DNA of 64,000 bases from Roseburia sp. (lineage in GTDB: Bacteria > Bacillota > Clostridia > Lachnospirales > Lachnospiraceae). Below, in pieces: positions 1-64,000 of the stretch. The position numbers and the translations under genes were made by a program. The DNA is taken from contig JAGBEG010000007.1 of assembly GCA_017937095.1 (NCBI GenBank), positions 186,001 to 250,000 of the forward strand, in the 5' to 3' direction. Below the pieces are notes generated by a model that saw only the letters and a list, made by a program, of their open reading frames with translations, was not told the origin of the DNA and did no database searches. Within the stretch, counting starts at the first letter, position 1. Each line of letters opens with the position of its first letter.

Positions 1-1991
1 AGCTGTACCACGGGGAAAAACAGGATTTTTCCTATGAGAGCCCCCGCGAGGGACAGGTGCAGCAGGCGGTTCCGTTTGCACAGGCAGAGCGGCTTTCCAA
101 GATCGTGGCACAGCAGTGCGAGCCGATCCGCATCACAAAAAGGCTGCCTGCCCGGGGAAAAATCATAACGCCAAAGGGTGAGCTTGTCATCGATTTCGGA
201 CAGAATCTTGCGGGCTTTGTGGAGGTAAGGCTGCCGCGTCTGACCGGGGAAGCTCTGGTGATTTCCCATGCGGAGACGCTGGATAAAGAAGGCAATTTCT
301 ACACAGACAACTTAAGAACTGCAAAAAGCACGGATACATATATCTACACGGAGCAGGAGACTGGCAGAGTTGTGCATCCGCATTTTACTTATCATGGCTT
401 CCGCTACATAAGACTGGAGGGTGTGGATGAAAATGTAGACATCAGTTGTTTTACGGCGTGCGTGCTGCATACGGATATGGAGCAGACGGGACATTTTACC
501 TGTGACCACGAGCTGGTTTCCAGACTGCAGAGCAATATCGAGTGGGGACAGCGCGGCAACTTTGTCGATATCCCGACGGATTGTCCCCAGAGGGATGAAC
601 GGCTGGGCTGGACCGGGGATGCGCAGATTTTCTGCCGGACCGCCATGTATCAGTTCAACACCGCATTGTTCTATAAAAAATGGCTCCGGGATATGGCGGC
701 AGAATCGGACGAGGTACAGGGGATTCCGCAGGTAGTGCCCAATTTTATGGGAGCCTCTCAGGGAACCTCCGTGTGGGGCGACAGCGCAACGATCGTTCCA
801 TGGACATTGTATCAGGTATACGGCGATGAGGCGGTGCTGCGGGAGCAATATCCGAATATGCGGCTGTGGGTGGATTACATTTCCAATGCCTGCGGGGAGG
901 ACGTCCTCTGGATGAACGGATTCCAGCGGGGAGACTGGCTGGGGCTGGACGGCGACGAGAGCCTGCACTCCATGTCCGGCGGGACGGATAAGAACCTTGT
1001 GGCAAACGCGTATTATGCATATTCCTGCCGTATCGTGCGGGACGCCGCAAAAATACTGGGCGAGAAAGAGGATGCGGAAAAATACGGAGCGCTTTACGAT
1101 CGTATTGTAACAGCGTTGAATGAGGAATATGTGACGCCAAAGGGACGGCTGGTGTCGGAGACCCAGACTGCCTGTGTGCTGCTCCTGCACTTTGACCTGA
1201 TCAAAGAGGAACACCGGGAGAGAGTGATACAGACTTTGGAGGAGAATCTGAACCGTCATCACGGGCATCTGACCACAGGATTTGTTGGAACCGCATATTT
1301 ATGCAATGCACTGACGGAGAACGGAAAACATGATCTTGCGGGGAACATCCTTTTGACGGAGGATTATCCCGGATGGCTCTATGCGGTGAAAAAGGGCGCG
1401 ACCACGGTCTGGGAGCGTTGGGATTCCATATATCCGAACGGAGATTTCGACGAATCGGGAATGAACTCCCTGAATCACTATTCCTACGGCGCGATCGGGG
1501 ACTGGCTCTACCGCAAGGTGGCGGGAATCAATCCGTTGGAGAGCGGATATAAGCGGATATTGATAAAACCGTATTTGACGAAGGGGCTGTCCGAGGTGAA
1601 GGCTTCCTATCAATCCATGTACGGGGAGATTTCCAGTCATATGAGCTGCAAAGACGGCAGGATAACGGTGGACGTGGTGATTCCGGCAAATACCACAGCG
1701 GTACTGGAACTGCCGGAGCGCGGGGAAAAAACAGAGGTCGGTTCGGGAAGATGGCATTATGAGTACGCCACAGACATCAGTCTTAAGCTTGGAGCTTATT
1801 CTTTGAACTCTACGTTTGGGGAGATACTGGAATCGGAGGAGGCGGCAGCAGTTCTGGAAAAATATATGCCGGATGTTGCCCACAGCCAGATGATGGCGTT
1901 TATCCGTGGAAAGACCCTGAATGAAATGATCGCGATGGCGCCGCAGCAGAGAGGGCAGATGGAAGCCATGCTTGCGGAATTGAATCGCTGA
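1..1991 (+). CDS. alpha-L-rhamnosidase, GH78, 5' end outside window
   Basis: Hydrolyses terminal alpha-L-rhamnose from plant glycans. The frame is open from base 3, so the N-terminal domains are missing; a GTG at 57 is not a believable start. The GH78 signature CPQRDERLGWTGD is encoded near 583-621 and carries the acidic residues of the (alpha/alpha)6 barrel; a C-terminal beta-sandwich follows. After it come about 65 extra residues (roughly 1795-1988, from YSLNSTFGEIL) rich in Leu, Glu and Met that are not part of the GH78 fold and look like a small helical appendix. First gene of a run of glycosidases on the same strand. The family is certain; the natural substrate is inferred from the neighbours. 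Confidence 0.93.
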   Translation, partial: LYHGEKQDFSYESPREGQVQQAVPFAQAERLSKIVAQQCEPIRITKRLPARGKIITPKGELVIDFGQNLAGFVEVRLPRLTGEALVISHAETLDKEGNFYTDNLRTAKSTDTYIYTEQETGRVVHPHFTYHGFRYIRLEGVDENVDISCFTACVLHTDMEQTGHFTCDHELVSRLQSNIEWGQRGNFVDIPTDCPQRDERLGWTGDAQIFCRTAMYQFNTALFYKKWLRDMAAESDEVQGIPQVVPNFMGASQGTSVWGDSATIVPWTLYQVYGDEAVLREQYPNMRLWVDYISNACGEDVLWMNGFQRGDWLGLDGDESLHSMSGGTDKNLVANAYYAYSCRIVRDAAKILGEKEDAEKYGALYDRIVTALNEEYVTPKGRLVSETQTACVLLLHFDLIKEEHRERVIQTLEENLNRHHGHLTTGFVGTAYLCNALTENGKHDLAGNILLTEDYPGWLYAVKKGATTVWERWDSIYPNGDFDESGMNSLNHYSYGAIGDWLYRKVAGINPLESGYKRILIKPYLTKGLSEVKASYQSMYGEISSHMSCKDGRITVDVVIPANTTAVLELPERGEKTEVGSGRWHYEYATDISLKLGAYSLNSTFGEILESEEAAAVLEKYMPDVAHSQMMAFIRGKTLNEMIAMAPQQRGQMEAMLAELNR

Positions 1992-2083
1992 AAATCTCCA
2001 AACGGCGGATAGGCAAAAAACGTTTAAATTGTGACAAAACGAAATTGTAATATAGATAGTCAAAAGAAACGGGAGGAAAACAG

Positions 2084-3424
2084 ATGAGTGGATTACCTAA
2101 AACATTTTTCATCGGGGCAGCGACGGCAGCCCATCAGGTGGAAGGAAACAATAAAAACAGCGATTACTGGGCGATGGAGCAGATGAAGTATGCCGGCTTT
2201 AACGAGCCGTCTTTGGATGCGGTGGACCATTACAACCGCTACGAGGAGGACATCCGGCTTATGGCGGAGGCGGGGCTTACTGCCTATCGCTTTTCCATTG
2301 AATGGGCAAGGATCGAACCGGAGCAGGGCACATATGATGAAAACGAGATCGCGCATTACAGCAAAGTGCTGGAATGCTGTCGGGAAAACGGGCTGGAGCC
2401 CATCGTGACCATGCATCATTTTACGTCCCCGAAATGGCTGATTGATAAGGGCGGCTGGGAAAGCGAGGCGACCATCGACGCCTTTGCAAAATACTGCGCC
2501 TACGTGACGGAAAAGCTGGGGGATCTGATGCAGTATGTCTGCACCATCAACGAGGCGAACATGGGACTTCAGATCGCCGCGATTGCAGAGCGCTATAAGC
2601 GCCAGATGATGGCGAAGATGCAGGCGGCTCCTGCTGCTGCGCCGGAGGCGGACGAGGAGAAAAAGGATGCGGACAAAGCGAAAACGGAAGCAGACAGCGC
2701 CGTGCAGGTGGGCATCAACATGCAGTCCATGATGGAGAATATGAAAAAACAGCAGGAGGAGAACCGGCAGGTATTCGGGACAGATACCCCGCAGATTTTC
2801 GTGAGCGCCAGGAGCGAAGCGGGGGATATGCTCGTAATGCGGGCGCACCGGGCGGCAAAGGCGGCGATGAAGGCGGTACGGCCGGAACTTAAGATCGGTC
2901 TGACGCTGTCTTTGCACGACATTCAGGTGGAAAAAGGCGGAGAGGAATTGGCAAAAAAAGCCTGGGAGGAGGAATTTTCCCATTATCTTCCCTATATCCG
3001 CGAGGACGATTTTTTCGGACTGCAGAACTACACCCGTTCCCGGTATGGTGCGGACGGCATTCTGCCTGCGCCAAAAGACGCCCGGCTCACGCAGATGGAC
3101 TATGAAGATTATCCGCAGGCGCTTGGCAATGTCATCCGCAGGGTACATGAGGAATTGGACATTCCGATCATGGTGACGGAGAATGGAATCGCAACATCTG
3201 ACGACGAACGTCGTGTCACTTTTATACAGGAGGCGTTAAAGGGCGTGGAGGGATGCATCGCAGAGGGCATTCCGGTGCTTGGATATATGTACTGGTCGCT
3301 GCTTGATAATTTTGAGTGGCAGAAAGGATATTCCATGACCTTCGGACTGATCGCGGTGGACAGGACGACCCAGACCAGATATCCGAAGCAGAGCCTTAAG
3401 ATGCTGGGAAGCTATAGCAGATAA
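2084..3424 (+). CDS. GH1 family beta-glucosidase/beta-glycosidase with low-complexity insertion
   Basis: Retaining beta-glycosidase, 446 aa, cytoplasmic (no signal peptide). ATG at 2084 is preceded by GGGAGG. The acid/base is Glu157 in TINEAN, where the family normally has TxNEP; the nucleophile is Glu366 in MVTENG. The C-terminal part, with YWSLLDNFEW, is canonical. Residues about 173-230 form an unusual insertion directly after the acid/base strand, rich in Met, Ala, Glu and Lys (for example APAAAPEADEEKKDADKAK), probably a charged helical excursion. Downstream of GH78 with a 92-nt gap. It probably cleaves beta-glucosides released from imported oligosaccharides; a 6-phospho-glycosidase role is less likely because the neighbouring importer is an ABC system, not a PTS. 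Confidence 0.9.
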   Translation: MSGLPKTFFIGAATAAHQVEGNNKNSDYWAMEQMKYAGFNEPSLDAVDHYNRYEEDIRLMAEAGLTAYRFSIEWARIEPEQGTYDENEIAHYSKVLECCRENGLEPIVTMHHFTSPKWLIDKGGWESEATIDAFAKYCAYVTEKLGDLMQYVCTINEANMGLQIAAIAERYKRQMMAKMQAAPAAAPEADEEKKDADKAKTEADSAVQVGINMQSMMENMKKQQEENRQVFGTDTPQIFVSARSEAGDMLVMRAHRAAKAAMKAVRPELKIGLTLSLHDIQVEKGGEELAKKAWEEEFSHYLPYIREDDFFGLQNYTRSRYGADGILPAPKDARLTQMDYEDYPQALGNVIRRVHEELDIPIMVTENGIATSDDERRVTFIQEALKGVEGCIAEGIPVLGYMYWSLLDNFEWQKGYSMTFGLIAVDRTTQTRYPKQSLKMLGSYSR

Positions 3425-3512
3425 GAAAATAGACAGGAAAGTTCTTGAAATACCATGTCGTTCATAATATGATTACTTTAAAGAAAATTATGACCGGCTT
3501 AAGGAGAGAGAC

Positions 3513-4619
3513 ATGGGACACAGAACAATCAGTGCGGGAATCCTGCTTGCGGGGATGCTTCTTCTGGGGGCATCAGCGGTACAGGGGCAGGAAAAAGCCG
3601 AAGAGGAAGCGGCAAAGGAAGAAGAACTGTTTGGCGCGCTGCAGACTTTTGGAACAGACGCTGCGGCAGATATATTGGAAAAAAAGCAGGAGACGGTCTG
3701 GTCACTTATGACGCCGGAGGAGCGCGCGCTTTCTTTCCTGCCGGGAATCATCTGCTGGGGAGACTCCCTGACCTACGGGGAGGAGGGGGATGGCGTGAGT
3801 TTCCCGCAGGTGCTGCGTGAGCGCATCACGGCGGAGCTTTTGGAGATTCCGGTCATTAATATGGGTGCGAGCGGAGAGGACTCTATCACGATTGCAGGAA
3901 GAAGCGGCGGGATTCCGTATATCGTCGCGGAGGAGCTGGTGATTCCGGCGGATACATCGGAGGTGCCTGTTGTGATATCCTCGGAGGATGGCAGAAGGGT
4001 GGTGCCGGGACACCGCATGGACGTCGGGATCAACGAGTGTTCCATTGCAGGCGTGACAGGAACGCTCACGACTCTGGAGCGCGTCAACCCGGACACCGGA
4101 TATACCTTTTGCAGGAGCGAGCCGGGAGAGGAGCTGATTGTGCCCGCAGGGACGGAGATTATCACGGAGGCGGCGGCAAATTATCAGAATTATTTATCGA
4201 TTGTCTATGTGGGAACGAACGGCGGCTATGACGATTATGACGACCTGATCGCACAGCAGAACGCGATCATTGCGTCGCGGACGGAGAATACCGACCGCTA
4301 TCTGATTATTGGTCTGACCGACGGAGGGCGCGACGAACTTGCGGAATACGATGCGGCAATGTACGCGGAGTATGGGGACAAATACTTTAACTTAAGGGAG
4401 TTCCTGGCGACGTCCGGGATGGCGTGGGCAGGCATGGAGCCGACCAGAGAGGATGAACTGGCAAAGGAGGCGGGCGTCGTACCGCCGTCGCTGGTGGCGG
4501 AGGACGGCATCCACTTTAACCCGAAGGGCTATGCGGTCATCGGAAATGCGGTCTATGAGAAGCTGGACGAGCTGGGCTATTTCGACGAGGCGAGAGAGGC
4601 GCTTGGAAAAAGCAAATAG
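3513..4619 (+). CDS. secreted SGNH/GDSL-type esterase
   Basis: Predicted extracellular carbohydrate esterase, 368 aa. Start ATG 3513 has an AAGGAGAG ribosome binding site. Residues 1-26 form a signal peptide (hydrophobic ILLAGMLLLGASAV, then cleavage near VQG-QE). SGNH blocks are visible: block I CWGDSLTYGE with Ser85, block II NMGASGEDS, block III YVGTNGG, and block V EDGIHFNPKG with Asp331 and His334. A beta-rich insert lies between blocks II and III (about residues 130-220). It is the only secreted enzyme in this part of the locus, consistent with deacetylation of plant glycan outside the cell before import. The substrate is not readable from sequence; a lipase or arylesterase role cannot be excluded. 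Confidence 0.85.
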   Translation: MGHRTISAGILLAGMLLLGASAVQGQEKAEEEAAKEEELFGALQTFGTDAAADILEKKQETVWSLMTPEERALSFLPGIICWGDSLTYGEEGDGVSFPQVLRERITAELLEIPVINMGASGEDSITIAGRSGGIPYIVAEELVIPADTSEVPVVISSEDGRRVVPGHRMDVGINECSIAGVTGTLTTLERVNPDTGYTFCRSEPGEELIVPAGTEIITEAAANYQNYLSIVYVGTNGGYDDYDDLIAQQNAIIASRTENTDRYLIIGLTDGGRDELAEYDAAMYAEYGDKYFNLREFLATSGMAWAGMEPTREDELAKEAGVVPPSLVAEDGIHFNPKGYAVIGNAVYEKLDELGYFDEAREALGKSK

Positions 4620-4709
4620 CGCGCGGGTGGCGCAGCACGGTGGAGGTATCACTAATTATTGGAGAAAAGTTCTGTAATTTTGGCGGTAGGAAATTTTCGG
4701 TGCATTTCT

Positions 4710-4756
4710 TATAATACAGCAATCAGGGCGTACCGCGCGGCGTTGGGATGCCCTGT
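4710..4756 (+). promoter_or_regulatory. possible promoter element and hairpin upstream of GH29
   Basis: The 170-nt gap before the fucosidase gene contains TATAAT at 4710-4715 without a convincing -35, followed by the inverted pair CAGGGC (4727-4732) / GCCCTG (4751-4756). No T-run follows, so this is not a standard terminator. A weak call. Confidence 0.3.
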
Positions 4757-4790
4757 ATCAGTATAAGAATATGGATTGGAGATTGAAGAT

Positions 4791-6353
4791 ATGGGGAAGC
4801 GCAATATTTCGCCTGATGCGGGCGGGATGGTATCAGACAATAAAGAGGAAGCGTATCTGGCGCTTATGGAGCGCGTTATTGCAGAGGGAAGCTACAAACC
4901 AGAGTGGGAGTCTTTGATGAATGTAAAGGCTCCCGCGTGGTTTATGCGGGAAAAACTCGGCATCTTTCTGCACTGGGGCTTATACAGTGTTCCTGCTTAT
5001 TCTAACGAGTGGTATTCCAGAAATATGTATATCGAGGGGATGCCTGCATACAAGCATCACATAGAAGTCTATGGAAAGCAGCGGGAGTTTGGCTATAAAG
5101 ATTTTATCCCGCTCTTTCGGGCAGAGCGGTTTGACCCGAAGGAGTGGATGCGCCTCTTTAAAGAGGCGGGGGCAGGCTATGTGTTTCCGGTGGCGGAGCA
5201 CCATGACGGCTTTCAGATGTATGAGAGCGGGCTTTCGCACTGGAATGCGAAGGAGATGGGACCAAAGCGTGACATCTTAGGGGAACTTAAGGAAGCGGCA
5301 GAGGACGCGGGATTGCAGTTCTGCACCTCGAGCCACCGCGCGGAACACTGGTTTTTCATGGGACATGGCAGAGCGTTTGACAGTGATGTGAGAGAGCCGA
5401 TGAAGAAGGGCGATTTCTACTGGCCTGCCATGCCCGAACCCGACCCGGAGGAGCTTTGCAGTAAGCCCTATCCGAGTGAGGAATATCTGCGTGACTGGCT
5501 GGCGCGGACGGTGGAGCTTATCGTAAAATATCAGCCGAAGCTTTTGTACTTCGACTGGTGGATTCAGCACGAGGCGTTCAAACCGTACCTAAAGAAACTT
5601 GCGGCGTTTTATTATAACTGCGGTGAGCAGTGGGGCGAGGATGTACTGATCTGTTACAAGCATGATGCGATGATGTTCGGGAGCGGCATCGTGGAGGTCG
5701 AGCGCGGCGGCTTTGCGGAGGCGAAGCCGTATCCGTGGCAGACGGACACCGCCGTCGCGCGTAATTCCTGGTGCTATACGGACAGCCTTGACTATAAGAG
5801 CAGCAGGGAGATTATCTGTACGCTGCTCGACGTGGTGAGCAAGAACGGCAATCTGCTTCTTAATATCGGCCCGAAGGCGGACGGCACGATTCCGGACGGC
5901 GACCTTGCGATCCTAAAGGATCTGGCGGCGTGGATGAAGGTCAACAGCGAAGCGGTCACCGGGGCAAAGGTGTGGCGCAAGAGTGCGGAGGGACCGACCA
6001 AGAGCGCGGAAGGGCAGTTCGCAGATGCAAGGGAAGTGCCTTACACCACAGAGGACTACCGCTTTACGGCTAATCATGGAAATATTTATGCGGCGTGCCT
6101 GCGGTGTCCGGCGGACGGGAGGTTTCTGGTGCGTTCTCTGGCAAAAAGCAGGGATCAGAACATACCGGAGTTTCACGGACTGATAAGGGAGGTAAAGCTT
6201 CTTGGCTATAACGGAGCAATCGACTGGCATGTTGATACGGAGGGGCTGCATGTGGACGCAGAGGGGCTTCGCGCCGGGGCAGAAGAATTGCGTATACAGG
6301 CGGATGAAATAAGGCGTGATCTGCCCGTCGTCCTTTGTATCGTGCCCGCGTAG
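4791..6353 (+). CDS. alpha-L-fucosidase, GH29
   Basis: Removes alpha-linked L-fucose; 520 aa, no signal peptide. ATG 4791 is chosen because GGAGA lies 8 nt upstream; the frame also allows a TTG at 4776. GH29 landmarks: HWGLYSVPAYSNEWYSRNMY, AEHHDGFQMY, KRDILGELKEAAEDAG, the nucleophile Asp255 in LLYFDWWIQ, and NIGPKADGTIP near the end of the barrel. The C-terminus contains a heptad repeat (see 6231-6314) and the frame stops just before a 27-bp minisatellite. In the cluster it would remove fucose from galactosyl side chains, as in fucosylated xyloglucan. GH29 enzymes differ in linkage preference, so that detail is inferred. Confidence 0.93.
   Translation: MGKRNISPDAGGMVSDNKEEAYLALMERVIAEGSYKPEWESLMNVKAPAWFMREKLGIFLHWGLYSVPAYSNEWYSRNMYIEGMPAYKHHIEVYGKQREFGYKDFIPLFRAERFDPKEWMRLFKEAGAGYVFPVAEHHDGFQMYESGLSHWNAKEMGPKRDILGELKEAAEDAGLQFCTSSHRAEHWFFMGHGRAFDSDVREPMKKGDFYWPAMPEPDPEELCSKPYPSEEYLRDWLARTVELIVKYQPKLLYFDWWIQHEAFKPYLKKLAAFYYNCGEQWGEDVLICYKHDAMMFGSGIVEVERGGFAEAKPYPWQTDTAVARNSWCYTDSLDYKSSREIICTLLDVVSKNGNLLLNIGPKADGTIPDGDLAILKDLAAWMKVNSEAVTGAKVWRKSAEGPTKSAEGQFADAREVPYTTEDYRFTANHGNIYAACLRCPADGRFLVRSLAKSRDQNIPEFHGLIREVKLLGYNGAIDWHVDTEGLHVDAEGLRAGAEELRIQADEIRRDLPVVLCIVPA
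6231..6314 (+). repeat. 21-bp tandem repeat in the GH29 3' end
   Basis: Four degenerate 21-bp units (6231, 6252, 6273, 6294) encode VDTEGLH, VDAEGLR, AGAEELR and IQADEIR. The result is a short amphipathic heptad extension near the C-terminus of the fucosidase. Confidence 0.75.
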
Positions 6354-6355
6354 AC

Positions 6356-6472
6356 GCCGCGCCGGAAGAAGCTTAGGCGGCAGCCGTGCCGGAAGAAGCT
6401 TAGGCGGCAGCGATGCCGGAAGAAGCTTAGGAGGCAGCCGCGCCGGAAGAGATTTAGGAGGCAGCCATGCCG
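6356..6472 (+). repeat. 27-bp minisatellite between GH29 and GH42
   Basis: Four consecutive 27-bp units start at 6356, 6383, 6410 and 6437, with a 9-bp partial fifth at 6464. The core is GCCGGAAGAAGCTTAGG followed by CGGCA or AGGCA. In one + frame the array is fully open, but it is offset from the GH29 frame, which ends at TAG 6351-6353. The last units carry TTAGGAGGCAGC, a Shine-Dalgarno-like string just before ATG 6467. The neighbouring proteins do not need this array. Confidence 0.9.
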
Positions 6473-6496
6473 TATAAGAAGAAAAGGAGGAACGTC

Positions 6497-8518
6497 ATGT
6501 ACGAAAAAGTATGGAAGCATGATAAGATCGCATTCGGAGGCGATTACAACCCGGAGCAGTGGGATGAGGCGACATGGGAGGAGGATATGCGTCTGTTTAA
6601 GCTCGCACATATCGACACCGTGACGCTCAACGTCTTCTCGTGGGCGGCACTGCAGCCGGATGAGAATACCTACTGCTTTGACAAGCTGGACAAAATCATG
6701 AAGCTGGTGAAGGATAACGGTTTAAAGGTCGTGCTCGCCACTTCGACGGGCGCACATCCGGCGTGGATGGCACACCGCTACCCGGAGATTCTGCGCACGG
6801 AATTTAACGGTATGAAGCGCAAATTCGGCGGACGTCATAACTCCTGCCCGAACAGCCTTATCTACCGGAAATACTCGGTGCGGCTTGCAGAGAAACTCGC
6901 CGAACGCTACCGGGATTACGATAACATCATCGCATGGCACATTTCCAATGAGTACGGCGGGGAGTGCTATTGCGAGAATTGCGAGAAGGCGTTCCGTGTC
7001 TGGCTGAAGAAGAAGTACGGGACGATTGACGAGGTGAACCGCGTCTGGAATACATCCTTCTGGGGGCATACGTTCTACGATTGGGAGGAAATCGTACTGC
7101 CGAACCTCTTAAGTGAGCATTTCGAGTATGACCGCACGATGTTTCAGGGGATTTCGCTTGATTACCGGAGATTTAACTCGGACAGTATCTTAGAATGTTA
7201 TCGTCTGGAGTATGAGGCGGTGAAGAAATATACGCCGGACATTCCGGTCACGACGAACCTGATGGGCTTTTACAAGGCGCTCGATTACCAGAAGTGGGCA
7301 AAATACATGGATGTGGTATCCTGGGACAATTACCCGTCCAATCAGGACACTCCGGCGCAGATTGCGCTGAGTCACGAGCTGATGCGCGGCGTGGGAGGCG
7401 GCAAGCCGTTTCTTCTGATGGAGCAGACGCCGAGTGTGACGAACTGGCTGCCCTACAATGCACTAAAGCGCCCGGGCGTGATGCGCCTGTGGAGCTATCA
7501 GGCGGTGGCGCACGGCGCGGATTCCGTGATGTTCTTCCAGATGCGCAGGAGTATCGGCGCCTGCGAGAAATACCACGGAGCAATCATTGACCATGTGGGA
7601 AATGAACACACACGGGTATTCCGCGAGGCGGCGGAGCTTGGCGCGGAGCTTGCGGCACTTGGGGACGCGACGCTTGGAACAAGAGTACGGCGGGACGCGG
7701 CGATCCTGTTTGACTGGGATAACTGGTGGAGCATCGAGTACTCGGCGGGACCGAGCTGTCTCCTTAAGTACCGGGATGAGGTGCAGAATTACTATACGGC
7801 GCTTTACGAGCAGAATATTGCCACCGATATCATCGGCATGGAGGATGATTTCTCGGAATACCGTGTCATTTTTGCACCGATTCTCTACATGGTAAAGCCG
7901 GGGGTGGCGGAAAAACTAAAGACATTTGTCGCGGCTGGAGGCACGCTTGTCGCCACCTTTTTCAGCGGCTATGTGGATGAGCACGATCTTGTCACGACCG
8001 GAGGTTATCCGGGAAAACTAAGAGAACTGTTCGGCATCTGGGTGGAGGAGAGCGACGCACTCCCGGAGGGCGAGAAAAATCATTTTACATGGGAGGGAGA
8101 GCGCCACGAGGCGACGCTTCTGTGCGACCTGCTGCATCTGGAAGGGGCGGTAAGCCTTGCGTCCTACGAGGAAGATTTCTACGCAGGAATGCCGGTGCTC
8201 ACGAGAAATGCCTGCGGAAAAGGGCAGGCATACTATGTCGCGGCGCGTTCCGACGCAGCGTTCTACCGGAAGCTCGCCGCAATGCTTGCAGAGGAAGCGG
8301 GGATTGCTCCTGTGCTAAATACCCCGCACGGCGTGGAGGCGACGCTACGCCGCAATGAAAAAAATGAGTTCCTTTTTCTGTTAAATCATGAGAAAATAGA
8401 ACAGAGCGTGACCCTGCCAAAAGACGGAACGGAGCTTTTGACGGGGCAGGCGGAAAGGAAGGGGAACCGGTTTGCGCTGCCTCCATACGGAGTGGCGATA
8501 CTGAAGATGGATGTATGA
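6497..8518 (+). CDS. beta-galactosidase, GH42
   Basis: Releases terminal beta-galactose; 673 aa, cytoplasmic. Start ATG 6497 has AAGGAGG at 6484-6490. An in-frame ATG at 6467 also has an AGGAGG, supplied by the last minisatellite unit, and would add 10 basic residues. GH42 features: FGGDYNPEQWDEATWEEDM at the N-terminus, acid/base Glu152 in ISNEYGG, the cysteine cluster CYCENC of the metal site, nucleophile Glu309 in LLMEQTP, then the trimerisation and C-terminal beta domains. The stop overlaps the ATG of the sensor kinase (ATGA), so the two are translationally coupled. Fits removal of galactose from plant oligosaccharides after import. Confidence 0.95.
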   Translation: MYEKVWKHDKIAFGGDYNPEQWDEATWEEDMRLFKLAHIDTVTLNVFSWAALQPDENTYCFDKLDKIMKLVKDNGLKVVLATSTGAHPAWMAHRYPEILRTEFNGMKRKFGGRHNSCPNSLIYRKYSVRLAEKLAERYRDYDNIIAWHISNEYGGECYCENCEKAFRVWLKKKYGTIDEVNRVWNTSFWGHTFYDWEEIVLPNLLSEHFEYDRTMFQGISLDYRRFNSDSILECYRLEYEAVKKYTPDIPVTTNLMGFYKALDYQKWAKYMDVVSWDNYPSNQDTPAQIALSHELMRGVGGGKPFLLMEQTPSVTNWLPYNALKRPGVMRLWSYQAVAHGADSVMFFQMRRSIGACEKYHGAIIDHVGNEHTRVFREAAELGAELAALGDATLGTRVRRDAAILFDWDNWWSIEYSAGPSCLLKYRDEVQNYYTALYEQNIATDIIGMEDDFSEYRVIFAPILYMVKPGVAEKLKTFVAAGGTLVATFFSGYVDEHDLVTTGGYPGKLRELFGIWVEESDALPEGEKNHFTWEGERHEATLLCDLLHLEGAVSLASYEEDFYAGMPVLTRNACGKGQAYYVAARSDAAFYRKLAAMLAEEAGIAPVLNTPHGVEATLRRNEKNEFLFLLNHEKIEQSVTLPKDGTELLTGQAERKGNRFALPPYGVAILKMDV

Positions 8519-10302
8519 GAAATAAGTTAAAGCTGCTGATCAACCGGATACTTGGCATGAGGCTCGGCTACCGCATGGTACTGCTCTATATCATCGGAGG
8601 TCTGCTGCCGCTGACTGCCATCAGCTTTTATCTGATCCGCGGAACGAATCAGATTCTGGTGAGTCAGGCGGAGAATGCGGAAGTCTCGGAGCTTCAGACA
8701 ATCTGCGGGCAGATTCTGGAGCTTCAGAACACGATGACGACGGTATCTTCTTATTTTTACTTTGACGAAGGACTGGAATGGATTGCGAACAGCCATTATA
8801 CGGACTACCAGCAGATGGTCGATGATTACAAGAACTATACGGGCTTTAAGGATTATCAGAGCTATTATAATACGATGATTTCACGAATCAGTATTTTCCT
8901 TGAGAATGACAGCCTGCGCGGAAATGCCAATTTTGTCGTCGTGGATGATGCAATCCGGGAAACGGAATGGTATGAGCGTGTCAGCGGGGAGGGAAGCGGC
9001 GTCGTGTGGGCTTACCTGCCGCACGTTATTCCCGGCTATGACCATGCGCCTGCGCTCGCGAGAATGATTAAGACCAAGAAGGGCGGGGACGTCGGCGTGC
9101 TCGTCATTTATCTAAGACCTGAGAAGTTCGAATCAATGATCTGGGAGCGTGAGGGAAGCACATATATTCTGCTGAACGGCGGCACGGTGATCACGAGCCG
9201 TCATGAGACAGTTCCTTTTGAGGAATTGCGGCAGTATCTGCCGGAGGCGGGAAGCGGGACATATCAGGCGCGCATCCGGCTTTCCGAGGGCGAGTATGTG
9301 CTCACCTGTGAGACGGTAAAGCAGGAGGATACGAAGGATTACTTTCAGGTAGTCAGCGTCCGGGCGGTGGACGATATCCTCGCGGAGGCGAGGCGTCAGC
9401 AGATAAAGAGCTTATGGCTTTTGGGCGGCAGCATCGTGCTCGCAATGTCTCTTATCGGAGCGTTTTCGTGGTCGTTTAGCAGGCGCGTCGGGCGTTTCCG
9501 CGCGCAGATGCAGAAGGCGGCGGAGGGAAACTTTGAACTGGAGGCAAAGCTTGGCGGAAATGATGAGATCAGCCAGCTCTACGATTACTTAAGTACGATG
9601 ATCTATCGGATTCAGAGACTCTTAGCGGAGGTCTATCAGGAGAAAATCCATGCGGAGCGGCTTAAGACGAGCCAGAAGGATGCGGAGTTCAAGATGCTTA
9701 CCAGTCAGATCAATCCGCATTTCCTCTACAACACGCTGGAAACGATCCGCATGAAAGCGCGCATCAATAAGCAGTATGAGATAGAGGAACTGGTAAAGAT
9801 GCTGGGCAAAATTCTCCGCAGCAGCATTCAGGCGGGGGAGAAGGACATGACGATCCGCGAGGAGGTGGAGCTGGTCGAATATTATCTTAAGATCCAGCAG
9901 TACCGTTTCGGCGAGCGCATCCAGTATCAGATATATATGGAGGAGGGAATCGAAGAACAGAAGATTCTTCCGCTTCTGATACAGCCGATTGCGGAGAACT
10001 GCATTATCCACGGTCTGGAGGGAAGCACAAGGGTCGGGCACATTGATATCTGTGTGAAACGCTGCGCCGATGACGTGCTTGTCACGGTCACGGATGACGG
10101 CAGCGGAATCGGGGAGGAGAAGCTTGAGGGAATCCGCAGGGAGTTAAAGAGCAGCCGTACCAAAGGCGAACATATCGGTATCTGCAATGTGAACCAGCGC
10201 GTGCGCCTGCGCTATGGCGATGCCTACGGCGTTACAATCGAGAGCGTGCAGGGAGAATATACGAAGGTCGAAATAAGGCTTCCGGCACAACCGGGCGAAT
10301 AG
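8515..10302 (+). CDS. YesM-type sensor histidine kinase
   Basis: Membrane sensor kinase, 595 aa, partner of the AraC-type regulator at 14122-15684. Transmembrane helix 1 is about residues 20-41 and helix 2 about 300-321, flanking an extracellular sensing domain of about 260 residues; a HAMP linker follows. The His-kinase domain has His402 in QINPHFLYNTLE, then PLLIQPIAENCIIHG and the ATP-binding VTDDGSGIG. It overlaps the GH42 stop by 4 nt and is followed by a terminator. Kinases of this class usually sense extracellular sugar, directly or via the binding protein, and switch on the adjacent ABC and GH genes. The ligand is not known. Confidence 0.95.
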   Translation: MRNKLKLLINRILGMRLGYRMVLLYIIGGLLPLTAISFYLIRGTNQILVSQAENAEVSELQTICGQILELQNTMTTVSSYFYFDEGLEWIANSHYTDYQQMVDDYKNYTGFKDYQSYYNTMISRISIFLENDSLRGNANFVVVDDAIRETEWYERVSGEGSGVVWAYLPHVIPGYDHAPALARMIKTKKGGDVGVLVIYLRPEKFESMIWEREGSTYILLNGGTVITSRHETVPFEELRQYLPEAGSGTYQARIRLSEGEYVLTCETVKQEDTKDYFQVVSVRAVDDILAEARRQQIKSLWLLGGSIVLAMSLIGAFSWSFSRRVGRFRAQMQKAAEGNFELEAKLGGNDEISQLYDYLSTMIYRIQRLLAEVYQEKIHAERLKTSQKDAEFKMLTSQINPHFLYNTLETIRMKARINKQYEIEELVKMLGKILRSSIQAGEKDMTIREEVELVEYYLKIQQYRFGERIQYQIYMEEGIEEQKILPLLIQPIAENCIIHGLEGSTRVGHIDICVKRCADDVLVTVTDDGSGIGEEKLEGIRRELKSSRTKGEHIGICNVNQRVRLRYGDAYGVTIESVQGEYTKVEIRLPAQPGE

Positions 10303-10309
10303 GAGCATA

Positions 10310-10348
10310 AGACAGTCTGTTTTTGAAGAGAAAACAGGCTGTCTTTTT
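10310..10348 (+). terminator. intrinsic terminator after the sensor kinase
   Basis: A 13-bp stem AGACAGTCTGTTT / AAACAGGCTGTCT (one G-U pair) with a short loop and a T-run. It ends the upstream glycosidase-kinase transcript. Confidence 0.9.
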
Positions 10349-10431
10349 GTGCGCTACCTCAAAAACCAGAGAAAAAACATCTAAAAATTGGATGGGAAGT
10401 GCAAAATTTATGGTAAAAATGATGAAATTAG

Positions 10432-10465
10432 TTGGGTATCAAATTTTTCCCCTGAAATCTATAAT
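10432..10465 (+). promoter_or_regulatory. promoter of the ABC transporter operon
   Basis: A perfect TATAAT at 10460-10465 lies 26 nt before the permease start. No good -35 is present (nearest TTGGGT at 10432, spacing 22), and the upstream DNA is AT-rich. This fits a promoter that needs an activator, plausibly the YesN-type regulator encoded nearby. Confidence 0.5.
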
Positions 10466-10491
10466 ATGAGTGAAAAGAGGAGGAAAACGAT

Positions 10492-11433
10492 ATGAAGACA
10501 GAAAAGAAAAAGAAAACCAAAGCCGTCAGACAAAAATTCAGTTGGCAGTTAATGTGGAGACAAAGATACTTACTTCTGATGTCGGTGCCGTTTGTGATCT
10601 GGCTTATCATATTCAAATACATTCCGCTGTGGGGCTGGACGATGGCGTTTCAGGAGGTAAAGCCAAATTCCTTTGCACTTCCTATCTGGGAACGTAAATT
10701 TGTCGGATTTGAGAATTTCAGGAAGGCATTTACGGATCGTCTGTTCGGACAGACAATGATCAATACCATCGGGCTGAGTGTTTTGGGGATTGCGCTGGGA
10801 ACGGTGATGGCAATTTTGTTTGCGCTGATGCTCAACGAAATCTGCTTCAATCGTTTTAAGAAGGTCACGCAGACGATTTCCTATCTGCCGCATTTTGTTT
10901 CCTGGGTTGTTATCGCAAGTATCGCCAAGATGGTCTTAAATGATGGTGGTATGTTAGATACGCTGTTAGGAACGAATTTAAAGCTGATGTCAACGAACTC
11001 GCCGCTGTTCTGGGTGGTCGTCTGTTTCATCAATGTATGGAAAGAATGCGGCTGGGACGCGATCGTATATCTGTCCGCCATGGCGGGAATCGACCAGGGG
11101 CTTTACGAAGCGGCAAAAGTAGACGGTGCGAACCGCTTACAGAGAATCTGGCACATTACGTTGCCGGGAATCAAGCCGACAGTCGTGGTACTCCTGATCA
11201 TGGGAATCGGCGGAGCGTTAAACGTCGGCATGGAGCGCCAGATGCTTCTCTCAAACGGTATTGTACAGGATCACGCAATGGTACTTTCCTGGTTTGCATA
11301 TATCCGTGGTATCGGAAACAACAATTACGGACTTGGAACCGCGATCGGTATGTTCCAGTCGCTGGTTGGAATCGCGCTGTTATTTATCGCCAACAAGATA
11401 GCCGGATGGCTTGGCGAGAGCAGATTGGTGTAA
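10492..11433 (+). CDS. CUT1 ABC sugar transporter permease (LplB/YtcP-like)
   Basis: Inner-membrane subunit of an oligosaccharide importer, 313 aa. AAGAGGAGG precedes ATG 10492. The basic N-terminus is followed by about six hydrophobic helices and the EAA loop EAAKVDGANRLQRIWHITLP, which contacts the ATPase. The conserved region IPLWGWTMAFQ near the first helix is typical of the LplB-type branch that usually accompanies YesM/YesN regulators. First gene of a three-gene operon with the second permease and the binding lipoprotein. No ATP-binding subunit is encoded here, so a multitask MsmX-like ATPase elsewhere is expected. Confidence 0.95.
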   Translation: MKTEKKKKTKAVRQKFSWQLMWRQRYLLLMSVPFVIWLIIFKYIPLWGWTMAFQEVKPNSFALPIWERKFVGFENFRKAFTDRLFGQTMINTIGLSVLGIALGTVMAILFALMLNEICFNRFKKVTQTISYLPHFVSWVVIASIAKMVLNDGGMLDTLLGTNLKLMSTNSPLFWVVVCFINVWKECGWDAIVYLSAMAGIDQGLYEAAKVDGANRLQRIWHITLPGIKPTVVVLLIMGIGGALNVGMERQMLLSNGIVQDHAMVLSWFAYIRGIGNNNYGLGTAIGMFQSLVGIALLFIANKIAGWLGESRLV

Positions 11434-11446
11434 GGAGGAGTGGCGC

Positions 11447-12331
11447 ATGGCTGGAAAACATACAAGAATAAAAAGTAAAGATAATATCCTGGATTACATA
11501 TTATTTGTGATATTTATCGGAATCATTATTCTGACGCTGTATCCGTTCTTAAACGTGCTTGCAATTTCATTTAATGATCCGATTGATACGATGAGAAATA
11601 TCAATTTCATTTTCCCGAGAAAATTTACACTGAGCAATTACATTTATGTATTTACGGAAAATGATCTCATCAGACCGTTTACAATGTCGCTAGTGAGAAC
11701 CGTCGTCGGAACGCTTGTCGGAGTGCTCGCTACGGCGATGGTGGCATATGTGCTCAGCAGAAGAGATTTCTATTTCAATAAGCTGTTCACGGTGCTGTTT
11801 GTCATTACAATGTATGTCAGCGGCGGGCTGGTTCCGGAATATCTGCTGTTGACAAGAACTTTAAAGCTGGGTAATAATTTCCTGGTGTATATCTTACCGG
11901 GGCTGATCTGGGTATATAATATCATCCTGATGCGTTCGTTCATCGATGGTCTGCCAATCGCCCTGCAGGAAGCAGCCAGAATTGACGGGGCAAACGATTT
12001 TACCATATGGGCGAGAATCGTGCTGCCGCTCTGTAAGCCGGTGCTCGCGACCGTCGCGCTCTTCGTAGCCGTCGGTCAGTGGAATTCCTTTATGGATACC
12101 TACCTGTATGCGAGGGATCTGCCGACTTTGCAGTATGTACTATATGAAATCATGGAAAAGGCGACGATCAAGGTGGACCCGCATGCCGCGGAACAGATGA
12201 AGAACGCGGTGTCTCCGCTGTCCGTGCGAATGGCAATTACCATTATTGCAACCGTGCCTATTCTGATTGTGTATCCGTTCCTGCAGCGCTACTTTGTAGG
12301 TGGTATGACGATCGGTGCAGTCAAAGACTGA
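11447..12331 (+). CDS. CUT1 ABC sugar transporter permease (YtcP/AraQ-like)
   Basis: Second membrane subunit, 294 aa. ATG 11447 is chosen because AAGGAGG sits at 11432-11438, overlapping the stop of the preceding permease; an upstream in-frame start would overlap that gene. Six predicted membrane helices and the EAA motif EAARIDGANDFTIWARIVLP. It pairs with the 10492 permease to form the transmembrane channel. The gap to the binding-protein gene is 47 nt with its own GGAGG-type site. Confidence 0.95.
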   Translation: MAGKHTRIKSKDNILDYILFVIFIGIIILTLYPFLNVLAISFNDPIDTMRNINFIFPRKFTLSNYIYVFTENDLIRPFTMSLVRTVVGTLVGVLATAMVAYVLSRRDFYFNKLFTVLFVITMYVSGGLVPEYLLLTRTLKLGNNFLVYILPGLIWVYNIILMRSFIDGLPIALQEAARIDGANDFTIWARIVLPLCKPVLATVALFVAVGQWNSFMDTYLYARDLPTLQYVLYEIMEKATIKVDPHAAEQMKNAVSPLSVRMAITIIATVPILIVYPFLQRYFVGGMTIGAVKD

Positions 12332-12378
12332 TAACTGATAGATTATGACTCATTTCATAAGAGAGGAGAAGAAAGATT

Positions 12379-14070
12379 ATGAAACGAAGAAAATTATGTG
12401 CATTGATGCTTGTGGCATCTATGGCGGCGGGGATTCTCGGCGGCTGCGGTGATGGTGACGCGCAGACGACGGCAGGAAATGAAGGGGGAACGGAAGTTCC
12501 GGCGGAAGGGTCTTCGGCATCCGGTGATGTGGTGGAGCTGACCTTCTACAACGCAGACGGACAGGAAGATCCTTGGACAGATCCGGTCGCTTTGGCGCTG
12601 ACTGAGGCTACCGGTGTAAAGCTTAAGACGGAATATCCGGTATCATCGGATGACCAGAAGGTCGCGCTTATGATCGCCGAGCAGAACTACCCGGATATGA
12701 TCTACGCGAAGGGGGATGCGGGAGCACTGATCGATGCGGGAGCATTGATCGATATGTCTGACCTGATCGATGAGTACGGACCGAACATCAAGAAGCTGTA
12801 CGGTGACGAGTACGAGAAGCTCAGATATTCCGCAGACGATCCGTCAATCTATCAGTTATCGTCTTACGCAGTGGGCGGCGAGGTGTATAAAACTTCGGGA
12901 ACTGCACAGCTTCAGTGGGATGTGTTAAAGGAGAACAATTATGAATATCCAAAGACGCTTGATGAATTAGAGACAATGTTAAAGGATTATATCGCTGCGC
13001 ATCCTACCACAGAGGACGGTCTTGATACCATCGGATTTACACTTTCCGCGTCTGACTGGCACTGGATGATTACCGTGGGCAACCCGGCAGGCTTTATCGC
13101 AGACGGTGCGCCTGATAACGGGCAGTGGCTTGTGGACGAGAACAACACAGCAATGTATAAGTTCCGCTCCGAGAAAGAGAGAGAGTATTTCCGCTGGATG
13201 TGCCGGATGTATAATGAGGGAATCCTTGATCCGGAGTTTGCGACACAGACACATGAGGACTATATCGCAAAGATTGCTTCCGGACGCGTGCTTGCGCTGT
13301 TTGATACCGACTGGGATTACGCGGATGGTGAGAAGGTATTGAAGGCGGACGGCAAATACGGTAAGACCTACGCACCGCTGCCGCTTACGATGGACGCAGA
13401 TACAAAGGCGCCGTCTCTGATGTATCAGGGACTTACCACAGGCTACGGTATCGGAATTACCACTTCCTGCGAAGATCCGGTTGCAGCAATCAAATATCTT
13501 GATTATATCTGCTCTGATGAAGGTCAGGTATTGGTACAGTGGGGTATTGAGGATGTGAACTACTTCATCGACGATGAGGGGCATCGTTACCGCACTGAGG
13601 AAGAAGTAAAGTATGCGACAGAGGATAAGGATTACTCCAAGAAGACAGGCGTAGGATTCCACAATTATCCGTTCCCGTATTACGGCGACGGTACGGTGGA
13701 TGCGACCGGAAGCACTTATACGACCAAGAGCAGAGAGAGCGTTAAGGCTGACTACGATGAAGAGCAGAACGCAGCATGCGACGCATGGGGCGTGGAGCTG
13801 CTGGTAGATATCTTCCCGCAGGCAGATGAATTTGAGACGCCGGATTTCTCTCCGATCTGGGCATATGCAAAGCCGACCGAGTTCGACGAGATCGCAAACC
13901 AGCTTGACGAGATCGCATGGTCTTCACTGATCAGTTGCATTATCGGACCGGAGGAGGACTTCGACGCTTCCTACGACAAGATGATCGCTGACCTCGAGGG
14001 TGCAGGCATGGCGGATGCAGAGCAGATGCTGACGGATATCATTGCAGAGAAGGTCGGAGGCGCACAGTAG
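12379..14070 (+). CDS. extracellular solute-binding lipoprotein of the CUT1 importer
   Basis: Sugar-binding receptor, 563 aa, anchored outside the membrane. A lipoprotein signal ends with the lipobox LGGC (Cys23), followed by a Gly/Thr/Glu-rich linker to about residue 50. The mature part has the two-lobed family 1 binding-protein pattern; the size of about 560 aa matches receptors of LplA type that take complex oligosaccharides. Many aromatic residues (for example ASDWHWMITVGNPAGF) could stack with sugar rings. Third gene of the transporter operon, closed by a bidirectional terminator. The substrate is inferred from the enzymes, not read from the protein. Confidence 0.93.
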   Translation: MKRRKLCALMLVASMAAGILGGCGDGDAQTTAGNEGGTEVPAEGSSASGDVVELTFYNADGQEDPWTDPVALALTEATGVKLKTEYPVSSDDQKVALMIAEQNYPDMIYAKGDAGALIDAGALIDMSDLIDEYGPNIKKLYGDEYEKLRYSADDPSIYQLSSYAVGGEVYKTSGTAQLQWDVLKENNYEYPKTLDELETMLKDYIAAHPTTEDGLDTIGFTLSASDWHWMITVGNPAGFIADGAPDNGQWLVDENNTAMYKFRSEKEREYFRWMCRMYNEGILDPEFATQTHEDYIAKIASGRVLALFDTDWDYADGEKVLKADGKYGKTYAPLPLTMDADTKAPSLMYQGLTTGYGIGITTSCEDPVAAIKYLDYICSDEGQVLVQWGIEDVNYFIDDEGHRYRTEEEVKYATEDKDYSKKTGVGFHNYPFPYYGDGTVDATGSTYTTKSRESVKADYDEEQNAACDAWGVELLVDIFPQADEFETPDFSPIWAYAKPTEFDEIANQLDEIAWSSLISCIIGPEEDFDASYDKMIADLEGAGMADAEQMLTDIIAEKVGGAQ

Positions 14071-14109
14071 GCTGATAGAATCTTCATATAGAAAACCAGA
14101 CCCTTATAC

Positions 14110-14142
14110 AAAAATGAGGCATCATTCCGATGCCTCATTTTT
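14110..14142. terminator. bidirectional terminator between convergent genes, overlapping the regulator 3' end
   Basis: Stem AAAATGAGGCATC / GATGCCTCATTTT with a short loop and A/T runs on both sides. It terminates the + strand transporter operon. Its right half also encodes the last codons and stop (complement of 14122-14124) of the regulator on the - strand. Confidence 0.9.
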
Positions 14143-15684
14143 GGCTGTCTTGCGGAACTCCGCGGGAGTCTGCCCGACATATTTCTTGAATTTGATATGG
14201 AAATAATCAACGTTCCGGTAGCCGACCTTCTCGGCAATCTCGTACACTTTTATGGGTTCTTCCAACAGCAGCTTCTTGGAGTGTTCGATGCGTACATGGT
14301 CGAGGTAGGAATTGAAGTTCTCGCCCACCTTTTTGCTGAAAATCTTGCCGAGGTAAGAACTGTTGTAGCCAAAGAGCGGAGCAATGCTCTCAAGCGTGAT
14401 GCTCCGGGCATAATTGTGGTCTATGTAATACAAAATATCGTCAATGACGCTCTCGCGTGAGGAATGACCGATGGAAAAGAGAATCCGCTCAAACTGCTCC
14501 GTCAGAAACAGGATAATCTCATAGAGATAAAATTTCTCGGAAATCGTGCGGATGATCTCGGCGTTGGTCGGGAACGGAATATTGCTGCCGGAGTAATGCC
14601 GGCTGATGCGTTCCTTGAGCTGCAGGTACAGATCCGCGAAAAAGAGCCTGATCGTATCAATGGAATCCGATGAAAGATAGAGCTTCCCCAGAAGCTCTTC
14701 CAACAATTCCGCAGTCCGGCTGTGGCTGAATGCGGAGAGCGCATCGAAAAGCTTTGCGGTATATTCCTCTAAAAACCCGCGTGTGATAACGGGTACGCAG
14801 CTTTCAAGCCGGGGCAGGCTTTCGTAGCCAATGGTGTGCTGTCCCTGCTCGCAGAAAAATCGCCTGTCGATCAAACGGCATGCATCGGAGTAGGAATCCG
14901 GGATGGACGCAAGGGAAGAAACAGGGCGTCCGTATGCGAGGAACAGCGAATCGAGAGGAGAGTCCTTCTGCGGTCGATATTCTCTTTCGTACCGCTCTAA
15001 GAAATCGTTGAACTTCTGAATGGCGAAGCTGCCCTTGAGGAGAAAGACTTCCCGGGAGTCTGCGGTAATATTGTCAAAGGAGTTGTGATCCTGATTCGTC
15101 ACGCGCAGCAGATCCGAAAAGCGATAGGAGACGTCGCTTTCCCCGCGGCTGTATTTCTCGCAGACAATGACCTGATAGATATCGGCGTCCAGGTGAAGCT
15201 CCTCACTGTCAAGACGGGAAAAGTCGGCAGTGCCCAGAAGAATGTCATGTATGATCGTATCGTATGCTTTCCGGCGGTAATGCTCCGAGGAGTCGCGCGC
15301 CGCCTGGTCAGAGTCAAGCTGGCTGCGCACCTCTGTCACAATTTCCAGAAGCTCGTCTTCATCGATCGGCTTCGTGAGATAGGATAGAACGCCGTAGCGT
15401 ATGGCTTCTCTGGCATAGTTGAAATCCGAATATCCGCTTAAGATTACGACCTTTCCGTGAAAGCCGGATTCTCTGGCGAGCCGGACGACCTCGAGTCCGC
15501 TCATCCCCGGCATGCGGATATCGAGAAGAACGATATCCGGCTTTTCTGATAAAATAAGCGATAAAGCCTCGTCGCCGTTTGAGGCTTCCCCTGCGATAGA
15601 AAAGCCCTCGGCTTCCCAGTCAAGCAGGCATTTAAGCCCTTCCCGGATAATCGCTTCGTCGTCTGCGATGATTAATTTGTACAT
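14122..15684 (-). CDS. YesN-type response regulator with AraC DNA-binding domain
   Basis: Transcription activator, 520 aa, partner of the kinase at 8515-10302. Residues 1-120 are a receiver domain with acidic DDE (8-10), phospho-acceptor Asp55 in IVLLDIRMPGMSG and the switch Lys in YLTKPID. A central region of about 280 residues of unclear fold follows. The last 100 residues are an AraC/XylS double helix-turn-helix (ITLESIAPLFGYNSSYLGKIF ending KKYVGQTPAEFRK). Encoded opposite to all neighbours, between the transporter operon and GH31. It has its own consensus promoter (15714-15742), so it is probably always present and controlled by phosphorylation. Likely targets are the promoters before 10492 and 15898. 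Confidence 0.95.
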   Translation of the reverse strand: MYKLIIADDEAIIREGLKCLLDWEAEGFSIAGEASNGDEALSLILSEKPDIVLLDIRMPGMSGLEVVRLARESGFHGKVVILSGYSDFNYAREAIRYGVLSYLTKPIDEDELLEIVTEVRSQLDSDQAARDSSEHYRRKAYDTIIHDILLGTADFSRLDSEELHLDADIYQVIVCEKYSRGESDVSYRFSDLLRVTNQDHNSFDNITADSREVFLLKGSFAIQKFNDFLERYEREYRPQKDSPLDSLFLAYGRPVSSLASIPDSYSDACRLIDRRFFCEQGQHTIGYESLPRLESCVPVITRGFLEEYTAKLFDALSAFSHSRTAELLEELLGKLYLSSDSIDTIRLFFADLYLQLKERISRHYSGSNIPFPTNAEIIRTISEKFYLYEIILFLTEQFERILFSIGHSSRESVIDDILYYIDHNYARSITLESIAPLFGYNSSYLGKIFSKKVGENFNSYLDHVRIEHSKKLLLEEPIKVYEIAEKVGYRNVDYFHIKFKKYVGQTPAEFRKTAKNEASE

Positions 15685-15713
15685 AATATTTTCCCCCCTG
15701 TCGACATATGAAA

Positions 15714-15742
15714 ATTATATAATCAGGCGAAGCCTTTGTCAA
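15714..15742 (-). promoter_or_regulatory. consensus sigma-A promoter of the YesN-type regulator
   Basis: On the - strand TTGACA (complement of 15737-15742) and TATAAT (complement of 15714-15719) are separated by exactly 17 bp, 30 nt upstream of the start codon. A run of Gs at about 15692-15698 (complement) supplies the ribosome binding site. Confidence 0.85.
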
Positions 15743-15897
15743 ATTTCATGCGTGATTTATATGCAATTTCTGCGGTAGTTTTTATAAGAAAAATAAGGTA
15801 GGATGGGTATGTAGAAAGATGAAAATGAAAAAGGGAAATCCGTTTTTTTTACAGAGGAGAACGGACCAAAAATCTATTGTATAAGGAGAGAATCACG

Positions 15898-18249
15898 ATG
15901 AAATTCAGTAATGGATGTTGGTTACAGAAGGAGGACTGTGCATGCTTTTCACCGGCGCAGGTATATTTTTCCAGAATACAGGACGATAAGGTGACGATCT
16001 GTGCGCCTACGAGCAGGATCAATCACAGAGGAGACACGCTTGGGGGCATCAATCTGACGATTGAAATCAGCGCTCCTTACCCGGAGGTGCTGCGCGTGCA
16101 GACCTTTCACCATAGGGGACTTCTGGAGCGCACGCCGCAGTTCGAACTGAGCGCTCCGGTAAGCGGCAGGCTTGTTGCGGAGGAGACGGATACGCTTCTG
16201 ATCGTAAGGAGCGGCAGACTCTGGATAGAGATTGAGAAGGAGAGCGGAGCATTCCGCTTTATGCGCAGCAATGCGAAGCAGGAGCCGGAGAAGATTACGG
16301 CAAGCAGCTGGCGCGATCTTGCGTATATGAAGACGGACTGGAAAGGCTTTGCCTACGACAGAGGACCGGAGGACGCCTATATGAGAGAGCAGCTTTCCCT
16401 GTCTGTCGGAGAGCTGATCTATGGTCTTGGCGAGCGCTTTTCTGCGTTTGTAAAGAACGGGCAGAGCGTGGATATCTGGAACGAGGACGGCGGCACCTCC
16501 ACGGAGCAGTCCTATAAGAATATTCCGTTCTACATTTCCAATAAGGGCTACGGCGTGTTCGTAAATCACCCGGAGAAGGTCTCCTTCGAGGTCGCGACGG
16601 AGATGGTGACGAAGGTGGAATTTTCCGTGCCGGGTGAGAAGCTGGATTACTTTTTCATCAACGGACCTACGATGAAGGAAGTGCTGATGCGCTACACGGA
16701 TATCACGGGAAAACCGTCGCTTCCGGCGCCGTGGACGTTTGGCCTGTGGCTGTCTACCTCTTTTACGACGAACTATGATGAGGAGACGGTCAACAGCTTT
16801 GTGGACGGAATGCTGGAGCGGAAGATTCCGCTGTCGGTCTTTCATTTTGACTGTTTCTGGATGAAGGATTTTAACTGGTGCGATTTTACATGGGATTCGC
16901 GCGTATTTCCGGACCCGGAAGGGATGATCCGCCGTCTGAAGGAGAAGGGACTCAAAATCTGTGTCTGGATCAACAGCTATGTAGGGCAGGAGTCGTCCAT
17001 GTTTGCCGAGGGCGTAGAGGGCGGATATTTCTTAAAGCGCGCAAACGGCGACGTGTGGCAGTGGGATATGTGGCAGCCGGGACTTGCGATTGTGGATTTC
17101 ACAAATCCGGCGGCGTGCGAATGGTATGCGAAGAAGTTAGAGGCGCTTCTTGATATGGGTGTGGACTGCTTTAAGACGGATTTCGGCGAACGCATTCCGA
17201 CGGACTGTGTCTACTATGACGGTTCCGATCCGGTGAAGATGCACAATTACTATACGTATCTGTACAATAAGACCGTGTACGGGGTGATTAAGAAAAAGAA
17301 AGGCGAGAAAGAGGCGATTCTTTTCGCGCGCTCCGCGACGGCAGGCGGACAGAAATTCCCGGTACACTGGGGCGGCGACTGCTGGTCTGACTATGAGTCG
17401 ATGGAGGAGAGCCTGCGCGGCGGACTTTCACTGACAAGTTCCGGTTTTGGCTTCTGGAGCCATGACATCGGGGGATTTGAGAGCACCTCGACGTCGGACG
17501 TCTATAAGAGATGGTGCGCGTTCGGACTTTTGTCGACGCATTCAAGACTGCACGGTTCGACCTCTTACCGCGTGCCCTGGGCGTACGATGAGGAGGCGGT
17601 CGATGTGGTGCGCTATTTTGCCAATTTAAAGGCGAGACTGATGCCTTATCTCTACCGCAACGCGGTCGAGACGTCAATGACCGGAGTGCCGATGATGCGC
17701 AGCATGGTGCTTGAATTTACCGGGGATAAGAACTGTGCTTACCTTGCAAATCAGTATATGCTCGGCGATTCCCTGCTGGTTGCACCGATCTTCAACGAAG
17801 ACGGAATGGCGGAGTACTATCTGCCGGAAGGCCGCTGGACGTCCGTAATCAGTGGAGAGGAGAAGGAGGGCGGCCGCTGGTACCGTGAGAAGCACGGCTA
17901 CTTAAGCATTCCGCTGTACGCAAGAGAGGGCAGCATCCTTGCGATGGGAGCGCATGACGACAATGCGGTCTATGATTATGCCGCCGGCGCGACGCTTCGG
18001 GTATATGCGCTTGCGGATGGCAGGGAGGCGCAGACAGTCATCTATAATGCGGACAATGAGAAAGCAGTGACGGCATCGGTGAAGAGAACCGGAAATCGTT
18101 ACGAGGCGGCAATATCAGGGGGTACAGACATAAAGGTTATGCTTGTTCACACAGGCGAGCCGAAGACGGCGGACTGCGCGTATGAGATGGACGGTGACAG
18201 CGTGGTTGTCAGCGTGCCGCAGAGCGGACAGTTCGTGCTCGAATTTTAA
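15898..18249 (+). CDS. alpha-xylosidase, GH31 (YicI type)
   Basis: Removes alpha-xylosyl units from the non-reducing end of xyloglucan oligosaccharides; 783 aa, no signal peptide. ATG 15898 has AAGGAGA upstream. The order is N-terminal beta-sandwich, (beta/alpha)8 barrel, C-terminal beta domains. Nucleophile is Asp428 in FKTDFGE, a motif typical of YicI-like alpha-xylosidases rather than alpha-glucosidases; acid/base is Asp494 in WGGDCWSDYESM. FHFDCFWMKDFNWCDF also matches that subgroup. It sits divergently from the regulator and heads a unit with GH3. This gene is the strongest pointer to xyloglucan as the substrate of the locus. Confidence 0.93.
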   Translation: MKFSNGCWLQKEDCACFSPAQVYFSRIQDDKVTICAPTSRINHRGDTLGGINLTIEISAPYPEVLRVQTFHHRGLLERTPQFELSAPVSGRLVAEETDTLLIVRSGRLWIEIEKESGAFRFMRSNAKQEPEKITASSWRDLAYMKTDWKGFAYDRGPEDAYMREQLSLSVGELIYGLGERFSAFVKNGQSVDIWNEDGGTSTEQSYKNIPFYISNKGYGVFVNHPEKVSFEVATEMVTKVEFSVPGEKLDYFFINGPTMKEVLMRYTDITGKPSLPAPWTFGLWLSTSFTTNYDEETVNSFVDGMLERKIPLSVFHFDCFWMKDFNWCDFTWDSRVFPDPEGMIRRLKEKGLKICVWINSYVGQESSMFAEGVEGGYFLKRANGDVWQWDMWQPGLAIVDFTNPAACEWYAKKLEALLDMGVDCFKTDFGERIPTDCVYYDGSDPVKMHNYYTYLYNKTVYGVIKKKKGEKEAILFARSATAGGQKFPVHWGGDCWSDYESMEESLRGGLSLTSSGFGFWSHDIGGFESTSTSDVYKRWCAFGLLSTHSRLHGSTSYRVPWAYDEEAVDVVRYFANLKARLMPYLYRNAVETSMTGVPMMRSMVLEFTGDKNCAYLANQYMLGDSLLVAPIFNEDGMAEYYLPEGRWTSVISGEEKEGGRWYREKHGYLSIPLYAREGSILAMGAHDDNAVYDYAAGATLRVYALADGREAQTVIYNADNEKAVTASVKRTGNRYEAAISGGTDIKVMLVHTGEPKTADCAYEMDGDSVVVSVPQSGQFVLEF

Positions 18250-18379
18250 AAAGTCAGGGCAAATGCGACAGCTCTTGGCGCAGAGGCGTGAAATAGTGAG
18301 AGATATATGAAATAGGATGACGGGAATGGAAACAGATGTGCGTCAATAGTAGTATGGAAGGGAGAGAAAATAACAGCGT

Positions 18380-20647
18380 ATGAAATTGGAAGCGTATGAG
18401 ACACAGGTGGAGGAGCTGCTTGCGCAGTTGACCCTGGAGGAGAAAATAGGCATGATTCACGGTGCGGGGCTGTTCCGCACCGGGGGTGTAGATCGTCTTT
18501 CGATTCCGCCTCTGCATATGTCGGATGGACCGATGGGAGTCCGTGCGGAATTTGCAGACAATGAGTGGAAGAATACCGGAACAACGGATGATTTTGTGAG
18601 CTATCTGCCCTGCAACAGCGCGGTTGCCTCGACATGGAACCGCAGCCTTGCAGCAAAGGAGGGCGAAGTGCTCGGCGAGGAGGCGAGAGGACGGGGCAAG
18701 GATGTGATCTTAGGACCCGGCATCAACATCAAGCGGAGCCCATTTTGCGGAAGAAATTTCGAGTACATGAGTGAGGATCCGTATCTGATTTCGGAAATGG
18801 TCGTTCCGATGGTGGAGGGAATCCAGAAATCGGATGTGGCGGCATGTGTGAAGCATTTCGCGGCAAATTCGCAGGAGACAGAGCGTCTGTGGGTGGACAC
18901 GAAGGTGTCGGAGCGCACGCTGCAGGAAATATATTTTCCGGGCTTTAAGGCGGCAGTAAAGGAGGGCGGCGCATATTCCCTGATGGGGGCTTACAATCTG
19001 CTGAATGGGGAGCACTGCTGTACGAGCAGGAAGCTGTTAAACGGGACACTAAGAGGAGAATGGGGCTTTGACGGTATGGTCGTCTCCGACTGGGGCGGCG
19101 TGCACGACACGAAGCTTGCGGCGGAATCCGCGCTCGACATCGAGATGGATGTTACCTATGACTTTGGGAAGCACCATATGGCGGATGCGCTTCTTGAAAA
19201 AGTGCGTGCGGGAGAGCTTTCGGAATCCCTGATTGATGAGAAGGTCAGAAATATTTTAAGGCTGATGTTCCGTCTTAAGATGATCGGAGAGAAGAGGGGC
19301 GAGCGAAAGAGCGGAACCTACAACAGCAGGGCGCATCAGGACGCGGTGCTTGAGATTGCAAGGGAATCCCTGATTTTGCTCAAAAACGACGATGACGTAC
19401 TCCCGTTGGACGCAAAGAAACAGAAAAAAATCGCGGTCATCGGTCAGAATGCGGCGGCAATCCACTCCAACGGAGGCGGCAGTGCCGAGATCAAGGCACT
19501 CTATGAGATTTCTCCGCTGCTCGGGATAAAGAAACTGCTCGGCGGAAATGTAGAGGTCTGCTATGCGCCGGGCTACGAGATTCCGGGAAAAGAGGACACT
19601 GGCAGCGTGAACTGGCAGGCGGACAGCACGAAGAAGGACTGGGGAGCCGACCCGGAGGATGCGGATTTAAAGAATGAGGGCAAGACAGTCTTTGATGGAA
19701 AGAGCGGACAGACTGGGGAAGCGGCAAGCCGCGCAGAGGAATACCGGAAAGAAGCGCTCCGCCTTGCAAAGGAGTGCGATACCGTGATTTTCGTCGGCGG
19801 TCTGAACCATGATTATGATTCGGAGGGGTATGACAGGAAGGATCTGACGCTCCCGTACGGGCAGGATGCGCTGATTGAGGAGCTGCTTGCGGTGAGACCG
19901 GATATGGTCGTTGTCATTTATGCGGGCTCTCCGGTCGCGATGCCTTGGAAGGATCGGGCAAAGGCAATTCTCTTTAGCTATTATGCGGGAATGGAGGGCG
20001 GAACAGCCATTGCAGAAACTCTGTTTGGAGAGGTGAATCCATCGGGAAAGCTGGCAGAATCCTTTATCGGAAACATCGGGCAGTGCCCGGCGCATACGAT
20101 CGGAACCTTTGGGAAGAAGGACTGCGTAGAGTATAAGGAGGGCGTTATGGTCGGCTACCGCTACTATGATACGGTGAACGAGGATATTCCATTTGGCTTC
20201 GGACACGGGCTTTCCTACAGCAGATTCGAATACAAATACATGACGGCAGTTCCTGTGACGGCGCAGGCAATGTGCGGACAAAGCGACGCGGCAGTGTCCG
20301 GTACTAAGAAGGAGTGTGCGGCGGCAGGAAGAGAGGCGCTCCCGATGTATGAGATTTCCGTCACAGTCAAAAATGACAGTGAGCGCACCGGAAAGGAGGT
20401 CGTTCAGGTCTATGTCGCACCGAAGGAGCCGGGACATAACAGACCGTATCACGAGCTGCGCGCGTTCGAAAAAATCGAGCTTGAGCCGGGGCAGGAGAAG
20501 GTCGTTAAGTTTCTTCTGACAGAGCAGGCATTTGCCTGCTATGATGAGGCGCAGCACGCCTTTGTGACCCCAAAGGGGGCTTATGAGATTCAGGTCGGAA
20601 GTTCGTCCAGAGACATCCGTCTGCGTCAGGAGATTACGGTGTTTTAA
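18380..20647 (+). CDS. beta-glucosidase, GH3
   Basis: Retaining beta-glucosidase, 755 aa, cytoplasmic. The TIM-barrel domain contains the nucleophile Asp237 in VVSDWGGVHD, plus VKHFAANSQETER and GRNFEYMSEDP in the substrate site. The alpha/beta sandwich domain follows (AVIGQNAAAIHSNGGGSAEI), then a C-terminal fibronectin-III-like domain (about 640-755). The ribosome binding site GGAGAG is about 15 nt before ATG 18380, rather far. Domain order is typical of Firmicutes GH3 enzymes of this length. It would strip glucose from the backbone once xylose has been removed by the GH31 enzyme next to it. Confidence 0.95.
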   Translation: MKLEAYETQVEELLAQLTLEEKIGMIHGAGLFRTGGVDRLSIPPLHMSDGPMGVRAEFADNEWKNTGTTDDFVSYLPCNSAVASTWNRSLAAKEGEVLGEEARGRGKDVILGPGINIKRSPFCGRNFEYMSEDPYLISEMVVPMVEGIQKSDVAACVKHFAANSQETERLWVDTKVSERTLQEIYFPGFKAAVKEGGAYSLMGAYNLLNGEHCCTSRKLLNGTLRGEWGFDGMVVSDWGGVHDTKLAAESALDIEMDVTYDFGKHHMADALLEKVRAGELSESLIDEKVRNILRLMFRLKMIGEKRGERKSGTYNSRAHQDAVLEIARESLILLKNDDDVLPLDAKKQKKIAVIGQNAAAIHSNGGGSAEIKALYEISPLLGIKKLLGGNVEVCYAPGYEIPGKEDTGSVNWQADSTKKDWGADPEDADLKNEGKTVFDGKSGQTGEAASRAEEYRKEALRLAKECDTVIFVGGLNHDYDSEGYDRKDLTLPYGQDALIEELLAVRPDMVVVIYAGSPVAMPWKDRAKAILFSYYAGMEGGTAIAETLFGEVNPSGKLAESFIGNIGQCPAHTIGTFGKKDCVEYKEGVMVGYRYYDTVNEDIPFGFGHGLSYSRFEYKYMTAVPVTAQAMCGQSDAAVSGTKKECAAAGREALPMYEISVTVKNDSERTGKEVVQVYVAPKEPGHNRPYHELRAFEKIELEPGQEKVVKFLLTEQAFACYDEAQHAFVTPKGAYEIQVGSSSRDIRLRQEITVF

Positions 20648-20818
20648 GCGGTTCTACGGCGTGAAATGAGGAGTGTCAGATAAATTTGTAAAAGTATTAG
20701 AGGAGCTGCATACGATAGAATAAGAGGAAAAATCGGCGGGCAGATGCCATGACCAAAGCAGCCGCAGGGAAGGAACGGCAGGTCAGGCGGTCCGGTCCGC
20801 CGGAAAGACGAGGACATA

Positions 20819-21976
20819 TTGAAAAATCTATATCCGGGGGATCGGGGAACACTGGTCTATTACTTACAGCTTGCATTAAGCCGCGCGGGAAACGCGCTCG
20901 TATTGGACGGCATCTTTGGAAATGCGACCTGCGTGGCGCTGCAAAGTTTTCTGGGACAACGGCGGGAATGTGCGGTGGACGATACGGTATGGGAAAAGCT
21001 GATACCGTACCTCAAAGGATATGAGATGCAAAATGGGGAACGGCATGTGCGATACGATTTGCCAGTGGTATCGACGGCGGTTCCCTATTCGTCTCTGCTT
21101 GTGGATTTTGCCATTGAGGGGCTTATGATGCGCTATCCGTTCATTGAGACCGGGAGCATCGGAAGAAGTGTTATGGGGAAAAGAATCCCATATCTTCGGA
21201 TGGGAAACGGTGCGACCGAGGTGTTTTACAACGCGTCGTTTCATGCGAACGAGAGCATTACGACGCCCGTGCTGCTCAAGTTCATCGAAGATTATGCGCG
21301 GGCATATGTAAAGGGAGCGGATTTCCTCGGCGTGCCGACGTCAGAGCTTTTTTCCGATTATCAGCTTTATCTTGTCCCGATGGTAAACCCGGACGGCGTG
21401 GATCTGGTGAACGGACTTTTGACGAACGGCATATATTACCGGCAGGCGAGACGAATCGGGGCGGATTATCCCGCAATTCCATTTCCGTCGGGCTGGAAAG
21501 CCAATATCGAGGGAGTGGATTTAAATCTTCAGTTCCCGGCTGGCTGGGAGGATGCAAAGAAAATCAAGTTCGCACAGGGCTACGTTGGTCCTGCGCCGCG
21601 CGATTTTGTGGGGAGCGCGCCGCTTTCTGCGCCGGAGAGCAGCGCAGTCTACCGCTTTACGCTGGAACACGATTTTGCGCTAATCCTTGCGTACCATACG
21701 CAGGGCGAGGTGATTTACTGGAAATATAAGGATTATGAGCCCGAGCGTTCCTATGAGATTGCGCAGTACTTCGGCGAGGTCAGCGGGTACGCGGTGGAGG
21801 TGACGCCGCAGGAGTCCGGCAATGCCGGGTACAAGGACTGGTTCATCCAGCAGTATAACCGTCCGGGCTACACGATTGAGGCGGGAATGGGGGAAAATCC
21901 GCTGCCCATGTCGCAGTTCGATACGATTTATAAGGACAATACCGGTATACTTCTGGGCGGGATGACGCAGATCTAG
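20819..21976 (+). CDS. peptidoglycan-binding M14 zinc carboxypeptidase
   Basis: Probable gamma-D-glutamyl-diamino acid endopeptidase acting on murein peptides, 385 aa. The N-terminal 70 residues are a PG_binding_1 domain (LYPGDRGTLVYYLQLAL...). The M14 domain has zinc ligands His142 and Glu145 (SFHANES), the third ligand His293 (LAYHTQGE) and catalytic Glu354 (TIEAGMG). The start is TTG at 20819 with GAGGA 5-6 nt upstream; no ATG fits the beginning of the PG-binding domain. No signal peptide is visible, so it may act on recycled wall peptides, in the spore, or be exported by an unseen route. Not obviously part of the glycan pathway. Confidence 0.85.
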   Translation: MKNLYPGDRGTLVYYLQLALSRAGNALVLDGIFGNATCVALQSFLGQRRECAVDDTVWEKLIPYLKGYEMQNGERHVRYDLPVVSTAVPYSSLLVDFAIEGLMMRYPFIETGSIGRSVMGKRIPYLRMGNGATEVFYNASFHANESITTPVLLKFIEDYARAYVKGADFLGVPTSELFSDYQLYLVPMVNPDGVDLVNGLLTNGIYYRQARRIGADYPAIPFPSGWKANIEGVDLNLQFPAGWEDAKKIKFAQGYVGPAPRDFVGSAPLSAPESSAVYRFTLEHDFALILAYHTQGEVIYWKYKDYEPERSYEIAQYFGEVSGYAVEVTPQESGNAGYKDWFIQQYNRPGYTIEAGMGENPLPMSQFDTIYKDNTGILLGGMTQI

Positions 21977-22030
21977 GGGAGCGGTGATGAAGCAGAGGCG
22001 GTAGACATTATAGCAAGAATGAGCCAGGAT

Positions 22031-22082
22031 ATCGGGCATTTTACGATGTTTTCTTTGGAAACGTGCAGAATGCCCGATTTTT
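22031..22082 (+). terminator. probable terminator after the M14 peptidase
   Basis: ATCGGGCATT (22031-22040) pairs with AATGCCCGAT (22069-22078), followed by five Ts. The loop is long (28 nt). The rest of the gap 21977-22172 holds no other clear signal except an upstream extension of the next reading frame. Confidence 0.6.
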
Positions 22083-22172
22083 CGTTGATGTTTTAGCGAA
22101 AATAAAGCTCTAAAGCATAAAACAGATGCAAAATACGGGTGGTATCGCTATGATTGTCGTTTTGCACTTCCT

Positions 22173-22595
22173 GTGTTCCGACAAAATGGTGAGATAGAAA
22201 GATATAATGTGTTTCAGGCAGAATTGGTGATTCGTTATGCCAGTGATGGGAAAATGTATTTATATGATTTGATAAATATAAAAAAAGAAGCGAGTACCCC
22301 GCCTGAGCAACTGCTGTGCGGTCAAAAACTCACTTCATGTTTTTATGATAAACAGGAAACGGAGCATTGTCAAGTGAATCTTAAGAATAATTTGTGGATA
22401 GATGAAGAATCCGAGAGGACAACAGGGGAACGGCTCGTGCAATTAAGAAAGAAAACTGGTATGAATCGCAGGCAATTTGCACAATATTTTGATATTCCAT
22501 ATCGGACGATGCAGGATTGGGAGTTGGAGCATCGGGCGATGCCGGAGTATTTACTGCGCCTTATGGCATATAAGGTACATATGGAAAATCTGTAA
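22173..22595 (+). CDS. small chimeric protein: nuclease-like remnant plus helix-turn-helix
   Basis: 140 aa if started at GTG 22173, but the frame is open back to 22089 and has no ribosome binding site at either place. Upstream codons continue the homology-like text (YGWYRYDCRFALPVFRQNG), so the start is probably lost. The first part (ERYNVFQAELVIRYASDGKMYLYDLINIKKE) resembles the C-terminal end of phage/ICE-borne Barnase-EndoU-type nuclease domains. The last 60 residues (GERLVQLRKKTGMNRRQFAQYFDIPYRTMQDWE) form an XRE-like helix-turn-helix common as a small protein in Lachnospiraceae. I read it as a decayed mobile-element leftover or a fusion of two remnants; expression is doubtful. Confidence 0.5.
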   Translation: MFRQNGEIERYNVFQAELVIRYASDGKMYLYDLINIKKEASTPPEQLLCGQKLTSCFYDKQETEHCQVNLKNNLWIDEESERTTGERLVQLRKKTGMNRRQFAQYFDIPYRTMQDWELEHRAMPEYLLRLMAYKVHMENL

Positions 22596-22661
22596 AACAG
22601 GCATAGTCGTTGAAAAAAAGGAGCACGGATGTTAGAATAGGGCACAGAGGTAACATTTGCG

Positions 22662-23741
22662 ATGATATATGAAATATACTGGGAACTTACAGCGGACGGC
22701 GGAGCGAGAATCCTCCGGGTCTGCGGCACGACACCGGAGGTCGTGCTGCCGGAGCAGATTGAGGGGATTTTCGTGACGGAAATCGGGGCATACTGCTTTG
22801 CGGCACAGGCACGTCTGCCGGAAAAATATAATAAAACACGGCTGGAAACGACGCAGGCGGCTAGGGAGGATAATCCCGGTTCCGGCGATTCCTGCTGTGC
22901 GAACATGGAACATCGTGCGAATACAGGGCATCAAGTGAATGCGGGGCATCGTGTGAATACGGGGCATGTGGAATTGAGAGAATTGTCCGGAGAATATCTT
23001 ACGCGCGTGGCGCTGCCGGATACGGTGGAGAAACTGGGAAATTTTGCATTCTACAACGCGTCGGCGCTTTCACACCTTGAGATAGGGAAGAAGCTGACCG
23101 GAATCGGCAGCGATGCGTTTATGAACTGCCGGAAGCTGCATACTCTGTCTTTGCGTTGCAAGCGCGGAGAAAAAAGCGGGCTGCGGCAGATTCTGGCACA
23201 GATTTCCCACGATCTGGAGGTAGCTTTTTTCGAAGAAAACGGTGTGTGGGCGCAGGTGCTTTTTCCGGAGTATTACGAGAGCTATGATGAGATTGCGCCG
23301 GCGCATCTGTTCGGAAGGAATATTGAGGGCGAGGGGTTTCGGGCAAGGCAGAGCTTTCGGGATGGCGTAATGGATTTTGCGCAGTATGATCTGATTTTTC
23401 CGAAGGCATGTGCGGAGGAGAAGGAAGAAACACTCTGCCGCCTTGCGTTAGACCGTCTGCGCTATCCGGCAGGCCTTGGCACAGAGTCGCGCAAGCTGTA
23501 TGCCGGATATCTGACGGAACATGCAAAAGCGCTGTGCGGGATGTTAGTAAAGGCGCGTGATGGGGCGCTTGCGGAATTTTTGTGCGGAGAGCGGATTTTT
23601 GCGCGGGCGGATTTGGAGTGCTGCATCCGGTATGCTGCCGATGACGGGTGGGCGGAGGGCGGCGCATATTTTTTGCGCCTGCTGAATCAGTATTTTCCAA
23701 AGGAAGATGTGTCTTCGCGCTATGCATTTGAGGATTTTTAA
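22662..23741 (+). CDS. leucine-rich repeat (LRR_5/BspA-like) protein
   Basis: 359 aa, no signal peptide. An N-terminal strand region (IYEIYWELTADGGARILRVCG) is followed by LRR_5 units, clearest at about 108-165 (VALPDTVEKLGNFAFYNASALSHLEIG, then TGIGSDAFMNCRKLHTLSLR). Between them lies an 18-bp tandem repeat coding HRANTG-HQVNAG-HRVNTG. The C-terminal half lacks LRRs and is helical. A 62-nt gap separates it from the VWA-like gene, and another LRR gene lies beyond that, so the three look like one unit. Function unknown; LRR_5 domains usually bind proteins, and absence of a signal peptide suggests a cytoplasmic partner. Confidence 0.75.
   Translation: MIYEIYWELTADGGARILRVCGTTPEVVLPEQIEGIFVTEIGAYCFAAQARLPEKYNKTRLETTQAAREDNPGSGDSCCANMEHRANTGHQVNAGHRVNTGHVELRELSGEYLTRVALPDTVEKLGNFAFYNASALSHLEIGKKLTGIGSDAFMNCRKLHTLSLRCKRGEKSGLRQILAQISHDLEVAFFEENGVWAQVLFPEYYESYDEIAPAHLFGRNIEGEGFRARQSFRDGVMDFAQYDLIFPKACAEEKEETLCRLALDRLRYPAGLGTESRKLYAGYLTEHAKALCGMLVKARDGALAEFLCGERIFARADLECCIRYAADDGWAEGGAYFLRLLNQYFPKEDVSSRYAFEDF
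22911..22970 (+). repeat. 18-bp tandem repeat inside the LRR gene
   Basis: Three in-frame units at 22911, 22929 and 22947 (CATCGTGTGAATACGGGG type) plus a partial fourth encode a hexapeptide H-x-x-N-x-G repeat, rich in His. Confidence 0.9.
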
Positions 23742-23803
23742 GAGTGAAAGAACAGGTCGAAGTATTTTAACAGTTACGAAGATTTTAGGGAGGGGAGAGA
23801 CGG

Positions 23804-25192
23804 ATGGCACATGTGCAGACACAGGAAGAATGGGAAGCGGAGATGTCAGAGAAAATCCTTTCCTATGTGAGGGACGAACTTTATCTGGAACTGCGGTTCA
23901 TGGATATTGCGCTCTCTGCGCTGACGCCCAAAGCAGACGCGTCGCTTCAGACGTTTGCGACGGATGGAAATATGCTCTATTATTCGACGGAACAGGTAAT
24001 GCGCATGTTTGAACAGAATGCGCCCTTTTTGGACCGGGCATATCTCCACACGGTGCTGCACTGCATTTTTTCGCATCTGTGGATCGCAGGAAACCGGGAT
24101 GCGCGGCTTTGGAATCTGGCTTGTGATATCGCGGTGGAATATACGATTGACGGGATGGGAAAGAATTGTACCAGACGCATCTTAAGCTGGACGCGCCAGA
24201 AGCTTTACGGGGAGCTGAAGGAGCGGCAGGAGGGAATTTCTGCGGCGGTCATCTACCGGATGCTGTCGGAGCGTTTTGCGGCGGAAAGGAGAACGGATGC
24301 GGCGCAGGAAAGGGATGAGGGGATGCCTGCATCTTACGCGCCGGAGAAAGCGGACGAATACCGGGATATGAATGAGACGCTTGCCGCACTGGAACGGGAG
24401 TTCTACACGGACAATCACAAGTACTGGCCGAAAAGGGAAGATACTTCCGCAAAGGGAGCGGCGTCCGCCAGCCAGAAGAAGTGGGAGAAGATTGCGCGGC
24501 AGACCCGCATGGAGCAGGAACTGCGGGGCGCAGAGCCGGAGGAGGGCGAGGAGCTTCTCGCCGCACAGCTTGCCGCGGCGAAGGGGCAGCGGAGCTACCG
24601 GGATTTCCTGCAGAAATTTGCCGTGCGAAGAGAGGAACTTCACATGGATGCGGATGAGTTCGATCTGAATTATTACACCTACGGCTTGAAGGTGTATGGA
24701 AATCTGCCGCTGATCGAGCCGCTCGAGAGCAGGGAGGCAAAGAAAATCAGGGAGTTTGTGATCGTGATAGATACGAGCTATTCTACGAATGGCGAATTGG
24801 TGGAGCAGTTCCTGCGCGAGACGGCGGACATACTCTGCCAGAGTGAGAGCTTTTTTGCGGATTCTGTGATACGTGTGCTGCAGTGCGACAATCAGGTGCG
24901 AAGCGACACGGTGTTTTCCGGCGAGCGGGAGCTTGCCCGGTTTCTGGAGGAATTTAAGCTGCTTGGCGGAGGCGGTACGGATTTTCGCCCTGCCTTCTCC
25001 TATGTGGAGCAGCTTCGGGGAGATGGTCAGCTTCGGCATCTGGCGGGGCTTTTATATTTTACGGACGGCAAGGGCATCTACCCGAAGAAACGGCCCGATT
25101 ATAAGACGGCGTTTTTGTTTCTGGATGACTTTGATGAACTGTCGGTACCGCCATGGGCGATGCGGCTTCGGCTGCCAAGGGAGACATTTTAA
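23804..25192 (+). CDS. DUF2201-type metallopeptidase-like / VWA-like protein
   Basis: 462 aa. The N-terminal domain has a metallopeptidase-like His cluster His82, His86, His91 (HTVLHCIFSHLW) lacking the usual HExxH glutamate. A charged middle region (about 165-260) follows. The C-terminal domain is von Willebrand A-like with the MIDAS DTSYS at 323-327, GGGGTDF and LYFTDGKG. Proteins of this class are usually encoded beside a MoxR-type AAA ATPase and act with it as a chaperone-like pair; here the likely partner is at 28612-30243, 3.4 kb away. ATG 23804 has GGGAGGGGAG upstream. The cellular target is unknown. Confidence 0.88.
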   Translation: MAHVQTQEEWEAEMSEKILSYVRDELYLELRFMDIALSALTPKADASLQTFATDGNMLYYSTEQVMRMFEQNAPFLDRAYLHTVLHCIFSHLWIAGNRDARLWNLACDIAVEYTIDGMGKNCTRRILSWTRQKLYGELKERQEGISAAVIYRMLSERFAAERRTDAAQERDEGMPASYAPEKADEYRDMNETLAALEREFYTDNHKYWPKREDTSAKGAASASQKKWEKIARQTRMEQELRGAEPEEGEELLAAQLAAAKGQRSYRDFLQKFAVRREELHMDADEFDLNYYTYGLKVYGNLPLIEPLESREAKKIREFVIVIDTSYSTNGELVEQFLRETADILCQSESFFADSVIRVLQCDNQVRSDTVFSGERELARFLEEFKLLGGGGTDFRPAFSYVEQLRGDGQLRHLAGLLYFTDGKGIYPKKRPDYKTAFLFLDDFDELSVPPWAMRLRLPRETF

Positions 25193-25260
25193 AACCCTAT
25201 TATGTGTTCAAGTGCTTGTCGGAATATAGACATGCAGATTGCAGAGAGGAATGTATCGAA

Positions 25261-26748
25261 ATGAATAGCTTTCATATGTGGCAGGACAAAATAATCTTTA
25301 AGGACGGTTGGTATTTATTCCTCGGCGGGAAGGGAAATAACTCGGTGATTACAAGCGCGTGTGCCAGGCGTATGGAGGAGGAATACAACAGGTATCAGGC
25401 GGGTATGGATGTCGATCGCGGAGGGATAGATCCTAAGATCGCCTTCCCGAACAGGGGTTTTAAGAAGGTCGGACACACGTATGAGTATGACAGCCCTTAT
25501 GTGGTGGACGCTTTATCCGGAGGCAGAGAGGAAAATCGAATTGAAAAGAAATTGGTGATTCCGTCTGAAGTGGATGAGATTCCCATTACCTGTGTCTGCA
25601 AAAATGCGTTTGCAAATATAAAAAGTCTTGAGGAGGTCGATATTCCGGACGGTGTAGAAACAATCGGAGGAGGGGCGTTTTTTGGCTGCGCCAGTCTGCA
25701 AAAAGTCAATCTCCCGCAGAGGCAGATTCAAATTGCAGAGGATGCATTTGAGAATACGCCAATCGGGAAAGCCCGCGATGGCGGCGCGTGGTATCTGGGA
25801 CATCATTTCATGAAAGCGGATAAAGAGCTTCGGGGTGTTTTTCAGATAGAAGAGGGGACGCTGTCTGTCGCTGACTGTGCGTTCAAGGATTGTATAAATA
25901 TTGAGAAAATCGTGCTTCCCGATAGCGTCCAGAGTATCGGCAGAAATGCATTTGCGGGATGTGCGGGATTAAAAGAAATTGTGGTGCCGGAAACATTAAA
26001 CGCATTGGGGGCAGGGGCATTTTCAGGCTGCGGCAGTTTGAGCACGGCTGCTGTTTCACAGGGGATTTCCCGCCTTGAAAGGGGAGTCTTTAAGAATTGT
26101 GTATCGCTGCGTGAGATTTCATTGCCGGATACGCTGGAATCGATTTCGTTTGACTGCTTCGAAAATACAGAAATCATGAATGCGTTTCAATATGGGGAGG
26201 CGGAGACGTTATATATTGGAAAATGGCTGATCTGCTGCCGTCCGGAGTTTGAGGGAGAACTGATTGTTCGGGACGGAACGGTTGGAATCGCTGACTATGA
26301 TTGTATGTCGCAGGGCGCGGACGGAAGAAATTTAAGCGCAGTGGTACTTCCCGAAACCATGAGATACATCGGAATGGAAGCATTTTGCAGATGTGCAAAA
26401 CTGGAGAGCGTGCATTTGCCGGAAGGAATTGTTTCCCTGGGGCAGAGCGCGTTTCGGGATTGTAAAAGCCTAAAGAATATCGTGATTCCGGAATCCGTGC
26501 AGAATGTGGAACAGTGGGCGTTTATGGGATGTGAAAGCATTGAGAGCATCACATTTTTGAACGCGCAGACGAAAATTGTCTGGCCTGCCATTACGAATCG
26601 CAGAGACGCAAGAGAGATAAAAATCATTGCTGACGCTGATTCGGAAGCGAAAAGGTATTGCCGCGAATATGGAGAGAAGAATCATTTGCGGTTTGAAAAA
26701 CGAAAAAAGAATTTCATCGGCAGGATGATGAACAAAATAAAAAATTAG
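25261..26748 (+). CDS. leucine-rich repeat (LRR_5/BspA-like) protein
   Basis: 495 aa, cytoplasmic by lack of a signal peptide. The frame is open upstream into the VWA gene, but ATG 25261 with AGAGAGGA 11 nt upstream is preferred. An N-terminal part of about 100 residues precedes many LRR_5 units of about 23 residues, each with the pattern LPDS-VQSIGRNAFAGCAGLKEI; they run from about residue 100 to 450 and end in a basic tail (KRKKNFIGRMMNKIKN). 68 nt after the VWA-like gene, so probably cotranscribed. Likely a protein-binding scaffold of the MoxR/VWA module; BspA-like surface adhesin is less likely without a signal. Confidence 0.85.
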   Translation: MNSFHMWQDKIIFKDGWYLFLGGKGNNSVITSACARRMEEEYNRYQAGMDVDRGGIDPKIAFPNRGFKKVGHTYEYDSPYVVDALSGGREENRIEKKLVIPSEVDEIPITCVCKNAFANIKSLEEVDIPDGVETIGGGAFFGCASLQKVNLPQRQIQIAEDAFENTPIGKARDGGAWYLGHHFMKADKELRGVFQIEEGTLSVADCAFKDCINIEKIVLPDSVQSIGRNAFAGCAGLKEIVVPETLNALGAGAFSGCGSLSTAAVSQGISRLERGVFKNCVSLREISLPDTLESISFDCFENTEIMNAFQYGEAETLYIGKWLICCRPEFEGELIVRDGTVGIADYDCMSQGADGRNLSAVVLPETMRYIGMEAFCRCAKLESVHLPEGIVSLGQSAFRDCKSLKNIVIPESVQNVEQWAFMGCESIESITFLNAQTKIVWPAITNRRDAREIKIIADADSEAKRYCREYGEKNHLRFEKRKKNFIGRMMNKIKN

Positions 26749-26858
26749 GATTTTGTTCATATTTTGATTTTTATTCTGAGGGCATTGAAAAAAGCCGGAG
26801 GCAGATGTACAATTGACAGGTAGATAGGTGTGAGAATCTATTTTTATTTTGCATATAG

Positions 26859-26874
26859 GTTAGACGCGACTAAC
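26859..26874. promoter_or_regulatory. possible operator before the methyltransferase unit
   Basis: GTTAG-ACGCGA-CTAAC is a near-perfect 16-bp inverted repeat 20 nt before a small ORF. Its arms resemble DtxR/IdeR-type metal boxes, but the regulator is not identified. The rest of the gap 26749-26969 is AT-rich without a clear promoter. Confidence 0.35.
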
Positions 26875-26893
26875 TCGTGAAAGGGATAGAACG

Positions 26894-26956
26894 ATGAAAT
26901 ACACGATGTGTGAAACGCTGATGTGCCTCTGCTATTTAGAAAAAATAAAAAGATAG
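26894..26956 (+). CDS. 20-codon leader ORF, cysteine-rich
   Basis: ATG 26894 with AAAGGGA about 8 nt upstream opens a 20-residue peptide containing three Cys (MKYTMCETLMCLCYLEKIKR). Its TAG stop overlaps the start of the methyltransferase ribosome binding site. It may be a leader peptide or the stub of a deleted gene. Protein-level evidence is lacking. Confidence 0.35.
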   Translation: MKYTMCETLMCLCYLEKIKR

Positions 26957-26969
26957 GAGGAATGCAATC

Positions 26970-27809
26970 ATGAGAAAAATACATATTGAAAAAAACACTG
27001 TGCAGGAGACGCTGGTGATTCCCCTTTATGCCCGGATGCTCTGCACAAAGCAATACCCGAATTTATTTCAGGATACGCGGGCGGCGGATATGATGGCGCA
27101 GATGGACTACGATTTTTCAGAATTGGAGCAGAAGGGGAAGGGCATCATGTACAGGTTCGGTGCTCTGGAAACCGCCATGCGGCAGTATGATCTGGCATGG
27201 GAGGTTCGTGACTATCTGAAAAACCACCCCAGGGCGGCTGTGGTCAATCTGGGCTGCGGTCTGGACCTGACCGGTGAAAGCTGCGATAATGGAAGCTGCA
27301 AGATTTATAATCTCGATTTCCCGGATGTGATCGCCCTGCGGGAGCAGCTTTTGCCGAAGATGGACCGGGTTCGCAATTTGCCTGTGGATTTAAACGACAC
27401 CACATGGTTCGAACAGATTGACGCTTCCGGTGGCGTCGTGTTTTTTGCCGCAGGTGTGTTTTATTATTTCCAGACCACGCAGGTGAAGACCTTGTTCTCA
27501 AAAATGGCCAGGCGCTTCCCCGGCGGAAGGCTGGTATTTGATGCTGCGGGAAAAAAGGCGGTCAGGTTAATGATCCAAAGCTGGGTCAGGTCCTTAGGCA
27601 TTTCCGATGTGGACGCTTATTTTTATGTGAATGATCCGGAGCGTGATTTGAAGCCATGGGTTTCGAATGCAGCGGTTCTGGCCCGGGGCTACATGCTGGG
27701 ATATAATGACCTGAGCGACCCGGCGGTCAGCGGCTTTTTCCGTTTCCTTTCCCGTGTGGCGGACGGTATGATGAAAATGCGGATTCTGCGGTTGGATTTT
27801 TGCGGTTGA
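26970..27809 (+). CDS. SAM-dependent methyltransferase, leucine carboxyl methyltransferase-like family
   Basis: 279 aa. ATG 26970 has AGGAGG upstream. The N-terminal VQETLVIPLYARMLCTKQYP and the SAM-binding VVNLGCGLDLTGES, followed by YNLDFPDVIALREQLLP, match the LCM/PPM1-type methyltransferases that in bacteria act on small molecules. The preceding 26.8-27.0 kb stretch and the following gene are AT-richer than the surrounding genes, suggesting transfer. The next gene is a truncated ICMT-like membrane methyltransferase, so this looks like the surviving part of a small transferred module. Substrate unknown. Confidence 0.85.
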   Translation: MRKIHIEKNTVQETLVIPLYARMLCTKQYPNLFQDTRAADMMAQMDYDFSELEQKGKGIMYRFGALETAMRQYDLAWEVRDYLKNHPRAAVVNLGCGLDLTGESCDNGSCKIYNLDFPDVIALREQLLPKMDRVRNLPVDLNDTTWFEQIDASGGVVFFAAGVFYYFQTTQVKTLFSKMARRFPGGRLVFDAAGKKAVRLMIQSWVRSLGISDVDAYFYVNDPERDLKPWVSNAAVLARGYMLGYNDLSDPAVSGFFRFLSRVADGMMKMRILRLDFCG

Positions 27810-27820
27810 GGAGAAAAGGA

Positions 27821-28072
27821 ATGAAAACGAAGGGAAAACATCTGCCGATGTATGGGGTGGGTCCCATATATGTGTCGGCTATTATTGGGTTGACTGTTTT
27901 AGGGATTGTTTTAAGCATATGGAATAGGGTTCCCATTATTCGATATAAGGGATTTTTCATAGTTATGCTGATTTTAGGAATTGGTCTGGTTGTCTATGGA
28001 ATATATCTGTGGTATGCGGCAGTAATCAAAGATAAAATCGATGATGGTCTATGGGGGTTCTTACTGTGCTGA
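27821..28072 (+). pseudogene. truncated isoprenylcysteine carboxyl methyltransferase (ICMT)-like membrane protein
   Basis: 83 codons from ATG 27821 (GAGGAGAAAAGGA upstream). The sequence YGVGPIYVSAIIGLTVLGIVL and the second helix ending LWYAAVIKDKIDDG match the N-terminal part of ICMT-family proteins, which normally continue into a VRNPxY-type catalytic region. Here the frame ends after LWGFLLC, and that region is absent in the downstream frames I checked, so the gene is cut to two membrane helices. It follows the LCM-type methyltransferase by 11 nt. Loss of the catalytic half makes it non-functional as a methyltransferase. Confidence 0.6.
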
Positions 28073-28269
28073 TGAGAAGTACAGAGGAAAAATGGCTTCG
28101 GGAGCTTTACGGGATGTCTGCTTTTTCCCGGAACAGAGGATTTTCCTTTTGTTCAGACATGGGGCAGGTATTCAAAAAGCGTTTCGCACTCACAATTGAT
28201 CTTTGACGCACTCTTAGCATAACAGAGCCGGTATCTAAGAAAAAGAACGTCAAAAAATAAAATTTGAGG

Positions 28270-28297
28270 TTGTATTTTTTCAGAAAGGTACTATAAT
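28270..28297 (+). promoter_or_regulatory. promoter of tRNA-Ala
   Basis: TTGTAT (28270-28275), 16-bp spacer, TATAAT (28292-28297), 50 nt before the tRNA. The stretch 28073-28269 before it shows no gene that I can support. Confidence 0.6.
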
Positions 28298-28346
28298 GTT
28301 TATTATGGAATTGGAAGTAAGAGACTATTTTGTCGCTTCCACGTCC

Positions 28347-28419
28347 GGGGATATAGCTCAGTTGGGAGAGCGACGCGTTCGCAACGCGTAGGTCAGGGGT
28401 TCGAGTCCCCCTATCTCCA
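28347..28419 (+). tRNA. tRNA-Ala (anticodon CGC)
   Basis: 73 nt that fold as a full cloverleaf. Acceptor GGGGATA pairs with TATCTCC, including the G3-U70 wobble that defines alanine tRNAs. D stem GCTC/GAGC, anticodon stem ACGCG/CGCGT with loop TTCGCAA, and T arm with GGTTCGAGTCC. The anticodon CGC reads GCG. The 3' CCA is not encoded. It stands alone, with a promoter before it and a terminator-like hairpin after it, next to a truncated gene and AT-rich DNA. Confidence 0.97.
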
Positions 28420-28472
28420 TGATTTACACATGGGTCTGCCGAAGGTGACAAGTCCGACAGACGGATGCGAGT

Positions 28473-28506
28473 GGCTGCACGGGTGTTCCCGTGGCAGTCA
28501 TTTTTC
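28473..28506 (+). terminator. terminator downstream of tRNA-Ala
   Basis: Stem CTGCACGGG / CCCGTGGCAG (one bulge) with a 3-4 nt loop, followed by TCATTTTT. It closes the tRNA transcript before the MoxR-type gene. Confidence 0.75.
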
Positions 28507-28611
28507 GTGTGTGCCGAAGACTTCTGGTATTTTGGCGGGCGATGGTGCATTTTTTCGGTGAAGGGAAAGTGCGCCACGCAGGGACTATTTTTGAAAAGGA
28601 ATGGATAAGGA

Positions 28612-30243
28612 ATGAATATAAAACAGGCAAAGAACGAAATCAGGCATACCGTAGAGGCATATCTTGCCAAGGATGAGACGGGGGAGTATGTGATACCGGA
28701 GATCAGACAGCGTCCGATGCTTCTGATGGGACCGCCGGGAATCGGTAAGACGCAGATCATGGAGCAGATTGCAAGAGAACTGAAGGTCGGACTCGTTGCA
28801 TATACGATTACGCATCACACGAGACAGAGCGCGGTCGGACTTCCGTTCATCCGCGAGGAGGAGTTTTTGGGAAAGACTTACTCTGTCACGGAGTATACGA
28901 TGAGTGAGATTATTGCGAGCGTGTACCGCAGAATCCGGGACAGCGGACAGAAGGAGGGAATCCTCTTTATCGACGAGATCAACTGCGTATCGGAGACGCT
29001 TGCGCCGACGATGCTGCAGTTCTTGCAGTGCAAGACGTTCGGCAACCAGAAGATACCTAAGGGGTGGATCATTGTCGCGGCGGGCAATCCGCCGGAGTAT
29101 AACAAGTCTGTGCGGGATTTTGACATGGTGACGCTCGACCGTGTGCGTTATCTGACGATCGAGGCGGATTTTTTGGTGTGGGAGGAATATGCCAGAGCGC
29201 AGCACATTCACGGGGCGATTTTAAGCTATCTTAAGCTTCGTCCAAGGAATTTCTACCGCGTGGAGGCGGATGTGGACGGTATGCAGTTCGTGACGGCGCG
29301 CGGATGGGAGGACCTCTCGAACCTGATGGAGATCTATGAGAAGATGGAGATTCCGGTGGATGAGACGGTCATCCGGGAATTTCTGCATCACGACGAGGTC
29401 GCGGAGGATGCGGCGGCATATTTTGATCTGTACCGGAAATATCAGGACGACTACGGAATCCCGCAGATTCTGGAAGGAAAGGTAAGGCCGGAGGTCTACG
29501 CGCGTATCTATGCGGCGGCATTCGACGAGCGGCTTTCTGTTGTAAATCTGCTGCTGGACGGACTTGGCGCGCATTTTAAGCGCGTGGCGGATGAAAAGCG
29601 GAAAGCGGACGCGTGGTATGCATTTTTAAAGCAGTACCGCAGCAGCGTGGAGGATGCCGAAGATCCGGCGGAATGCTACCGGGGACTTCTTACAGAGTGG
29701 GAGCGGAAGATAACGGCGGAAGCAGAGAACGGAAGCTATACCAGAGAAGAACTACGGATGTACAAAACGCTTCTCACAGAGCTGAAAGCAAATGCGCCGG
29801 ACGGGGCGGTCATACCGGCAGAAGAACCGACAGCATCGGCAAAAGCAGCAGAAGGGGTACCGACAGCATCGGCGACAGCGGCAGGAGAAGAACCGACAGC
29901 ATCGGCAAAAGCAGCAGAAGGAGAACAGACAGCGGCAGCGAAAAAGGAGCGAGCCAGAACTTATTTCGCACAGGCGAAGGCTGGCTTTGATGCGCAGTGT
30001 GCACGCCTTGCGCACGAAGAAATGGCGGCTGGCGCGGCGCTCGAGCACGCGTTTGACTTTATGGAGCAGGCGTTTGAGAACGGCGAGGAAATGGTCGTAT
30101 TTGTCACGGAACTTACGATTGGAAGCGAGGCTGCGCAGTATCTTGCGGAACACACCTGCGAGCGCTATCTGAAATACAACGAGCAGCTTTTGATCGGAAC
30201 GAGAAAGGCAGAACTGCTGTCCGAATTGCGGCGTGAAGGCTAG
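28612..30243 (+). CDS. MoxR-type AAA+ ATPase
   Basis: 543 aa. Walker A GPPGIGKT at 40-47 and Walker B LFIDEIN with Asp121-Glu122; the AAA core ends near residue 250. The C-terminal half is long and helical. It contains an 11-residue repeat region rich in Ala, Glu, Pro and Thr (405-448) and a final helical segment with ALEHAFDFMEQAFENGEEMVVFVTELTIG. MoxR ATPases remodel or activate protein complexes together with VWA-domain partners; the DUF2201/VWA protein at 23804-25192 is the obvious candidate. Followed after 109 nt by the PF09818 ATPase. Confidence 0.92.
   Translation: MNIKQAKNEIRHTVEAYLAKDETGEYVIPEIRQRPMLLMGPPGIGKTQIMEQIARELKVGLVAYTITHHTRQSAVGLPFIREEEFLGKTYSVTEYTMSEIIASVYRRIRDSGQKEGILFIDEINCVSETLAPTMLQFLQCKTFGNQKIPKGWIIVAAGNPPEYNKSVRDFDMVTLDRVRYLTIEADFLVWEEYARAQHIHGAILSYLKLRPRNFYRVEADVDGMQFVTARGWEDLSNLMEIYEKMEIPVDETVIREFLHHDEVAEDAAAYFDLYRKYQDDYGIPQILEGKVRPEVYARIYAAAFDERLSVVNLLLDGLGAHFKRVADEKRKADAWYAFLKQYRSSVEDAEDPAECYRGLLTEWERKITAEAENGSYTREELRMYKTLLTELKANAPDGAVIPAEEPTASAKAAEGVPTASATAAGEEPTASAKAAEGEQTAAAKKERARTYFAQAKAGFDAQCARLAHEEMAAGAALEHAFDFMEQAFENGEEMVVFVTELTIGSEAAQYLAEHTCERYLKYNEQLLIGTRKAELLSELRREG
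29824..29955 (+). repeat. 33-bp tandem repeat in the MoxR-type gene
   Basis: Four in-frame 33-bp units at 29824, 29857, 29890 and 29923 encode EPTASAKAAEG, VPTASATAAGE, EPTASAKAAEG and EQTAAAKKERA. Units 1 and 3 are almost identical at DNA level, so copy number could change without a frameshift. It makes a flexible linker. Confidence 0.9.
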
Positions 30244-30352
30244 ACAGGAAGCAGTACCGCCGGAAACTGCGGCGGGAAAATTGAGATCATGGAAAATTAA
30301 GATTATCGGAAATTGCAATAGAATAGTCAGAGCAGAAATGGAGTGAAAGAAC

Positions 30353-32056
30353 ATGCAGTCACAGGCAGAATTAAGAAGTTTATTACAGCGAATCGATCAT
30401 AAGGGGTATCCGGCATATAAGGATACAAGAGGAAGCTATGATTTCGGAAAATATGTGCTTTCCATCGATCATGTGCAGGGCGATCCGTTTGCCGCCCCGT
30501 CGAAGGTCAGCGTCCATGTAAAGGGAAGTACGGCGAAGTTTCCGGCGGAGTTATACCAGATGAAGTGCCGCCGTATTGCACTGTGCGACTATCTGCTCCG
30601 GCAGTTCGGCAGGGAGCTTGAGAAGGTGTCCTTTAAGGCGAAGGGGTCCGGGAAAAGCGGGCTTATGGCGGTCAGCCGGTGCGGACAGGAGGTCTTAGAG
30701 CGCACGGCGTGCCAGATGGACGCGGCAAAGGGCGATATCGTGCTGTGTCTTGAGGTCGGTTTTCCGGCAAACGGGCGGACGGTAAATTCCAGGGAGCTTG
30801 AGAAGATTTTCTTTCAATTTCTGCCGGAGTGCGTTGCGGGAAGCCTTATGTACGCGGCGCTTGATGCGAAACAGGTGAAGCGTGTCACAGACCTTGCGGA
30901 GGATCAGCAGTATATCAGAGAGCATCTAAAAGAGCAGGAGCTTGTCGCCTTCGTGGCAAACGGTTCCGTGCTGCCGCGCGAGTCCGGTGTGTCCGGCAGA
31001 CCGATGAAGGATGCGGTGAAATTCGTGTCCCCGGAGTCGATGACAGTAAGCTTTGACTTGCCGCACCACGGCACGATACAGGGCATGGGAATCAAGAAAG
31101 GAATTACACTTATCGTCGGCGGGGGTTATCACGGCAAGTCTACGCTGCTTAAGGCGCTGGAGCTTGGCGTGTACAACCATATTCCGGGAGACGGCAGGGA
31201 GTATGTGATTACCGACGATACCGCGATGAAGATCCGCGCCGAGGATGGCAGAAGCATCAAAAAGGTGGATATTTCCATGTTCATCAATCATCTGCCGAAC
31301 GGAAAGGACACGCGCAGCTTTTCGACCGAGGATGCGAGCGGAAGTACCTCGCAGGCGGCAAACGTGATTGAGGCGATGGAAGCCGGAACGGGCGTATTTT
31401 TGATTGATGAGGACACCAGCGCGACCAACTTCATGATTCGGGATGAACTGATGCAGCGCGTTGTGAACCGCGAGGACGAGCCGATCACGCCGTTTATCGA
31501 CCGCATCCGCGAACTGTATACGGACTTTGGCGTATCGACGGTGCTTGTGGCGGGAAGCTCGGGTTCTTATTTTCACAAGGCGGACTGTATCGTGCAGATG
31601 AACCAGTATGAGCCGGTTGAGATTACAGCTTTTGCGAAGGAGGAGGCGAGCCGCTTCCCGATGCCGGAGCAGGCGGCGCCGGAGAAATGTGTGCCATCCT
31701 TTGCGCGCTGCATCCGTGCGGACCGTGCATTTCGCGAGGACGCCCGCATGAAGCTTAAGACGATGGGACGCGACGGCATTTCCATTAACCATGATACGAT
31801 CGATGTGCGCTATGTGGAGCAGCTTGCGGACTCCGAGCAGCTTGCCGCGCTCGCATACATCTTAAAATATGCCGAGAGCCATGTGTTTGACGGACGGCGC
31901 ACGTTAAAAGAGGCGGTGGACATGATCATGAAGGTGCTTGAGGAGAAGGGGCTTGCCGCAGTCTGTGAGAGCAGCTATCTGCCGTGCGGGCTTGCCATGC
32001 CCAGAAGACAGGAGATTTTCGCCTGCGTGAACCGCTACCGGAAGATTATGTTGTAG
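30353..32056 (+). CDS. predicted ATPase of the ABC class (PF09818)
   Basis: 567 aa, cytoplasmic. The nucleotide-binding loop GGGYHGKST lies at 256-264; further conserved text is RSFSTEDASGSTSQAANVIEAMEAG (signature-like), VFLIDEDTSATNFMIRD (Walker B) and STVLVAGSSGSYFHKADCIVQM. The N-terminal 240 residues contain the RGSYDFG and DPFA-APS motifs typical of this family. Full family length. The biochemical role of PF09818 proteins is not established; the ATPase core resembles SMC/ABC enzymes without membrane subunits. It lies between the MoxR-type gene and the TetM-like fusion, on the same strand. Confidence 0.92.
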   Translation: MQSQAELRSLLQRIDHKGYPAYKDTRGSYDFGKYVLSIDHVQGDPFAAPSKVSVHVKGSTAKFPAELYQMKCRRIALCDYLLRQFGRELEKVSFKAKGSGKSGLMAVSRCGQEVLERTACQMDAAKGDIVLCLEVGFPANGRTVNSRELEKIFFQFLPECVAGSLMYAALDAKQVKRVTDLAEDQQYIREHLKEQELVAFVANGSVLPRESGVSGRPMKDAVKFVSPESMTVSFDLPHHGTIQGMGIKKGITLIVGGGYHGKSTLLKALELGVYNHIPGDGREYVITDDTAMKIRAEDGRSIKKVDISMFINHLPNGKDTRSFSTEDASGSTSQAANVIEAMEAGTGVFLIDEDTSATNFMIRDELMQRVVNREDEPITPFIDRIRELYTDFGVSTVLVAGSSGSYFHKADCIVQMNQYEPVEITAFAKEEASRFPMPEQAAPEKCVPSFARCIRADRAFREDARMKLKTMGRDGISINHDTIDVRYVEQLADSEQLAALAYILKYAESHVFDGRRTLKEAVDMIMKVLEEKGLAAVCESSYLPCGLAMPRRQEIFACVNRYRKIML

Positions 32057-32216
32057 ACATTCGTAGTAGAAAGGGCAGGGGATGATACGAAAAGCCACAG
32101 GCGGGGAGTTCGTATTACCGGATGGAAGAAAGCTTCCGACGACAGGAAAGACGGCGCGGCAGGGAAAAACATAGGAAAACGGCAGGAACGGCGTATGACA
32201 GAAAGGAAATTGCGGC

Positions 32217-35048
32217 GTGGGTAACAAAACGAATATATGCACGGCAGTACTGGCACATGTGGATGCCGGAAAGACAACTTTATCGGAGGCGCTTCTCTAT
32301 GTGAGCGGCAATATCAGAAAGGCGGGGCGCGTGGACAACGGCGACGCCTTTTTGGACACCTATTCCTTAGAGCGGGAGAGGGGCATCACGATTTTTTCCA
32401 AGCAGGCGGTATTAAAAACCGCAGACGGGACCGTCACGCTGCTTGATACGCCGGGACATGTGGATTTCTCGGCGGAGATGGAGCGGACGCTTGGCGTGCT
32501 GGATTATGCGATTCTCGTCGTCAGCGGGGCGGACGGCGTGCAGAGCCACACGCGCACGCTCTGGCGGCTTCTGGAGCATTACAATGTCCCCGTATTTCTT
32601 TTCGTGAACAAGATGGATCAGCCGGGGGCGGTGCGCGAGACGCTGCTTGCCGGATTAAAGCGCGAGCTGCACGAGAATTGTGTGGATTTCTCCGAAACGG
32701 ATACGGAGGAGTTCTTCGAGAATGTCGCTGTGTGCGAGGAGAGCGCGCTTGAGCAGTTTCTTAAGAACGGGGAAGTTGCGCGTGAGAAAATCAGACAGCT
32801 CATTTCAGAAAGACAGCTTTTCCCGTGCTTTTTCGGCTCCGCGTTAAAGCTTTTGGGCGTAAAGGAGTTTTGGGACAGTTTCCTTGGCTATACAAAGCGA
32901 CCTGCATATCCGGCGGAGTTCGGCGCGAAGGTGTTTAAAATCGCAAGGGACGGGCAGGGAAACCGCCTGACCTATCTTAAGGTCACAGGAGGAAGCCTGC
33001 GGGTAAAGCAGAGCCTTCAGGGGACGCGGCAGAAAACCGGAAGCGGCGACGGCGGAGCATGGGAGGAAAAGGTAAATCAGATCCGTATCTACTCCGGTGA
33101 GAAATACGAGACGGCGGACGAGGTCTTCGCAGGAGGCGTCTGTGCGGTCACGGGATTAAGCGAGACATATCCGGGAGAGGGGTTCGGCGCGGCGGAGGCA
33201 TCCTCTGTGCCGCTGCTTGCCCCGGTGCTCACCTATCAGATTCTGCTGCCGGAGGGAATGAATCCGGCGGTCATGCTGCCCAAGCTGCGCTGTCTGGAGG
33301 AGGAAGAGCCGCAGCTTCACATCATCTGGAACGAGGCGCTAAAGGAGATACAGGTTCAGTTGATGGGCGAGGTGCAGATCGAGATATTAAAGAGCCTCAT
33401 AAAGGAGCGCTTCGGCGTGGAAGTAGAGTTTGGCGCCGGAAATATTGTATACAAGGAAACGATTGCAAATGTAGTTGAGGGCGTCGGTCATTTCGAGCCG
33501 CTGCGCCACTATGCAGAGGTGCATCTTCTGTTAGAGCCGGGAGAGCGGGGCAGCGGGCTTGTCTTTGCGGCGGACTGCAGCGAGGATATGCTTGACCGCA
33601 ACTGGCAGCGGCTGGTACTTACCCACCTGAAGGAGACGGAGCATATCGGGGTGCTCACAGGCTCTGCGATTACGGACATGAAGATTACGCTGGTAAGCGG
33701 CCGTGCGCATATAAAGCACACGGAGGGCGGCGATTTCAGACAGGCGACCTACCGTGCGCTGCGGCAGGGGCTGATGTGTGCAGAGACGATACTCTTAGAG
33801 CCGTATTATGATTTCATTCTCGAGGTCCCGGAAAGTTCGGTCGGACGTGCGATGACGGATATCGAGCGGATGCACGGAAATGTGGACTATCACGCCGACC
33901 CTTATGGGGGCGGTCTTACAGGAGGCTCCTTTGGAGACGCGGGCGGTTCTTACAGGGGAGACGACGAAGATAGCCGAGACAGAAACGGCGGAGCGCAGGA
34001 AAGGGAGAACGCAAATGGCGCGGGCGCAGGATTGCGGCGGATTGTCGGGAGCGCTCCGGTTGCCGCGATGCAGAACTACCAGAGGGAGGTCGTTACCTAC
34101 ACCAAAGGGGCGGGATGTCTTACCGTTTCCTTAAAGGGATATTTTCCGTGCCATAATACGGAGGAGGTCGCAGAGAGAATCGCATACAATCCGCTGCGCG
34201 ACACGGAGCATCCCGCGGATTCCGTGTTCTGTGCGCACGGGGCGGGCTTTCTCGTCCCGTGGGATCAGGTAGAAAATTATATGCATCTGCCGTACCGGAT
34301 TGTAAATGAGGAAGCAAAGGAGGAATGGCAGCCGGACAAGCGGATGCCGGAAGCTTCTAATTTCCAGGGGCGAAAGCCGGTGGAGGACGTATGGATCGGC
34401 ACGGAAGAGATTGACAGAATCCTTGCGCAGACATACAATGCTAATAAGAGGGATAAAGCGTCGTCTGCCGCGCGCGGATGGAAGAAGAAAAGGGCTGCGG
34501 ATGGCATCGTATCGGCTCCCATCCGGCGCAGCTATCAGCAGAAAGCGTCTGCACCGGAGTATCTGCTGGTGGACGGTTATAATATTATCTTTGCATGGGA
34601 AGAACTGTCAGAACTTGCGAAGGACAATATCGACGGTGCGAGAGGCAGGCTGCTTGACATTTTGTGCAATTATCAGGGAATCCGCGGGTGCGAGCTGATC
34701 GTTGTATTCGATGCATACCGCGTGGCGGGGCATCAGACGGAGATTCTTGATTATCACAACATTCATGTGGTGTACACAAAGGAAGCGGAGACGGCGGATG
34801 CGTATATCGAGAAGTTTGCGCATGAGAACGGAGCGAAATACCGGGTCACGGTGGCGACTTCGGACGGTCTGGAGCAGATCATTATCCGGGGTGCGGGCTG
34901 CAGTCTGATTTCGGCGCGGGAATTTGAAGAGGAAGTAAGAGAGCGCGGCAGACAGCTATTGCAGGAGTATGACAGCAGGAAGGAGCAGGGGAAGAGTTTC
35001 CTTGCAGAGAAGCTGCCGGGGCAGCCATCTGATGCACATGAGAGATAG
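32217..35048 (+). CDS. TetM/EF-G-like GTPase fused to a C-terminal NYN (YacP/Rae1-type) domain
   Basis: 943 aa. GTG start at 32217 with AAAGGA upstream; the protein begins directly with the G domain. G1 AHVDAGKTT (13-21), switch RERGITIF, G3 DTPGHVDF and G4 NKMD are intact. The EF-G-like domains II-V follow, as in ribosomal-protection tetracycline-resistance proteins. A Gly/Asp-rich insertion (about 560-600) interrupts domain IV. A basic linker (about 735-780) leads to a NYN domain at 782-943 (YLLVDGYNIIFAWEEL ... VATSDGLEQIIIRGAG) with the acidic residues of PIN-like nucleases (for example Asp786). The ribosome is the likely site of action. It may be a translation-rescue or housekeeping factor rather than a drug-resistance gene. 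Confidence 0.9.
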   Translation: MGNKTNICTAVLAHVDAGKTTLSEALLYVSGNIRKAGRVDNGDAFLDTYSLERERGITIFSKQAVLKTADGTVTLLDTPGHVDFSAEMERTLGVLDYAILVVSGADGVQSHTRTLWRLLEHYNVPVFLFVNKMDQPGAVRETLLAGLKRELHENCVDFSETDTEEFFENVAVCEESALEQFLKNGEVAREKIRQLISERQLFPCFFGSALKLLGVKEFWDSFLGYTKRPAYPAEFGAKVFKIARDGQGNRLTYLKVTGGSLRVKQSLQGTRQKTGSGDGGAWEEKVNQIRIYSGEKYETADEVFAGGVCAVTGLSETYPGEGFGAAEASSVPLLAPVLTYQILLPEGMNPAVMLPKLRCLEEEEPQLHIIWNEALKEIQVQLMGEVQIEILKSLIKERFGVEVEFGAGNIVYKETIANVVEGVGHFEPLRHYAEVHLLLEPGERGSGLVFAADCSEDMLDRNWQRLVLTHLKETEHIGVLTGSAITDMKITLVSGRAHIKHTEGGDFRQATYRALRQGLMCAETILLEPYYDFILEVPESSVGRAMTDIERMHGNVDYHADPYGGGLTGGSFGDAGGSYRGDDEDSRDRNGGAQERENANGAGAGLRRIVGSAPVAAMQNYQREVVTYTKGAGCLTVSLKGYFPCHNTEEVAERIAYNPLRDTEHPADSVFCAHGAGFLVPWDQVENYMHLPYRIVNEEAKEEWQPDKRMPEASNFQGRKPVEDVWIGTEEIDRILAQTYNANKRDKASSAARGWKKKRAADGIVSAPIRRSYQQKASAPEYLLVDGYNIIFAWEELSELAKDNIDGARGRLLDILCNYQGIRGCELIVVFDAYRVAGHQTEILDYHNIHVVYTKEAETADAYIEKFAHENGAKYRVTVATSDGLEQIIIRGAGCSLISAREFEEEVRERGRQLLQEYDSRKEQGKSFLAEKLPGQPSDAHER

Positions 35049-35106
35049 CGGCGGTGTTTTGTGCGGCGCAGGCAGTTTTGACGTTGCCGGGGCAGCCATC
35101 TGATGC
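35014..35106 (+). repeat. 22-bp direct repeat at the 3' end of the GTPase/NYN gene
   Basis: TGCCGGGGCAGCCATCTGATGC occurs at 35014-35035, inside the last codons, and again at 35085-35106, in the gap before the next gene (offset 71 bp). This suggests a small tandem duplication of the gene end. Confidence 0.85.
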
Positions 35107-35143
35107 GCCGGATGAGAAGTGAGCGGGAAAGGAGTCTTGCGGT

Positions 35144-35392
35144 ATGAACAGAGACGAGGAAGTAAAGCTGACACATTCAGGGATTCTTGCCAGGGAGAGC
35201 AGGCGTTATGTCTCTGTGCGCTTCGAGCGCGGGGAAGATATTGCGGAGGCGAGGCTTCCGGAGTGTAAGGTGACGAAGAACCAGGGATTTACGGAAGAGG
35301 AGGTAAAGGGTCTTGAAGCCTATCTGGAGCGGGAGAATGACGCTATATTTGCAAAGGCGAAGGAAATCAATCCGATTCGAAGCTGGTTCTAG
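35144..35392 (+). CDS. small conserved hypothetical protein
   Basis: 82 aa, soluble and charged. ATG 35144 has GGAAAGGAG upstream. The sequence (KLTHSGILARESRRYVSVRFERG, EARLPECKVTKNQGF) looks like a compact beta-rich fold ending in an acidic helix; no named family recognised. It overlaps the following frame and is probably cotranscribed with the GTPase/NYN gene. Confidence 0.7.
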   Translation: MNRDEEVKLTHSGILARESRRYVSVRFERGEDIAEARLPECKVTKNQGFTEEEVKGLEAYLERENDAIFAKAKEINPIRSWF

Positions 35393-35855
35393 GCGCTGCG
35401 GCTGTCTTCTGCTTGCGGTTATGCTTCTTTTCTCTGTGCTGCTTCCGTGCGAGAGCGCGTGGGATGTGCCAAAGAGCCAGACCCAGGAAACGGGCTGGGA
35501 AATGTATCTGACAGAGTTTGGACCGCAGGAGGCGTCTGTTGCGGAGACGTCTGTCGTGGCGGCGCCTCTGTACCGCAGGGCGGACGTACAGGTGACCGGA
35601 AGGGAGATAAGCGGTGCGCGTGGCGTTCAGTCGATCGAGTACAGAATGAGCTGCAGATACCGGAATCTGCAGCAGCTCAAACTGTTCGCATGGTGTCTGC
35701 TTGCTGCCTGCATTGCTTTAGCGGTGCAGCAGCATTCGTCCGGCATCGCCAGACGTAAGAGACAGTGGGAGCTTGTCCCGCGGAGCAGAATGATTGTTGA
35801 TTACATATGCAGGGCGGACGGAAAGAAGAACCGCCTGACATCCTCCATAAAATAA
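35313..35855 (+). CDS. small membrane protein, unknown function
   Basis: Up to 180 aa. The ATG at 35313 lies inside the preceding gene in another frame; ATG 35337 or TTG 35349 are alternatives, and none has a well-spaced ribosome binding site. Translational coupling to the upstream gene is likely. One hydrophobic helix lies near residues 31-47 (CLLLAVMLLFSVLLPCE), which could be a signal/anchor, and a second near 122-140 (LFAWCLLAACIALAV). Between them is an extracytoplasmic stretch of about 75 residues; a basic tail follows. Function not recognised. Confidence 0.6.
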   Translation: MKPIWSGRMTLYLQRRRKSIRFEAGSRRCGCLLLAVMLLFSVLLPCESAWDVPKSQTQETGWEMYLTEFGPQEASVAETSVVAAPLYRRADVQVTGREISGARGVQSIEYRMSCRYRNLQQLKLFAWCLLAACIALAVQQHSSGIARRKRQWELVPRSRMIVDYICRADGKKNRLTSSIK

Positions 35856-35884
35856 AACAATATTTTATGAGAGGATGAAAGGAT

Positions 35885-36028
35885 ATGAATATTCTTATTT
35901 GGATTTTAATGATTATTGGGGGAGCTGCGGGTCTTGTATCTACGCTCTACCTGTTAGTGGCGATGCCGGTCATTTTCGGCTGGAAAGTGTACCGCAGCAT
36001 CAAATACCGGATCAGTTTGTTTGACTAA
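35885..36028 (+). CDS. 47-residue single-span membrane peptide
   Basis: ATG 35885 is preceded by GAGAGG and AAAGGA. The hydrophobic segment covers about residues 3-32 (LIWILMIIGGAAGLVSTLYLL), with a basic tail KVYRSIKYR. A strong terminator follows 5 nt after the stop, which supports it as the last gene of the unit. Too short for homology-based naming. Confidence 0.6.
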   Translation: MNILIWILMIIGGAAGLVSTLYLLVAMPVIFGWKVYRSIKYRISLFD

Positions 36029-36033
36029 GGAAT

Positions 36034-36067
36034 AAAAGGGCTGTCGCATGAGTGCGCAGCCCTTTTG
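36034..36067 (+). terminator. strong intrinsic terminator
   Basis: AAAAGGGCTG (36034-36043) pairs with CAGCCCTTTT (36057-36066), with extra G-C pairs in the loop. It separates the small membrane protein from the CdaR-type regulator. Confidence 0.9.
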
Positions 36068-36099
36068 ACAACGCCGGATGGAAGGATAGGAAGAGGATT

Positions 36100-37266
36100 A
36101 TGTATATTTCGCAGGAAACAGCGCAGACGATTGTAGAAGAAATCGGGCGGGAAATTCATGAGCACATCAATTTTATTGACAACCGCGGTTATATCATAGC
36201 GAGTACTGACGAGGCGCGGATCGGGGACCTGCATGAAGGGGCAAAACGGATTATCCGGGAAAATCTTGAGGAACTGTATATTACTGCAGAAATGGAAAAC
36301 GCCAGCACGAAAAAAGGCATGAATCTGTCGATCCGTATCAACCATGAAATCGTCGGTGTGATAGGAATCACAGGCGAGCGCGAACAGGTCGTGCGCTATG
36401 GAAATATCGTCAGGCGCATGACAGAAATCATGCTGGAGGACAGCCTGACAAAAGATGAGCGCAGATACGACAGGCGTGTGCGCTACCGTTACCTTGAGGA
36501 ATGGATTGAAATGCCGCAGAGAGCGTATAACCAGAATTTTGTGGAGAGAGGAAAACATCTGGGGATTGATATTACAAGACCCCGCCGGGCGCTGATGGTG
36601 GAGGTGGAAAGATATCATGAGCTGTCGCTTTCGCTGGAAGGACAGCGCAGGCTGGAAAATATCGAATCCTCGGTGCGCCATCTGATAAATGCGCTGCCGG
36701 AGGCGCTTTACTTAAGGAAGCCGGAGCGCCAGATCTGTCTGGTTGCGGCATGCCCGGATGAAAAGATGCGGGAACTCTCGGAGCGTATTTCCGCCAGAAT
36801 CTGGCAGAAATACAAAGAGGCGCTGCTGTTTGGAATCGACGGAGAGACGGAAGGTTCGCAGGACGCGGGAAAAATCTGCAGGGAGGCAAAACGCGCGCTT
36901 GAATGCTGTAAATATCCCGATGCGGTACGCCTGTTTTACAACGATTTGAATGTCGAAATCCTGCTCAACGATATTAAGGACGAGACGATGGAAGAATATT
37001 TACAGAAGTTGTTTGTGGGAGTCACAGAGGAGGAGCTTAAAAACGATATGGAACTGATCGAGGGGTATTTCCGGTATGAAGGCTCTGTGACGCAGGCGGC
37101 AGAGCAGATGTTCATCCATAAAAATACGTTTCAGTACAGGCTAAAAAAGTTAAAAGAAGTTACGGGAAAGGATATCAGGCTGCCAAGCGAAGCGGCGGTC
37201 TACATGATGGCGCTGTACTGTTACAGAAAACGAAACGGCGAACACCTGTCATTCCGTATGGAATAA
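36100..37266 (+). CDS. CdaR-family sugar-diacid/glycerate regulator
   Basis: Transcription activator, 388 aa. ATG 36100 (GGAAGAGG upstream) is preferred over in-frame codons further up that would reach into the terminator. Residues 1-130 form the diacid-recognition domain (YISQETAQTIVEEIGREIHEHINFID, then IIASTDEARIGDLHEGA); the middle is the CdaR GGDEF-like domain. The C-terminus (from about 315) is the PucR-type helix-turn-helix (FRYEGSVTQAAEQMFIHKNTFQYRLKKL). The next two genes encode a GntP permease and glycerate 2-kinase, so it probably controls glycerate use. A 19-bp palindrome over the GntP promoter is its likely site. Confidence 0.93.
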   Translation: MYISQETAQTIVEEIGREIHEHINFIDNRGYIIASTDEARIGDLHEGAKRIIRENLEELYITAEMENASTKKGMNLSIRINHEIVGVIGITGEREQVVRYGNIVRRMTEIMLEDSLTKDERRYDRRVRYRYLEEWIEMPQRAYNQNFVERGKHLGIDITRPRRALMVEVERYHELSLSLEGQRRLENIESSVRHLINALPEALYLRKPERQICLVAACPDEKMRELSERISARIWQKYKEALLFGIDGETEGSQDAGKICREAKRALECCKYPDAVRLFYNDLNVEILLNDIKDETMEEYLQKLFVGVTEEELKNDMELIEGYFRYEGSVTQAAEQMFIHKNTFQYRLKKLKEVTGKDIRLPSEAAVYMMALYCYRKRNGEHLSFRME

Positions 37267-37314
37267 ATAGTTCCGGGTAACAAAAATCATTTGAAATATA
37301 TGTTTCCCATAACA

Positions 37315-37344
37315 TTTACAAACAAAGCCCACATATGCTATTAT
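37315..37344 (+). promoter_or_regulatory. promoter of the GntP-glycerate kinase operon
   Basis: TTTACA (37315-37320), 18-bp spacer, TATTAT (37339-37344) with an extended TGC just before the -10. Confidence 0.65.
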
Positions 37345-37362
37345 CTGTACATAAAGTACAGA
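37344..37362. promoter_or_regulatory. 19-bp perfect palindrome, candidate CdaR operator
   Basis: TCTGTAC-ATAAA-GTACAGA is a perfect inverted repeat starting at the last base of the -10 and covering the transcription start region of the GntP promoter. The downstream position suggests repression or roadblock rather than classical activation. Confidence 0.6.
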
Positions 37363-37424
37363 ATATATTAAAAAAACAACAATATTCTGTGCAAAATATA
37401 CAATAAATGATAGGAGGGGTTTGT

Positions 37425-38816
37425 ATGACTGGTATTCCGTTTCTAATTGTATTTGTTCTGGCGATCGTGGCAATGATTGTCATGATCAGCAAATTTAAGA
37501 TTCATCCGTTTTTATCTATTATGCTGGTGTCGCTGATACTGGGGCTTTTGGGCGGCATTCCGCTTGTGAATACGACGGATGCAGACGGCAATACGGTAAG
37601 CGGCATTGCAACGGTAATCGGCAACGGATTTTCATCGACGTTTACCAGTATCGGTATCGTAATCATCTTCGGAGCGATGATCGGTACGTTTCTGGAGGCG
37701 ACAGGAGCAGCGCTAAAGCTGGCGGATATGGTCGTAAAATTAGTCGGACCAAAGCATCCGGAGCTTGCAATCGAGCTGATGGGCTGGGTGGTATCCATTC
37801 CGGTATTCTGTGATTCCGGATTCGTAGTATTAAATCCGATCCGCAAAGCGCTTGTCAAGAAGACGGGAGCGTCCTCTGTGGCAATGACCGTTTGTCTGTC
37901 AGCAGGACTATATGCATCCCATGTATTCATTCCGCCGACACCGGGACCGATTGCGGCGGCGAATACCCTGAATGTGGGCGATCATCTTCTGTTAGTTATG
38001 GGGCTTGGCGTTCTTGTATCCATTCCGGCGTTGCTTGGTTCCTATTTCTATGCAAAATATATCGGAAAAAAGGTGCAGGCAAAGGATGAGGCGAACAGCG
38101 GTGATGTCGTAGCGAGCTACGAAGAACTGGTTGCATCCTATGGGAAGCTGCCGGGCGGCTTTATGAGTCTTGCGCCGATTATCATTCCGATCATTCTGAT
38201 GGCAATGTCGAATGTGGCGTCGATTCTTGGATGGACAGGAGCGGCACTTACGATCTTCACATTCCTTGGAACTCCGATCATTGCACTGGCAGTCGGCGTG
38301 GTGTTCGGTATTATTCTTCTTGTACAGTCTAAGATGGGCGGCAAGCTTTATGATCTGACAAATGATACGTTAAAGACCGTTGGACCGATCCTTTTCGTGA
38401 CGGCAGCAGGCGGCGTGCTTGGAAAGGTAATTTCCTCCACAAGTCTTGTAAGCTTTATCACGGAAAATGCAGAATCGCTTCAGGTAATCGGAATATTCTT
38501 CCCGTTCCTGTTAGCGGCGATCTTAAAATCTGCGCAGGGCTCCTCCACAGTCGCAATCACGACGACGGCGGGTATCATGGCTCCCCTTATGGGAGCGCTG
38601 GGAATGGATTCGGTTGCAATGAGCGCGCTTTGCGTTATGGCAATCGGTGCAGGCGCGATGACTGTATCGCATGCAAATGATTCCTACTTCTGGGTTGTTA
38701 CAAACTTTGGAGAAATGACACCGGATCAGGGATATAAGACGCAGACGCTTGGAACGCTTGTAGAAGGCGTATGCTCTATGGCGGGTATCTTTGTGATTTC
38801 CCTGTTCTTACACTAA
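37425..38816 (+). CDS. GntP-family permease (gluconate/glycerate:H+ symporter)
   Basis: Inner-membrane transporter, 463 aa. ATG 37425 follows AGGAGGGG; the ATG at 37407 lies upstream of that site and is unlikely. About 12 hydrophobic helices; typical GntP text includes FCDSGFVVLNPI, HVFIPPTPGPIAAA, AAGGVLGKVI and SHANDSYFWVV near the end. In GntP proteins these segments line the carboxylate path. Between the CdaR regulator and glycerate 2-kinase, it most likely takes up glycerate or a related sugar acid. Confidence 0.93.
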   Translation: MTGIPFLIVFVLAIVAMIVMISKFKIHPFLSIMLVSLILGLLGGIPLVNTTDADGNTVSGIATVIGNGFSSTFTSIGIVIIFGAMIGTFLEATGAALKLADMVVKLVGPKHPELAIELMGWVVSIPVFCDSGFVVLNPIRKALVKKTGASSVAMTVCLSAGLYASHVFIPPTPGPIAAANTLNVGDHLLLVMGLGVLVSIPALLGSYFYAKYIGKKVQAKDEANSGDVVASYEELVASYGKLPGGFMSLAPIIIPIILMAMSNVASILGWTGAALTIFTFLGTPIIALAVGVVFGIILLVQSKMGGKLYDLTNDTLKTVGPILFVTAAGGVLGKVISSTSLVSFITENAESLQVIGIFFPFLLAAILKSAQGSSTVAITTTAGIMAPLMGALGMDSVAMSALCVMAIGAGAMTVSHANDSYFWVVTNFGEMTPDQGYKTQTLGTLVEGVCSMAGIFVISLFLH

Positions 38817-38843
38817 GATCAAGGCAGGAAGGGTGAATGTGCT

Positions 38844-40079
38844 ATGTCACTGCGAAGAGACGCGGACGAGATTATCAGGGCTTCGATTCAGGCAGTATTG
38901 CCGGATGAGGCGGTAAAGAAAGCATTGGAAGGCAGAGACTTCGGCAGCGGAAAAGTGCGCATGGTAGCGGCGGGCAAAGCCGCCTGGCAGATGGCACATG
39001 CAGCCGCAGAAATTCTTAAGGACAGACTGGACGCCGGAGTCGTAGTAACCAAATATGACCATGTAAAGGGAGAAATACCGGGGGTGACCTGCTTTGAAGC
39101 AGGTCATCCGGTACCGGATGAAAATTCGTTTCGCGGAACGCGGGCGGCGATCGAGCTGGTGGAGAATCTAAGCGCCAGGGACACGGTGCTGTTTCTGATT
39201 TCGGGAGGCGGCTCGGCGCTGTTTGAGGAACCGCTCATATCGGGAGAGGAGCTTTCCGATATTACCGGACAGTTACTTGCCTGCGGAGCGGATATCGTTG
39301 AGATGAACACGATCCGCAAACGGCTTTCGGCAGTAAAGGGCGGAAAGTTTGCAAAGCTTTGCGAACCGGCAAAGATTTACAGCATCGTACTCAGCGATAT
39401 ACTGGGCGATCCGCTCGATATGATCGCATCGGGACCGGCTTACCCGGATTCCTCGACCTGCGGACAGGCGGTTGCGATTGCAAAGAAATATGATTTAAAG
39501 CTTTCGGAGAAGGTCCTTAAGCTGCTGCAGGAAGAAACGCCCAAGGAACTTCATAATGTAGAGACGAGCATTACGGGAAGTGTGCGAAACCTTTGCGAAG
39601 CGGCGGCGGTAAGCTGCAGAAAGCTGGGGTATCGTCCGGTGATACTGACGGACCAGCTAAATTGTGAGGCGAGAGAAGCGGGAGCCTTTCTTGCGGCGAT
39701 TGCAAAGACTTACCAGAAGAGTGAGGAGAGCATTGCATTTCTTGCGGGCGGCGAGACAGTCGTACATCTGACGGGAAAAGGAAAAGGCGGGCGCAATCAG
39801 GAGATTGCACTTGCAGCGGCAGAGGGGATCGCGGGACTTTCCGGCACGGCGGTATTCAGTATCGGAAGTGACGGAACAGACGGACCGACAGACGCAGCGG
39901 GCGGCTATGTGGACGGTACAACACGCGAAGTTCTGTCGCAAAAGAATATCTCCATCTATGACGTGCTTCAGGAAAACGACGCTTATCATGCGCTAAAGCA
40001 GAGCGGCGGACTGATTCTCACCGGAGCGACCGGAACGAATGTAAATGATGTGGCGGTGCTTCTGATAAAAAGAAAATAG
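38844..40079 (+). CDS. glycerate 2-kinase (GckA/MOFRL family)
   Basis: Phosphorylates D-glycerate to 2-phosphoglycerate; 411 aa. ATG 38844, AGGAAGGG upstream, 27 nt after the permease. The N-terminal DUF4147 domain has VRMVAAGKAAWQMA, LFLISGGGSALFEEP and IRKRLSAVKGGKFA. The C-terminal MOFRL domain has FLAGGETVVHLTGKGKGGRNQEIAL and GSDGTDGPTDAAGG. The permease and regulator context makes glycerate catabolism into glycolysis the clear role. Confidence 0.94.
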   Translation: MSLRRDADEIIRASIQAVLPDEAVKKALEGRDFGSGKVRMVAAGKAAWQMAHAAAEILKDRLDAGVVVTKYDHVKGEIPGVTCFEAGHPVPDENSFRGTRAAIELVENLSARDTVLFLISGGGSALFEEPLISGEELSDITGQLLACGADIVEMNTIRKRLSAVKGGKFAKLCEPAKIYSIVLSDILGDPLDMIASGPAYPDSSTCGQAVAIAKKYDLKLSEKVLKLLQEETPKELHNVETSITGSVRNLCEAAAVSCRKLGYRPVILTDQLNCEAREAGAFLAAIAKTYQKSEESIAFLAGGETVVHLTGKGKGGRNQEIALAAAEGIAGLSGTAVFSIGSDGTDGPTDAAGGYVDGTTREVLSQKNISIYDVLQENDAYHALKQSGGLILTGATGTNVNDVAVLLIKRK

Positions 40080-40102
40080 AATATGGAAAAATATGTATGA
40101 AA

Positions 40103-40164
40103 CACGCAGTGTCTGCACACAATAAAAGAAAAAGGATTGGATTGTGGCATGAAGACACTGCGTG
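40103..40164 (+). promoter_or_regulatory. 12-bp perfect inverted repeat bracketing the start of the hydrogenase-like gene
   Basis: CACGCAGTGTCT (40103-40114) is the exact reverse complement of AGACACTGCGTG (40153-40164), which lies in codons 2-6. The 38-nt loop contains the AAAGGA ribosome binding site and ATG 40149. In RNA this would put the start signal in a closed loop. Confidence 0.7.
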
Positions 40165-41264
40165 AATTGCATCAGGAGATTATAGAAAGGGAACAGAAGA
40201 GCGGGAGGCATTTTAGCGAAGAACAGGCTTTGTATCAGATGGATTGTCTGCTTCACCCCGAAAAGCAGGAAGAGAAAGAGCGGATGACGGCGGTCTGCGA
40301 TATGGAGGCGCTTGCGGGCAAGGAGGACGCGGCATCCGTGGCAGGGGAGCTTGCCGATGCGGGAAAGAGGGTCTATGCACTGATTGCCCCGGCGTTTATG
40401 GGGCAGTTCGGGGAGGCGGTCACCCCGGGACAGATCCGGTCGGCGCTAAAGGCGGCAGGCTTTGCCGGAATGGTGGAGGTGGCTGTCTTTGCGGATATTC
40501 TGACGCTGAAGGAGGCGCTGGAGTTTGATAAGCATGTTGTGAGCAGGAGCGATTTTCAGTTGACGAGCTGCTGCTGTCCGGTGTGGATCGCCATGATCCG
40601 CGGTATCTACGGGGAACTCGTACCGCACATGCCGGGAGCGGTCTCGCCGATGATTGCCGCGGGGCGTGCAGTTAAGAAAATTTACCCGGGAGCAGTCACG
40701 GTATTTGTAGGTCCCTGCCTTGCCAAGAAAAAGGAGGCGAAGGAGCCGGATATCGCGGATGCGGTCGATTATGTGCTGACGTTTCAGGAGATAAAGGAGC
40801 TGTTTGACGCGGCGTCCATAGCGCCTGAGAAAATGGAGGAGGACGAGAAGGTTCACTCCTCACGCGCGGGCAGGATCTATGCGCGGACCGGAGGCGTGAG
40901 CGAGGCAGTGCAGAAAACAGTCATGCAGCTTCACCCGGATCGTGAAATCATGGTGCGCCCCGTGCAGGCGGATGGTGTGAAAGCGTGCAGGCAGATGATT
41001 GAGGACATCCGCGCCGGGAAAACAGAGGCAAATTTCTTCGAGGGCATGGCATGTCAGGGCGGCTGCGTCGGCGGACCCAAGGCGCTGCTTCCCAATGAGG
41101 AGGGCAGGGAGCTTGTGAACCGTTACGGCGACGAGGCGCTCTATCAGACGCCGCTCGAGAATCCGTATGTGATTGAACTGATCGAAAAGCTTGGTTTTTA
41201 TACGGTGGAGGATTTCCTGGAAAAGAGCGATATCCTGACGCGTGATTTCGGAAATCACGCATAG
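40149..41264 (+). CDS. [FeFe]-hydrogenase C-terminal-domain protein without accessory clusters
   Basis: 371 aa. Start ATG 40149. The H-cluster motifs are present: TSCCCPVW (Cys141-143, normally TSCCPxW), GPCLAKKKE (Cys190; usually MPCxxKKxE) and EGMACQGGCVGGP (Cys302, Cys306). No N-terminal [4Fe-4S] or [2Fe-2S] ferredoxin domains exist; residues 1-90 are helical. So the four cysteines needed for the H-cluster are kept, but the electron relay is missing. Such short forms are thought to act as sensors or to pair with separate electron carriers. No hydrogenase maturases are in the window. Neighbours do not define a pathway. Confidence 0.85.
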   Translation: MKTLRELHQEIIEREQKSGRHFSEEQALYQMDCLLHPEKQEEKERMTAVCDMEALAGKEDAASVAGELADAGKRVYALIAPAFMGQFGEAVTPGQIRSALKAAGFAGMVEVAVFADILTLKEALEFDKHVVSRSDFQLTSCCCPVWIAMIRGIYGELVPHMPGAVSPMIAAGRAVKKIYPGAVTVFVGPCLAKKKEAKEPDIADAVDYVLTFQEIKELFDAASIAPEKMEEDEKVHSSRAGRIYARTGGVSEAVQKTVMQLHPDREIMVRPVQADGVKACRQMIEDIRAGKTEANFFEGMACQGGCVGGPKALLPNEEGRELVNRYGDEALYQTPLENPYVIELIEKLGFYTVEDFLEKSDILTRDFGNHA

Positions 41265-41276
41265 CGGGAGAAAATC

Positions 41277-41340
41277 TGGCGGGAGGGACATTAAAACCTG
41301 GCGGGCGGGACGTTAAAACCTGCCGGGCGGGACGTTCCCG
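41277..41340 (+). repeat. 22-bp tandem repeat between the hydrogenase-like and RsmF-type genes
   Basis: Units at 41277, 41299 and a 20-nt third at 41321, of the form TGGCGGGCGGGACGTTAAAACC. It directly precedes a promoter. Confidence 0.9.
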
Positions 41341-41369
41341 TTGCCTGTGTGGGAAGTTCGTGTTAAAAT
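41341..41369 (+). promoter_or_regulatory. promoter of the rRNA methyltransferase gene
   Basis: TTGCCT (41341-41346), 17-bp spacer, TAAAAT (41364-41369), 35 nt before ATG 41405. Confidence 0.6.
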
Positions 41370-41404
41370 GAATGGCAGAGGTTTTGGGAAAGAGGAGAAA
41401 ACAT

Positions 41405-42979
41405 ATGCTGCCAGAGGAGTTTTTGAACCGGATGAAGGAAATGCTGGGGGAAGAATATCCCGCGTTTTATGAGAGTTATGAGAAGCCGCGTTATCAGGCG
41501 CTGCGCGTCAATCCGCTGAAAGCGGACAGCAGGAAATTTGGCGCGGTAGCGCCATTTTCGCTTGCTCCGGTTCCATGGGCGGCGGACGGGTTTTATTATG
41601 CCGCTTCTGATACGCCGGGCAAGCATCCGTATCATGAAGCGGGGGTATATTATATTCAGGAGCCGAGCGCGATGGCTCCTGCGGAATATCTGATGCAGCC
41701 GCCTGCAGGGGAGCAGACAGATGCGGCGGCAGGTGCAGACGCCGGGCGATGCGGGGCGGATGACGGAAAGCCTGCCGCAGTGGGTGTCTGGGAACGCATT
41801 TTAGATCTTTGCGCAGCGCCGGGCGGAAAGAGTACACAGATTGCCGCGGCAATGCGGGGAAACGGAATCTTAGTCAGCAATGAGATTCACCCGGCGCGTG
41901 CGAAGATACTCTCTGAAAATATTGAGCGGATGGGAATTTCAAATGCGATGGTCACGAACGAGACGCCGCAGCATCTGGCGGAGCATTTCACGGAGTATTT
42001 TACGCGGATTCTGGTGGATGCGCCGTGTTCCGGCGAGGGCATGTTCCGCAAGAATGAAGAGGCGAGTGAACAGTGGAGCCCTGCAAATGTAGAATTGTGC
42101 GCGGACAGGCAGGATGAAATCCTAGACTGTGCGGCTGCAATGCTGGCAGGGGGCGGACGGCTCGTGTATTCGACCTGTACCTTTGCCCCGGCGGAGAATG
42201 AAGGAAGCGTCAGCCGGTTTCTTGACAGACATCCGGAGTTTTCCATTGAGAAGGTCACGCTCGCAGAGGGGATGTCGCCGGGAGTGCCTGCGTGGGGAAT
42301 GTGGCAGGATGAAAAAGAAACGACAAACGAAGGCAAAAATGCCGGAGGACAGTGTTGTATGGCGGATGCAGGGGGTGTGCGTGCGGAACTTTCCGGGACG
42401 ATTCGCCTGTGGCCGCACCGCCTCAACGGCGAAGGGCATTATCTGGCGGTTCTGCGCAAGACCGGCGAACCCGGGACGAATCCCGGCTATGCGGTATACG
42501 GAGAGGAGAACGGCATATCGGCACGTGATTTAAAGACGCCGGGAAAAGGATGTGCCGAATATCTGGAATTTGCAGAGAGCGCGTTTACGAAAGCGGGAAT
42601 GGAAAGGTTTGCATACGACGGCGCAAAATATATAAAGTTCGGCGATCAGCTTTATCTGGTTCCGCAGGGAATGCCTGCGGTCAAAGGGCTTAAGGTATTA
42701 AGACCGGGGCTTCACCTCGGCACGGTGAAGAAAGGACGGTTTGAGCCGTCGCACGCGCTTGCGCTTGCCGCGAAGCCGCATGAGGTACTGCACACGGCGG
42801 ATTTGCCGGCGGAGGGCAGAGAAATCCGCGGTTATCTAAACGGAGAGACATTTCCCGCGGAGGGTGAGAAGGGCTGGTATCTTGTGACGGTGGACGGCTA
42901 CAGCACGGGCTGGGGCAAGCTTGCGGGAGGCATTATGAAGAACCACTATCCGAAGGGGCTTAGGAAGCAGATCGGTTGA
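41405..42979 (+). CDS. RsmF/RsmB-type 16S rRNA (cytosine-C5) methyltransferase
   Basis: Methylates a cytosine in rRNA with SAM; 524 aa. ATG 41405 has AAAGAGGAGA upstream, while an earlier in-frame codon lacks one. NOL1/NOP2/sun core: SAM loop LDLCAAPGGKST, NEIHPARAKILSENIERMG, the DAPCSGEGMFRKNEEA motif and the catalytic Cys of YSTCTFAPAENE. The C-terminal part (about 370-524) has the RsmF-type PUA-like tail (GKLAGGIMKNHYPKGLRKQ). There is an Ala/Gly-rich insert (about 90-130). Housekeeping function with its own promoter. Confidence 0.92.
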   Translation: MLPEEFLNRMKEMLGEEYPAFYESYEKPRYQALRVNPLKADSRKFGAVAPFSLAPVPWAADGFYYAASDTPGKHPYHEAGVYYIQEPSAMAPAEYLMQPPAGEQTDAAAGADAGRCGADDGKPAAVGVWERILDLCAAPGGKSTQIAAAMRGNGILVSNEIHPARAKILSENIERMGISNAMVTNETPQHLAEHFTEYFTRILVDAPCSGEGMFRKNEEASEQWSPANVELCADRQDEILDCAAAMLAGGGRLVYSTCTFAPAENEGSVSRFLDRHPEFSIEKVTLAEGMSPGVPAWGMWQDEKETTNEGKNAGGQCCMADAGGVRAELSGTIRLWPHRLNGEGHYLAVLRKTGEPGTNPGYAVYGEENGISARDLKTPGKGCAEYLEFAESAFTKAGMERFAYDGAKYIKFGDQLYLVPQGMPAVKGLKVLRPGLHLGTVKKGRFEPSHALALAAKPHEVLHTADLPAEGREIRGYLNGETFPAEGEKGWYLVTVDGYSTGWGKLAGGIMKNHYPKGLRKQIG

Positions 42980-43088
42980 GCGGCGGCAGGCATGTCGAAG
43001 GCAGAAAAAGCAACCGGATGCAGATGGGACAGACAGATGCAAAGGATTGCCGGAGACGGGCGGCATTGACAGGGAAAGGCGTGGCGGC

Positions 43089-43766
43089 ATGGGTGATGAC
43101 AGTGTAAAGCGCATATACATAGAAAGCAGGCTGTGGAAGTTTCTTACCAGTGAATTTCTGGAGAACGTCAAAAGCAGGTATCATTACGGTGAAAGCGATA
43201 TGCCGCTGCTTCGCAGCGTGGCGGCTGATATGGCGGGATGTATGCGCTGGCAGGAGAGCGTATACCTTGTGTACGGGAATGAGAGCGGCGCGCAGGAAAA
43301 TCCCTCTGTGCAGGAAGACGAAAGAGACGATGGGAAGGGATATCATACGACTGCGACGGTCATCATGACGTTTGGAATCGGAATCGATCTTTTACAGGAG
43401 CGCTATCAGAGCACGGGGCGTATGCTTGAGAGCTACATGGTGGAGAGCATTGGCGGGGAATTGCTGATGCTGGGCTACCGGGAACTTTCGGGCTGGGTAA
43501 AGGAGCGCACCGGGTATAATGTGACGGCACAGCACTTTTTCGGGGAGGATGCGCGTTATCCGCTTGCGCAGATGCCGGAGGCGCTTGCACGCGCCGGACA
43601 GACGAAGGTTTCCTGCAACGACGGCTTTTGCCTGACACCAAAAAAGAGCGTCGTGTATCAGATTGAACTGTCGAAGGATGGCGGCGGGGAAAGCTGTACG
43701 GAGCCGTGCGCCGTATGCAGTATGCGGGCGTCGTGCACCGTGCGCGGCCGGGATGTGCAGGCGTAA
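43089..43766 (+). CDS. methionine synthase (MetH) activation-domain-like protein
   Basis: 225 aa. ATG 43089 preferred. The region LESYMVESIGGELLMLGYRELSGWVKERTG, then TKVSCNDGFCLTPKKSVVYQIEL, follows the pattern of the reactivation domain of B12-dependent methionine synthase (helix, then an LTPxKSV-like strand). It ends with a CxxCxxxxxC motif (CAVCSMRASC) seen in stand-alone versions. No MetH, corrinoid protein or SAM-recycling gene lies nearby. It could reactivate a corrinoid methyltransferase encoded elsewhere. Confidence in the family is moderate. Confidence 0.6.
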   Translation: MGDDSVKRIYIESRLWKFLTSEFLENVKSRYHYGESDMPLLRSVAADMAGCMRWQESVYLVYGNESGAQENPSVQEDERDDGKGYHTTATVIMTFGIGIDLLQERYQSTGRMLESYMVESIGGELLMLGYRELSGWVKERTGYNVTAQHFFGEDARYPLAQMPEALARAGQTKVSCNDGFCLTPKKSVVYQIELSKDGGGESCTEPCAVCSMRASCTVRGRDVQA

Positions 43767-43773
43767 AAAAAGA

Positions 43774-43802
43774 TTGGAAAGTGAGACAAATCCTGCTATA
43801 AT
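43774..43802 (+). promoter_or_regulatory. promoter of the hybrid histidine kinase
   Basis: TTGGAA (43774-43779), 17-bp spacer, extended TGC-TATAAT (43797-43802). Confidence 0.75.
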
Positions 43803-43840
43803 AAGAAGAACTTGGGTATTTATATGACAGGAGCGTGCGG

Positions 43841-45442
43841 ATGGAAGAGAAAAAGGCGATCAAGGAACAGGAAATCATCGAGGACGTGCTGAAGTCCGAA
43901 CTGGATTTTATCACTTATGTGGATACTGATACCGGAGTATGTCACACAATCATCACCAATGAGGGAACGGATGTTGCACCGCCGCCTTATGGGGATTACG
44001 CGGCAGTAAACGAGGTGTCGATTCCAAAGTATGTGCATCCGGACGATCAGGAGGAGTGCGCAAGGGCGCTTCTGCTGCCGAATATTATAGAGGAGCTTAG
44101 GAGCAAGGATCACATCGTGGTTCCGTACCGGCTGTTATGCGGTTCTTCTTACCGCAGGAAGGAACTTAGTATCTGCTATCACGGAGACGATAAGAAGACG
44201 ATTGTGATGGTGCGGCGTGATGTGACAGACAGCTATGAGGAGGAACAGCGCCAGAATGAGAGGCTTTACTATGCGCTGATGGACGCCAGACATGCCAATC
44301 AGGAGAAGAATGAATTTTTAGAGCGCATGAGCCATGAAATCCGCACGCCGATGAACTCGATTATCGGGCTTTCGTATCTGACGAAGGAGTATGTAGGCCA
44401 TGAGCGGCAGGTGCTTGAGAATCTGGATAAGATCAACAAATCCGCACATTTTCTGCTCTCTTTTATTGACGATATTCTAAATCTGTCTCAGATCGAGAGC
44501 GGCAATGTGGCAATGGTGCAGCAGGATGTGGAACTTGACAGTTTTCTGGCAGACATCACGCGCAGGGCAGAGAAATGGGCGAAGGAGAAGCAGATTACCT
44601 TTGCCGTGGAGAGACGCGGGGACTTTGACAGAGAGTATTGCTTTGATGCGGAGAAGCTTGGAAAAGCGCTGTTTAATATCCTTGAGAATGCAATAAAGTA
44701 CACACAGCAGGAGGGCAGAGTGGATTTTATTGTGGAGCGGCTGCATGACGCGAATGAGGAGGCGACGGTCCGTTTTGAGATTCGGGATAACGGAATCGGC
44801 ATTGAGGAGTCCTTCCTTCCGTATATCTACGATCCGTTCGAGCAGGAGGAAGAGCATGGCACGACGTTAAACGGCGGTACGGGACTCGGGCTTTCGATTG
44901 CGCGCAACATCATAGAGTTTATGGGCGGCAAAATCGATGCGTACAGTGAGAAAGGAAAAGGTTCGACTTTTGTCGTTACGGTGACGCTGCAGAAGGTCGC
45001 GGATTATGAGACAAGCCTGCGCAAGCAGAGCAAGTCGGAGAAGCTGGATTATGATTTTTCCGGGAAACGGGCGCTGCTCGTGGAGGATAACGAGGTCAAT
45101 ATAGAGATTACGAGAAATATTCTGACGCATAAGAATCTTGAGGTCGAGGTCGCAGTCAACGGCGAGGAGGGTGTGAACGCTTTCCTTTCGCATGAACCCG
45201 GGTATTATGACGTCATATTGATGGACATCCGTATGCCGGTCATGGACGGTCTGACAGCGACGAAGCAGATCAGGAGCGCAGAGCGTGCGGACAGCAGGAG
45301 AATACCGATTATTGCCATGACGGCGAATGTGTTTGAGGAGGATGTGCGGAAGTCCTTCGAGGCGGGCATGGATGCGCATTTGAGCAAGCCGGTAGATATT
45401 AAGCAGATGTATTTTGTGCTGGACAGTATGATTTACGGGTGA
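43841..45442 (+). CDS. soluble hybrid histidine kinase (PAS-like, HisKA, HATPase, REC)
   Basis: 533 aa, no membrane helix. ATG 43841 has CAGGAG 7 nt upstream. Residues 1-130 form a PAS-like sensor; HisKA has His165 in RMSHEIRTPMN. The ATPase domain has NILENAIKYT, RDNGIGI and GTGLGLSIARNI. The C-terminal receiver has Asp462 in VILMDIRMPVMDG and ends with HLSKPVD. All catalytic residues are intact. A terminator follows, then a structured repeat, then a related protein with a degenerate kinase core (45863). The two may form a phosphorelay. Signal unknown. Confidence 0.93.
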   Translation: MEEKKAIKEQEIIEDVLKSELDFITYVDTDTGVCHTIITNEGTDVAPPPYGDYAAVNEVSIPKYVHPDDQEECARALLLPNIIEELRSKDHIVVPYRLLCGSSYRRKELSICYHGDDKKTIVMVRRDVTDSYEEEQRQNERLYYALMDARHANQEKNEFLERMSHEIRTPMNSIIGLSYLTKEYVGHERQVLENLDKINKSAHFLLSFIDDILNLSQIESGNVAMVQQDVELDSFLADITRRAEKWAKEKQITFAVERRGDFDREYCFDAEKLGKALFNILENAIKYTQQEGRVDFIVERLHDANEEATVRFEIRDNGIGIEESFLPYIYDPFEQEEEHGTTLNGGTGLGLSIARNIIEFMGGKIDAYSEKGKGSTFVVTVTLQKVADYETSLRKQSKSEKLDYDFSGKRALLVEDNEVNIEITRNILTHKNLEVEVAVNGEEGVNAFLSHEPGYYDVILMDIRMPVMDGLTATKQIRSAERADSRRIPIIAMTANVFEEDVRKSFEAGMDAHLSKPVDIKQMYFVLDSMIYG

Positions 45443-45454
45443 TACCGCAGCACG

Positions 45455-45486
45455 GACGGGATATGGTGTCATATCCCGTCTTTTTT
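45455..45486 (+). terminator. intrinsic terminator after the hybrid kinase
   Basis: Perfect 10-bp stem GACGGGATAT / ATATCCCGTC, 6-nt loop, six Ts. Confidence 0.95.
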
Positions 45487-45487
45487 A

Positions 45488-45687
45488 CTCTATAGGAAAT
45501 ACCGCGTTGCTGTGAAGCGTGAAAGTATTGATTCCTATAGAGCAAAAAGCCCTGCCGGGCAGGATGCGCACCTCGCGGAGATGTAGATAGCCGTAAACGG
45601 CATCGCTCGGGCGCGGCAAAGTGTGCTCCGCATGTAAGTTGAAGCAAATTCGCGAGAGTGTGCGAGGCACACTTTGTTCCTCTATAG
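45488..45687. repeat. structured interspersed repeat element (about 200 bp), MITE/REP-like
   Basis: The 420-nt gap 45443-45862 contains no gene. It holds CTCTATAGGA (45488) inverted as TCCTATAGAG (45533-45542) and again direct as CCTCTATAG (45679). Inside are GCCCTGCCGGGC, the hairpin GCCGT-AA-ACGGC (45590-45601) and CAAAGTGTGC inverted as GCACACTTTG. The 29-bp core at 45588-45616 recurs at 60530-60558 with one mismatch, so this is a dispersed element. It carries no transposase. The remainder, 45690-45862, is AT-rich and includes the upstream region of the next gene. Confidence 0.7.
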
Positions 45688-45862
45688 AAAGCGCTGTCAT
45701 CCCTTAGGACTTTTTGTCGAATGCTGTAGAAGAACAAAGATAAAGGGCGCGCAGGTAAAGGAATCGTAAATTTTTGCGGGGAAAATACAAAGAAATATGA
45801 TATATTTATGAAAAATACGGTTTGAGTGAGAACCTGGCAGAATCGGAAATGGAGTTAAAAGG

Positions 45863-47302
45863 ATGAAGGAAAGAATAATCATGTTGGTGGCGGATGATGT
45901 GGCAGTAAACCGCGCATCCTTTAAGGCGATGTTCTCTCAGGAGTACGAGGTGCTGGAAGCGGAGGATGGAAAGGAAGCCCTGGAGATACTTGAAAGGCAG
46001 AAGGTAGACATCGTGATACTGGATGTGCATATGCCGGTAATGAGCGGGAGCGATGTGTTAGGCAGGATGAAGGCAGACCCGGACCTTCGGGATATCCCCG
46101 TAGTCGTAAAGACCACGATTGACGAGAATATGGAGGTGGAGATGCTTAAGAAGGGGGCGGATGATTTTGTCTTTTCGCCCTGTGAACCGGAGGTTGTCAT
46201 CAATCGTGTAAACAATATCGTGAGGCGCTATGCGGGCGGTAAGAAGCTTTTGGAACGCCGGCTGGAGGAAGAACGGCATCTTAGCACAGTCAGGGAGCAT
46301 TTGATCACGCGTATTGCGCAGGAGGCAAGAGACGATGTGTCCGCGATAGAGGAGCTTTGCGGCAGTGTGGCGGCGGAGGAAAATTCTGAGATTGCAGAGA
46401 TTTTCGAAAAGATTCTGGAGCGAACCGAGCATGTGCGGATGATGACGGCGGGCATTTTAGAGGAGCAGCTTGCAAGGGTGAACGGGAATCCGGACAAGCA
46501 GGACCCCTTCCAGCTTTGCGGAGTCGTTGCGGAGACGACAGGCGAATGCAAGGCTGCCTGCGAGGAGCGCGGCATCCGGCTGCAGGTAAAGGGAGGAGAG
46601 ATTTTCTGTGATCATCTGCTCGGGGACGGAAAGCGCTTAAAGCAGATATGGAGCAGACTTTTGAGTAAAGCTTACGTCAACACGGAGCCGGGAGGCAGCA
46701 TCTGCACGACCTATACCGAGCGTATGGGAGAGGACGGCGGAATTGAACTTGAGATTACGGTTCGGGGAACGATAGACAGCCGGGAAGAATACCCCATCAT
46801 CAAGAGTCTTGTAGAACTGCTGCGGGGTTCTATGGATGTAGTAAGTGAGCACGGCGAACAGATTCTCTGCAAAATTACGCTTCCGTTCGGCGTAGGGAAG
46901 GAAGCGCCTGTCGAGAGGAAGAGCTTTGACTGCCTTAAAACTATTATTCTCGATGATAATGAACTGACGAGGGATTACCATGCTGCGATGCTGGCAAGAC
47001 TTGGGATTTCCAGTGAGATTGTAACGAACAGTGCGGATGCAATACAACTGATTAAGAAAGCGTACCTGCGGGGCAAGAGTTATGACATTTGTTTTGTGAA
47101 CTGGTACATGACGGGCGGAGAGGACACCATCCGGGAAATACGAAGCATCTGTCCGCCGGAGCGGATGCTCATTACCTGTTCCACCAGCGATAAGGAGCAG
47201 GATGAGGAGCGGATGCGTCTTGCGGGTGTGGATTATGTGATGGAGCGCCCGGTCTACCATGCGGCGATGTATCATTTCCTGACGGGAGTATGCGGGAAAT
47301 AA
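45863..47302 (+). CDS. two-receiver protein with degenerate histidine-kinase core
   Basis: 479 aa. REC1 (1-125) has Asp54 in IVILDVHMPVMSG and lysine/acidic residues for phosphorylation. The middle region (about 135-345) has the layout of HisKA plus HATPase, but the H-box His is absent (LITRIAQEARDDVSAIEEL) and no clear N, G1 or G2 box is seen. REC2 (about 350-479) keeps the acidic pair (IILDDNE) but has Asn413 in place of the acceptor Asp (CFVNWYMTGG). It thus appears to be a phospho-sensing scaffold rather than a kinase, perhaps receiving phosphate at Asp54 from the hybrid kinase upstream. Confidence 0.82.
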   Translation: MKERIIMLVADDVAVNRASFKAMFSQEYEVLEAEDGKEALEILERQKVDIVILDVHMPVMSGSDVLGRMKADPDLRDIPVVVKTTIDENMEVEMLKKGADDFVFSPCEPEVVINRVNNIVRRYAGGKKLLERRLEEERHLSTVREHLITRIAQEARDDVSAIEELCGSVAAEENSEIAEIFEKILERTEHVRMMTAGILEEQLARVNGNPDKQDPFQLCGVVAETTGECKAACEERGIRLQVKGGEIFCDHLLGDGKRLKQIWSRLLSKAYVNTEPGGSICTTYTERMGEDGGIELEITVRGTIDSREEYPIIKSLVELLRGSMDVVSEHGEQILCKITLPFGVGKEAPVERKSFDCLKTIILDDNELTRDYHAAMLARLGISSEIVTNSADAIQLIKKAYLRGKSYDICFVNWYMTGGEDTIREIRSICPPERMLITCSTSDKEQDEERMRLAGVDYVMERPVYHAAMYHFLTGVCGK

Positions 47303-47370
47303 ACGTGTATAAAATAGATGGCTGATGTCAACACTAGGATTGGTAAATCAATCAGATATGGAGGTGTGAT

Positions 47371-47556
47371 ATGAGTCAGATTTCAGAGAAGGAATTGTCA
47401 GCTTTAAACGACCTGCTGACCGAGGAAGAACTGTTGATCAAGAAGTTCAAGATGCTTGCAGAGCACACAGAGGATCAGGAAATCAGCGCGAAATTCACGG
47501 AGATTTCCAATCAGCATCAGGGACATTTTAACGCGCTGTACGCGCAGCTTGGTTAA
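47371..47556 (+). CDS. small helical protein, ferritin-like/coat-associated
   Basis: 61 aa, two amphipathic helices (LSALNDLLTEEELLIKKFKMLAEHTED, then KFTEISNQHQGHFNALYAQL) reminiscent of the four-helix half-bundle of CotF-type proteins. ATG 47371 with GGAGGTG. 21 nt before the CotF-like gene, so probably a pair. Function presumed in the spore coat. Confidence 0.65.
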   Translation: MSQISEKELSALNDLLTEEELLIKKFKMLAEHTEDQEISAKFTEISNQHQGHFNALYAQLG

Positions 47557-47577
47557 GGAACCGGACAGGAGGACGTA

Positions 47578-47850
47578 ATGACAGAGCAGATTTATACAGA
47601 CAAAGAGATTTTAGCGGACGCGCTGACCGCAGAAAAAACGGCGACGAACAACTACAATACATTTGCAAATGAGTGTGTGCATGACGGCGTGAGAGACGCC
47701 ATTCTTCACTGCCTTGAGCAGGAACATGCCATTCAGGAGAATGTATTCAACATGATGCATCAGAGAGGGTATTACCCGACACCGGATGCAGAGGCGAACA
47801 AGGTGCAGAGCGCAAAGCAGAAGTTTGCGCAGTGTGTAAAAAGCGTATAG
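47578..47850 (+). CDS. CotF-family spore coat protein
   Basis: 90 aa. The helical bundle sequence (YTDKEILADALTAEKTATNNYNTFANEC, LEQEHAIQENVFNMMHQRGYYP) is typical of Coat F proteins. ATG 47578 with GGAGG. It indicates a spore-forming host; expression is expected in the mother cell, but no sigma-E/K promoter can be assigned with certainty. Confidence 0.85.
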   Translation: MTEQIYTDKEILADALTAEKTATNNYNTFANECVHDGVRDAILHCLEQEHAIQENVFNMMHQRGYYPTPDAEANKVQSAKQKFAQCVKSV

Positions 47851-47863
47851 TGTGAGCTAAGAG

Positions 47864-47895
47864 AAAGGGGCTGTCGCAGGACGGCCTCTTTTTTT
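47864..47895 (+). terminator. intrinsic terminator after the coat genes
   Basis: AAAGGGGCTGTC / GACGGCCTCTTT stem (two G-U pairs) with 4-nt loop and T-run. Confidence 0.85.
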
Positions 47896-47966
47896 GAATG
47901 TTGAGAAAGCAGATGATTGTGTTATAATGAAACGATAAAGCGAATGGAAAGCGAGCGTGCGGGCAG

Positions 47967-48884
47967 ATGGATATCAGGCAGTTACAGTATTTTGTAAAGA
48001 TTGTGGAATATGAGAATATGAGCAGGGCATCGGAGGAGCTTCTGGTAGCGCAGCCGGCGCTTAGCAGAATGATAAAGAATATGGAAGAGCGACTGCAGAC
48101 GAAGCTTTTTGAGCGGAACGGAAAGAAAATCAAACTCAGCAGGAGCGGGGAGATCTTCTATTCCCATGCGGTCGTAATTCTGGCGGAATTTGAGGCGGCG
48201 CAAAAGGAGATCGACGAGCTCAACAACCGGGAAAAAAATGACGTTGTCGTCGTGATGAGGACAGCAATCGGTCTGCTCCCGATGCTGTTAAAGGCGTTTC
48301 ACCAGAGATTCCCAGAGATCAATGTCACTGTGCTGCGGGAAGCGGATGAGAAGAGGGAAAATCAGAACATTGATTTTATTATTGAACAGGACTTTTCCGA
48401 TATGCCGAAAAAGGATAAGATCGTACTCATGCACGACGACTGTAGAATCATGATTTCCCAGAAACATCCGCTTGCGGCAAAACAGGGGCTTTCGCTCGGC
48501 GATCTGCGCGAAGAGAAATTTTACGTCTTAAACGACAGCCCGAGCCTGCACCAGATCACAGAAAAGGCGTGTCTGGACGCCGGATTTTCGCCGGACATCT
48601 ATGAGGAGTGCAACAGCAGGGAGACGATACTCTCCTTCGTGGAAGCGGGGCTTGGCGTCGCTATGATTCCTTATAAGACATGGTTTTGCTGCTGGCATCC
48701 CGAGCTGATCGCCATAGACTATGATTTGAGTAAATACAAGCGGATCATCAGCCTTTATGAGATTTCGGGAAGCCGGAATAAGAAGGTGCGGGCGTTCGAG
48801 GAATTTTGTATGGAATTTTTCGGTCAGGTGGATTGCGCAGAGGGAAATGTTGAGCTTTTGAAAAAGCATTTTGAAGTTTTATAA
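47967..48884 (+). CDS. LysR-family transcriptional regulator
   Basis: 305 aa. N-terminal winged helix (MDIRQLQYFVKIVEYENMSRASEELLVAQPALSRMIKNMEE) and a substrate-binding co-inducer domain from about residue 90. Its stop codon lies inside a half-site of the palindrome found at 48893-48912, immediately upstream of the promoter for the cytidylate-kinase-like gene. It is a good candidate for the regulator of the amidohydrolase/archerase region; the effector would be the compound imported by that region. Confidence 0.92.
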   Translation: MDIRQLQYFVKIVEYENMSRASEELLVAQPALSRMIKNMEERLQTKLFERNGKKIKLSRSGEIFYSHAVVILAEFEAAQKEIDELNNREKNDVVVVMRTAIGLLPMLLKAFHQRFPEINVTVLREADEKRENQNIDFIIEQDFSDMPKKDKIVLMHDDCRIMISQKHPLAAKQGLSLGDLREEKFYVLNDSPSLHQITEKACLDAGFSPDIYEECNSRETILSFVEAGLGVAMIPYKTWFCCWHPELIAIDYDLSKYKRIISLYEISGSRNKKVRAFEEFCMEFFGQVDCAEGNVELLKKHFEVL

Positions 48885-48892
48885 CAAAAGTC

Positions 48893-48912
48893 TTATAACA
48901 CAAATGTTATAA
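48893..48912. promoter_or_regulatory. 8-4-8 palindromic operator, copy 1
   Basis: TTATAACA-CAAA-TGTTATAA, a perfect inverted repeat. An extra half-site TTATAACA lies 14 bp upstream (48879-48886), overlapping the LysR stop codon. The same 8-4-8 arms recur at 63447-63466. The arms end 18 nt before the -35 box, a normal place for activator binding. Confidence 0.75.
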
Positions 48913-48930
48913 GAAAAAGTAAACTTGATA

Positions 48931-48960
48931 TTGGAAAAATGAAAATCGATTTCATATAAT
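48931..48960 (+). promoter_or_regulatory. promoter of the cytidylate-kinase-like/LysR operon
   Basis: TTGGAA (48931-48936), 18-bp spacer, TATAAT (48955-48960). It is identical in boxes and spacing to the promoter at 63486-63515. Confidence 0.75.
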
Positions 48961-48980
48961 ACAACTATTAAGAAGTTGCG

Positions 48981-49017
48981 AAGGGGCTAAGAGGTGTAAA
49001 CCTGCTTGCCCCTTTTG
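48981..49017 (+). terminator. leader hairpin/attenuator
   Basis: AAGGGGC (48981-48987) pairs with GCCCCTT (49008-49014), enclosing AAG/CTT and AGGT/ACCT; four Ts follow. It lies between the promoter at 48931 and the start at 49056, so transcripts from that promoter must pass it. Confidence 0.7.
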
Positions 49018-49055
49018 CGTTTCTTCTGACAATTTACGTTATGAGGAGGGATAGC

Positions 49056-49670
49056 ATGGAAAAGAGACCATATTTTATTACAATCGCCAGACAGTTCGGC
49101 AGTCTCGGAAGACCGATCGCCAAGGAATTGTCCGAATTGCTTGGGATAGAATATTACGACAGGGATATTCTTGAGCTGGCATGCAGGGAACTTGGGAAAC
49201 CGATCGACGAGATAGAAAAATATGATGAGACAGTCGGGAATAACAAGTTCATGCAGATGATGTATCCGCTTGGAATGGGAGACAGCGACATGCACACAAG
49301 GCTGTTTCAGATGCAGCAGAGCCTGATCCGCGACATTGCAAATAAGGAGCAGTCCTGTATCTTCGTCGGGCGGTGCGCAGACTATGTCTTAAAGGATAAC
49401 CGCCGCTGTATCAATGTTTTTATTTTTGCGCCGTATGAAGACCGTTTAAGGAACAGTATCGACGTGCTCGGGCTTTCGCGGGATGAGGCGAAGAAGATGA
49501 TTAAGGAGGTCGATAAGGCGAGGGAGCTGTATCACCGCACTTATGTGAAATCTTCGCTGGAAAGCATTGACGACAAGAGTATTCTCATCAATTCGAGCGA
49601 ACTGGGAGTGGCGGGAACCGCCCAGTTGCTTGCAGAGATGGTAAGACTAAAGTTTCAGCTTGCGGATTAA
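49056..49670 (+). CDS. cytidylate kinase-like family protein
   Basis: 204 aa. ATG 49056 has GAGGAGGG upstream; the ATG at 49041 overlaps that site. The opening ITIARQFGSLGRPIAKELSELLGIEYYDRDIL matches the cytidylate-kinase-like family (PF13189), in which GSGGR is the usual loop; here it is GSLGR. FVGRCADYVLKDN and the Arg-rich LID-like segment are typical. In many Firmicutes such genes are regulator-linked rather than part of nucleotide synthesis. Placed in an operon with the LysR gene 24 nt downstream; the role there is unknown. Confidence 0.85.
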   Translation: MEKRPYFITIARQFGSLGRPIAKELSELLGIEYYDRDILELACRELGKPIDEIEKYDETVGNNKFMQMMYPLGMGDSDMHTRLFQMQQSLIRDIANKEQSCIFVGRCADYVLKDNRRCINVFIFAPYEDRLRNSIDVLGLSRDEAKKMIKEVDKARELYHRTYVKSSLESIDDKSILINSSELGVAGTAQLLAEMVRLKFQLAD

Positions 49671-49693
49671 GAGAAGCTGTTGGGGAATTGCAT

Positions 49694-50557
49694 ATGGAAT
49701 TATCTCAGATAAGAAGTTTTAAAAAGGTTGCGGAGCTGCAGCATATTACAAGGGCGGCAGACGCGCTTTCGGTGACGCAGCCAACGCTCACCAAGACGAT
49801 CCGCCGGATGGAGCAGGAACTGGAAGTACCGCTGCTGCGTCACGTCGGGAGAAATATTGAACTGAGCCAATACGGGGAGATTGTCTATAAGTATTCGAGG
49901 ATTGCGGTCAATGCGCTCGACGATATGCAAAATGAAATCAATGAACTGAAAAATGTTAAGGAGCACAGACTGACCGTTGCAATGAACGGAATTATCTCGG
50001 TAGTTCCATATGTTGTATGTGATTTTATCAAGAGCCGTCCGGACATTCAGGTGGATATCATCCGGGGAGAAAAGCGCGTATATGATATCAATATTTTTTC
50101 CAGTGATTCCGCAGATGAGGAAGGAATGCGCCTGATGGAAGAAAAGTGCATGATCTGCATGTCGGAGCAAAATCCTTTAGCGGCAAAGGATATCCTCTCG
50201 ATTGCGGATGTGGAGCAGCAGGAATTTATAGTGACCGGGCTTAGGCGTGCCATGTATGTGATTTTGGATCATTTCTGCCGGGAGAACGGATTCGTTCCCA
50301 ACATTAAGATTGAGTGCGACAGCGTGGAGGGGCTTCTGGCAATGATCGAGGCGGATGTAGGGATTTCGCTTGTACCGATGAAGACATGGAACTTTGCCAA
50401 ATTTCCCGGTCTGGTATTTCGGGAAGTGCAGGGAAAACAGATTTCAAGATACATGTATGCCAAGGTGAGGGAAGGCAGCTATGAGACGTATGCAATCCGA
50501 CAGTTTATGGATTATCTGAAGAAGAATTTCGACGCGATATTAGCTCAAAAAGTATAG
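49694..50557 (+). CDS. LysR-family transcriptional regulator
   Basis: 287 aa. ATG 49694 has TGGGGA about 8 nt upstream; a TTG two codons earlier is possible. Winged helix MELSQIRSFKKVAELQHITRAADALSVTQPTLTKTIRRMEQELEV, then the effector domain. Cotranscribed with the cytidylate-kinase-like gene and directly before the SsuABC-type operon. An imperfect inverted repeat at 50590-50616 may be its own operator. It probably controls uptake and breakdown of the imported compound. Confidence 0.93.
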   Translation: MELSQIRSFKKVAELQHITRAADALSVTQPTLTKTIRRMEQELEVPLLRHVGRNIELSQYGEIVYKYSRIAVNALDDMQNEINELKNVKEHRLTVAMNGIISVVPYVVCDFIKSRPDIQVDIIRGEKRVYDINIFSSDSADEEGMRLMEEKCMICMSEQNPLAAKDILSIADVEQQEFIVTGLRRAMYVILDHFCRENGFVPNIKIECDSVEGLLAMIEADVGISLVPMKTWNFAKFPGLVFREVQGKQISRYMYAKVREGSYETYAIRQFMDYLKKNFDAILAQKV

Positions 50558-50589
50558 AAGAAAAGCAATGAATCAGGGCTTAAAAACCA

Positions 50590-50616
50590 TTAGTCACACA
50601 GAAAATCATGTGCTAA
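50590..50616. promoter_or_regulatory. imperfect inverted repeat upstream of the binding-protein operon
   Basis: TTAGTCACA (50590-50598) and TGTGCTAA (50609-50616) are complementary apart from one inserted T. It lies where a LysR regulator would bind, but no clear -35/-10 pair follows. Confidence 0.4.
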
Positions 50617-50630
50617 CATAAGGCAATCAG

Positions 50631-50668
50631 AAGGGCGAAGGTGCCAATAGGGGCATCCTCGCCCTTTT
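50631..50668 (+). terminator. leader hairpin/terminator before the SsuA-like gene
   Basis: AAGGGCGA...GTGCC and GGGCA...TCGCCCTT form a long stem with 5-nt loop and Ts. It may end the LysR transcript or act as an attenuator for the operon starting at 50712, of which it is only 44 nt upstream. Confidence 0.75.
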
Positions 50669-50711
50669 ACTGTAACAAGTAACAGTTTAAAAACAAAAGG
50701 AGGATTCTATT

Positions 50712-51797
50712 ATGAAAAAAAGAACATTTGCCGCATTATTGATACTTGCATTGGCAGCCGCATCGTTCACAGGATGCGGAGAGAAAGAGGAGGGCGCAGC
50801 GGCTCCCGCAGGCAGCGCAGCAGAAAAAGAAAGCGAAACGGCGGCTGCAGAGACGACAGAAGCGGCGGCAGCGGATGCTTTAGCTATTGAATTGAACAAA
50901 GACGGGCTGGATACGGCGACGAAGGTCACGATCGGATATAATTCCACGACATGGATGTGGGCGGTCGATCAGGAAATGCACTTCTTCGAGGATGAATTTG
51001 CAAAATACGGAATCGAAGTGGAATGGCAGCTTTTCGATTCCGGCGCAGCGGAGAAAGAGGCAATGGCGACAAACAATCTGGACTTCGGAACATCGGGAAT
51101 CGTGCCTGTCGTTACGATTGGAGCGTCGGATCTTCCGGTGAAGGTGCTCGCAAAGTACAATCTCGATCCTGCCTATATTGATATTCTTGTTCCGGCGGGA
51201 AGTGACATTAAGGAAGTGGCGGACTTAAAGGGAAAAACAATTGCCTGTCCGATCGGTACGGCGGAGTATGGCTTCCTTCTGATCGCATTGCAGAACGTAG
51301 GGCTTACGGCGGAGGACGTCGAGATCGTGAATATGGCAAAGACCGAGCATGTGACGGCGCTCTCGCAGAACAGCATCGAAGCGACCTGTACGAGCGGTCC
51401 TCACAACCTCACCGCCATCAATGACGGAATTGCAACATCGATTTTAAATTCGGAGGGCGTATTTAACAACACGGCATATATCATCGCGTCAGAAGAATTT
51501 GTAGAGAACAATCCGACCATCGCAGCGATTTTCTTAAAGGCATGGACAGCCGAGATGGATTATATCAATCAGGACATGGAGGCGGCGCTTGATATCGTAG
51601 TGGAGTATACAGGCGCGGAGCGCGAGAGTCTGGTATATGGTCTGAGCGCGGAATATGACACTGAGGTCACCGATTTTGACAAACAGTCTCTGGAAGACAT
51701 TATGAATATGTTTTATGAGACAGGTCAGATCGAGAATACGTTCGATACAGATTCCATTTATGATTTCTCCTATCTTGAGAGAGCGAATGAACTGTAG
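50712..51797 (+). CDS. SsuA/TauA/NitT-family ABC substrate-binding lipoprotein
   Basis: 361 aa. AAAGGAGG before ATG 50712. Lipoprotein signal with Cys22 in FTGC, an Ala/Glu/Thr-rich linker to about 60, then a NMT1/SsuA-like fold (VTIGYNSTTWMWAVDQEMHFFEDEFAKYGIEVEW, GTSGIVPVVTIGASDLPVKVLAKY). This family takes up taurine, sulfonates, nitrate, pyrimidine precursors and other small anionic or heterocyclic solutes. First gene of the long catabolic operon. The solute is unknown. Confidence 0.93.
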   Translation: MKKRTFAALLILALAAASFTGCGEKEEGAAAPAGSAAEKESETAAAETTEAAAADALAIELNKDGLDTATKVTIGYNSTTWMWAVDQEMHFFEDEFAKYGIEVEWQLFDSGAAEKEAMATNNLDFGTSGIVPVVTIGASDLPVKVLAKYNLDPAYIDILVPAGSDIKEVADLKGKTIACPIGTAEYGFLLIALQNVGLTAEDVEIVNMAKTEHVTALSQNSIEATCTSGPHNLTAINDGIATSILNSEGVFNNTAYIIASEEFVENNPTIAAIFLKAWTAEMDYINQDMEAALDIVVEYTGAERESLVYGLSAEYDTEVTDFDKQSLEDIMNMFYETGQIENTFDTDSIYDFSYLERANEL

Positions 51798-51821
51798 GAA
51801 GCGAAGCAGTAGTAATTGCGG

Positions 51822-51849
51822 GAAGAAGTATGAATCATACTTCTTTCCT
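51822..51849 (+). terminator. intercistronic hairpin between binding protein and permease
   Basis: GGAAGAAGTATGA / TCATACTTCTTTCC stem with 1-nt loop centre and no long T-run. It probably allows partial readthrough or protects the 3' end, giving more binding protein than membrane subunits. Confidence 0.6.
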
Positions 51850-51921
51850 TTACAGGAAAACATAGATTAAATCCTATTATTATTAAAAAAGCATGGTCTG
51901 TCAGCAGGGAGAGGATGCAAA

Positions 51922-52698
51922 ATGAAGAGAAAAAAGAGATTAAGCGATTATTGGTGGGTATGTCTTTGGGTACCCTGTCTGTTTATTCTGTTCTGGCAAT
52001 ACGCGGGAAGCGCCGGAGCATTTAATACGAGAGTTCTGCCAACACCGGGAATTATCTTTGATTCGTTTGTAAAACTGATTCAGGATGGCGTGCTCCAGAA
52101 GCATATTGCAATCAGTTTGCAGCGCGTTATTCAGGGCTACATATACGGTTCCCTCGCGGGTATTTTGGTTGGCGCGCTGATGGGCGTGTCGCCGCTTATT
52201 CACCGTTCCTTATCGTTTTTTACCGGTATTTTACGGCCGATTCCGATTATCGCATGGTTCCCGGTGACGATCATGCTGTTCGGTATTGACGAGACATCGA
52301 AGATTCTGATTATTGCAATCGGAGCGTTCTGGCCGGTGCTTATCAATGTCATCGACGGAATCCATAACGTAGATAAAAAGTATATCGAGGTGGCGGAGGT
52401 ATTTATGAAACCGAAGCACACCATCCTTGGGAAAATTATCTTCCCGGGGGCGGCGGTTTCGATTTTCACCGGGTTAAAGGTCGGAATCGGAAATGCGTGG
52501 GTCAGCGTAATCAGCGCGGAGCTGCTTGCGTCAAGCTCCGGTCTTGGCTATCTGATTTCGTCTTCGCGCGAGCTGGCAAAGCCGGGAAGCATGATGGTCG
52601 GCGTGTTCATCATCGGTATTATCGGATGGGCGATCAATACGCTGTTAGAGTTTTTGATGAAATTCATTCTTCCGTGGAATGTGAACGATAAGAGGTGA
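51922..52698 (+). CDS. SsuC/TauC-family ABC transporter permease
   Basis: 258 aa, six predicted membrane helices. The EAA-type loop (YIEVAEVFMKPKHTILGKIIFPGAAVSIF) and GLKVGIGNAWVSVISAELL are typical of the sulfonate/nitrate/taurine branch. Start ATG 51922, AGAGAGG-type site upstream. Works with the 50712 receptor and the 52704 ATPase. Confidence 0.94.
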   Translation: MKRKKRLSDYWWVCLWVPCLFILFWQYAGSAGAFNTRVLPTPGIIFDSFVKLIQDGVLQKHIAISLQRVIQGYIYGSLAGILVGALMGVSPLIHRSLSFFTGILRPIPIIAWFPVTIMLFGIDETSKILIIAIGAFWPVLINVIDGIHNVDKKYIEVAEVFMKPKHTILGKIIFPGAAVSIFTGLKVGIGNAWVSVISAELLASSSGLGYLISSSRELAKPGSMMVGVFIIGIIGWAINTLLEFLMKFILPWNVNDKR

Positions 52699-52703
52699 CG
52701 AAG

Positions 52704-53474
52704 ATGGAAAAAGAAAATGTAAGCTATGTACAGATTCACAATCTGAATAAATCCTTTGCAATGAAAGAGGGCGAACTTAAGGTTCTTGACAATATCAATA
52801 TTGATATCCGAAAGGGCGAGTTCATCTGCATCTTGGGTACCAGCGGCTGCGGCAAGAGCACAATGCTTCGGATGCTGGCAGGGCTCGATACGCTCTATAC
52901 CGGAGAAGTCAAGGTAGACGGGGAGGAGGTCAAGGGACCGAATCCGAATATCGGGATGATCTTTCAGGAGTCGCGTCTTTTTCCATGGATGAGGGTACGG
53001 GATAACATCAAATTCGGCATCAAAAAAGGCGTTTCTAAGGAAGAGCAGGCGGAACTGATCGAGAAGCATATCGAGCTGGTCGGACTGAAGGGCTTTGAAA
53101 AATCCTATCCGCATCAGTTGTCGGGAGGAATGCAGCAGAGAGTCAGCATTGCAAGATCGCTGATCGGCAATCCGAAAATCCTGCTGCTGGACGAGCCTTT
53201 CGGAGCGCTTGATGCGCTCACAAGAATGAACATGCAGCAGGAAACCTTAAGAATCTGGGAAAAGGAACAGGCAACAATGATTCTCGTAACGCATGATATC
53301 GACGAGGCGATTTATCTCGGGAGCCGGATCGTCATCCTATCCAGCAGACCCGGAAAGGTGAAAGAGATTATCGACGTGGATATCGAAAGACCGAGAAAAC
53401 GTACCAGCAAGGAATTTGCAGAACTGAGAAACTATATTTATAATGGCTTTTTTGCCGGAATGGACAACGAATAA
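52704..53474 (+). CDS. SsuB/TauB-family ABC transporter ATPase
   Basis: 256 aa. ATG 52704 is preferred (AAGAGG 8 nt upstream); a GTG at 52695 overlaps the preceding stop. Walker A GTSGCGKST, Q-loop FQESRLFPWMRVRDN, signature LSGGMQQRVSIARSL, Walker B ILLLDEPFGALDALTR and switch His in LVTHDIDEA. Energises the importer; third gene of the operon, 27 nt before the archerase. Confidence 0.96.
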   Translation: MEKENVSYVQIHNLNKSFAMKEGELKVLDNINIDIRKGEFICILGTSGCGKSTMLRMLAGLDTLYTGEVKVDGEEVKGPNPNIGMIFQESRLFPWMRVRDNIKFGIKKGVSKEEQAELIEKHIELVGLKGFEKSYPHQLSGGMQQRVSIARSLIGNPKILLLDEPFGALDALTRMNMQQETLRIWEKEQATMILVTHDIDEAIYLGSRIVILSSRPGKVKEIIDVDIERPRKRTSKEFAELRNYIYNGFFAGMDNE

Positions 53475-53501
53475 GGGATTGGAAAGGGCATGGTTATTAT
53501 T

Positions 53502-54350
53502 ATGAAATTAAAAGAAATCATAGATGCGTCGGTGTACGGGGAGCTAAAGGACGTCCCGACACTGGGAATTGATATCGGATCAAGAATGGGAAAAGGCGTT
53601 CTGCTCGCAGATGGGAACTGTTATACAGCGCTCACGGCAACAGGCGTCAGTATGCAGAAAACAGCGGAAATCCTGCTGGATCAGCTCACGAAGCAGGCAG
53701 GGCGGACGGTGGATGATATTGCCTATGCGGTCAGCACCGGTTACGGAAGAATCAATCTGGGGCTTGGCGATATTCCGACCAAATCCGTGACAGAGATTTC
53801 CTGCCACGGTATGGGCGCGCATTACCTGAATCAGCCGACGAAGACGATCATTGATATCGGCGGACAGGATTCCAAGGCGATCAAGATCGACCCGGAGAAC
53901 GGCAAGGTCGTTGACTTTATCATGAACGATAAATGTGCGGCGGGAACGGGACGCTTTTTTGAGAAGGTGGCTGATTTACTCTCGTGCACGCTTGAAGAGG
54001 CAAGTAAGCTTGCGCTTGAGACGACGAAGAAAATTGACATCAGCAGCCAGTGCGTGGTGTTTGCCGAGTCTGAAATCGTAACGCTCCGTGCAAAGGGAGA
54101 GGAGCGGGCGGACATTATCGCTGCGGTAAATATGGCTTCTGCCAGAAGAGTGCGCAACCTTGTAAACCGTGTGGGACTTGACCCGGATCTTGTTTTCTCC
54201 GGCGGTGTGGCAAACAATCCGGGAATGAAGCAGGCGCTTGCGGAGGTTGTCGGTCATCCGTTTACGGAGACGAAAATGAATATGTCATATAACGGCGCAC
54301 TTGGCGCAGCCATCATCGCGCAGCAATTCTATAACGGCGCGGCAGACTAG
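53502..54350 (+). CDS. archerase-type ATPase (2-hydroxyacyl-CoA dehydratase activator family)
   Basis: 282 aa. ATG 53502 is chosen because the paralogue downstream starts at the same place (MKLKEIIDASVY against MKLKDVIDEKVV); ATG 53490 is also possible. ASKHA fold: LGIDIGSRMGKGVLL, IIDIGGQDSKAI and GVANNPGMKQAL. The two cysteines that hold the [4Fe-4S] between monomers are present in NDKCAAGTGRF and SSQCVVFAESE. Enzymes of this family hydrolyse ATP to push one electron to very low potential into a partner (hydroxyacyl-CoA dehydratase, benzoyl-CoA reductase or double-cubane protein). Its partners are the next two genes. Confidence 0.93.
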   Translation: MKLKEIIDASVYGELKDVPTLGIDIGSRMGKGVLLADGNCYTALTATGVSMQKTAEILLDQLTKQAGRTVDDIAYAVSTGYGRINLGLGDIPTKSVTEISCHGMGAHYLNQPTKTIIDIGGQDSKAIKIDPENGKVVDFIMNDKCAAGTGRFFEKVADLLSCTLEEASKLALETTKKIDISSQCVVFAESEIVTLRAKGEERADIIAAVNMASARRVRNLVNRVGLDPDLVFSGGVANNPGMKQALAEVVGHPFTETKMNMSYNGALGAAIIAQQFYNGAAD

Positions 54351-54363
54351 GGAGGATTCATAT

Positions 54364-56391
54364 ATGAAGTTAAAAGATGTGATAGATGAAAAGGTGGTAA
54401 ATGAATTAAGCACCAATAATGTCGTCGTGGGAATCGATATCGGTTCAAGAACCGGAAAAGCGGTGCTGATCAATAAGGACGAGCTGTATGTGGCGCAGGT
54501 CGGGACAGGGTATGATATGCAGATGACTGCAAATGAACTTCTCGATATGTTGTTTGAGCAGTCGGGTATTACGATGCAGGATGTGCAGTACATCGTCGGG
54601 ACAGGTTACGGGCGCGTCGCAATGAACTTTGAAGGAATGGAAAAGCATATGGTGTCTGAGATTTCCTGTCACGCGATGGGCGTGCATTATCTGGATTCCG
54701 GGACACAGACCATCATCGATATCGGCGGACAGGATTCCAAGGCAATCCGGATCAACCCGCTCACCGGAAAGGTCATCAGCTTTGTCATGAATGATAAATG
54801 TGCGGCGGGAACCGGACGTTTCTTAGAGAAGGTCGCAAATATTCTGGGCTACACGACGGAAGAAATCGGAGATGTCGCGTTAAAGAGCAAGAAGGACATT
54901 GAAATCAGCAGCCAGTGCGTTGTATTTGCAGAGTCGGAGATCATTTCCCTGCGTGCGAACGGAGAACTGCCGGAGGATATTGCGGCGGGCATCCATTTTG
55001 CGGCGGCAAACAGAGTGTACACGCTTGTAAAGCGCGTGGAATTTGCGCCGGGACTGCAGTTTTCGGGCGGTGTGTCGAATAACAGCGGTATGCGCTACGC
55101 GATTGAAAAGCTGATGGGTGTGGAAATCAAGAAGCTTCCGCTGGATATGATTTATGCCGGATGTCTTGGAGCGGCAATTTACGCGCTCCGCTATCTGAAT
55201 GTGCAGGAGAGCAACATCAGCATGTCGACGATTTTAAATCCGTGTGATCTGACAGAAATCGAGCAGGTGATAGAGGAAGAGCAGGAGCGCTTTATCGAAA
55301 AGAAGGACGGCACGAAGAAGGTCGCTTATACCTGTACCTATACGCCGGTTGAGCTGCTCGATGCGGCAGGCGTGCAGCATATTCGCCTGATGCAGGCAGG
55401 AAATACGGAGGAGGTATCTTACGGCGAGGTATTGACGAAAAGCGCATACTGCGACGTCATCAAGAGCTGTCTCGGACGGTTTGCCATGGATCAGCCGCTC
55501 AATAAGGCGATTGACAGGATGTTCGTATTTTATACCTGCGCGTCCATGCGCAAGGCGGCAGAGTCAATGGGGGCTCATTTTGTCGAGACGTCTATCTACG
55601 CAACGCCGCGGCAGGCGACGAGAGAAAGCTCAAGGGACGAGTATTACGAGGAGATGACAAACTGTAAGAGGGATCTTGAGAAATTTGTCGGACACGAGAT
55701 TTCCAATGAGCAGATTTTAGAGCGGATTCACCTCTACAATCAGGTGCGCGCGAAGCTAAAGCAGATATCGGAGCTGCGTCTGCGCAATGAGCCGGCGCTT
55801 ACCGGAGAGGAATTTCTTGAGATCGCAAAATCTTATTTCTATGTCAGCCCGGAAAAATTGCTTCCGGTTCTGGAGAAAAAATATGAGCAGCTTGCAAAGA
55901 GACCGGACAAAGAGATGAAGCGTATGCGTCTGATGATGGTCGGCGGAACTGTATTTGACGGCGACAGAAGAGTCATTGAGATCATTGAAAAGCAGATTGG
56001 AGCAAGAGTCGTTGTCGAGGATCACTGCACGGGCTTAAGCCCGTTCTACAATCAGATACCGGAGGAGGGAGACGCGCTGCGCTGCCTGTCGGAAGGGTAT
56101 CTTGATAAGGCGCCCTGTGCAATCCTTGCACCGATTGAGCACAGAGTGGAATTTACGGCAAAGCTTGCAAAGGAATATAACGTAGACGGAGTGATTTATG
56201 CATATGTGAAGTTCTGTCCGAGCTATGGAACGTTAAAGGGCTGCTTCGTAAAGAAATTTCAGGAGATGGGAATTCCGCTGTTAGAGCTTCCTGTCGATTA
56301 CTCTAAGAGTGATGAGGGACAGCTTAAGACGAGAATTGAGGCATTTGCGGAAGTACTGTTGGAAGTTATGACGAGAAAGGAGAATGCATAA
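54364..56391 (+). CDS. archerase ATPase fused to a 2-hydroxyacyl-CoA dehydratase-type (HGD-D) domain
   Basis: 675 aa. ATG 54364 has GGGAGG. Residues 1-260 repeat the archerase fold with both iron-sulfur cysteines (NDKCAAGTGRF, SSQCVVFAESE). Residues about 285-675 form an HGD-D-like domain with Cys-containing segments (AYCDVIKSCLGRF, FYTCASMRKA, VKFCPSYG) and the conserved end GQLKTRIEAFAE. ATPase and reductase-like subunits are thus joined in one chain, while a separate archerase precedes it and a second HGD-D protein overlaps its stop. The reduction substrate is unknown. Confidence 0.92.
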   Translation: MKLKDVIDEKVVNELSTNNVVVGIDIGSRTGKAVLINKDELYVAQVGTGYDMQMTANELLDMLFEQSGITMQDVQYIVGTGYGRVAMNFEGMEKHMVSEISCHAMGVHYLDSGTQTIIDIGGQDSKAIRINPLTGKVISFVMNDKCAAGTGRFLEKVANILGYTTEEIGDVALKSKKDIEISSQCVVFAESEIISLRANGELPEDIAAGIHFAAANRVYTLVKRVEFAPGLQFSGGVSNNSGMRYAIEKLMGVEIKKLPLDMIYAGCLGAAIYALRYLNVQESNISMSTILNPCDLTEIEQVIEEEQERFIEKKDGTKKVAYTCTYTPVELLDAAGVQHIRLMQAGNTEEVSYGEVLTKSAYCDVIKSCLGRFAMDQPLNKAIDRMFVFYTCASMRKAAESMGAHFVETSIYATPRQATRESSRDEYYEEMTNCKRDLEKFVGHEISNEQILERIHLYNQVRAKLKQISELRLRNEPALTGEEFLEIAKSYFYVSPEKLLPVLEKKYEQLAKRPDKEMKRMRLMMVGGTVFDGDRRVIEIIEKQIGARVVVEDHCTGLSPFYNQIPEEGDALRCLSEGYLDKAPCAILAPIEHRVEFTAKLAKEYNVDGVIYAYVKFCPSYGTLKGCFVKKFQEMGIPLLELPVDYSKSDEGQLKTRIEAFAEVLLEVMTRKENA

Positions 56392-57617
56392 TGGAAGGAG
56401 AAACCTTTGTTGATATCAGGGATTTTAAATCACAGCAGGATTATTTTGACTATTGTAAAAATGTGCAGCACCCGTATTCCCATGCGGTAGGGCGGCTCAT
56501 TGATCTTGCGAGCAGCTACATATTCTACGCCGAGGAGCAGGCCACAAAGGGGCAGAAAGCGTCCTACTGCGGAGCGACATGGGAGGCGCCGCTGTTCTAT
56601 GGCTGTAACGTCCTGCCGGTCGCAAATACAGAGCTTGGACGTCTGGGAAGCAGACAGGCGATTTCCGTTGCGGAGAATCATTTCCTGATTCCGCGCGAGG
56701 CGTGTTCCATGCTTGGCTCTCTGCTCGGAGAATGGTACCTGCGCAAGGATTACCCGATTAAGATGTGCGTCGGGGCAAGCTCGCATTGCGAAGCGCAGAA
56801 CATGGTATCTGAGTTGATCAAGAATGAGGGCTATAAGATTTACCGTTATGAGGGAATCTATCGTCCGCCTCACTGCACCGAGGAACGGCGCGCACAGCTC
56901 GTGAAGAATCTGACGAGACAGCTTGAGGGAATCGCGGATTTCCTCTGCGACGGCAAGCCGTGGGACGAGGAGGCAATCCGCCGGGAAATCCATCGGAATA
57001 ATGAGGCGATTGACAAGGTAAAGCGGATTATGGATCTGCGCATCGAGCGTCCGACCTATGTCAAGAGTCTTGCGACCATGTATCTGATGACGGGACTGGG
57101 ACACTATTTTGGAAGACCGGACGAATACATCGACATTTTGGACGAGCTGATCGACGAGCTGGAAAACTGCGATGCATCGTTTATCGGCAGGGATCTTGCA
57201 ATGCCGATTGTCTGGATCGGCGGGCGCGGTCAGGAGTTTGGCGTTTATCACGCGGTGGATCAGTGCAACGGGGCGCTGCTCGGCTGGGTCGGTGACAATT
57301 GCTGTACAAGAAAATACGACGAGAGCCTTCCGGTGTTAGAGTCGCTTGCGGCGTACTATATCGACGGAACGTGGTCGGGCGCATCGGAACACAAGATGAA
57401 ATATATCAACGAGCAGTTAGAGCTTACAAAGGCAAAGGGCGTGATCTTCTACGGTTATGTGGGATGCTCTTATTCCGGTGTCGAGCATGAAATTTTAAGA
57501 GCCGATTTAAAAGAAAGAGGAATCTCAAGTCTCAGCATTCAGGGAACCTTCCAGGTCGGACCGCCGAGCGGACAGCTTCTTACGAGAGTCAGCGCGTTTG
57601 TTGAGATGCTAAGTTAG
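56391..57617 (+). CDS. 2-hydroxyacyl-CoA dehydratase/double-cubane-type subunit (HGD-D family)
   Basis: 408 aa. ATG overlaps the previous stop (TAATG), so strict coupling. Family features: YCGATWEAPLFYGCNVLPV near the N-terminus, KMCVGASSHCEAQNM, a helical middle, DNCCTRKYDESL and the end GYVGCSYSGVEHE with GQLLTRVSAFVEML. The many cysteines could hold [4Fe-4S] or double-cubane clusters. With the 54364 product it would form a two-subunit reductase or dehydratase. No acyl-CoA ligase or CoA-transferase is seen, so a CoA ester substrate is not certain. Confidence 0.92.
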   Translation: MEGETFVDIRDFKSQQDYFDYCKNVQHPYSHAVGRLIDLASSYIFYAEEQATKGQKASYCGATWEAPLFYGCNVLPVANTELGRLGSRQAISVAENHFLIPREACSMLGSLLGEWYLRKDYPIKMCVGASSHCEAQNMVSELIKNEGYKIYRYEGIYRPPHCTEERRAQLVKNLTRQLEGIADFLCDGKPWDEEAIRREIHRNNEAIDKVKRIMDLRIERPTYVKSLATMYLMTGLGHYFGRPDEYIDILDELIDELENCDASFIGRDLAMPIVWIGGRGQEFGVYHAVDQCNGALLGWVGDNCCTRKYDESLPVLESLAAYYIDGTWSGASEHKMKYINEQLELTKAKGVIFYGYVGCSYSGVEHEILRADLKERGISSLSIQGTFQVGPPSGQLLTRVSAFVEMLS

Positions 57618-57632
57618 AATAGAGGGAAAGCT

Positions 57633-58769
57633 ATGGTAGAAAATCTTATCACAAAACCAATCTGTCTGGTGGCGCCGACTTATGTGCTCGGCGGGAAATC
57701 AGTCAAGGAGACAAAAGAAAAATATCATTTGCCTTACGCACACCGGATGCTTGCAAACGAGAATCCGCTCGGCATCTCACCGAAGGCAGCGGAGGCGATT
57801 GCAAGAGCGGCGGCAGAGGGCGGAAGCGTCTATCCGGATACCAATTCCACCGAGCTTCGCACGAAGCTTGCAGGAATGCTTGATTTTGCGGCATACGGTA
57901 TGGGAATTGAAAACTTAAACGTGACGGCGGGGGCGGAACATGCGCTCAATATGATTATGGAGATTTTCTTAAAGGAGGGTGACGAGGTGCTGATTTCGGC
58001 GCCTTCCTACAGTGGCTATAACCGCACGATTGCGAGAGCAGGCGGCGTGAAAAAGACGATTCCGTTCCTTGCAGACGGGCATTGCGATTTTGACGGGCTG
58101 CTTGCGGCGATTACCGATCAGACGAAAATCGTGATTTTGTGCAATCCGAATAACCCGACCGGATGCTTTGAGAAGAAGGAAAAGGTGCAGGAGTTCGTGA
58201 AGCGTTTTCCGAAGGATAAGATTCTGATCGTGGATGAAGCCTATATTCATTTTGCGCCGGGAGGCATGGAGCAGTCCGTTTACACCGAGGTCTGCGAGGA
58301 TGTGAATCTGATTGTCACACACACGTTTTCCAAGATTTACGGAATGGCGGGAATCCGCGTCGGCTATATCATCAGCAACCGGGAGATATCGGGATATTTG
58401 CGCAACTACGGAGGCGTCAGATTGAGCAACGTGCAGCAGGCGGCGGCGCTTGCTGCGCTCGACGATCAGGAATTTTATGACAGAACGCTTGCGGTCACGG
58501 TAGAGGGCAGGGACTATCTGATCCGGGAGCTGCGCGCGCTTGGGTACAGCCCTTATGAGAGCGCGGCGAATTTCGTATTCTGTGACCTTCATATGGATAA
58601 GGCATATCTGGACGAAGCCTTTATGCGGCGCGGCATATTGATTCGGACGAATCTGGAGTACCCACGTATTTCCGTCGGAACGATGGAGCAGAACCGTCTG
58701 TTTATTGAGGCGTTAAAGGAAATCAGAGAGGAAAAAAATAAAGATGCGGTGCACAGGGAAGGAGCGTGA
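57633..58769 (+). CDS. PLP-dependent aminotransferase, class I/II (HisC-like)
   Basis: 378 aa. PLP-binding Lys234 in THTFSKIYGMAGIRVGY; NPNNPTG and VDEAYIHF are also present. The N-terminal segment (PICLVAPTYVLGGKS, RMLANENPLGISPKA) resembles histidinol-phosphate aminotransferases, which in operons like this often act on other amino acids. 15 nt after the HGD-D gene; the stop precedes the racemase start by a few bases. It would move nitrogen from a ring-opened amino acid intermediate. Confidence 0.92.
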   Translation: MVENLITKPICLVAPTYVLGGKSVKETKEKYHLPYAHRMLANENPLGISPKAAEAIARAAAEGGSVYPDTNSTELRTKLAGMLDFAAYGMGIENLNVTAGAEHALNMIMEIFLKEGDEVLISAPSYSGYNRTIARAGGVKKTIPFLADGHCDFDGLLAAITDQTKIVILCNPNNPTGCFEKKEKVQEFVKRFPKDKILIVDEAYIHFAPGGMEQSVYTEVCEDVNLIVTHTFSKIYGMAGIRVGYIISNREISGYLRNYGGVRLSNVQQAAALAALDDQEFYDRTLAVTVEGRDYLIRELRALGYSPYESAANFVFCDLHMDKAYLDEAFMRRGILIRTNLEYPRISVGTMEQNRLFIEALKEIREEKNKDAVHREGA

Positions 58770-58774
58770 CAAGG

Positions 58775-59512
58775 GTGCGGTTGTTTGTAATCAATACGGG
58801 CTATGATATGTCGGACGAGGAGATTGAAATACGTGTGCAGAGGATGAAACGGGCTGCTTCGCCGGACACTACGATTCATATGGAATGTCTGGAAGAGACA
58901 AAAATATGCATTGATTCCCAGTTGGATGTAGCGCTCGCTTCACCGGAAATCATCAAGAAGGCGATAAAGGCGGAAAAAGAGGGCTATGATGCAGTGCTTT
59001 TATATTGCACCAGCGATCCCGCTATGGAGGCGTGCAGAGAGGCGGTAAAGATTCCGGTCATCGGCGGGGGCATGGCGTCTTTTTTGACGGCTGCGGCAGT
59101 CGGAAGCCGTTATTCCATGATAATTACCTCAAAGGAACGGGAGTCGGAGAAGCACCGCTTTATCAAGGCGTCCGGGTTAAATTCGGGAGATTTCATATCG
59201 GTGCAGAGCATTGAATATGATATTCTTTCCATGCAAAAGCAGAAAGAGAAAACAGACACGGTAAATCAGTTGACTGCCGCGGCAAGGAAGTGTGTGGCTG
59301 ACGGGGCGGACGTCGTGATTTTAGGATGTCTCGGCTTTGCAGGAATGGGAGAAGCCGTAAGCCGCGCAGTGGGCGTCCCGGTCATAGATCCGGCATTTGC
59401 CATGGTGGGACTTGCCGAGGCTTTGTGCCGTCAGAAACTGGCGCAGTCAAGGCATGCCTACTGCAACCCTCCGAAGCGGGCGCGCATCTGGGCAGGCGGG
59501 AGCATGGAGTAA
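58775..59512 (+). CDS. Asp/Glu/hydantoin racemase family protein
   Basis: 245 aa. GTG 58775 is chosen (AAGGAG 10 nt upstream); a GTG at 58766 overlaps the aminotransferase stop. The two catalytic cysteines of the family are Cys78 (LLYCTSDPAM) and Cys185 (VILGCLGFAG). The text RLFVINTGYDMSDEEIEIRV fits the hydantoin/aspartate racemase fold. Together with the hydantoinase-like gene at 62052 it points to a cyclic ureide or amide substrate that needs stereo-inversion. Confidence 0.88.
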   Translation: MRLFVINTGYDMSDEEIEIRVQRMKRAASPDTTIHMECLEETKICIDSQLDVALASPEIIKKAIKAEKEGYDAVLLYCTSDPAMEACREAVKIPVIGGGMASFLTAAAVGSRYSMIITSKERESEKHRFIKASGLNSGDFISVQSIEYDILSMQKQKEKTDTVNQLTAAARKCVADGADVVILGCLGFAGMGEAVSRAVGVPVIDPAFAMVGLAEALCRQKLAQSRHAYCNPPKRARIWAGGSME

Positions 59513-59536
59513 TAAGGCAGGGAAGGAGTCTGTAAA

Positions 59537-60532
59537 ATGAAGGTGGTCGTATGTGTAGAAGAAATCCGCGGGGAACTTGCGTCCTTTGACGAGTTAAAGG
59601 ACTTATGGCAGAAAAAGCTCTCCGCCATTGGCGGAATAGATGAAATCTGCATCGTCAGGGAAGCGGAACTTAGGGATATCACAGTGCAGGAGGCGGCTTA
59701 TAAAAACGCGGATGCTGTTTTAGGAATGAAGCTAAAAGATGGAAGTCTCTCCGAAGAATTTTTAAACAGATATCCGGCGCTAAAGTATGCGGCGACTTTC
59801 AATCACGGCTTTGGCAGTTATGACAGGGAGGCGGTAAAACGCCACGGCGTCACCGTTACGAATACGGTCTATGGCGATGTGACGGTGGCACAGTTTGCTA
59901 TGGCGCTGCTCTTAAATATCTGTCATGACATAACTGCAAACAGCACTTATTACAAAGAGGAGCATTTTAACCGCCCGCAGGAAGCCGGGAAGAATCCGCC
60001 TCCTGTGACATCACAGATGGAATTATACGGAAAAACGCTTGGCATCATAGGGCTTGGGAGTATCGGGTTGTGGGTGGCAAAAATGGCGGCGGGCTTTGGC
60101 ATGAAGGTGATCGCAAGCAGCCGTCATCCCAAAGAGGGAAAGGAATACGAATTTATTGAGCAGGTATCTGTCGAGGAAGTGATAAAAAACAGCGATGTGG
60201 TTTCCATTCACTGTCCGCTCACGGAAGACACCCGTGGAATGATCAACCGTGAAACGATTTCACGGATGAAGGACGGCGTGATTCTGATCAACACGGCGCG
60301 GGGAGATATCATCGTAGAAAAAGACCTGATAGAAGCACTGAATAGTGGAAAAATCCGGGCGGCAGGGCTGGATGTGGTAAGCGGCGAGCCGTTAAAGGAG
60401 AAAACTGGGATATTTTACTGCAAAAATGCTTATATCACACCGCATATGGCGTGGCTTACGAAGGAAGCGGTGTACCGTCAGGTGGATGTGGCGGTGGAGA
60501 ATTTCAGAAGGTGGAAAGAAAAAGTTGACTAG
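59537..60532 (+). CDS. D-isomer specific 2-hydroxyacid dehydrogenase
   Basis: 331 aa, NAD(P)-dependent. Rossmann motif GIIGLGSIGLWVAKMAAGFG, the catalytic Arg in NTARGDIIVE, Glu in GLDVVSGEPL and His in ITPHMAWLTKEAV. GGAAGGAG before ATG 59537. It would oxidise or reduce a 2-hydroxy acid in the pathway, the substrate class acted on by HGD-type enzymes. Its TAG stop is the first triplet of the interspersed repeat core at 60530. Confidence 0.93.
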   Translation: MKVVVCVEEIRGELASFDELKDLWQKKLSAIGGIDEICIVREAELRDITVQEAAYKNADAVLGMKLKDGSLSEEFLNRYPALKYAATFNHGFGSYDREAVKRHGVTVTNTVYGDVTVAQFAMALLLNICHDITANSTYYKEEHFNRPQEAGKNPPPVTSQMELYGKTLGIIGLGSIGLWVAKMAAGFGMKVIASSRHPKEGKEYEFIEQVSVEEVIKNSDVVSIHCPLTEDTRGMINRETISRMKDGVILINTARGDIIVEKDLIEALNSGKIRAAGLDVVSGEPLKEKTGIFYCKNAYITPHMAWLTKEAVYRQVDVAVENFRRWKEKVD

Positions 60533-60558
60533 CCGTAAACGGCACCGCTCGGGCGCGG
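60530..60558. repeat. core of the interspersed repeat, copy 2
   Basis: 29 bp identical, with one mismatch, to 45588-45616. It starts exactly at the stop codon of the hydroxyacid dehydrogenase and contains the GCCGT-AA-ACGGC hairpin. Only the core is present here; the flanking CTCTATAG parts are absent. Confidence 0.9.
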
Positions 60559-60586
60559 AGAATCCGGCAGAGCCGGATTCTTTTTT
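60559..60586 (+). terminator. terminator attached to the repeat core, mid-operon
   Basis: GAATCCGG / CCGGATTC, 5-nt loop, six Ts. It lies between the dehydrogenase and the amidohydrolase, 28 nt before the latter's start, leaving no room for a normal promoter in between. Confidence 0.9.
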
Positions 60587-60614
60587 GTACCCAAATTTAA
60601 CAGGAGGCACAGGC

Positions 60615-62039
60615 ATGAAAAAAATAGATTTAATGATTCATACGGGAATGATGTATACCATGCAGGGTGACGGACTTGGATTTTGTCAGGGAAAATCTAT
60701 CGCCGTCGACGGAAGTAAAATTATTGATATAGATGAAACGGAGAACATACAGAGCCGGTATCAGGCGGAAAAGGAGATTCACGCCGAGGATATGCTGACG
60801 CTGCCCGGCTTCGTAGACGGACATATGCATACAGGGCATGGCGTGATCCGGGGAGTGGCGCAGGACATTGACAACTGGATGATGGAGGGAATGGCGCCCT
60901 TTGAAGCCGCAAGAAGCGCCGAAGCAAAGGATGCGGGAAGCCGTCTTGCAATCGCGGAGGCGATTCTGTGGGGGACGACGACCATCGGGGATGACGGCTC
61001 TGCAATGGAGGGAGCGATAAAGTTTATTGAACAGTCGGGAACGCGGGGAAATGTCAGCGTCCGCGTGCGAAGTGCGCTGCCGAAGGCATACAAAAAGGGA
61101 GAACTCTATGTGCTCGATGAAAAGATGGGGGAGGAGACTTTAGGAGAGGCGTTATCCTTGTATGAAAAATATCATGACAGGGACGGCGGCAGAATCAAAA
61201 TCCGTTTTGGCCCTCAGGGGGCGGACTTTCTGGGAGTCGGGCTGTTAGAACGGGTGAAACGGATTGCAAAGGACAAAAAGACAAAAATACATATGCATCT
61301 GGCGCAGGGAACGAGGGAGACAGAACAGATGATGATGCGCTACGGGCAGCGGACAATTCCTTTCCTGGAAAAAATGAATTATTTTGATGAGGACTATATC
61401 GGGATTCACCTGACAGACGCCACAAAGGAAGAGGTTGAGACGGTGGCAGCCCATAGAGGAAACATGATACTCTGCTCAAATTCCATCGGCGTTATTGCGG
61501 GAAGAGTACCTCCGGCGCAGGAGTTTTTGGAGGCGGGCGGAAACGTGGGACTTGGAACGGATCAGGCGCCGGGAAATAACGGGCATAATATGTTCTCCGA
61601 AATGAAGGCGACCTCCTGCTTTAACAAGATAAAATATCAGAGTTCCACGATCATGCCGGCATGGAAGGTGCTGCGCATGGCGACCATAGAAGGGGCAAGG
61701 GCGCTTGGAATTGACGATGTGACAGGAAGCATCGAGGTCGGGAAATGTGCAGATATCATTCTGATCGACTTAAAGAACCCGCAGCTTGCACCGGTCTATA
61801 CGGTGCCGATGCGCAATCTTGTCCCAAATCTGGTATATGCGGCAAGAGGAAATGAAGTAGACACCGTCATTACGCACGGAAGGGTCATTGTAGAGCACAG
61901 AATCCCATTGACATTTGATCTGGCACAAATCATAGAAGACGCCCAGAAATATGCCGATGTGATCGGAGCAAAGGCGCAAAAGCAGTTTGAGGAAATCAAC
62001 GGAAGAAACGCGCAGTATATGCGGGAAGGAAAGCTATAG
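60615..62039 (+). CDS. SsnA-like/ATZ-TRZ amidohydrolase
   Basis: 474 aa. ATG 60615 has AGGAGG. Metal motifs: LPGFVDGHMHTGHGV (HxH), HMHLAQGTRETE, GIHLTDATKEE and the late Asp in VGLGTDQAPGNNGHNMF; these fit zinc-dependent aminohydrolases of the chlorohydrolase/SAH-deaminase/SsnA group, which act on ring amines or cyclic amides. Paired with the hydantoinase-like gene 12 nt downstream. The same two families accompany each other in anaerobic purine-ureide degradation, but the xanthine dehydrogenase and YgfK-type genes of that pathway are absent here. Confidence 0.92.
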   Translation: MKKIDLMIHTGMMYTMQGDGLGFCQGKSIAVDGSKIIDIDETENIQSRYQAEKEIHAEDMLTLPGFVDGHMHTGHGVIRGVAQDIDNWMMEGMAPFEAARSAEAKDAGSRLAIAEAILWGTTTIGDDGSAMEGAIKFIEQSGTRGNVSVRVRSALPKAYKKGELYVLDEKMGEETLGEALSLYEKYHDRDGGRIKIRFGPQGADFLGVGLLERVKRIAKDKKTKIHMHLAQGTRETEQMMMRYGQRTIPFLEKMNYFDEDYIGIHLTDATKEEVETVAAHRGNMILCSNSIGVIAGRVPPAQEFLEAGGNVGLGTDQAPGNNGHNMFSEMKATSCFNKIKYQSSTIMPAWKVLRMATIEGARALGIDDVTGSIEVGKCADIILIDLKNPQLAPVYTVPMRNLVPNLVYAARGNEVDTVITHGRVIVEHRIPLTFDLAQIIEDAQKYADVIGAKAQKQFEEINGRNAQYMREGKL

Positions 62040-62051
62040 GAGGAGAAAGCA

Positions 62052-63443
62052 ATGTATGATTTACTGATAAAAAACGGAACAGTGGTAACGCCTGAAAATA
62101 CAGGAATCAAGCACATTTACGTCAGGGACGAGAAAATTGTGGCGGTCACATCCGAGCTGCTGAATGAACCGGTGAAAAAGACGATCGATGCGGCAGGCTT
62201 ATATGTCTATCCGGGATTTATTGACACGCATGTGCATTCCAGAGACGGCGGAAGCACGCACAAGGAAGATTTCTATCATTCCACCAGGGCAGCCGCGGCG
62301 GGCGGCATCACCACGATTTTTGAAATGCCAAACGCCGTGCCCGCAGTGGTGGATAAGGAGAGCTTTCAGGCGCAGAAAGCGAATCTGCTTAGCAAGGCGA
62401 ATGTGGACTTTGCCATGTGGGGGCTGTGTATCGGAGCGCTCAATAACGACAAGCTTATGGAACTGTCGGAATGCGGGGTAGGGGCATTCAAGTTTTTCTG
62501 GGGGTACGCGATAGACCAAAAGACATATTCCCTGATCTATAACTATGACCCGGCGGATTCCAGCGTGATACCGCCCTTTGATGACGGCGAGGTGTACGGG
62601 ATATTTCAGGCGGTGGCAAAGACGGGAAAGCCGATTGCCATTCATGCGGAAAATGCAGATTTGATTAAGTCGCTGACCGCCAATATCAGGGTGGAGGATT
62701 ACGAAAATGAATTTGAAGCGCTGTTGGCGTGCCGTCCGAATCTGGCGGAAGAGCTGGTCGTAAACACGGCAATCCAGTATTCCAGGGAGACCGGGGCAAG
62801 GCTGCATATTCTTCATATCAGCGCAAAAGAAACGGTGGACATGGTAAAGAGGGCGCAAAAGGAGCAGATTCCCGTAACGGGGGAGACCTGCCCCCACTAT
62901 CTGTATCTCACCAACGAGGACTATGACAGAATCGGCAGCATGATCAAGTGTTACCCGCCGGTGCGCAGAAAAGAAGACCAGAAGAAGCTGTGGGAGGGGT
63001 TAGAGGACGGAACGCTCATGTTGGTCTGCTCTGACCACGCACCCCACACCCCCGAAGAAAAGGAGGGCAGCCTTTTTAAAATCCCTTCCGGCATGTGTGG
63101 TCTGGAGACGCTGGTACCGTTAATGCTGCAGGCGGTCAATGACGGCAGGATAAGCAGGCAGCAGCTTGCAAGCGTATTGTCGGAGGAACCTGCAAAAATG
63201 TTTGGGATTTATCCGAGGAAGGGGTCTTTGGAGACAGGAACGGACGCGGATATCTCGATTGTGGACTTTGACCGGGAATATGAGGTGCATAAGGAGGATT
63301 TTCAGAGCGTCAGCAAGGTCACAGCGTTTGACGGAATGAAGATCAAAGGAAAACCGGTATACACCATTTTGCGGGGGAATGTCATTATGGAGAATGGAAA
63401 GGTGAAGGAGGATACGCCGATCGGAAGATTTATAAAGGCGTAA
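62052..63443 (+). CDS. hydantoinase/dihydropyrimidinase-like cyclic amidohydrolase
   Basis: 463 aa. AGGAGG before ATG 62052. Metal-site HxH in GFIDTHVHSRDGG, carbamylated Lys147 in GAFKFFWGYAID, His in HILHISAKE and the Asp in VCSDHAPHTPEE; GETCPHYLYLTNEDY is typical of the dihydropyrimidinase/allantoinase/hydantoinase group. It opens a cyclic amide or ureide ring hydrolytically. Last gene of the unit before an operator-promoter pair. The exact ring substrate cannot be read. Confidence 0.93.
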   Translation: MYDLLIKNGTVVTPENTGIKHIYVRDEKIVAVTSELLNEPVKKTIDAAGLYVYPGFIDTHVHSRDGGSTHKEDFYHSTRAAAAGGITTIFEMPNAVPAVVDKESFQAQKANLLSKANVDFAMWGLCIGALNNDKLMELSECGVGAFKFFWGYAIDQKTYSLIYNYDPADSSVIPPFDDGEVYGIFQAVAKTGKPIAIHAENADLIKSLTANIRVEDYENEFEALLACRPNLAEELVVNTAIQYSRETGARLHILHISAKETVDMVKRAQKEQIPVTGETCPHYLYLTNEDYDRIGSMIKCYPPVRRKEDQKKLWEGLEDGTLMLVCSDHAPHTPEEKEGSLFKIPSGMCGLETLVPLMLQAVNDGRISRQQLASVLSEEPAKMFGIYPRKGSLETGTDADISIVDFDREYEVHKEDFQSVSKVTAFDGMKIKGKPVYTILRGNVIMENGKVKEDTPIGRFIKA

Positions 63444-63446
63444 TAT

Positions 63447-63466
63447 TTATAACAAAATTGTTATAA
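63447..63466. promoter_or_regulatory. 8-4-8 palindromic operator, copy 2
   Basis: TTATAACA-AAAT-TGTTATAA, perfect, with the same arms as 48893-48912. It ends 19 nt before the -35 of the next promoter. Confidence 0.75.
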
Positions 63467-63485
63467 GGGATAGCCGAAAACGATA

Positions 63486-63515
63486 TTGGAAAAAGAAAAA
63501 TAACCCAATTATAAT
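63486..63515 (+). promoter_or_regulatory. promoter of the NodB-fold hydrolase
   Basis: TTGGAA (63486-63491), 18-bp spacer, TATAAT (63510-63515); same boxes and spacing as 48931-48960. Confidence 0.75.
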
Positions 63516-63565
63516 ATGCATATGCAGACAAAGGGGTTTGCACACAAATTAAATATTATAATTGC

Positions 63566-63602
63566 AAAGGGGCAGCGGTATCAGTGATACGGCTGCCTTT
63601 TT
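63566..63602 (+). terminator. leader hairpin/attenuator before the NodB-fold gene
   Basis: AAAGG...GCAGC...GTATC / GATAC...GCTGC...CCTTT with 3-nt loop, then Ts. It lies between promoter and start codon, mirroring the arrangement at 48981. Confidence 0.7.
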
Positions 63603-63660
63603 GTCGAAAACTATGTATTCGCAGTACATAAAAAAACAAAAACAGAAGGGAATGGGTGAG

Positions 63661-64000
63661 ATGGTAAATTTAAAATTGGGCGATGGAATTGTCTGGCCAA
63701 ATCAGGCGGACATTGCAGTTATGGTCACCTTTGATTTTGACGCGGAATATTTAAGAATATCCAGAAATGACGATGGCGTCATAAATTTTGCAGATATGTC
63801 CAGAGGCCTGTACGGACCGAATGAGGGCTTAGAGCGATGCTTAAAGGTGCTAGAGGACACCGGGATCAAATCTACCTTCTTTATTCCGGGGAAAATCGCG
63901 GAGCGTTATCCTGAGAAGGTAAGAGAAATCGCATCAAAAGGACATGAGCTTGCATACCACGGTTACGAGCATGAAAGCGAGATTGGTTATCCGATCGAGA
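63661..64000 (+). CDS. NodB/polysaccharide-deacetylase-fold hydrolase, 3' end outside window
   Basis: 113 codons visible. ATG 63661 has AGAAGGG about 10 nt upstream. The metal-site motifs VMVTFDFDAE and HGYEHE belong to the NodB fold; the opening WPNQADIAVMVTFDFDAE resembles the branch containing cyclic-imide hydrolases and PuuE-type allantoinases more than chitin deacetylases. In this neighbourhood of amidohydrolases, a cyclic amide/imide role is more likely than cell-wall deacetylation. Function of the missing C-terminus unknown. Confidence 0.85.
   Translation, partial: MVNLKLGDGIVWPNQADIAVMVTFDFDAEYLRISRNDDGVINFADMSRGLYGPNEGLERCLKVLEDTGIKSTFFIPGKIAERYPEKVREIASKGHELAYHGYEHESEIGYPIE

Follow-up and report, generated by a model that had tools for sequence, protein, structure and literature searches.

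A gene run in the 64,000-nucleotide stretch of a Roseburia sp. contig analysed here (the window; contig JAGBEG010000007.1) encodes an SsuABC-type importer together with two archerases and two HGD-D chains. The explanation that we tentatively favor is that these chains form an ATP-driven reductase, probably CoA-free, that acts on the cargo of the importer, most likely by C-S cleavage, within a regulon that serves both sulfur and nitrogen scavenging. Judged by the titles and abstracts found, the iron-sulfur reductase module is apparently undescribed so far; the search, with most subscription journals outside its coverage, returned no paper describing it.

All genes named in a preliminary description of this DNA were present on the same strand with tight spacing, and open reading frames and family matches agreed, bearing out its co-directional run. 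The true start lies upstream of those genes, with a LysR gene at 47967, a cytidylate-kinase-like gene at 49041, and a LysR gene at 49688, and the run extends ∼6.4 kb past the window end (locus L008), where a second PuuE-like gene, an M20 amidase, a dihydroorotase-like gene, a broken Fe-ADH, and a class III aminotransferase occur in that order, followed by ABC transport genes judged by eye to be of sugar type. The starts of the archerase-HGD-D fusion and the SsnA-type gene were corrected to ATG 54364 and ATG 60615, respectively, from alignment and a likely ribosome-binding site. The features of the region are as follows:

47967..48884, + strand: LysR-type regulator, candidate regulator of the run (38% identity to the LysR of the closest relative locus, L015)
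48879..48912, no strand: operator, the exact palindrome TTATAAC-N6-GTTATAA (48893-48912) overlapped by a copy with one mismatch (48879-48898)
49041..49670, + strand: cytidylate-kinase-like protein (PF13189; homologue in the L015 cluster, 30% identity)
49688..50557, + strand: second LysR-type regulator
50712..51797, + strand: SsuA family substrate-binding lipoprotein (TIGR01728, 195.4 bits versus cut-off 163.5)
51922..52698, + strand: importer permease (family matches)
52695..53474, + strand: importer ATPase (family matches)
53490..54350, + strand: archerase, ATP-driven electron donor (PF01869, 180.7 bits; TIGR00241 over cut-off; cysteines 149 and 188 present)
54364..56391, + strand: archerase-HGD-D fusion with a six-cysteine double-cubane pattern
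56391..57617, + strand: HGD-D partner chain with a three-cysteine [4Fe-4S] pattern, presumed active-site subunit
57633..58769, + strand: HisC-like aminotransferase (a 76% identical copy adjoins the reductase in L015)
58766..59512, + strand: Asp/Glu/hydantoin racemase family protein (PF01177, 112.6 bits)
59537..60532, + strand: D-2-hydroxyacid dehydrogenase (84% identical copy in L015)
60615..62039, + strand: TRZ/ATZ (SsnA-type) amidohydrolase (family matches; start by ribosome-binding site)
62052..63443, + strand: AllB-type allantoinase (TIGR03178, 377.5 bits versus cut-off 357.85)
63447..63466, no strand: second exact operator copy (promoter-like box at 63486-63515)
63652..64000, + strand: first PuuE-like NodB-fold hydrolase, truncated by the window end (full gene at L008 3652-4563)

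Together, the pair of archerases and the pair of HGD-D chains represent a rare clade that shares the architecture of class I benzoyl-CoA reductase. The six double-cubane cysteines were kept in every complete fusion-type HGD-D domain (15/15), and all six align with the [8Fe-9S] ligands of BzdN (Cys36/73/100/263/293/327), spaced 39/29/163/30/33 in the fusion versus 37/27/163/30/34 in BzdN; three [4Fe-4S]-type cysteines were invariant in all 23 complete partner chains. Both chains adopt the HGD-D fold by AlphaFold and VIA-align, and fold matches of the partner chain were HadC, DCCP, BzdN, and a BzdNO entry. Curated bzd/bcr subunit models all scored below cut-off (e.g., bzdQ, 182.8 versus 380.2; bzdN, 113 versus 453.8), as did the DCCP model NF040772 (226.3 and 62.4 bits versus 350); the DCCP feature of a six-cysteine HGD-D chain with an archerase partner is present. 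The ATP-driven, low-potential reduction proposed in the preliminary description is supported. No relatives were found in viral contigs, and a plasmid search gave one relative of the partner chain and 36 records for the fusion, with many YjiLM-type pairs among the 15 listed.

The absence of CoA activation, originally noted for the window, also held more widely. The run, followed through the ∼6.4 kb past the window end, where a ligase had been named as possible contrary evidence, showed neither a CoA ligase nor a CoA transferase, and the CoA-transferase families PF02515 and PF01144 gave no match in the 94.6%-complete genome; the genome-wide search comprised these two families, and ligases were looked for in the run. 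On this gene content, the reductase is probably CoA-independent. The missing CoA-transferase matches bear on a very unlikely alternative: a Stickland-type reductive branch whose dehydratase would be a conventional (R)-2-hydroxyacyl-CoA enzyme, CoA transfer being supplied by genes at another site. It was ruled against by the lack of PF02515 and PF01144 matches and by the cysteine number, six in the fusion versus three per subunit in HAD component D (PMC11574389). The two archerase genes, one fused, speak against it as well. In its favor, of the metabolic genes in the window run, it is the aminotransferase and D-2-hydroxyacid dehydrogenase that are found again next to the reductase; this holds only for the closest relative, L015, and in all eight loci examined, of 12 found, the pair occurs without the reductase. 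The nearest solved relatives of the dehydrogenase were a family protein and glycerate/glyoxylate types (best, 149.8 bits), and (R)-2-hydroxyglutarate dehydrogenase scored far lower (92.6 bits), which also counts against a Stickland dehydratase.

Among three binding proteins in the genome, that of the window was the sole one over the cut-off of SsuA_fam, a subfamily model, and its four nearest solved relatives were SsuA, SsuA, TauA, and one named nitrate transport protein, the name also borne by the best solved relative of the L058 binding protein. In 14 of the 19 related loci (L015-L029, L051, L057, L058, and L059), versus none of 10 control loci (eight aminotransferase/dehydrogenase loci and two PuuE loci), the reductase had an SsuA-type binding protein or permease as a neighbour; some binding-protein references were taken from the compared loci. 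The 19 loci represent 17 genomes (L023 and L024 share one, as do L026 and L027), and L022 and L029 are contigs of <5 kb; the 14 loci with importer genes represent 12 genomes and include L026, with permeases only, and L059, whose binding protein is encoded on the opposite strand at a distance of 6.8 kb. No importer was found in the long flanks of L016, L021, and L051, which counts against the favored explanation. In six of six whole genomes, two of which (G683 and G029) overlap the 19 loci as L018 and L028, an SsuA_fam gene lay ≤8 kb from the partner chain, each genome holding only 3-12 such genes; the chance product of 2e-10 assumes random places and is a rough guide only. L023, L024, and L027 have extra binding proteins along with extra partner chains.

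The window cargo may differ from that of relatives, since the window binding protein shares only 27.5-32% identity with its counterparts in L015, L018, and L058. A second alternative, judged unlikely, is that a CoA-free reductase acts on a small substrate other than a sulfonate or a ring, taken up by NMT1/SsuA-type proteins of changing specificity, and that the hydrolases are a distinct nitrogen module controlled by the same regulator. A single binding-protein lineage for the module was not found: on a tree of 18 adjacent and 25 other SsuA-type proteins, the adjacent ones fell on several branches, as this alternative would have it (eight label changes versus a shuffled mean of 14.0, with 0/500 shuffles as low). 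Stand-alone reductase operons without an importer in Aromatoleum and Azoarcus also fit it, as does DCCP, which reduces small molecules of unclear relevance (PMC11971306). Against it, and in favor of C-S cleavage, stand the sulfur-type genes adjoining 7 of the 19 loci, comprising methylthio-alkane-reductase-like, CysK, MetK, or variant radical SAM genes (sulfur/nitrogenase-like/radical SAM), with MarD/MarK-like genes in L017 and L019. The neighbours in L058 include CysK, MetK, and MetA, each over cut-off, a sulfite-reductase-family gene below the model cut-off (155 bits versus 324.1), and a NifH gene that passes the nifH cut-off and so may belong to a true nitrogenase. A sulfite-reductase-family gene is also present in the source genome (44% identity to the L058 gene), in favor of C-S cleavage; against it, no sulfur genes were found beside the window copy or the L015 copy.

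The exact palindrome occurs at only two sites in the 3.89-Mb genome, one before each half of the run, which argues that the run is one unit and bears out the single functional unit claimed previously. A promoter-like box (48931-48960) follows the first operator; neither promoter-like sites (23 versus 19.8 expected) nor terminator-like sites (11 versus 14.5) were in excess across the region, so the palindrome carries the regulon argument by itself. The reductase probably shares this regulon with the aminotransferase/dehydrogenase pair and the ureide-type hydrolases, which probably harvest nitrogen. Riboswitch control was considered and rejected: at gathering scores the window gave only one tRNA and six loci gave nothing, a further RNA-family search gave one chance-like match, lying within the AllB gene, to a microRNA family, and in three loci a tRNA and a single chance-like match turned up.

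The preliminary description had further linked reduction to ring opening, and that part was not supported. Its proposed gene-order comparison, carried out on the 19 loci outside the window, showed the importer conserved and the hydrolases absent, with homologues of the racemase and the SsnA-type, AllB-type, PuuE-like, M20, and dihydroorotase-like proteins in 0/19 loci at 1e-10; gene order is thus against a conserved pathway of reduction and ring opening. A ring pathway could still operate in the window organism, as the hydrolases share the operator, and is considered improbable. The reductase would then reduce a free N-heteroaromatic ring, followed by opening and breakdown as in reductive pyrimidine/ureide catabolism, with a deaminase (60615), cyclic-amide hydrolases (62052 and downstream), an M20 carbamoylase, a class III aminotransferase, and an alcohol dehydrogenase. 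The gene set does read as hydrolysis, decarbamoylation, transamination, and reduction, AllB and the M20 amidase (hydantoinase/carbamoylase family; TIGR01879, 334 versus 204) exceed their cut-offs, and the missing CoA-transferase matches suit a free ring; the allantoate amidohydrolase model (370.3 versus 399) and the PuuE-like proteins (72.1 and 79.2 versus 424.6) fell below theirs. Beyond gene order, the sulfonate type of the importer and the occurrence of the PuuE pair without the reductase in both other genomes examined argue against a ring substrate, as does the fact that pyrimidine reduction requires no ATP.

Under the favored reading of C-S cleavage, the core (50712-57617) would be an import-coupled reductase. 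Its importer would take up a small, probably sulfonate-like compound, and an archerase dimer of the separate subunit and the fused domain would spend ATP to push single electrons into a putative [8Fe-9S] cluster of the fusion HGD-D domain. This cluster would hand electrons to the 56391-57617 chain, whose putative [4Fe-4S] site would leave one iron free, and reduction of the substrate there would release sulfite, sulfide, or a thiol for assimilation. As the reductase genes and a sulfonate-type importer occur together across several phyla, the module may be an oxygen-free route to sulfur from organic compounds. A narrower version, less likely than not, is an oxygen-independent, ATP-driven desulfonase: a CoA-free complex resembling benzoyl-CoA reductase would reductively split the C-S bond of sulfonates brought in by its own SsuABC importer and release sulfite for assimilation, in anaerobes belonging to Bacillota, Chlorobiota, Thermodesulfobacteriota, and Myxococcota. 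To our knowledge, an enzyme for sulfur acquisition from sulfonates by strict anaerobes has so far been lacking; if C-S cleavage is correct, anaerobes would gain a counterpart of SsuD/TauD, and the genes are concrete and present in a named organism, Ruminiclostridium hungatei DSM 14427 (L018), which encodes the archerase, the fusion, the second HGD-D chain, and SsuABC. Enzymatic Birch reduction is currently limited to CoA-ester substrates (PMC11971306), and a natural relative of benzoyl-CoA reductase using free substrates, if confirmed, would widen this chemistry.

Among known systems, class I benzoyl-CoA reductase (BzdNOPQ/MbdNOPQ) likewise has two archerases, an HGD-D chain with six [8Fe-9S] cysteines at near-equal spacing, and a second chain with three (BzdO Cys95/128/380, the same [4Fe-4S] pattern); here, however, one archerase is fused to the six-cysteine chain and an SsuABC importer replaces the CoA ligase. 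DCCP with DCCP-R (YjiM/YjiL) differs in that DCCP is a homodimer, whereas a distinct three-cysteine partner chain is present here. The (R)-2-hydroxyacyl-CoA dehydratases (HadBC/HadI) share the fold, the archerase, and a nearby D-2-hydroxyacid dehydrogenase and aminotransferase, but the present system differs in having six rather than three cysteines in one chain, importer linkage, and no CoA-transferase match. Methylthio-alkane reductase (MarHDK) is also an ATP-driven, low-potential reductase for organosulfur compounds, and Mar-like genes adjoin the module in Chlorobiaceae, yet it belongs to the unrelated nitrogenase-type protein family; the proposed role would run parallel to it. SsuD/TauD perform O2-dependent desulfonation alongside SsuABC, and the arrangement here is alike in placing an SsuA-family importer beside an enzyme thought to act on its cargo, with an ATP-driven anaerobic reductase in the place of the oxygenase.

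The co-directional run proposed in the preliminary description, with its importer, archerases, HGD-D subunits, aminotransferase, racemase, dehydrogenase and hydrolases, is present in the window as described, and starts further upstream than had been noted. The window spans bases 186001-250000 of contig C3 in a genome of 3.89 Mb. The parts that concern us here are:

47967-50557, same direction: LysR gene, cytidylate-kinase-like gene, second LysR gene
50712-53474, same direction: SsuABC-type importer
53490-54350, same direction: archerase
54364-56391, same direction: archerase-HGD-D fusion
56391-57617, same direction: HGD-D partner chain
60615, same direction: SsnA-type hydrolase
62052, same direction: AllB-type hydrolase
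63652 onward, same direction: PuuE-like hydrolase

The archerase, fusion and partner chain, whose cysteine patterns and folds are observed, are together called the reductase. Past the window end, the run goes on with another PuuE-like gene, genes for an M20 amidase and a dihydroorotase-like protein, an iron alcohol dehydrogenase gene that is broken, and a gene for a class III aminotransferase. The AllB-type gene exceeds the curated allantoinase cut-off, and the M20 gene that of the hydantoinase/carbamoylase family. The alcohol dehydrogenase (7769-9034 of L008, the locus extending past the window) lies in two open frames, reflecting a broken gene or an assembly error. The lack of CoA genes noted earlier holds for the longer run, where no CoA ligase or CoA transferase was seen, including beyond the window; the two CoA-transferase families searched, PF02515 and PF01144, had no match in the genome (94.6% complete). 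That the reductase is a classical dehydratase appears very improbable. A separate 1420-residue frame carrying two archerase domains lies elsewhere in the genome (C7:780436-782145; L003/L004).

The palindrome TTATAAC-N6-GTTATAA has exactly two perfect copies in the whole genome, one ahead of the cytidylate-kinase-like gene and one ahead of the PuuE-like unit, and the reversed control pattern has one site. A one-mismatch copy overlaps the first exact copy; a further one-mismatch site, on contig C6, is unrelated. Each exact palindrome is followed after 18-19 bases by a TTGGAA...TATAAT box within a common GATATTGGAAAAA block. The exact palindrome, found at only these two places, before both halves of the run, supports the earlier proposal of these genes as a single unit, and gives the chief ground for keeping alive a pathway of ATP-driven reduction followed by opening of a cyclic amide or N-heterocycle, since it joins hydrolase genes and reductase. 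However, homologues of the racemase and the SsnA-type, AllB-type, PuuE-like, M20 and dihydroorotase-like genes were found in 0/19 reductase loci outside the window (1e-10); reduction feeding ring opening is thus not a conserved gene order, and we consider the pathway unlikely.

The leaders of three units (window 48955-49050, 50600-50711 and 63510-63630) are much more stably folded than shuffled sequences (z -4.1, -4.1 and -5.5), with a GC hairpin and then U-runs between the promoter-like box and the gene. They had no Rfam match; attenuation or antitermination is possible. Similar-looking hairpins were seen by eye directly upstream of the modules in L015, the closest relative, and L018.

Among 387 genomes searched, the PuuE gene matched in two others, where the PuuE pair sits, without the reductase, beside an importer judged by eye to be of the amino-acid type. 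The dehydrogenase matched in 12 others of 387 (1e-75); the eight loci fetched (L043-L050) have an aminotransferase homologue ≤5 kb away (in pieces in L049), and lack the reductase. The closest copies of the aminotransferase (76%) and dehydrogenase (84%) adjoin the reductase in L015. Several of the eight loci, all from Lachnospiraceae-family genomes, carry, beside the aminotransferase and D-2-hydroxyacid dehydrogenase, apparent amino-acid/peptide importers, ammonium transporters and MATE exporters (by eye), and look as if amino acids lose nitrogen and are then exported as hydroxy acids.

The reductase is rare. Counting the window's own genome each time, the partner chain matched in 2/397 genomes of the family (1e-40), 2/391 of the class and, as a profile at 1e-50, 4/398 of the phylum; 15 loci came from a GTDB contig scan and one more from a plasmid set. 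Neighborhoods were compared across the 19 loci, which come from 17 genomes; some are on short contigs. In 14 of the 19, the reductase has an SsuA-type binding protein or permease beside it, versus 0/10 control loci. In six whole genomes, each with only 3-12 genes matching the SsuA_fam model, the nearest lies 0.3-7.9 kb from the partner chain, and in four a gene within 10 kb is the genome's best match, the exceptions being G029, of the same family as the window's genome, and G1079. Three such genes occur in the window's genome, and of these only the window's binding protein clears the model cut-off. Importers are absent from L016, L021 and L051 despite long flanks; in the latter two (Rhodocyclales) the reductase operon lies behind an AraC-type regulator. 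The L051 operon (14997-19188, Azoarcus sp. KH32C plasmid pAZKH) is a stand-alone archerase/fusion/partner operon, with genes nearby whose annotations point to acyl-CoA metabolism and to a putative sulfate exporter.

Binding proteins beside the reductase cluster on their tree yet lack a single origin, which implies either repeated pairing of importer with reductase or replacement of the importer by another member of its superfamily. Binding-protein number rises where partner chains have multiplied: L023 has four chains and five binding proteins, L024 two and two, and L027 three and two to three (one split), while L057 has one and three. The tandem chains of L023 (8658-13837) and L024 (9911-12797) belong to one Deltaproteobacteria genome, and in the Pelosinus locus L027 a second binding-protein gene is broken into two frames (7130-8211). 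Since the window's binding protein is only 27.5, 28.5 and 32% identical to those of L015, L018 and L058, cargo may differ between loci. Action on a free substrate other than an organosulfur compound or an N-ring is rather unlikely.

Sulfur-type, nitrogenase-like or variant radical SAM genes are also present in 7/19 loci. In L058 (Bacillota), one strand carries CysK, MetK (both over their cut-offs), a variant radical SAM gene, one other protein, SsuA, the fusion, the partner chain, a permease, an ATPase and a sulfite-reductase-family protein, for which AsrC is the best model, below cut-off (155 vs 324.1 bits). A tRNA, PF03601, MetA (over cut-off), NifB-like and NifH genes follow; NifH exceeds the nifH cut-off (407.5 vs 394.35) and may be part of a true nitrogenase. 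The Geobacter locus L025 has an Rrf2 regulator, CysK, MetK, a NifH-family gene and four variant radical SAM matches. In the Chlorobiaceae loci L017 and L019, genes match chains of 9FMG, a methylthio-alkane reductase structure, and 9D9U far better than any other solved structure (K 283 vs 98 bits and D 152 vs 77 bits in L019); K-like genes in L023 and L026 are weaker (34 and 32%). Kountz and Balskus (PMC10418091) connect nitrogenase-like genes of group IV-A with methyl-sulfur metabolism. No sulfur gene lies next to the reductase at the window's own copy or in L015; a sulfate-assimilation-like run at another site of the window's genome (neighbors named by eye) has a sulfite-reductase-family gene sharing 44% identity with the one in L058.

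We tentatively favor, at somewhat below even confidence, the reading that the reductase cleaves a C-S bond in an imported organosulfur compound; reductive desulfonation specifically is a doubtful possibility. The substrate would be the importer's cargo, an organosulfur compound acted on as a free compound rather than a CoA ester. By analogy with BzdNOPQ, the class I benzoyl-CoA reductase, the archerases would feed an [8Fe-9S] cluster, which would pass electrons to a [4Fe-4S] site.
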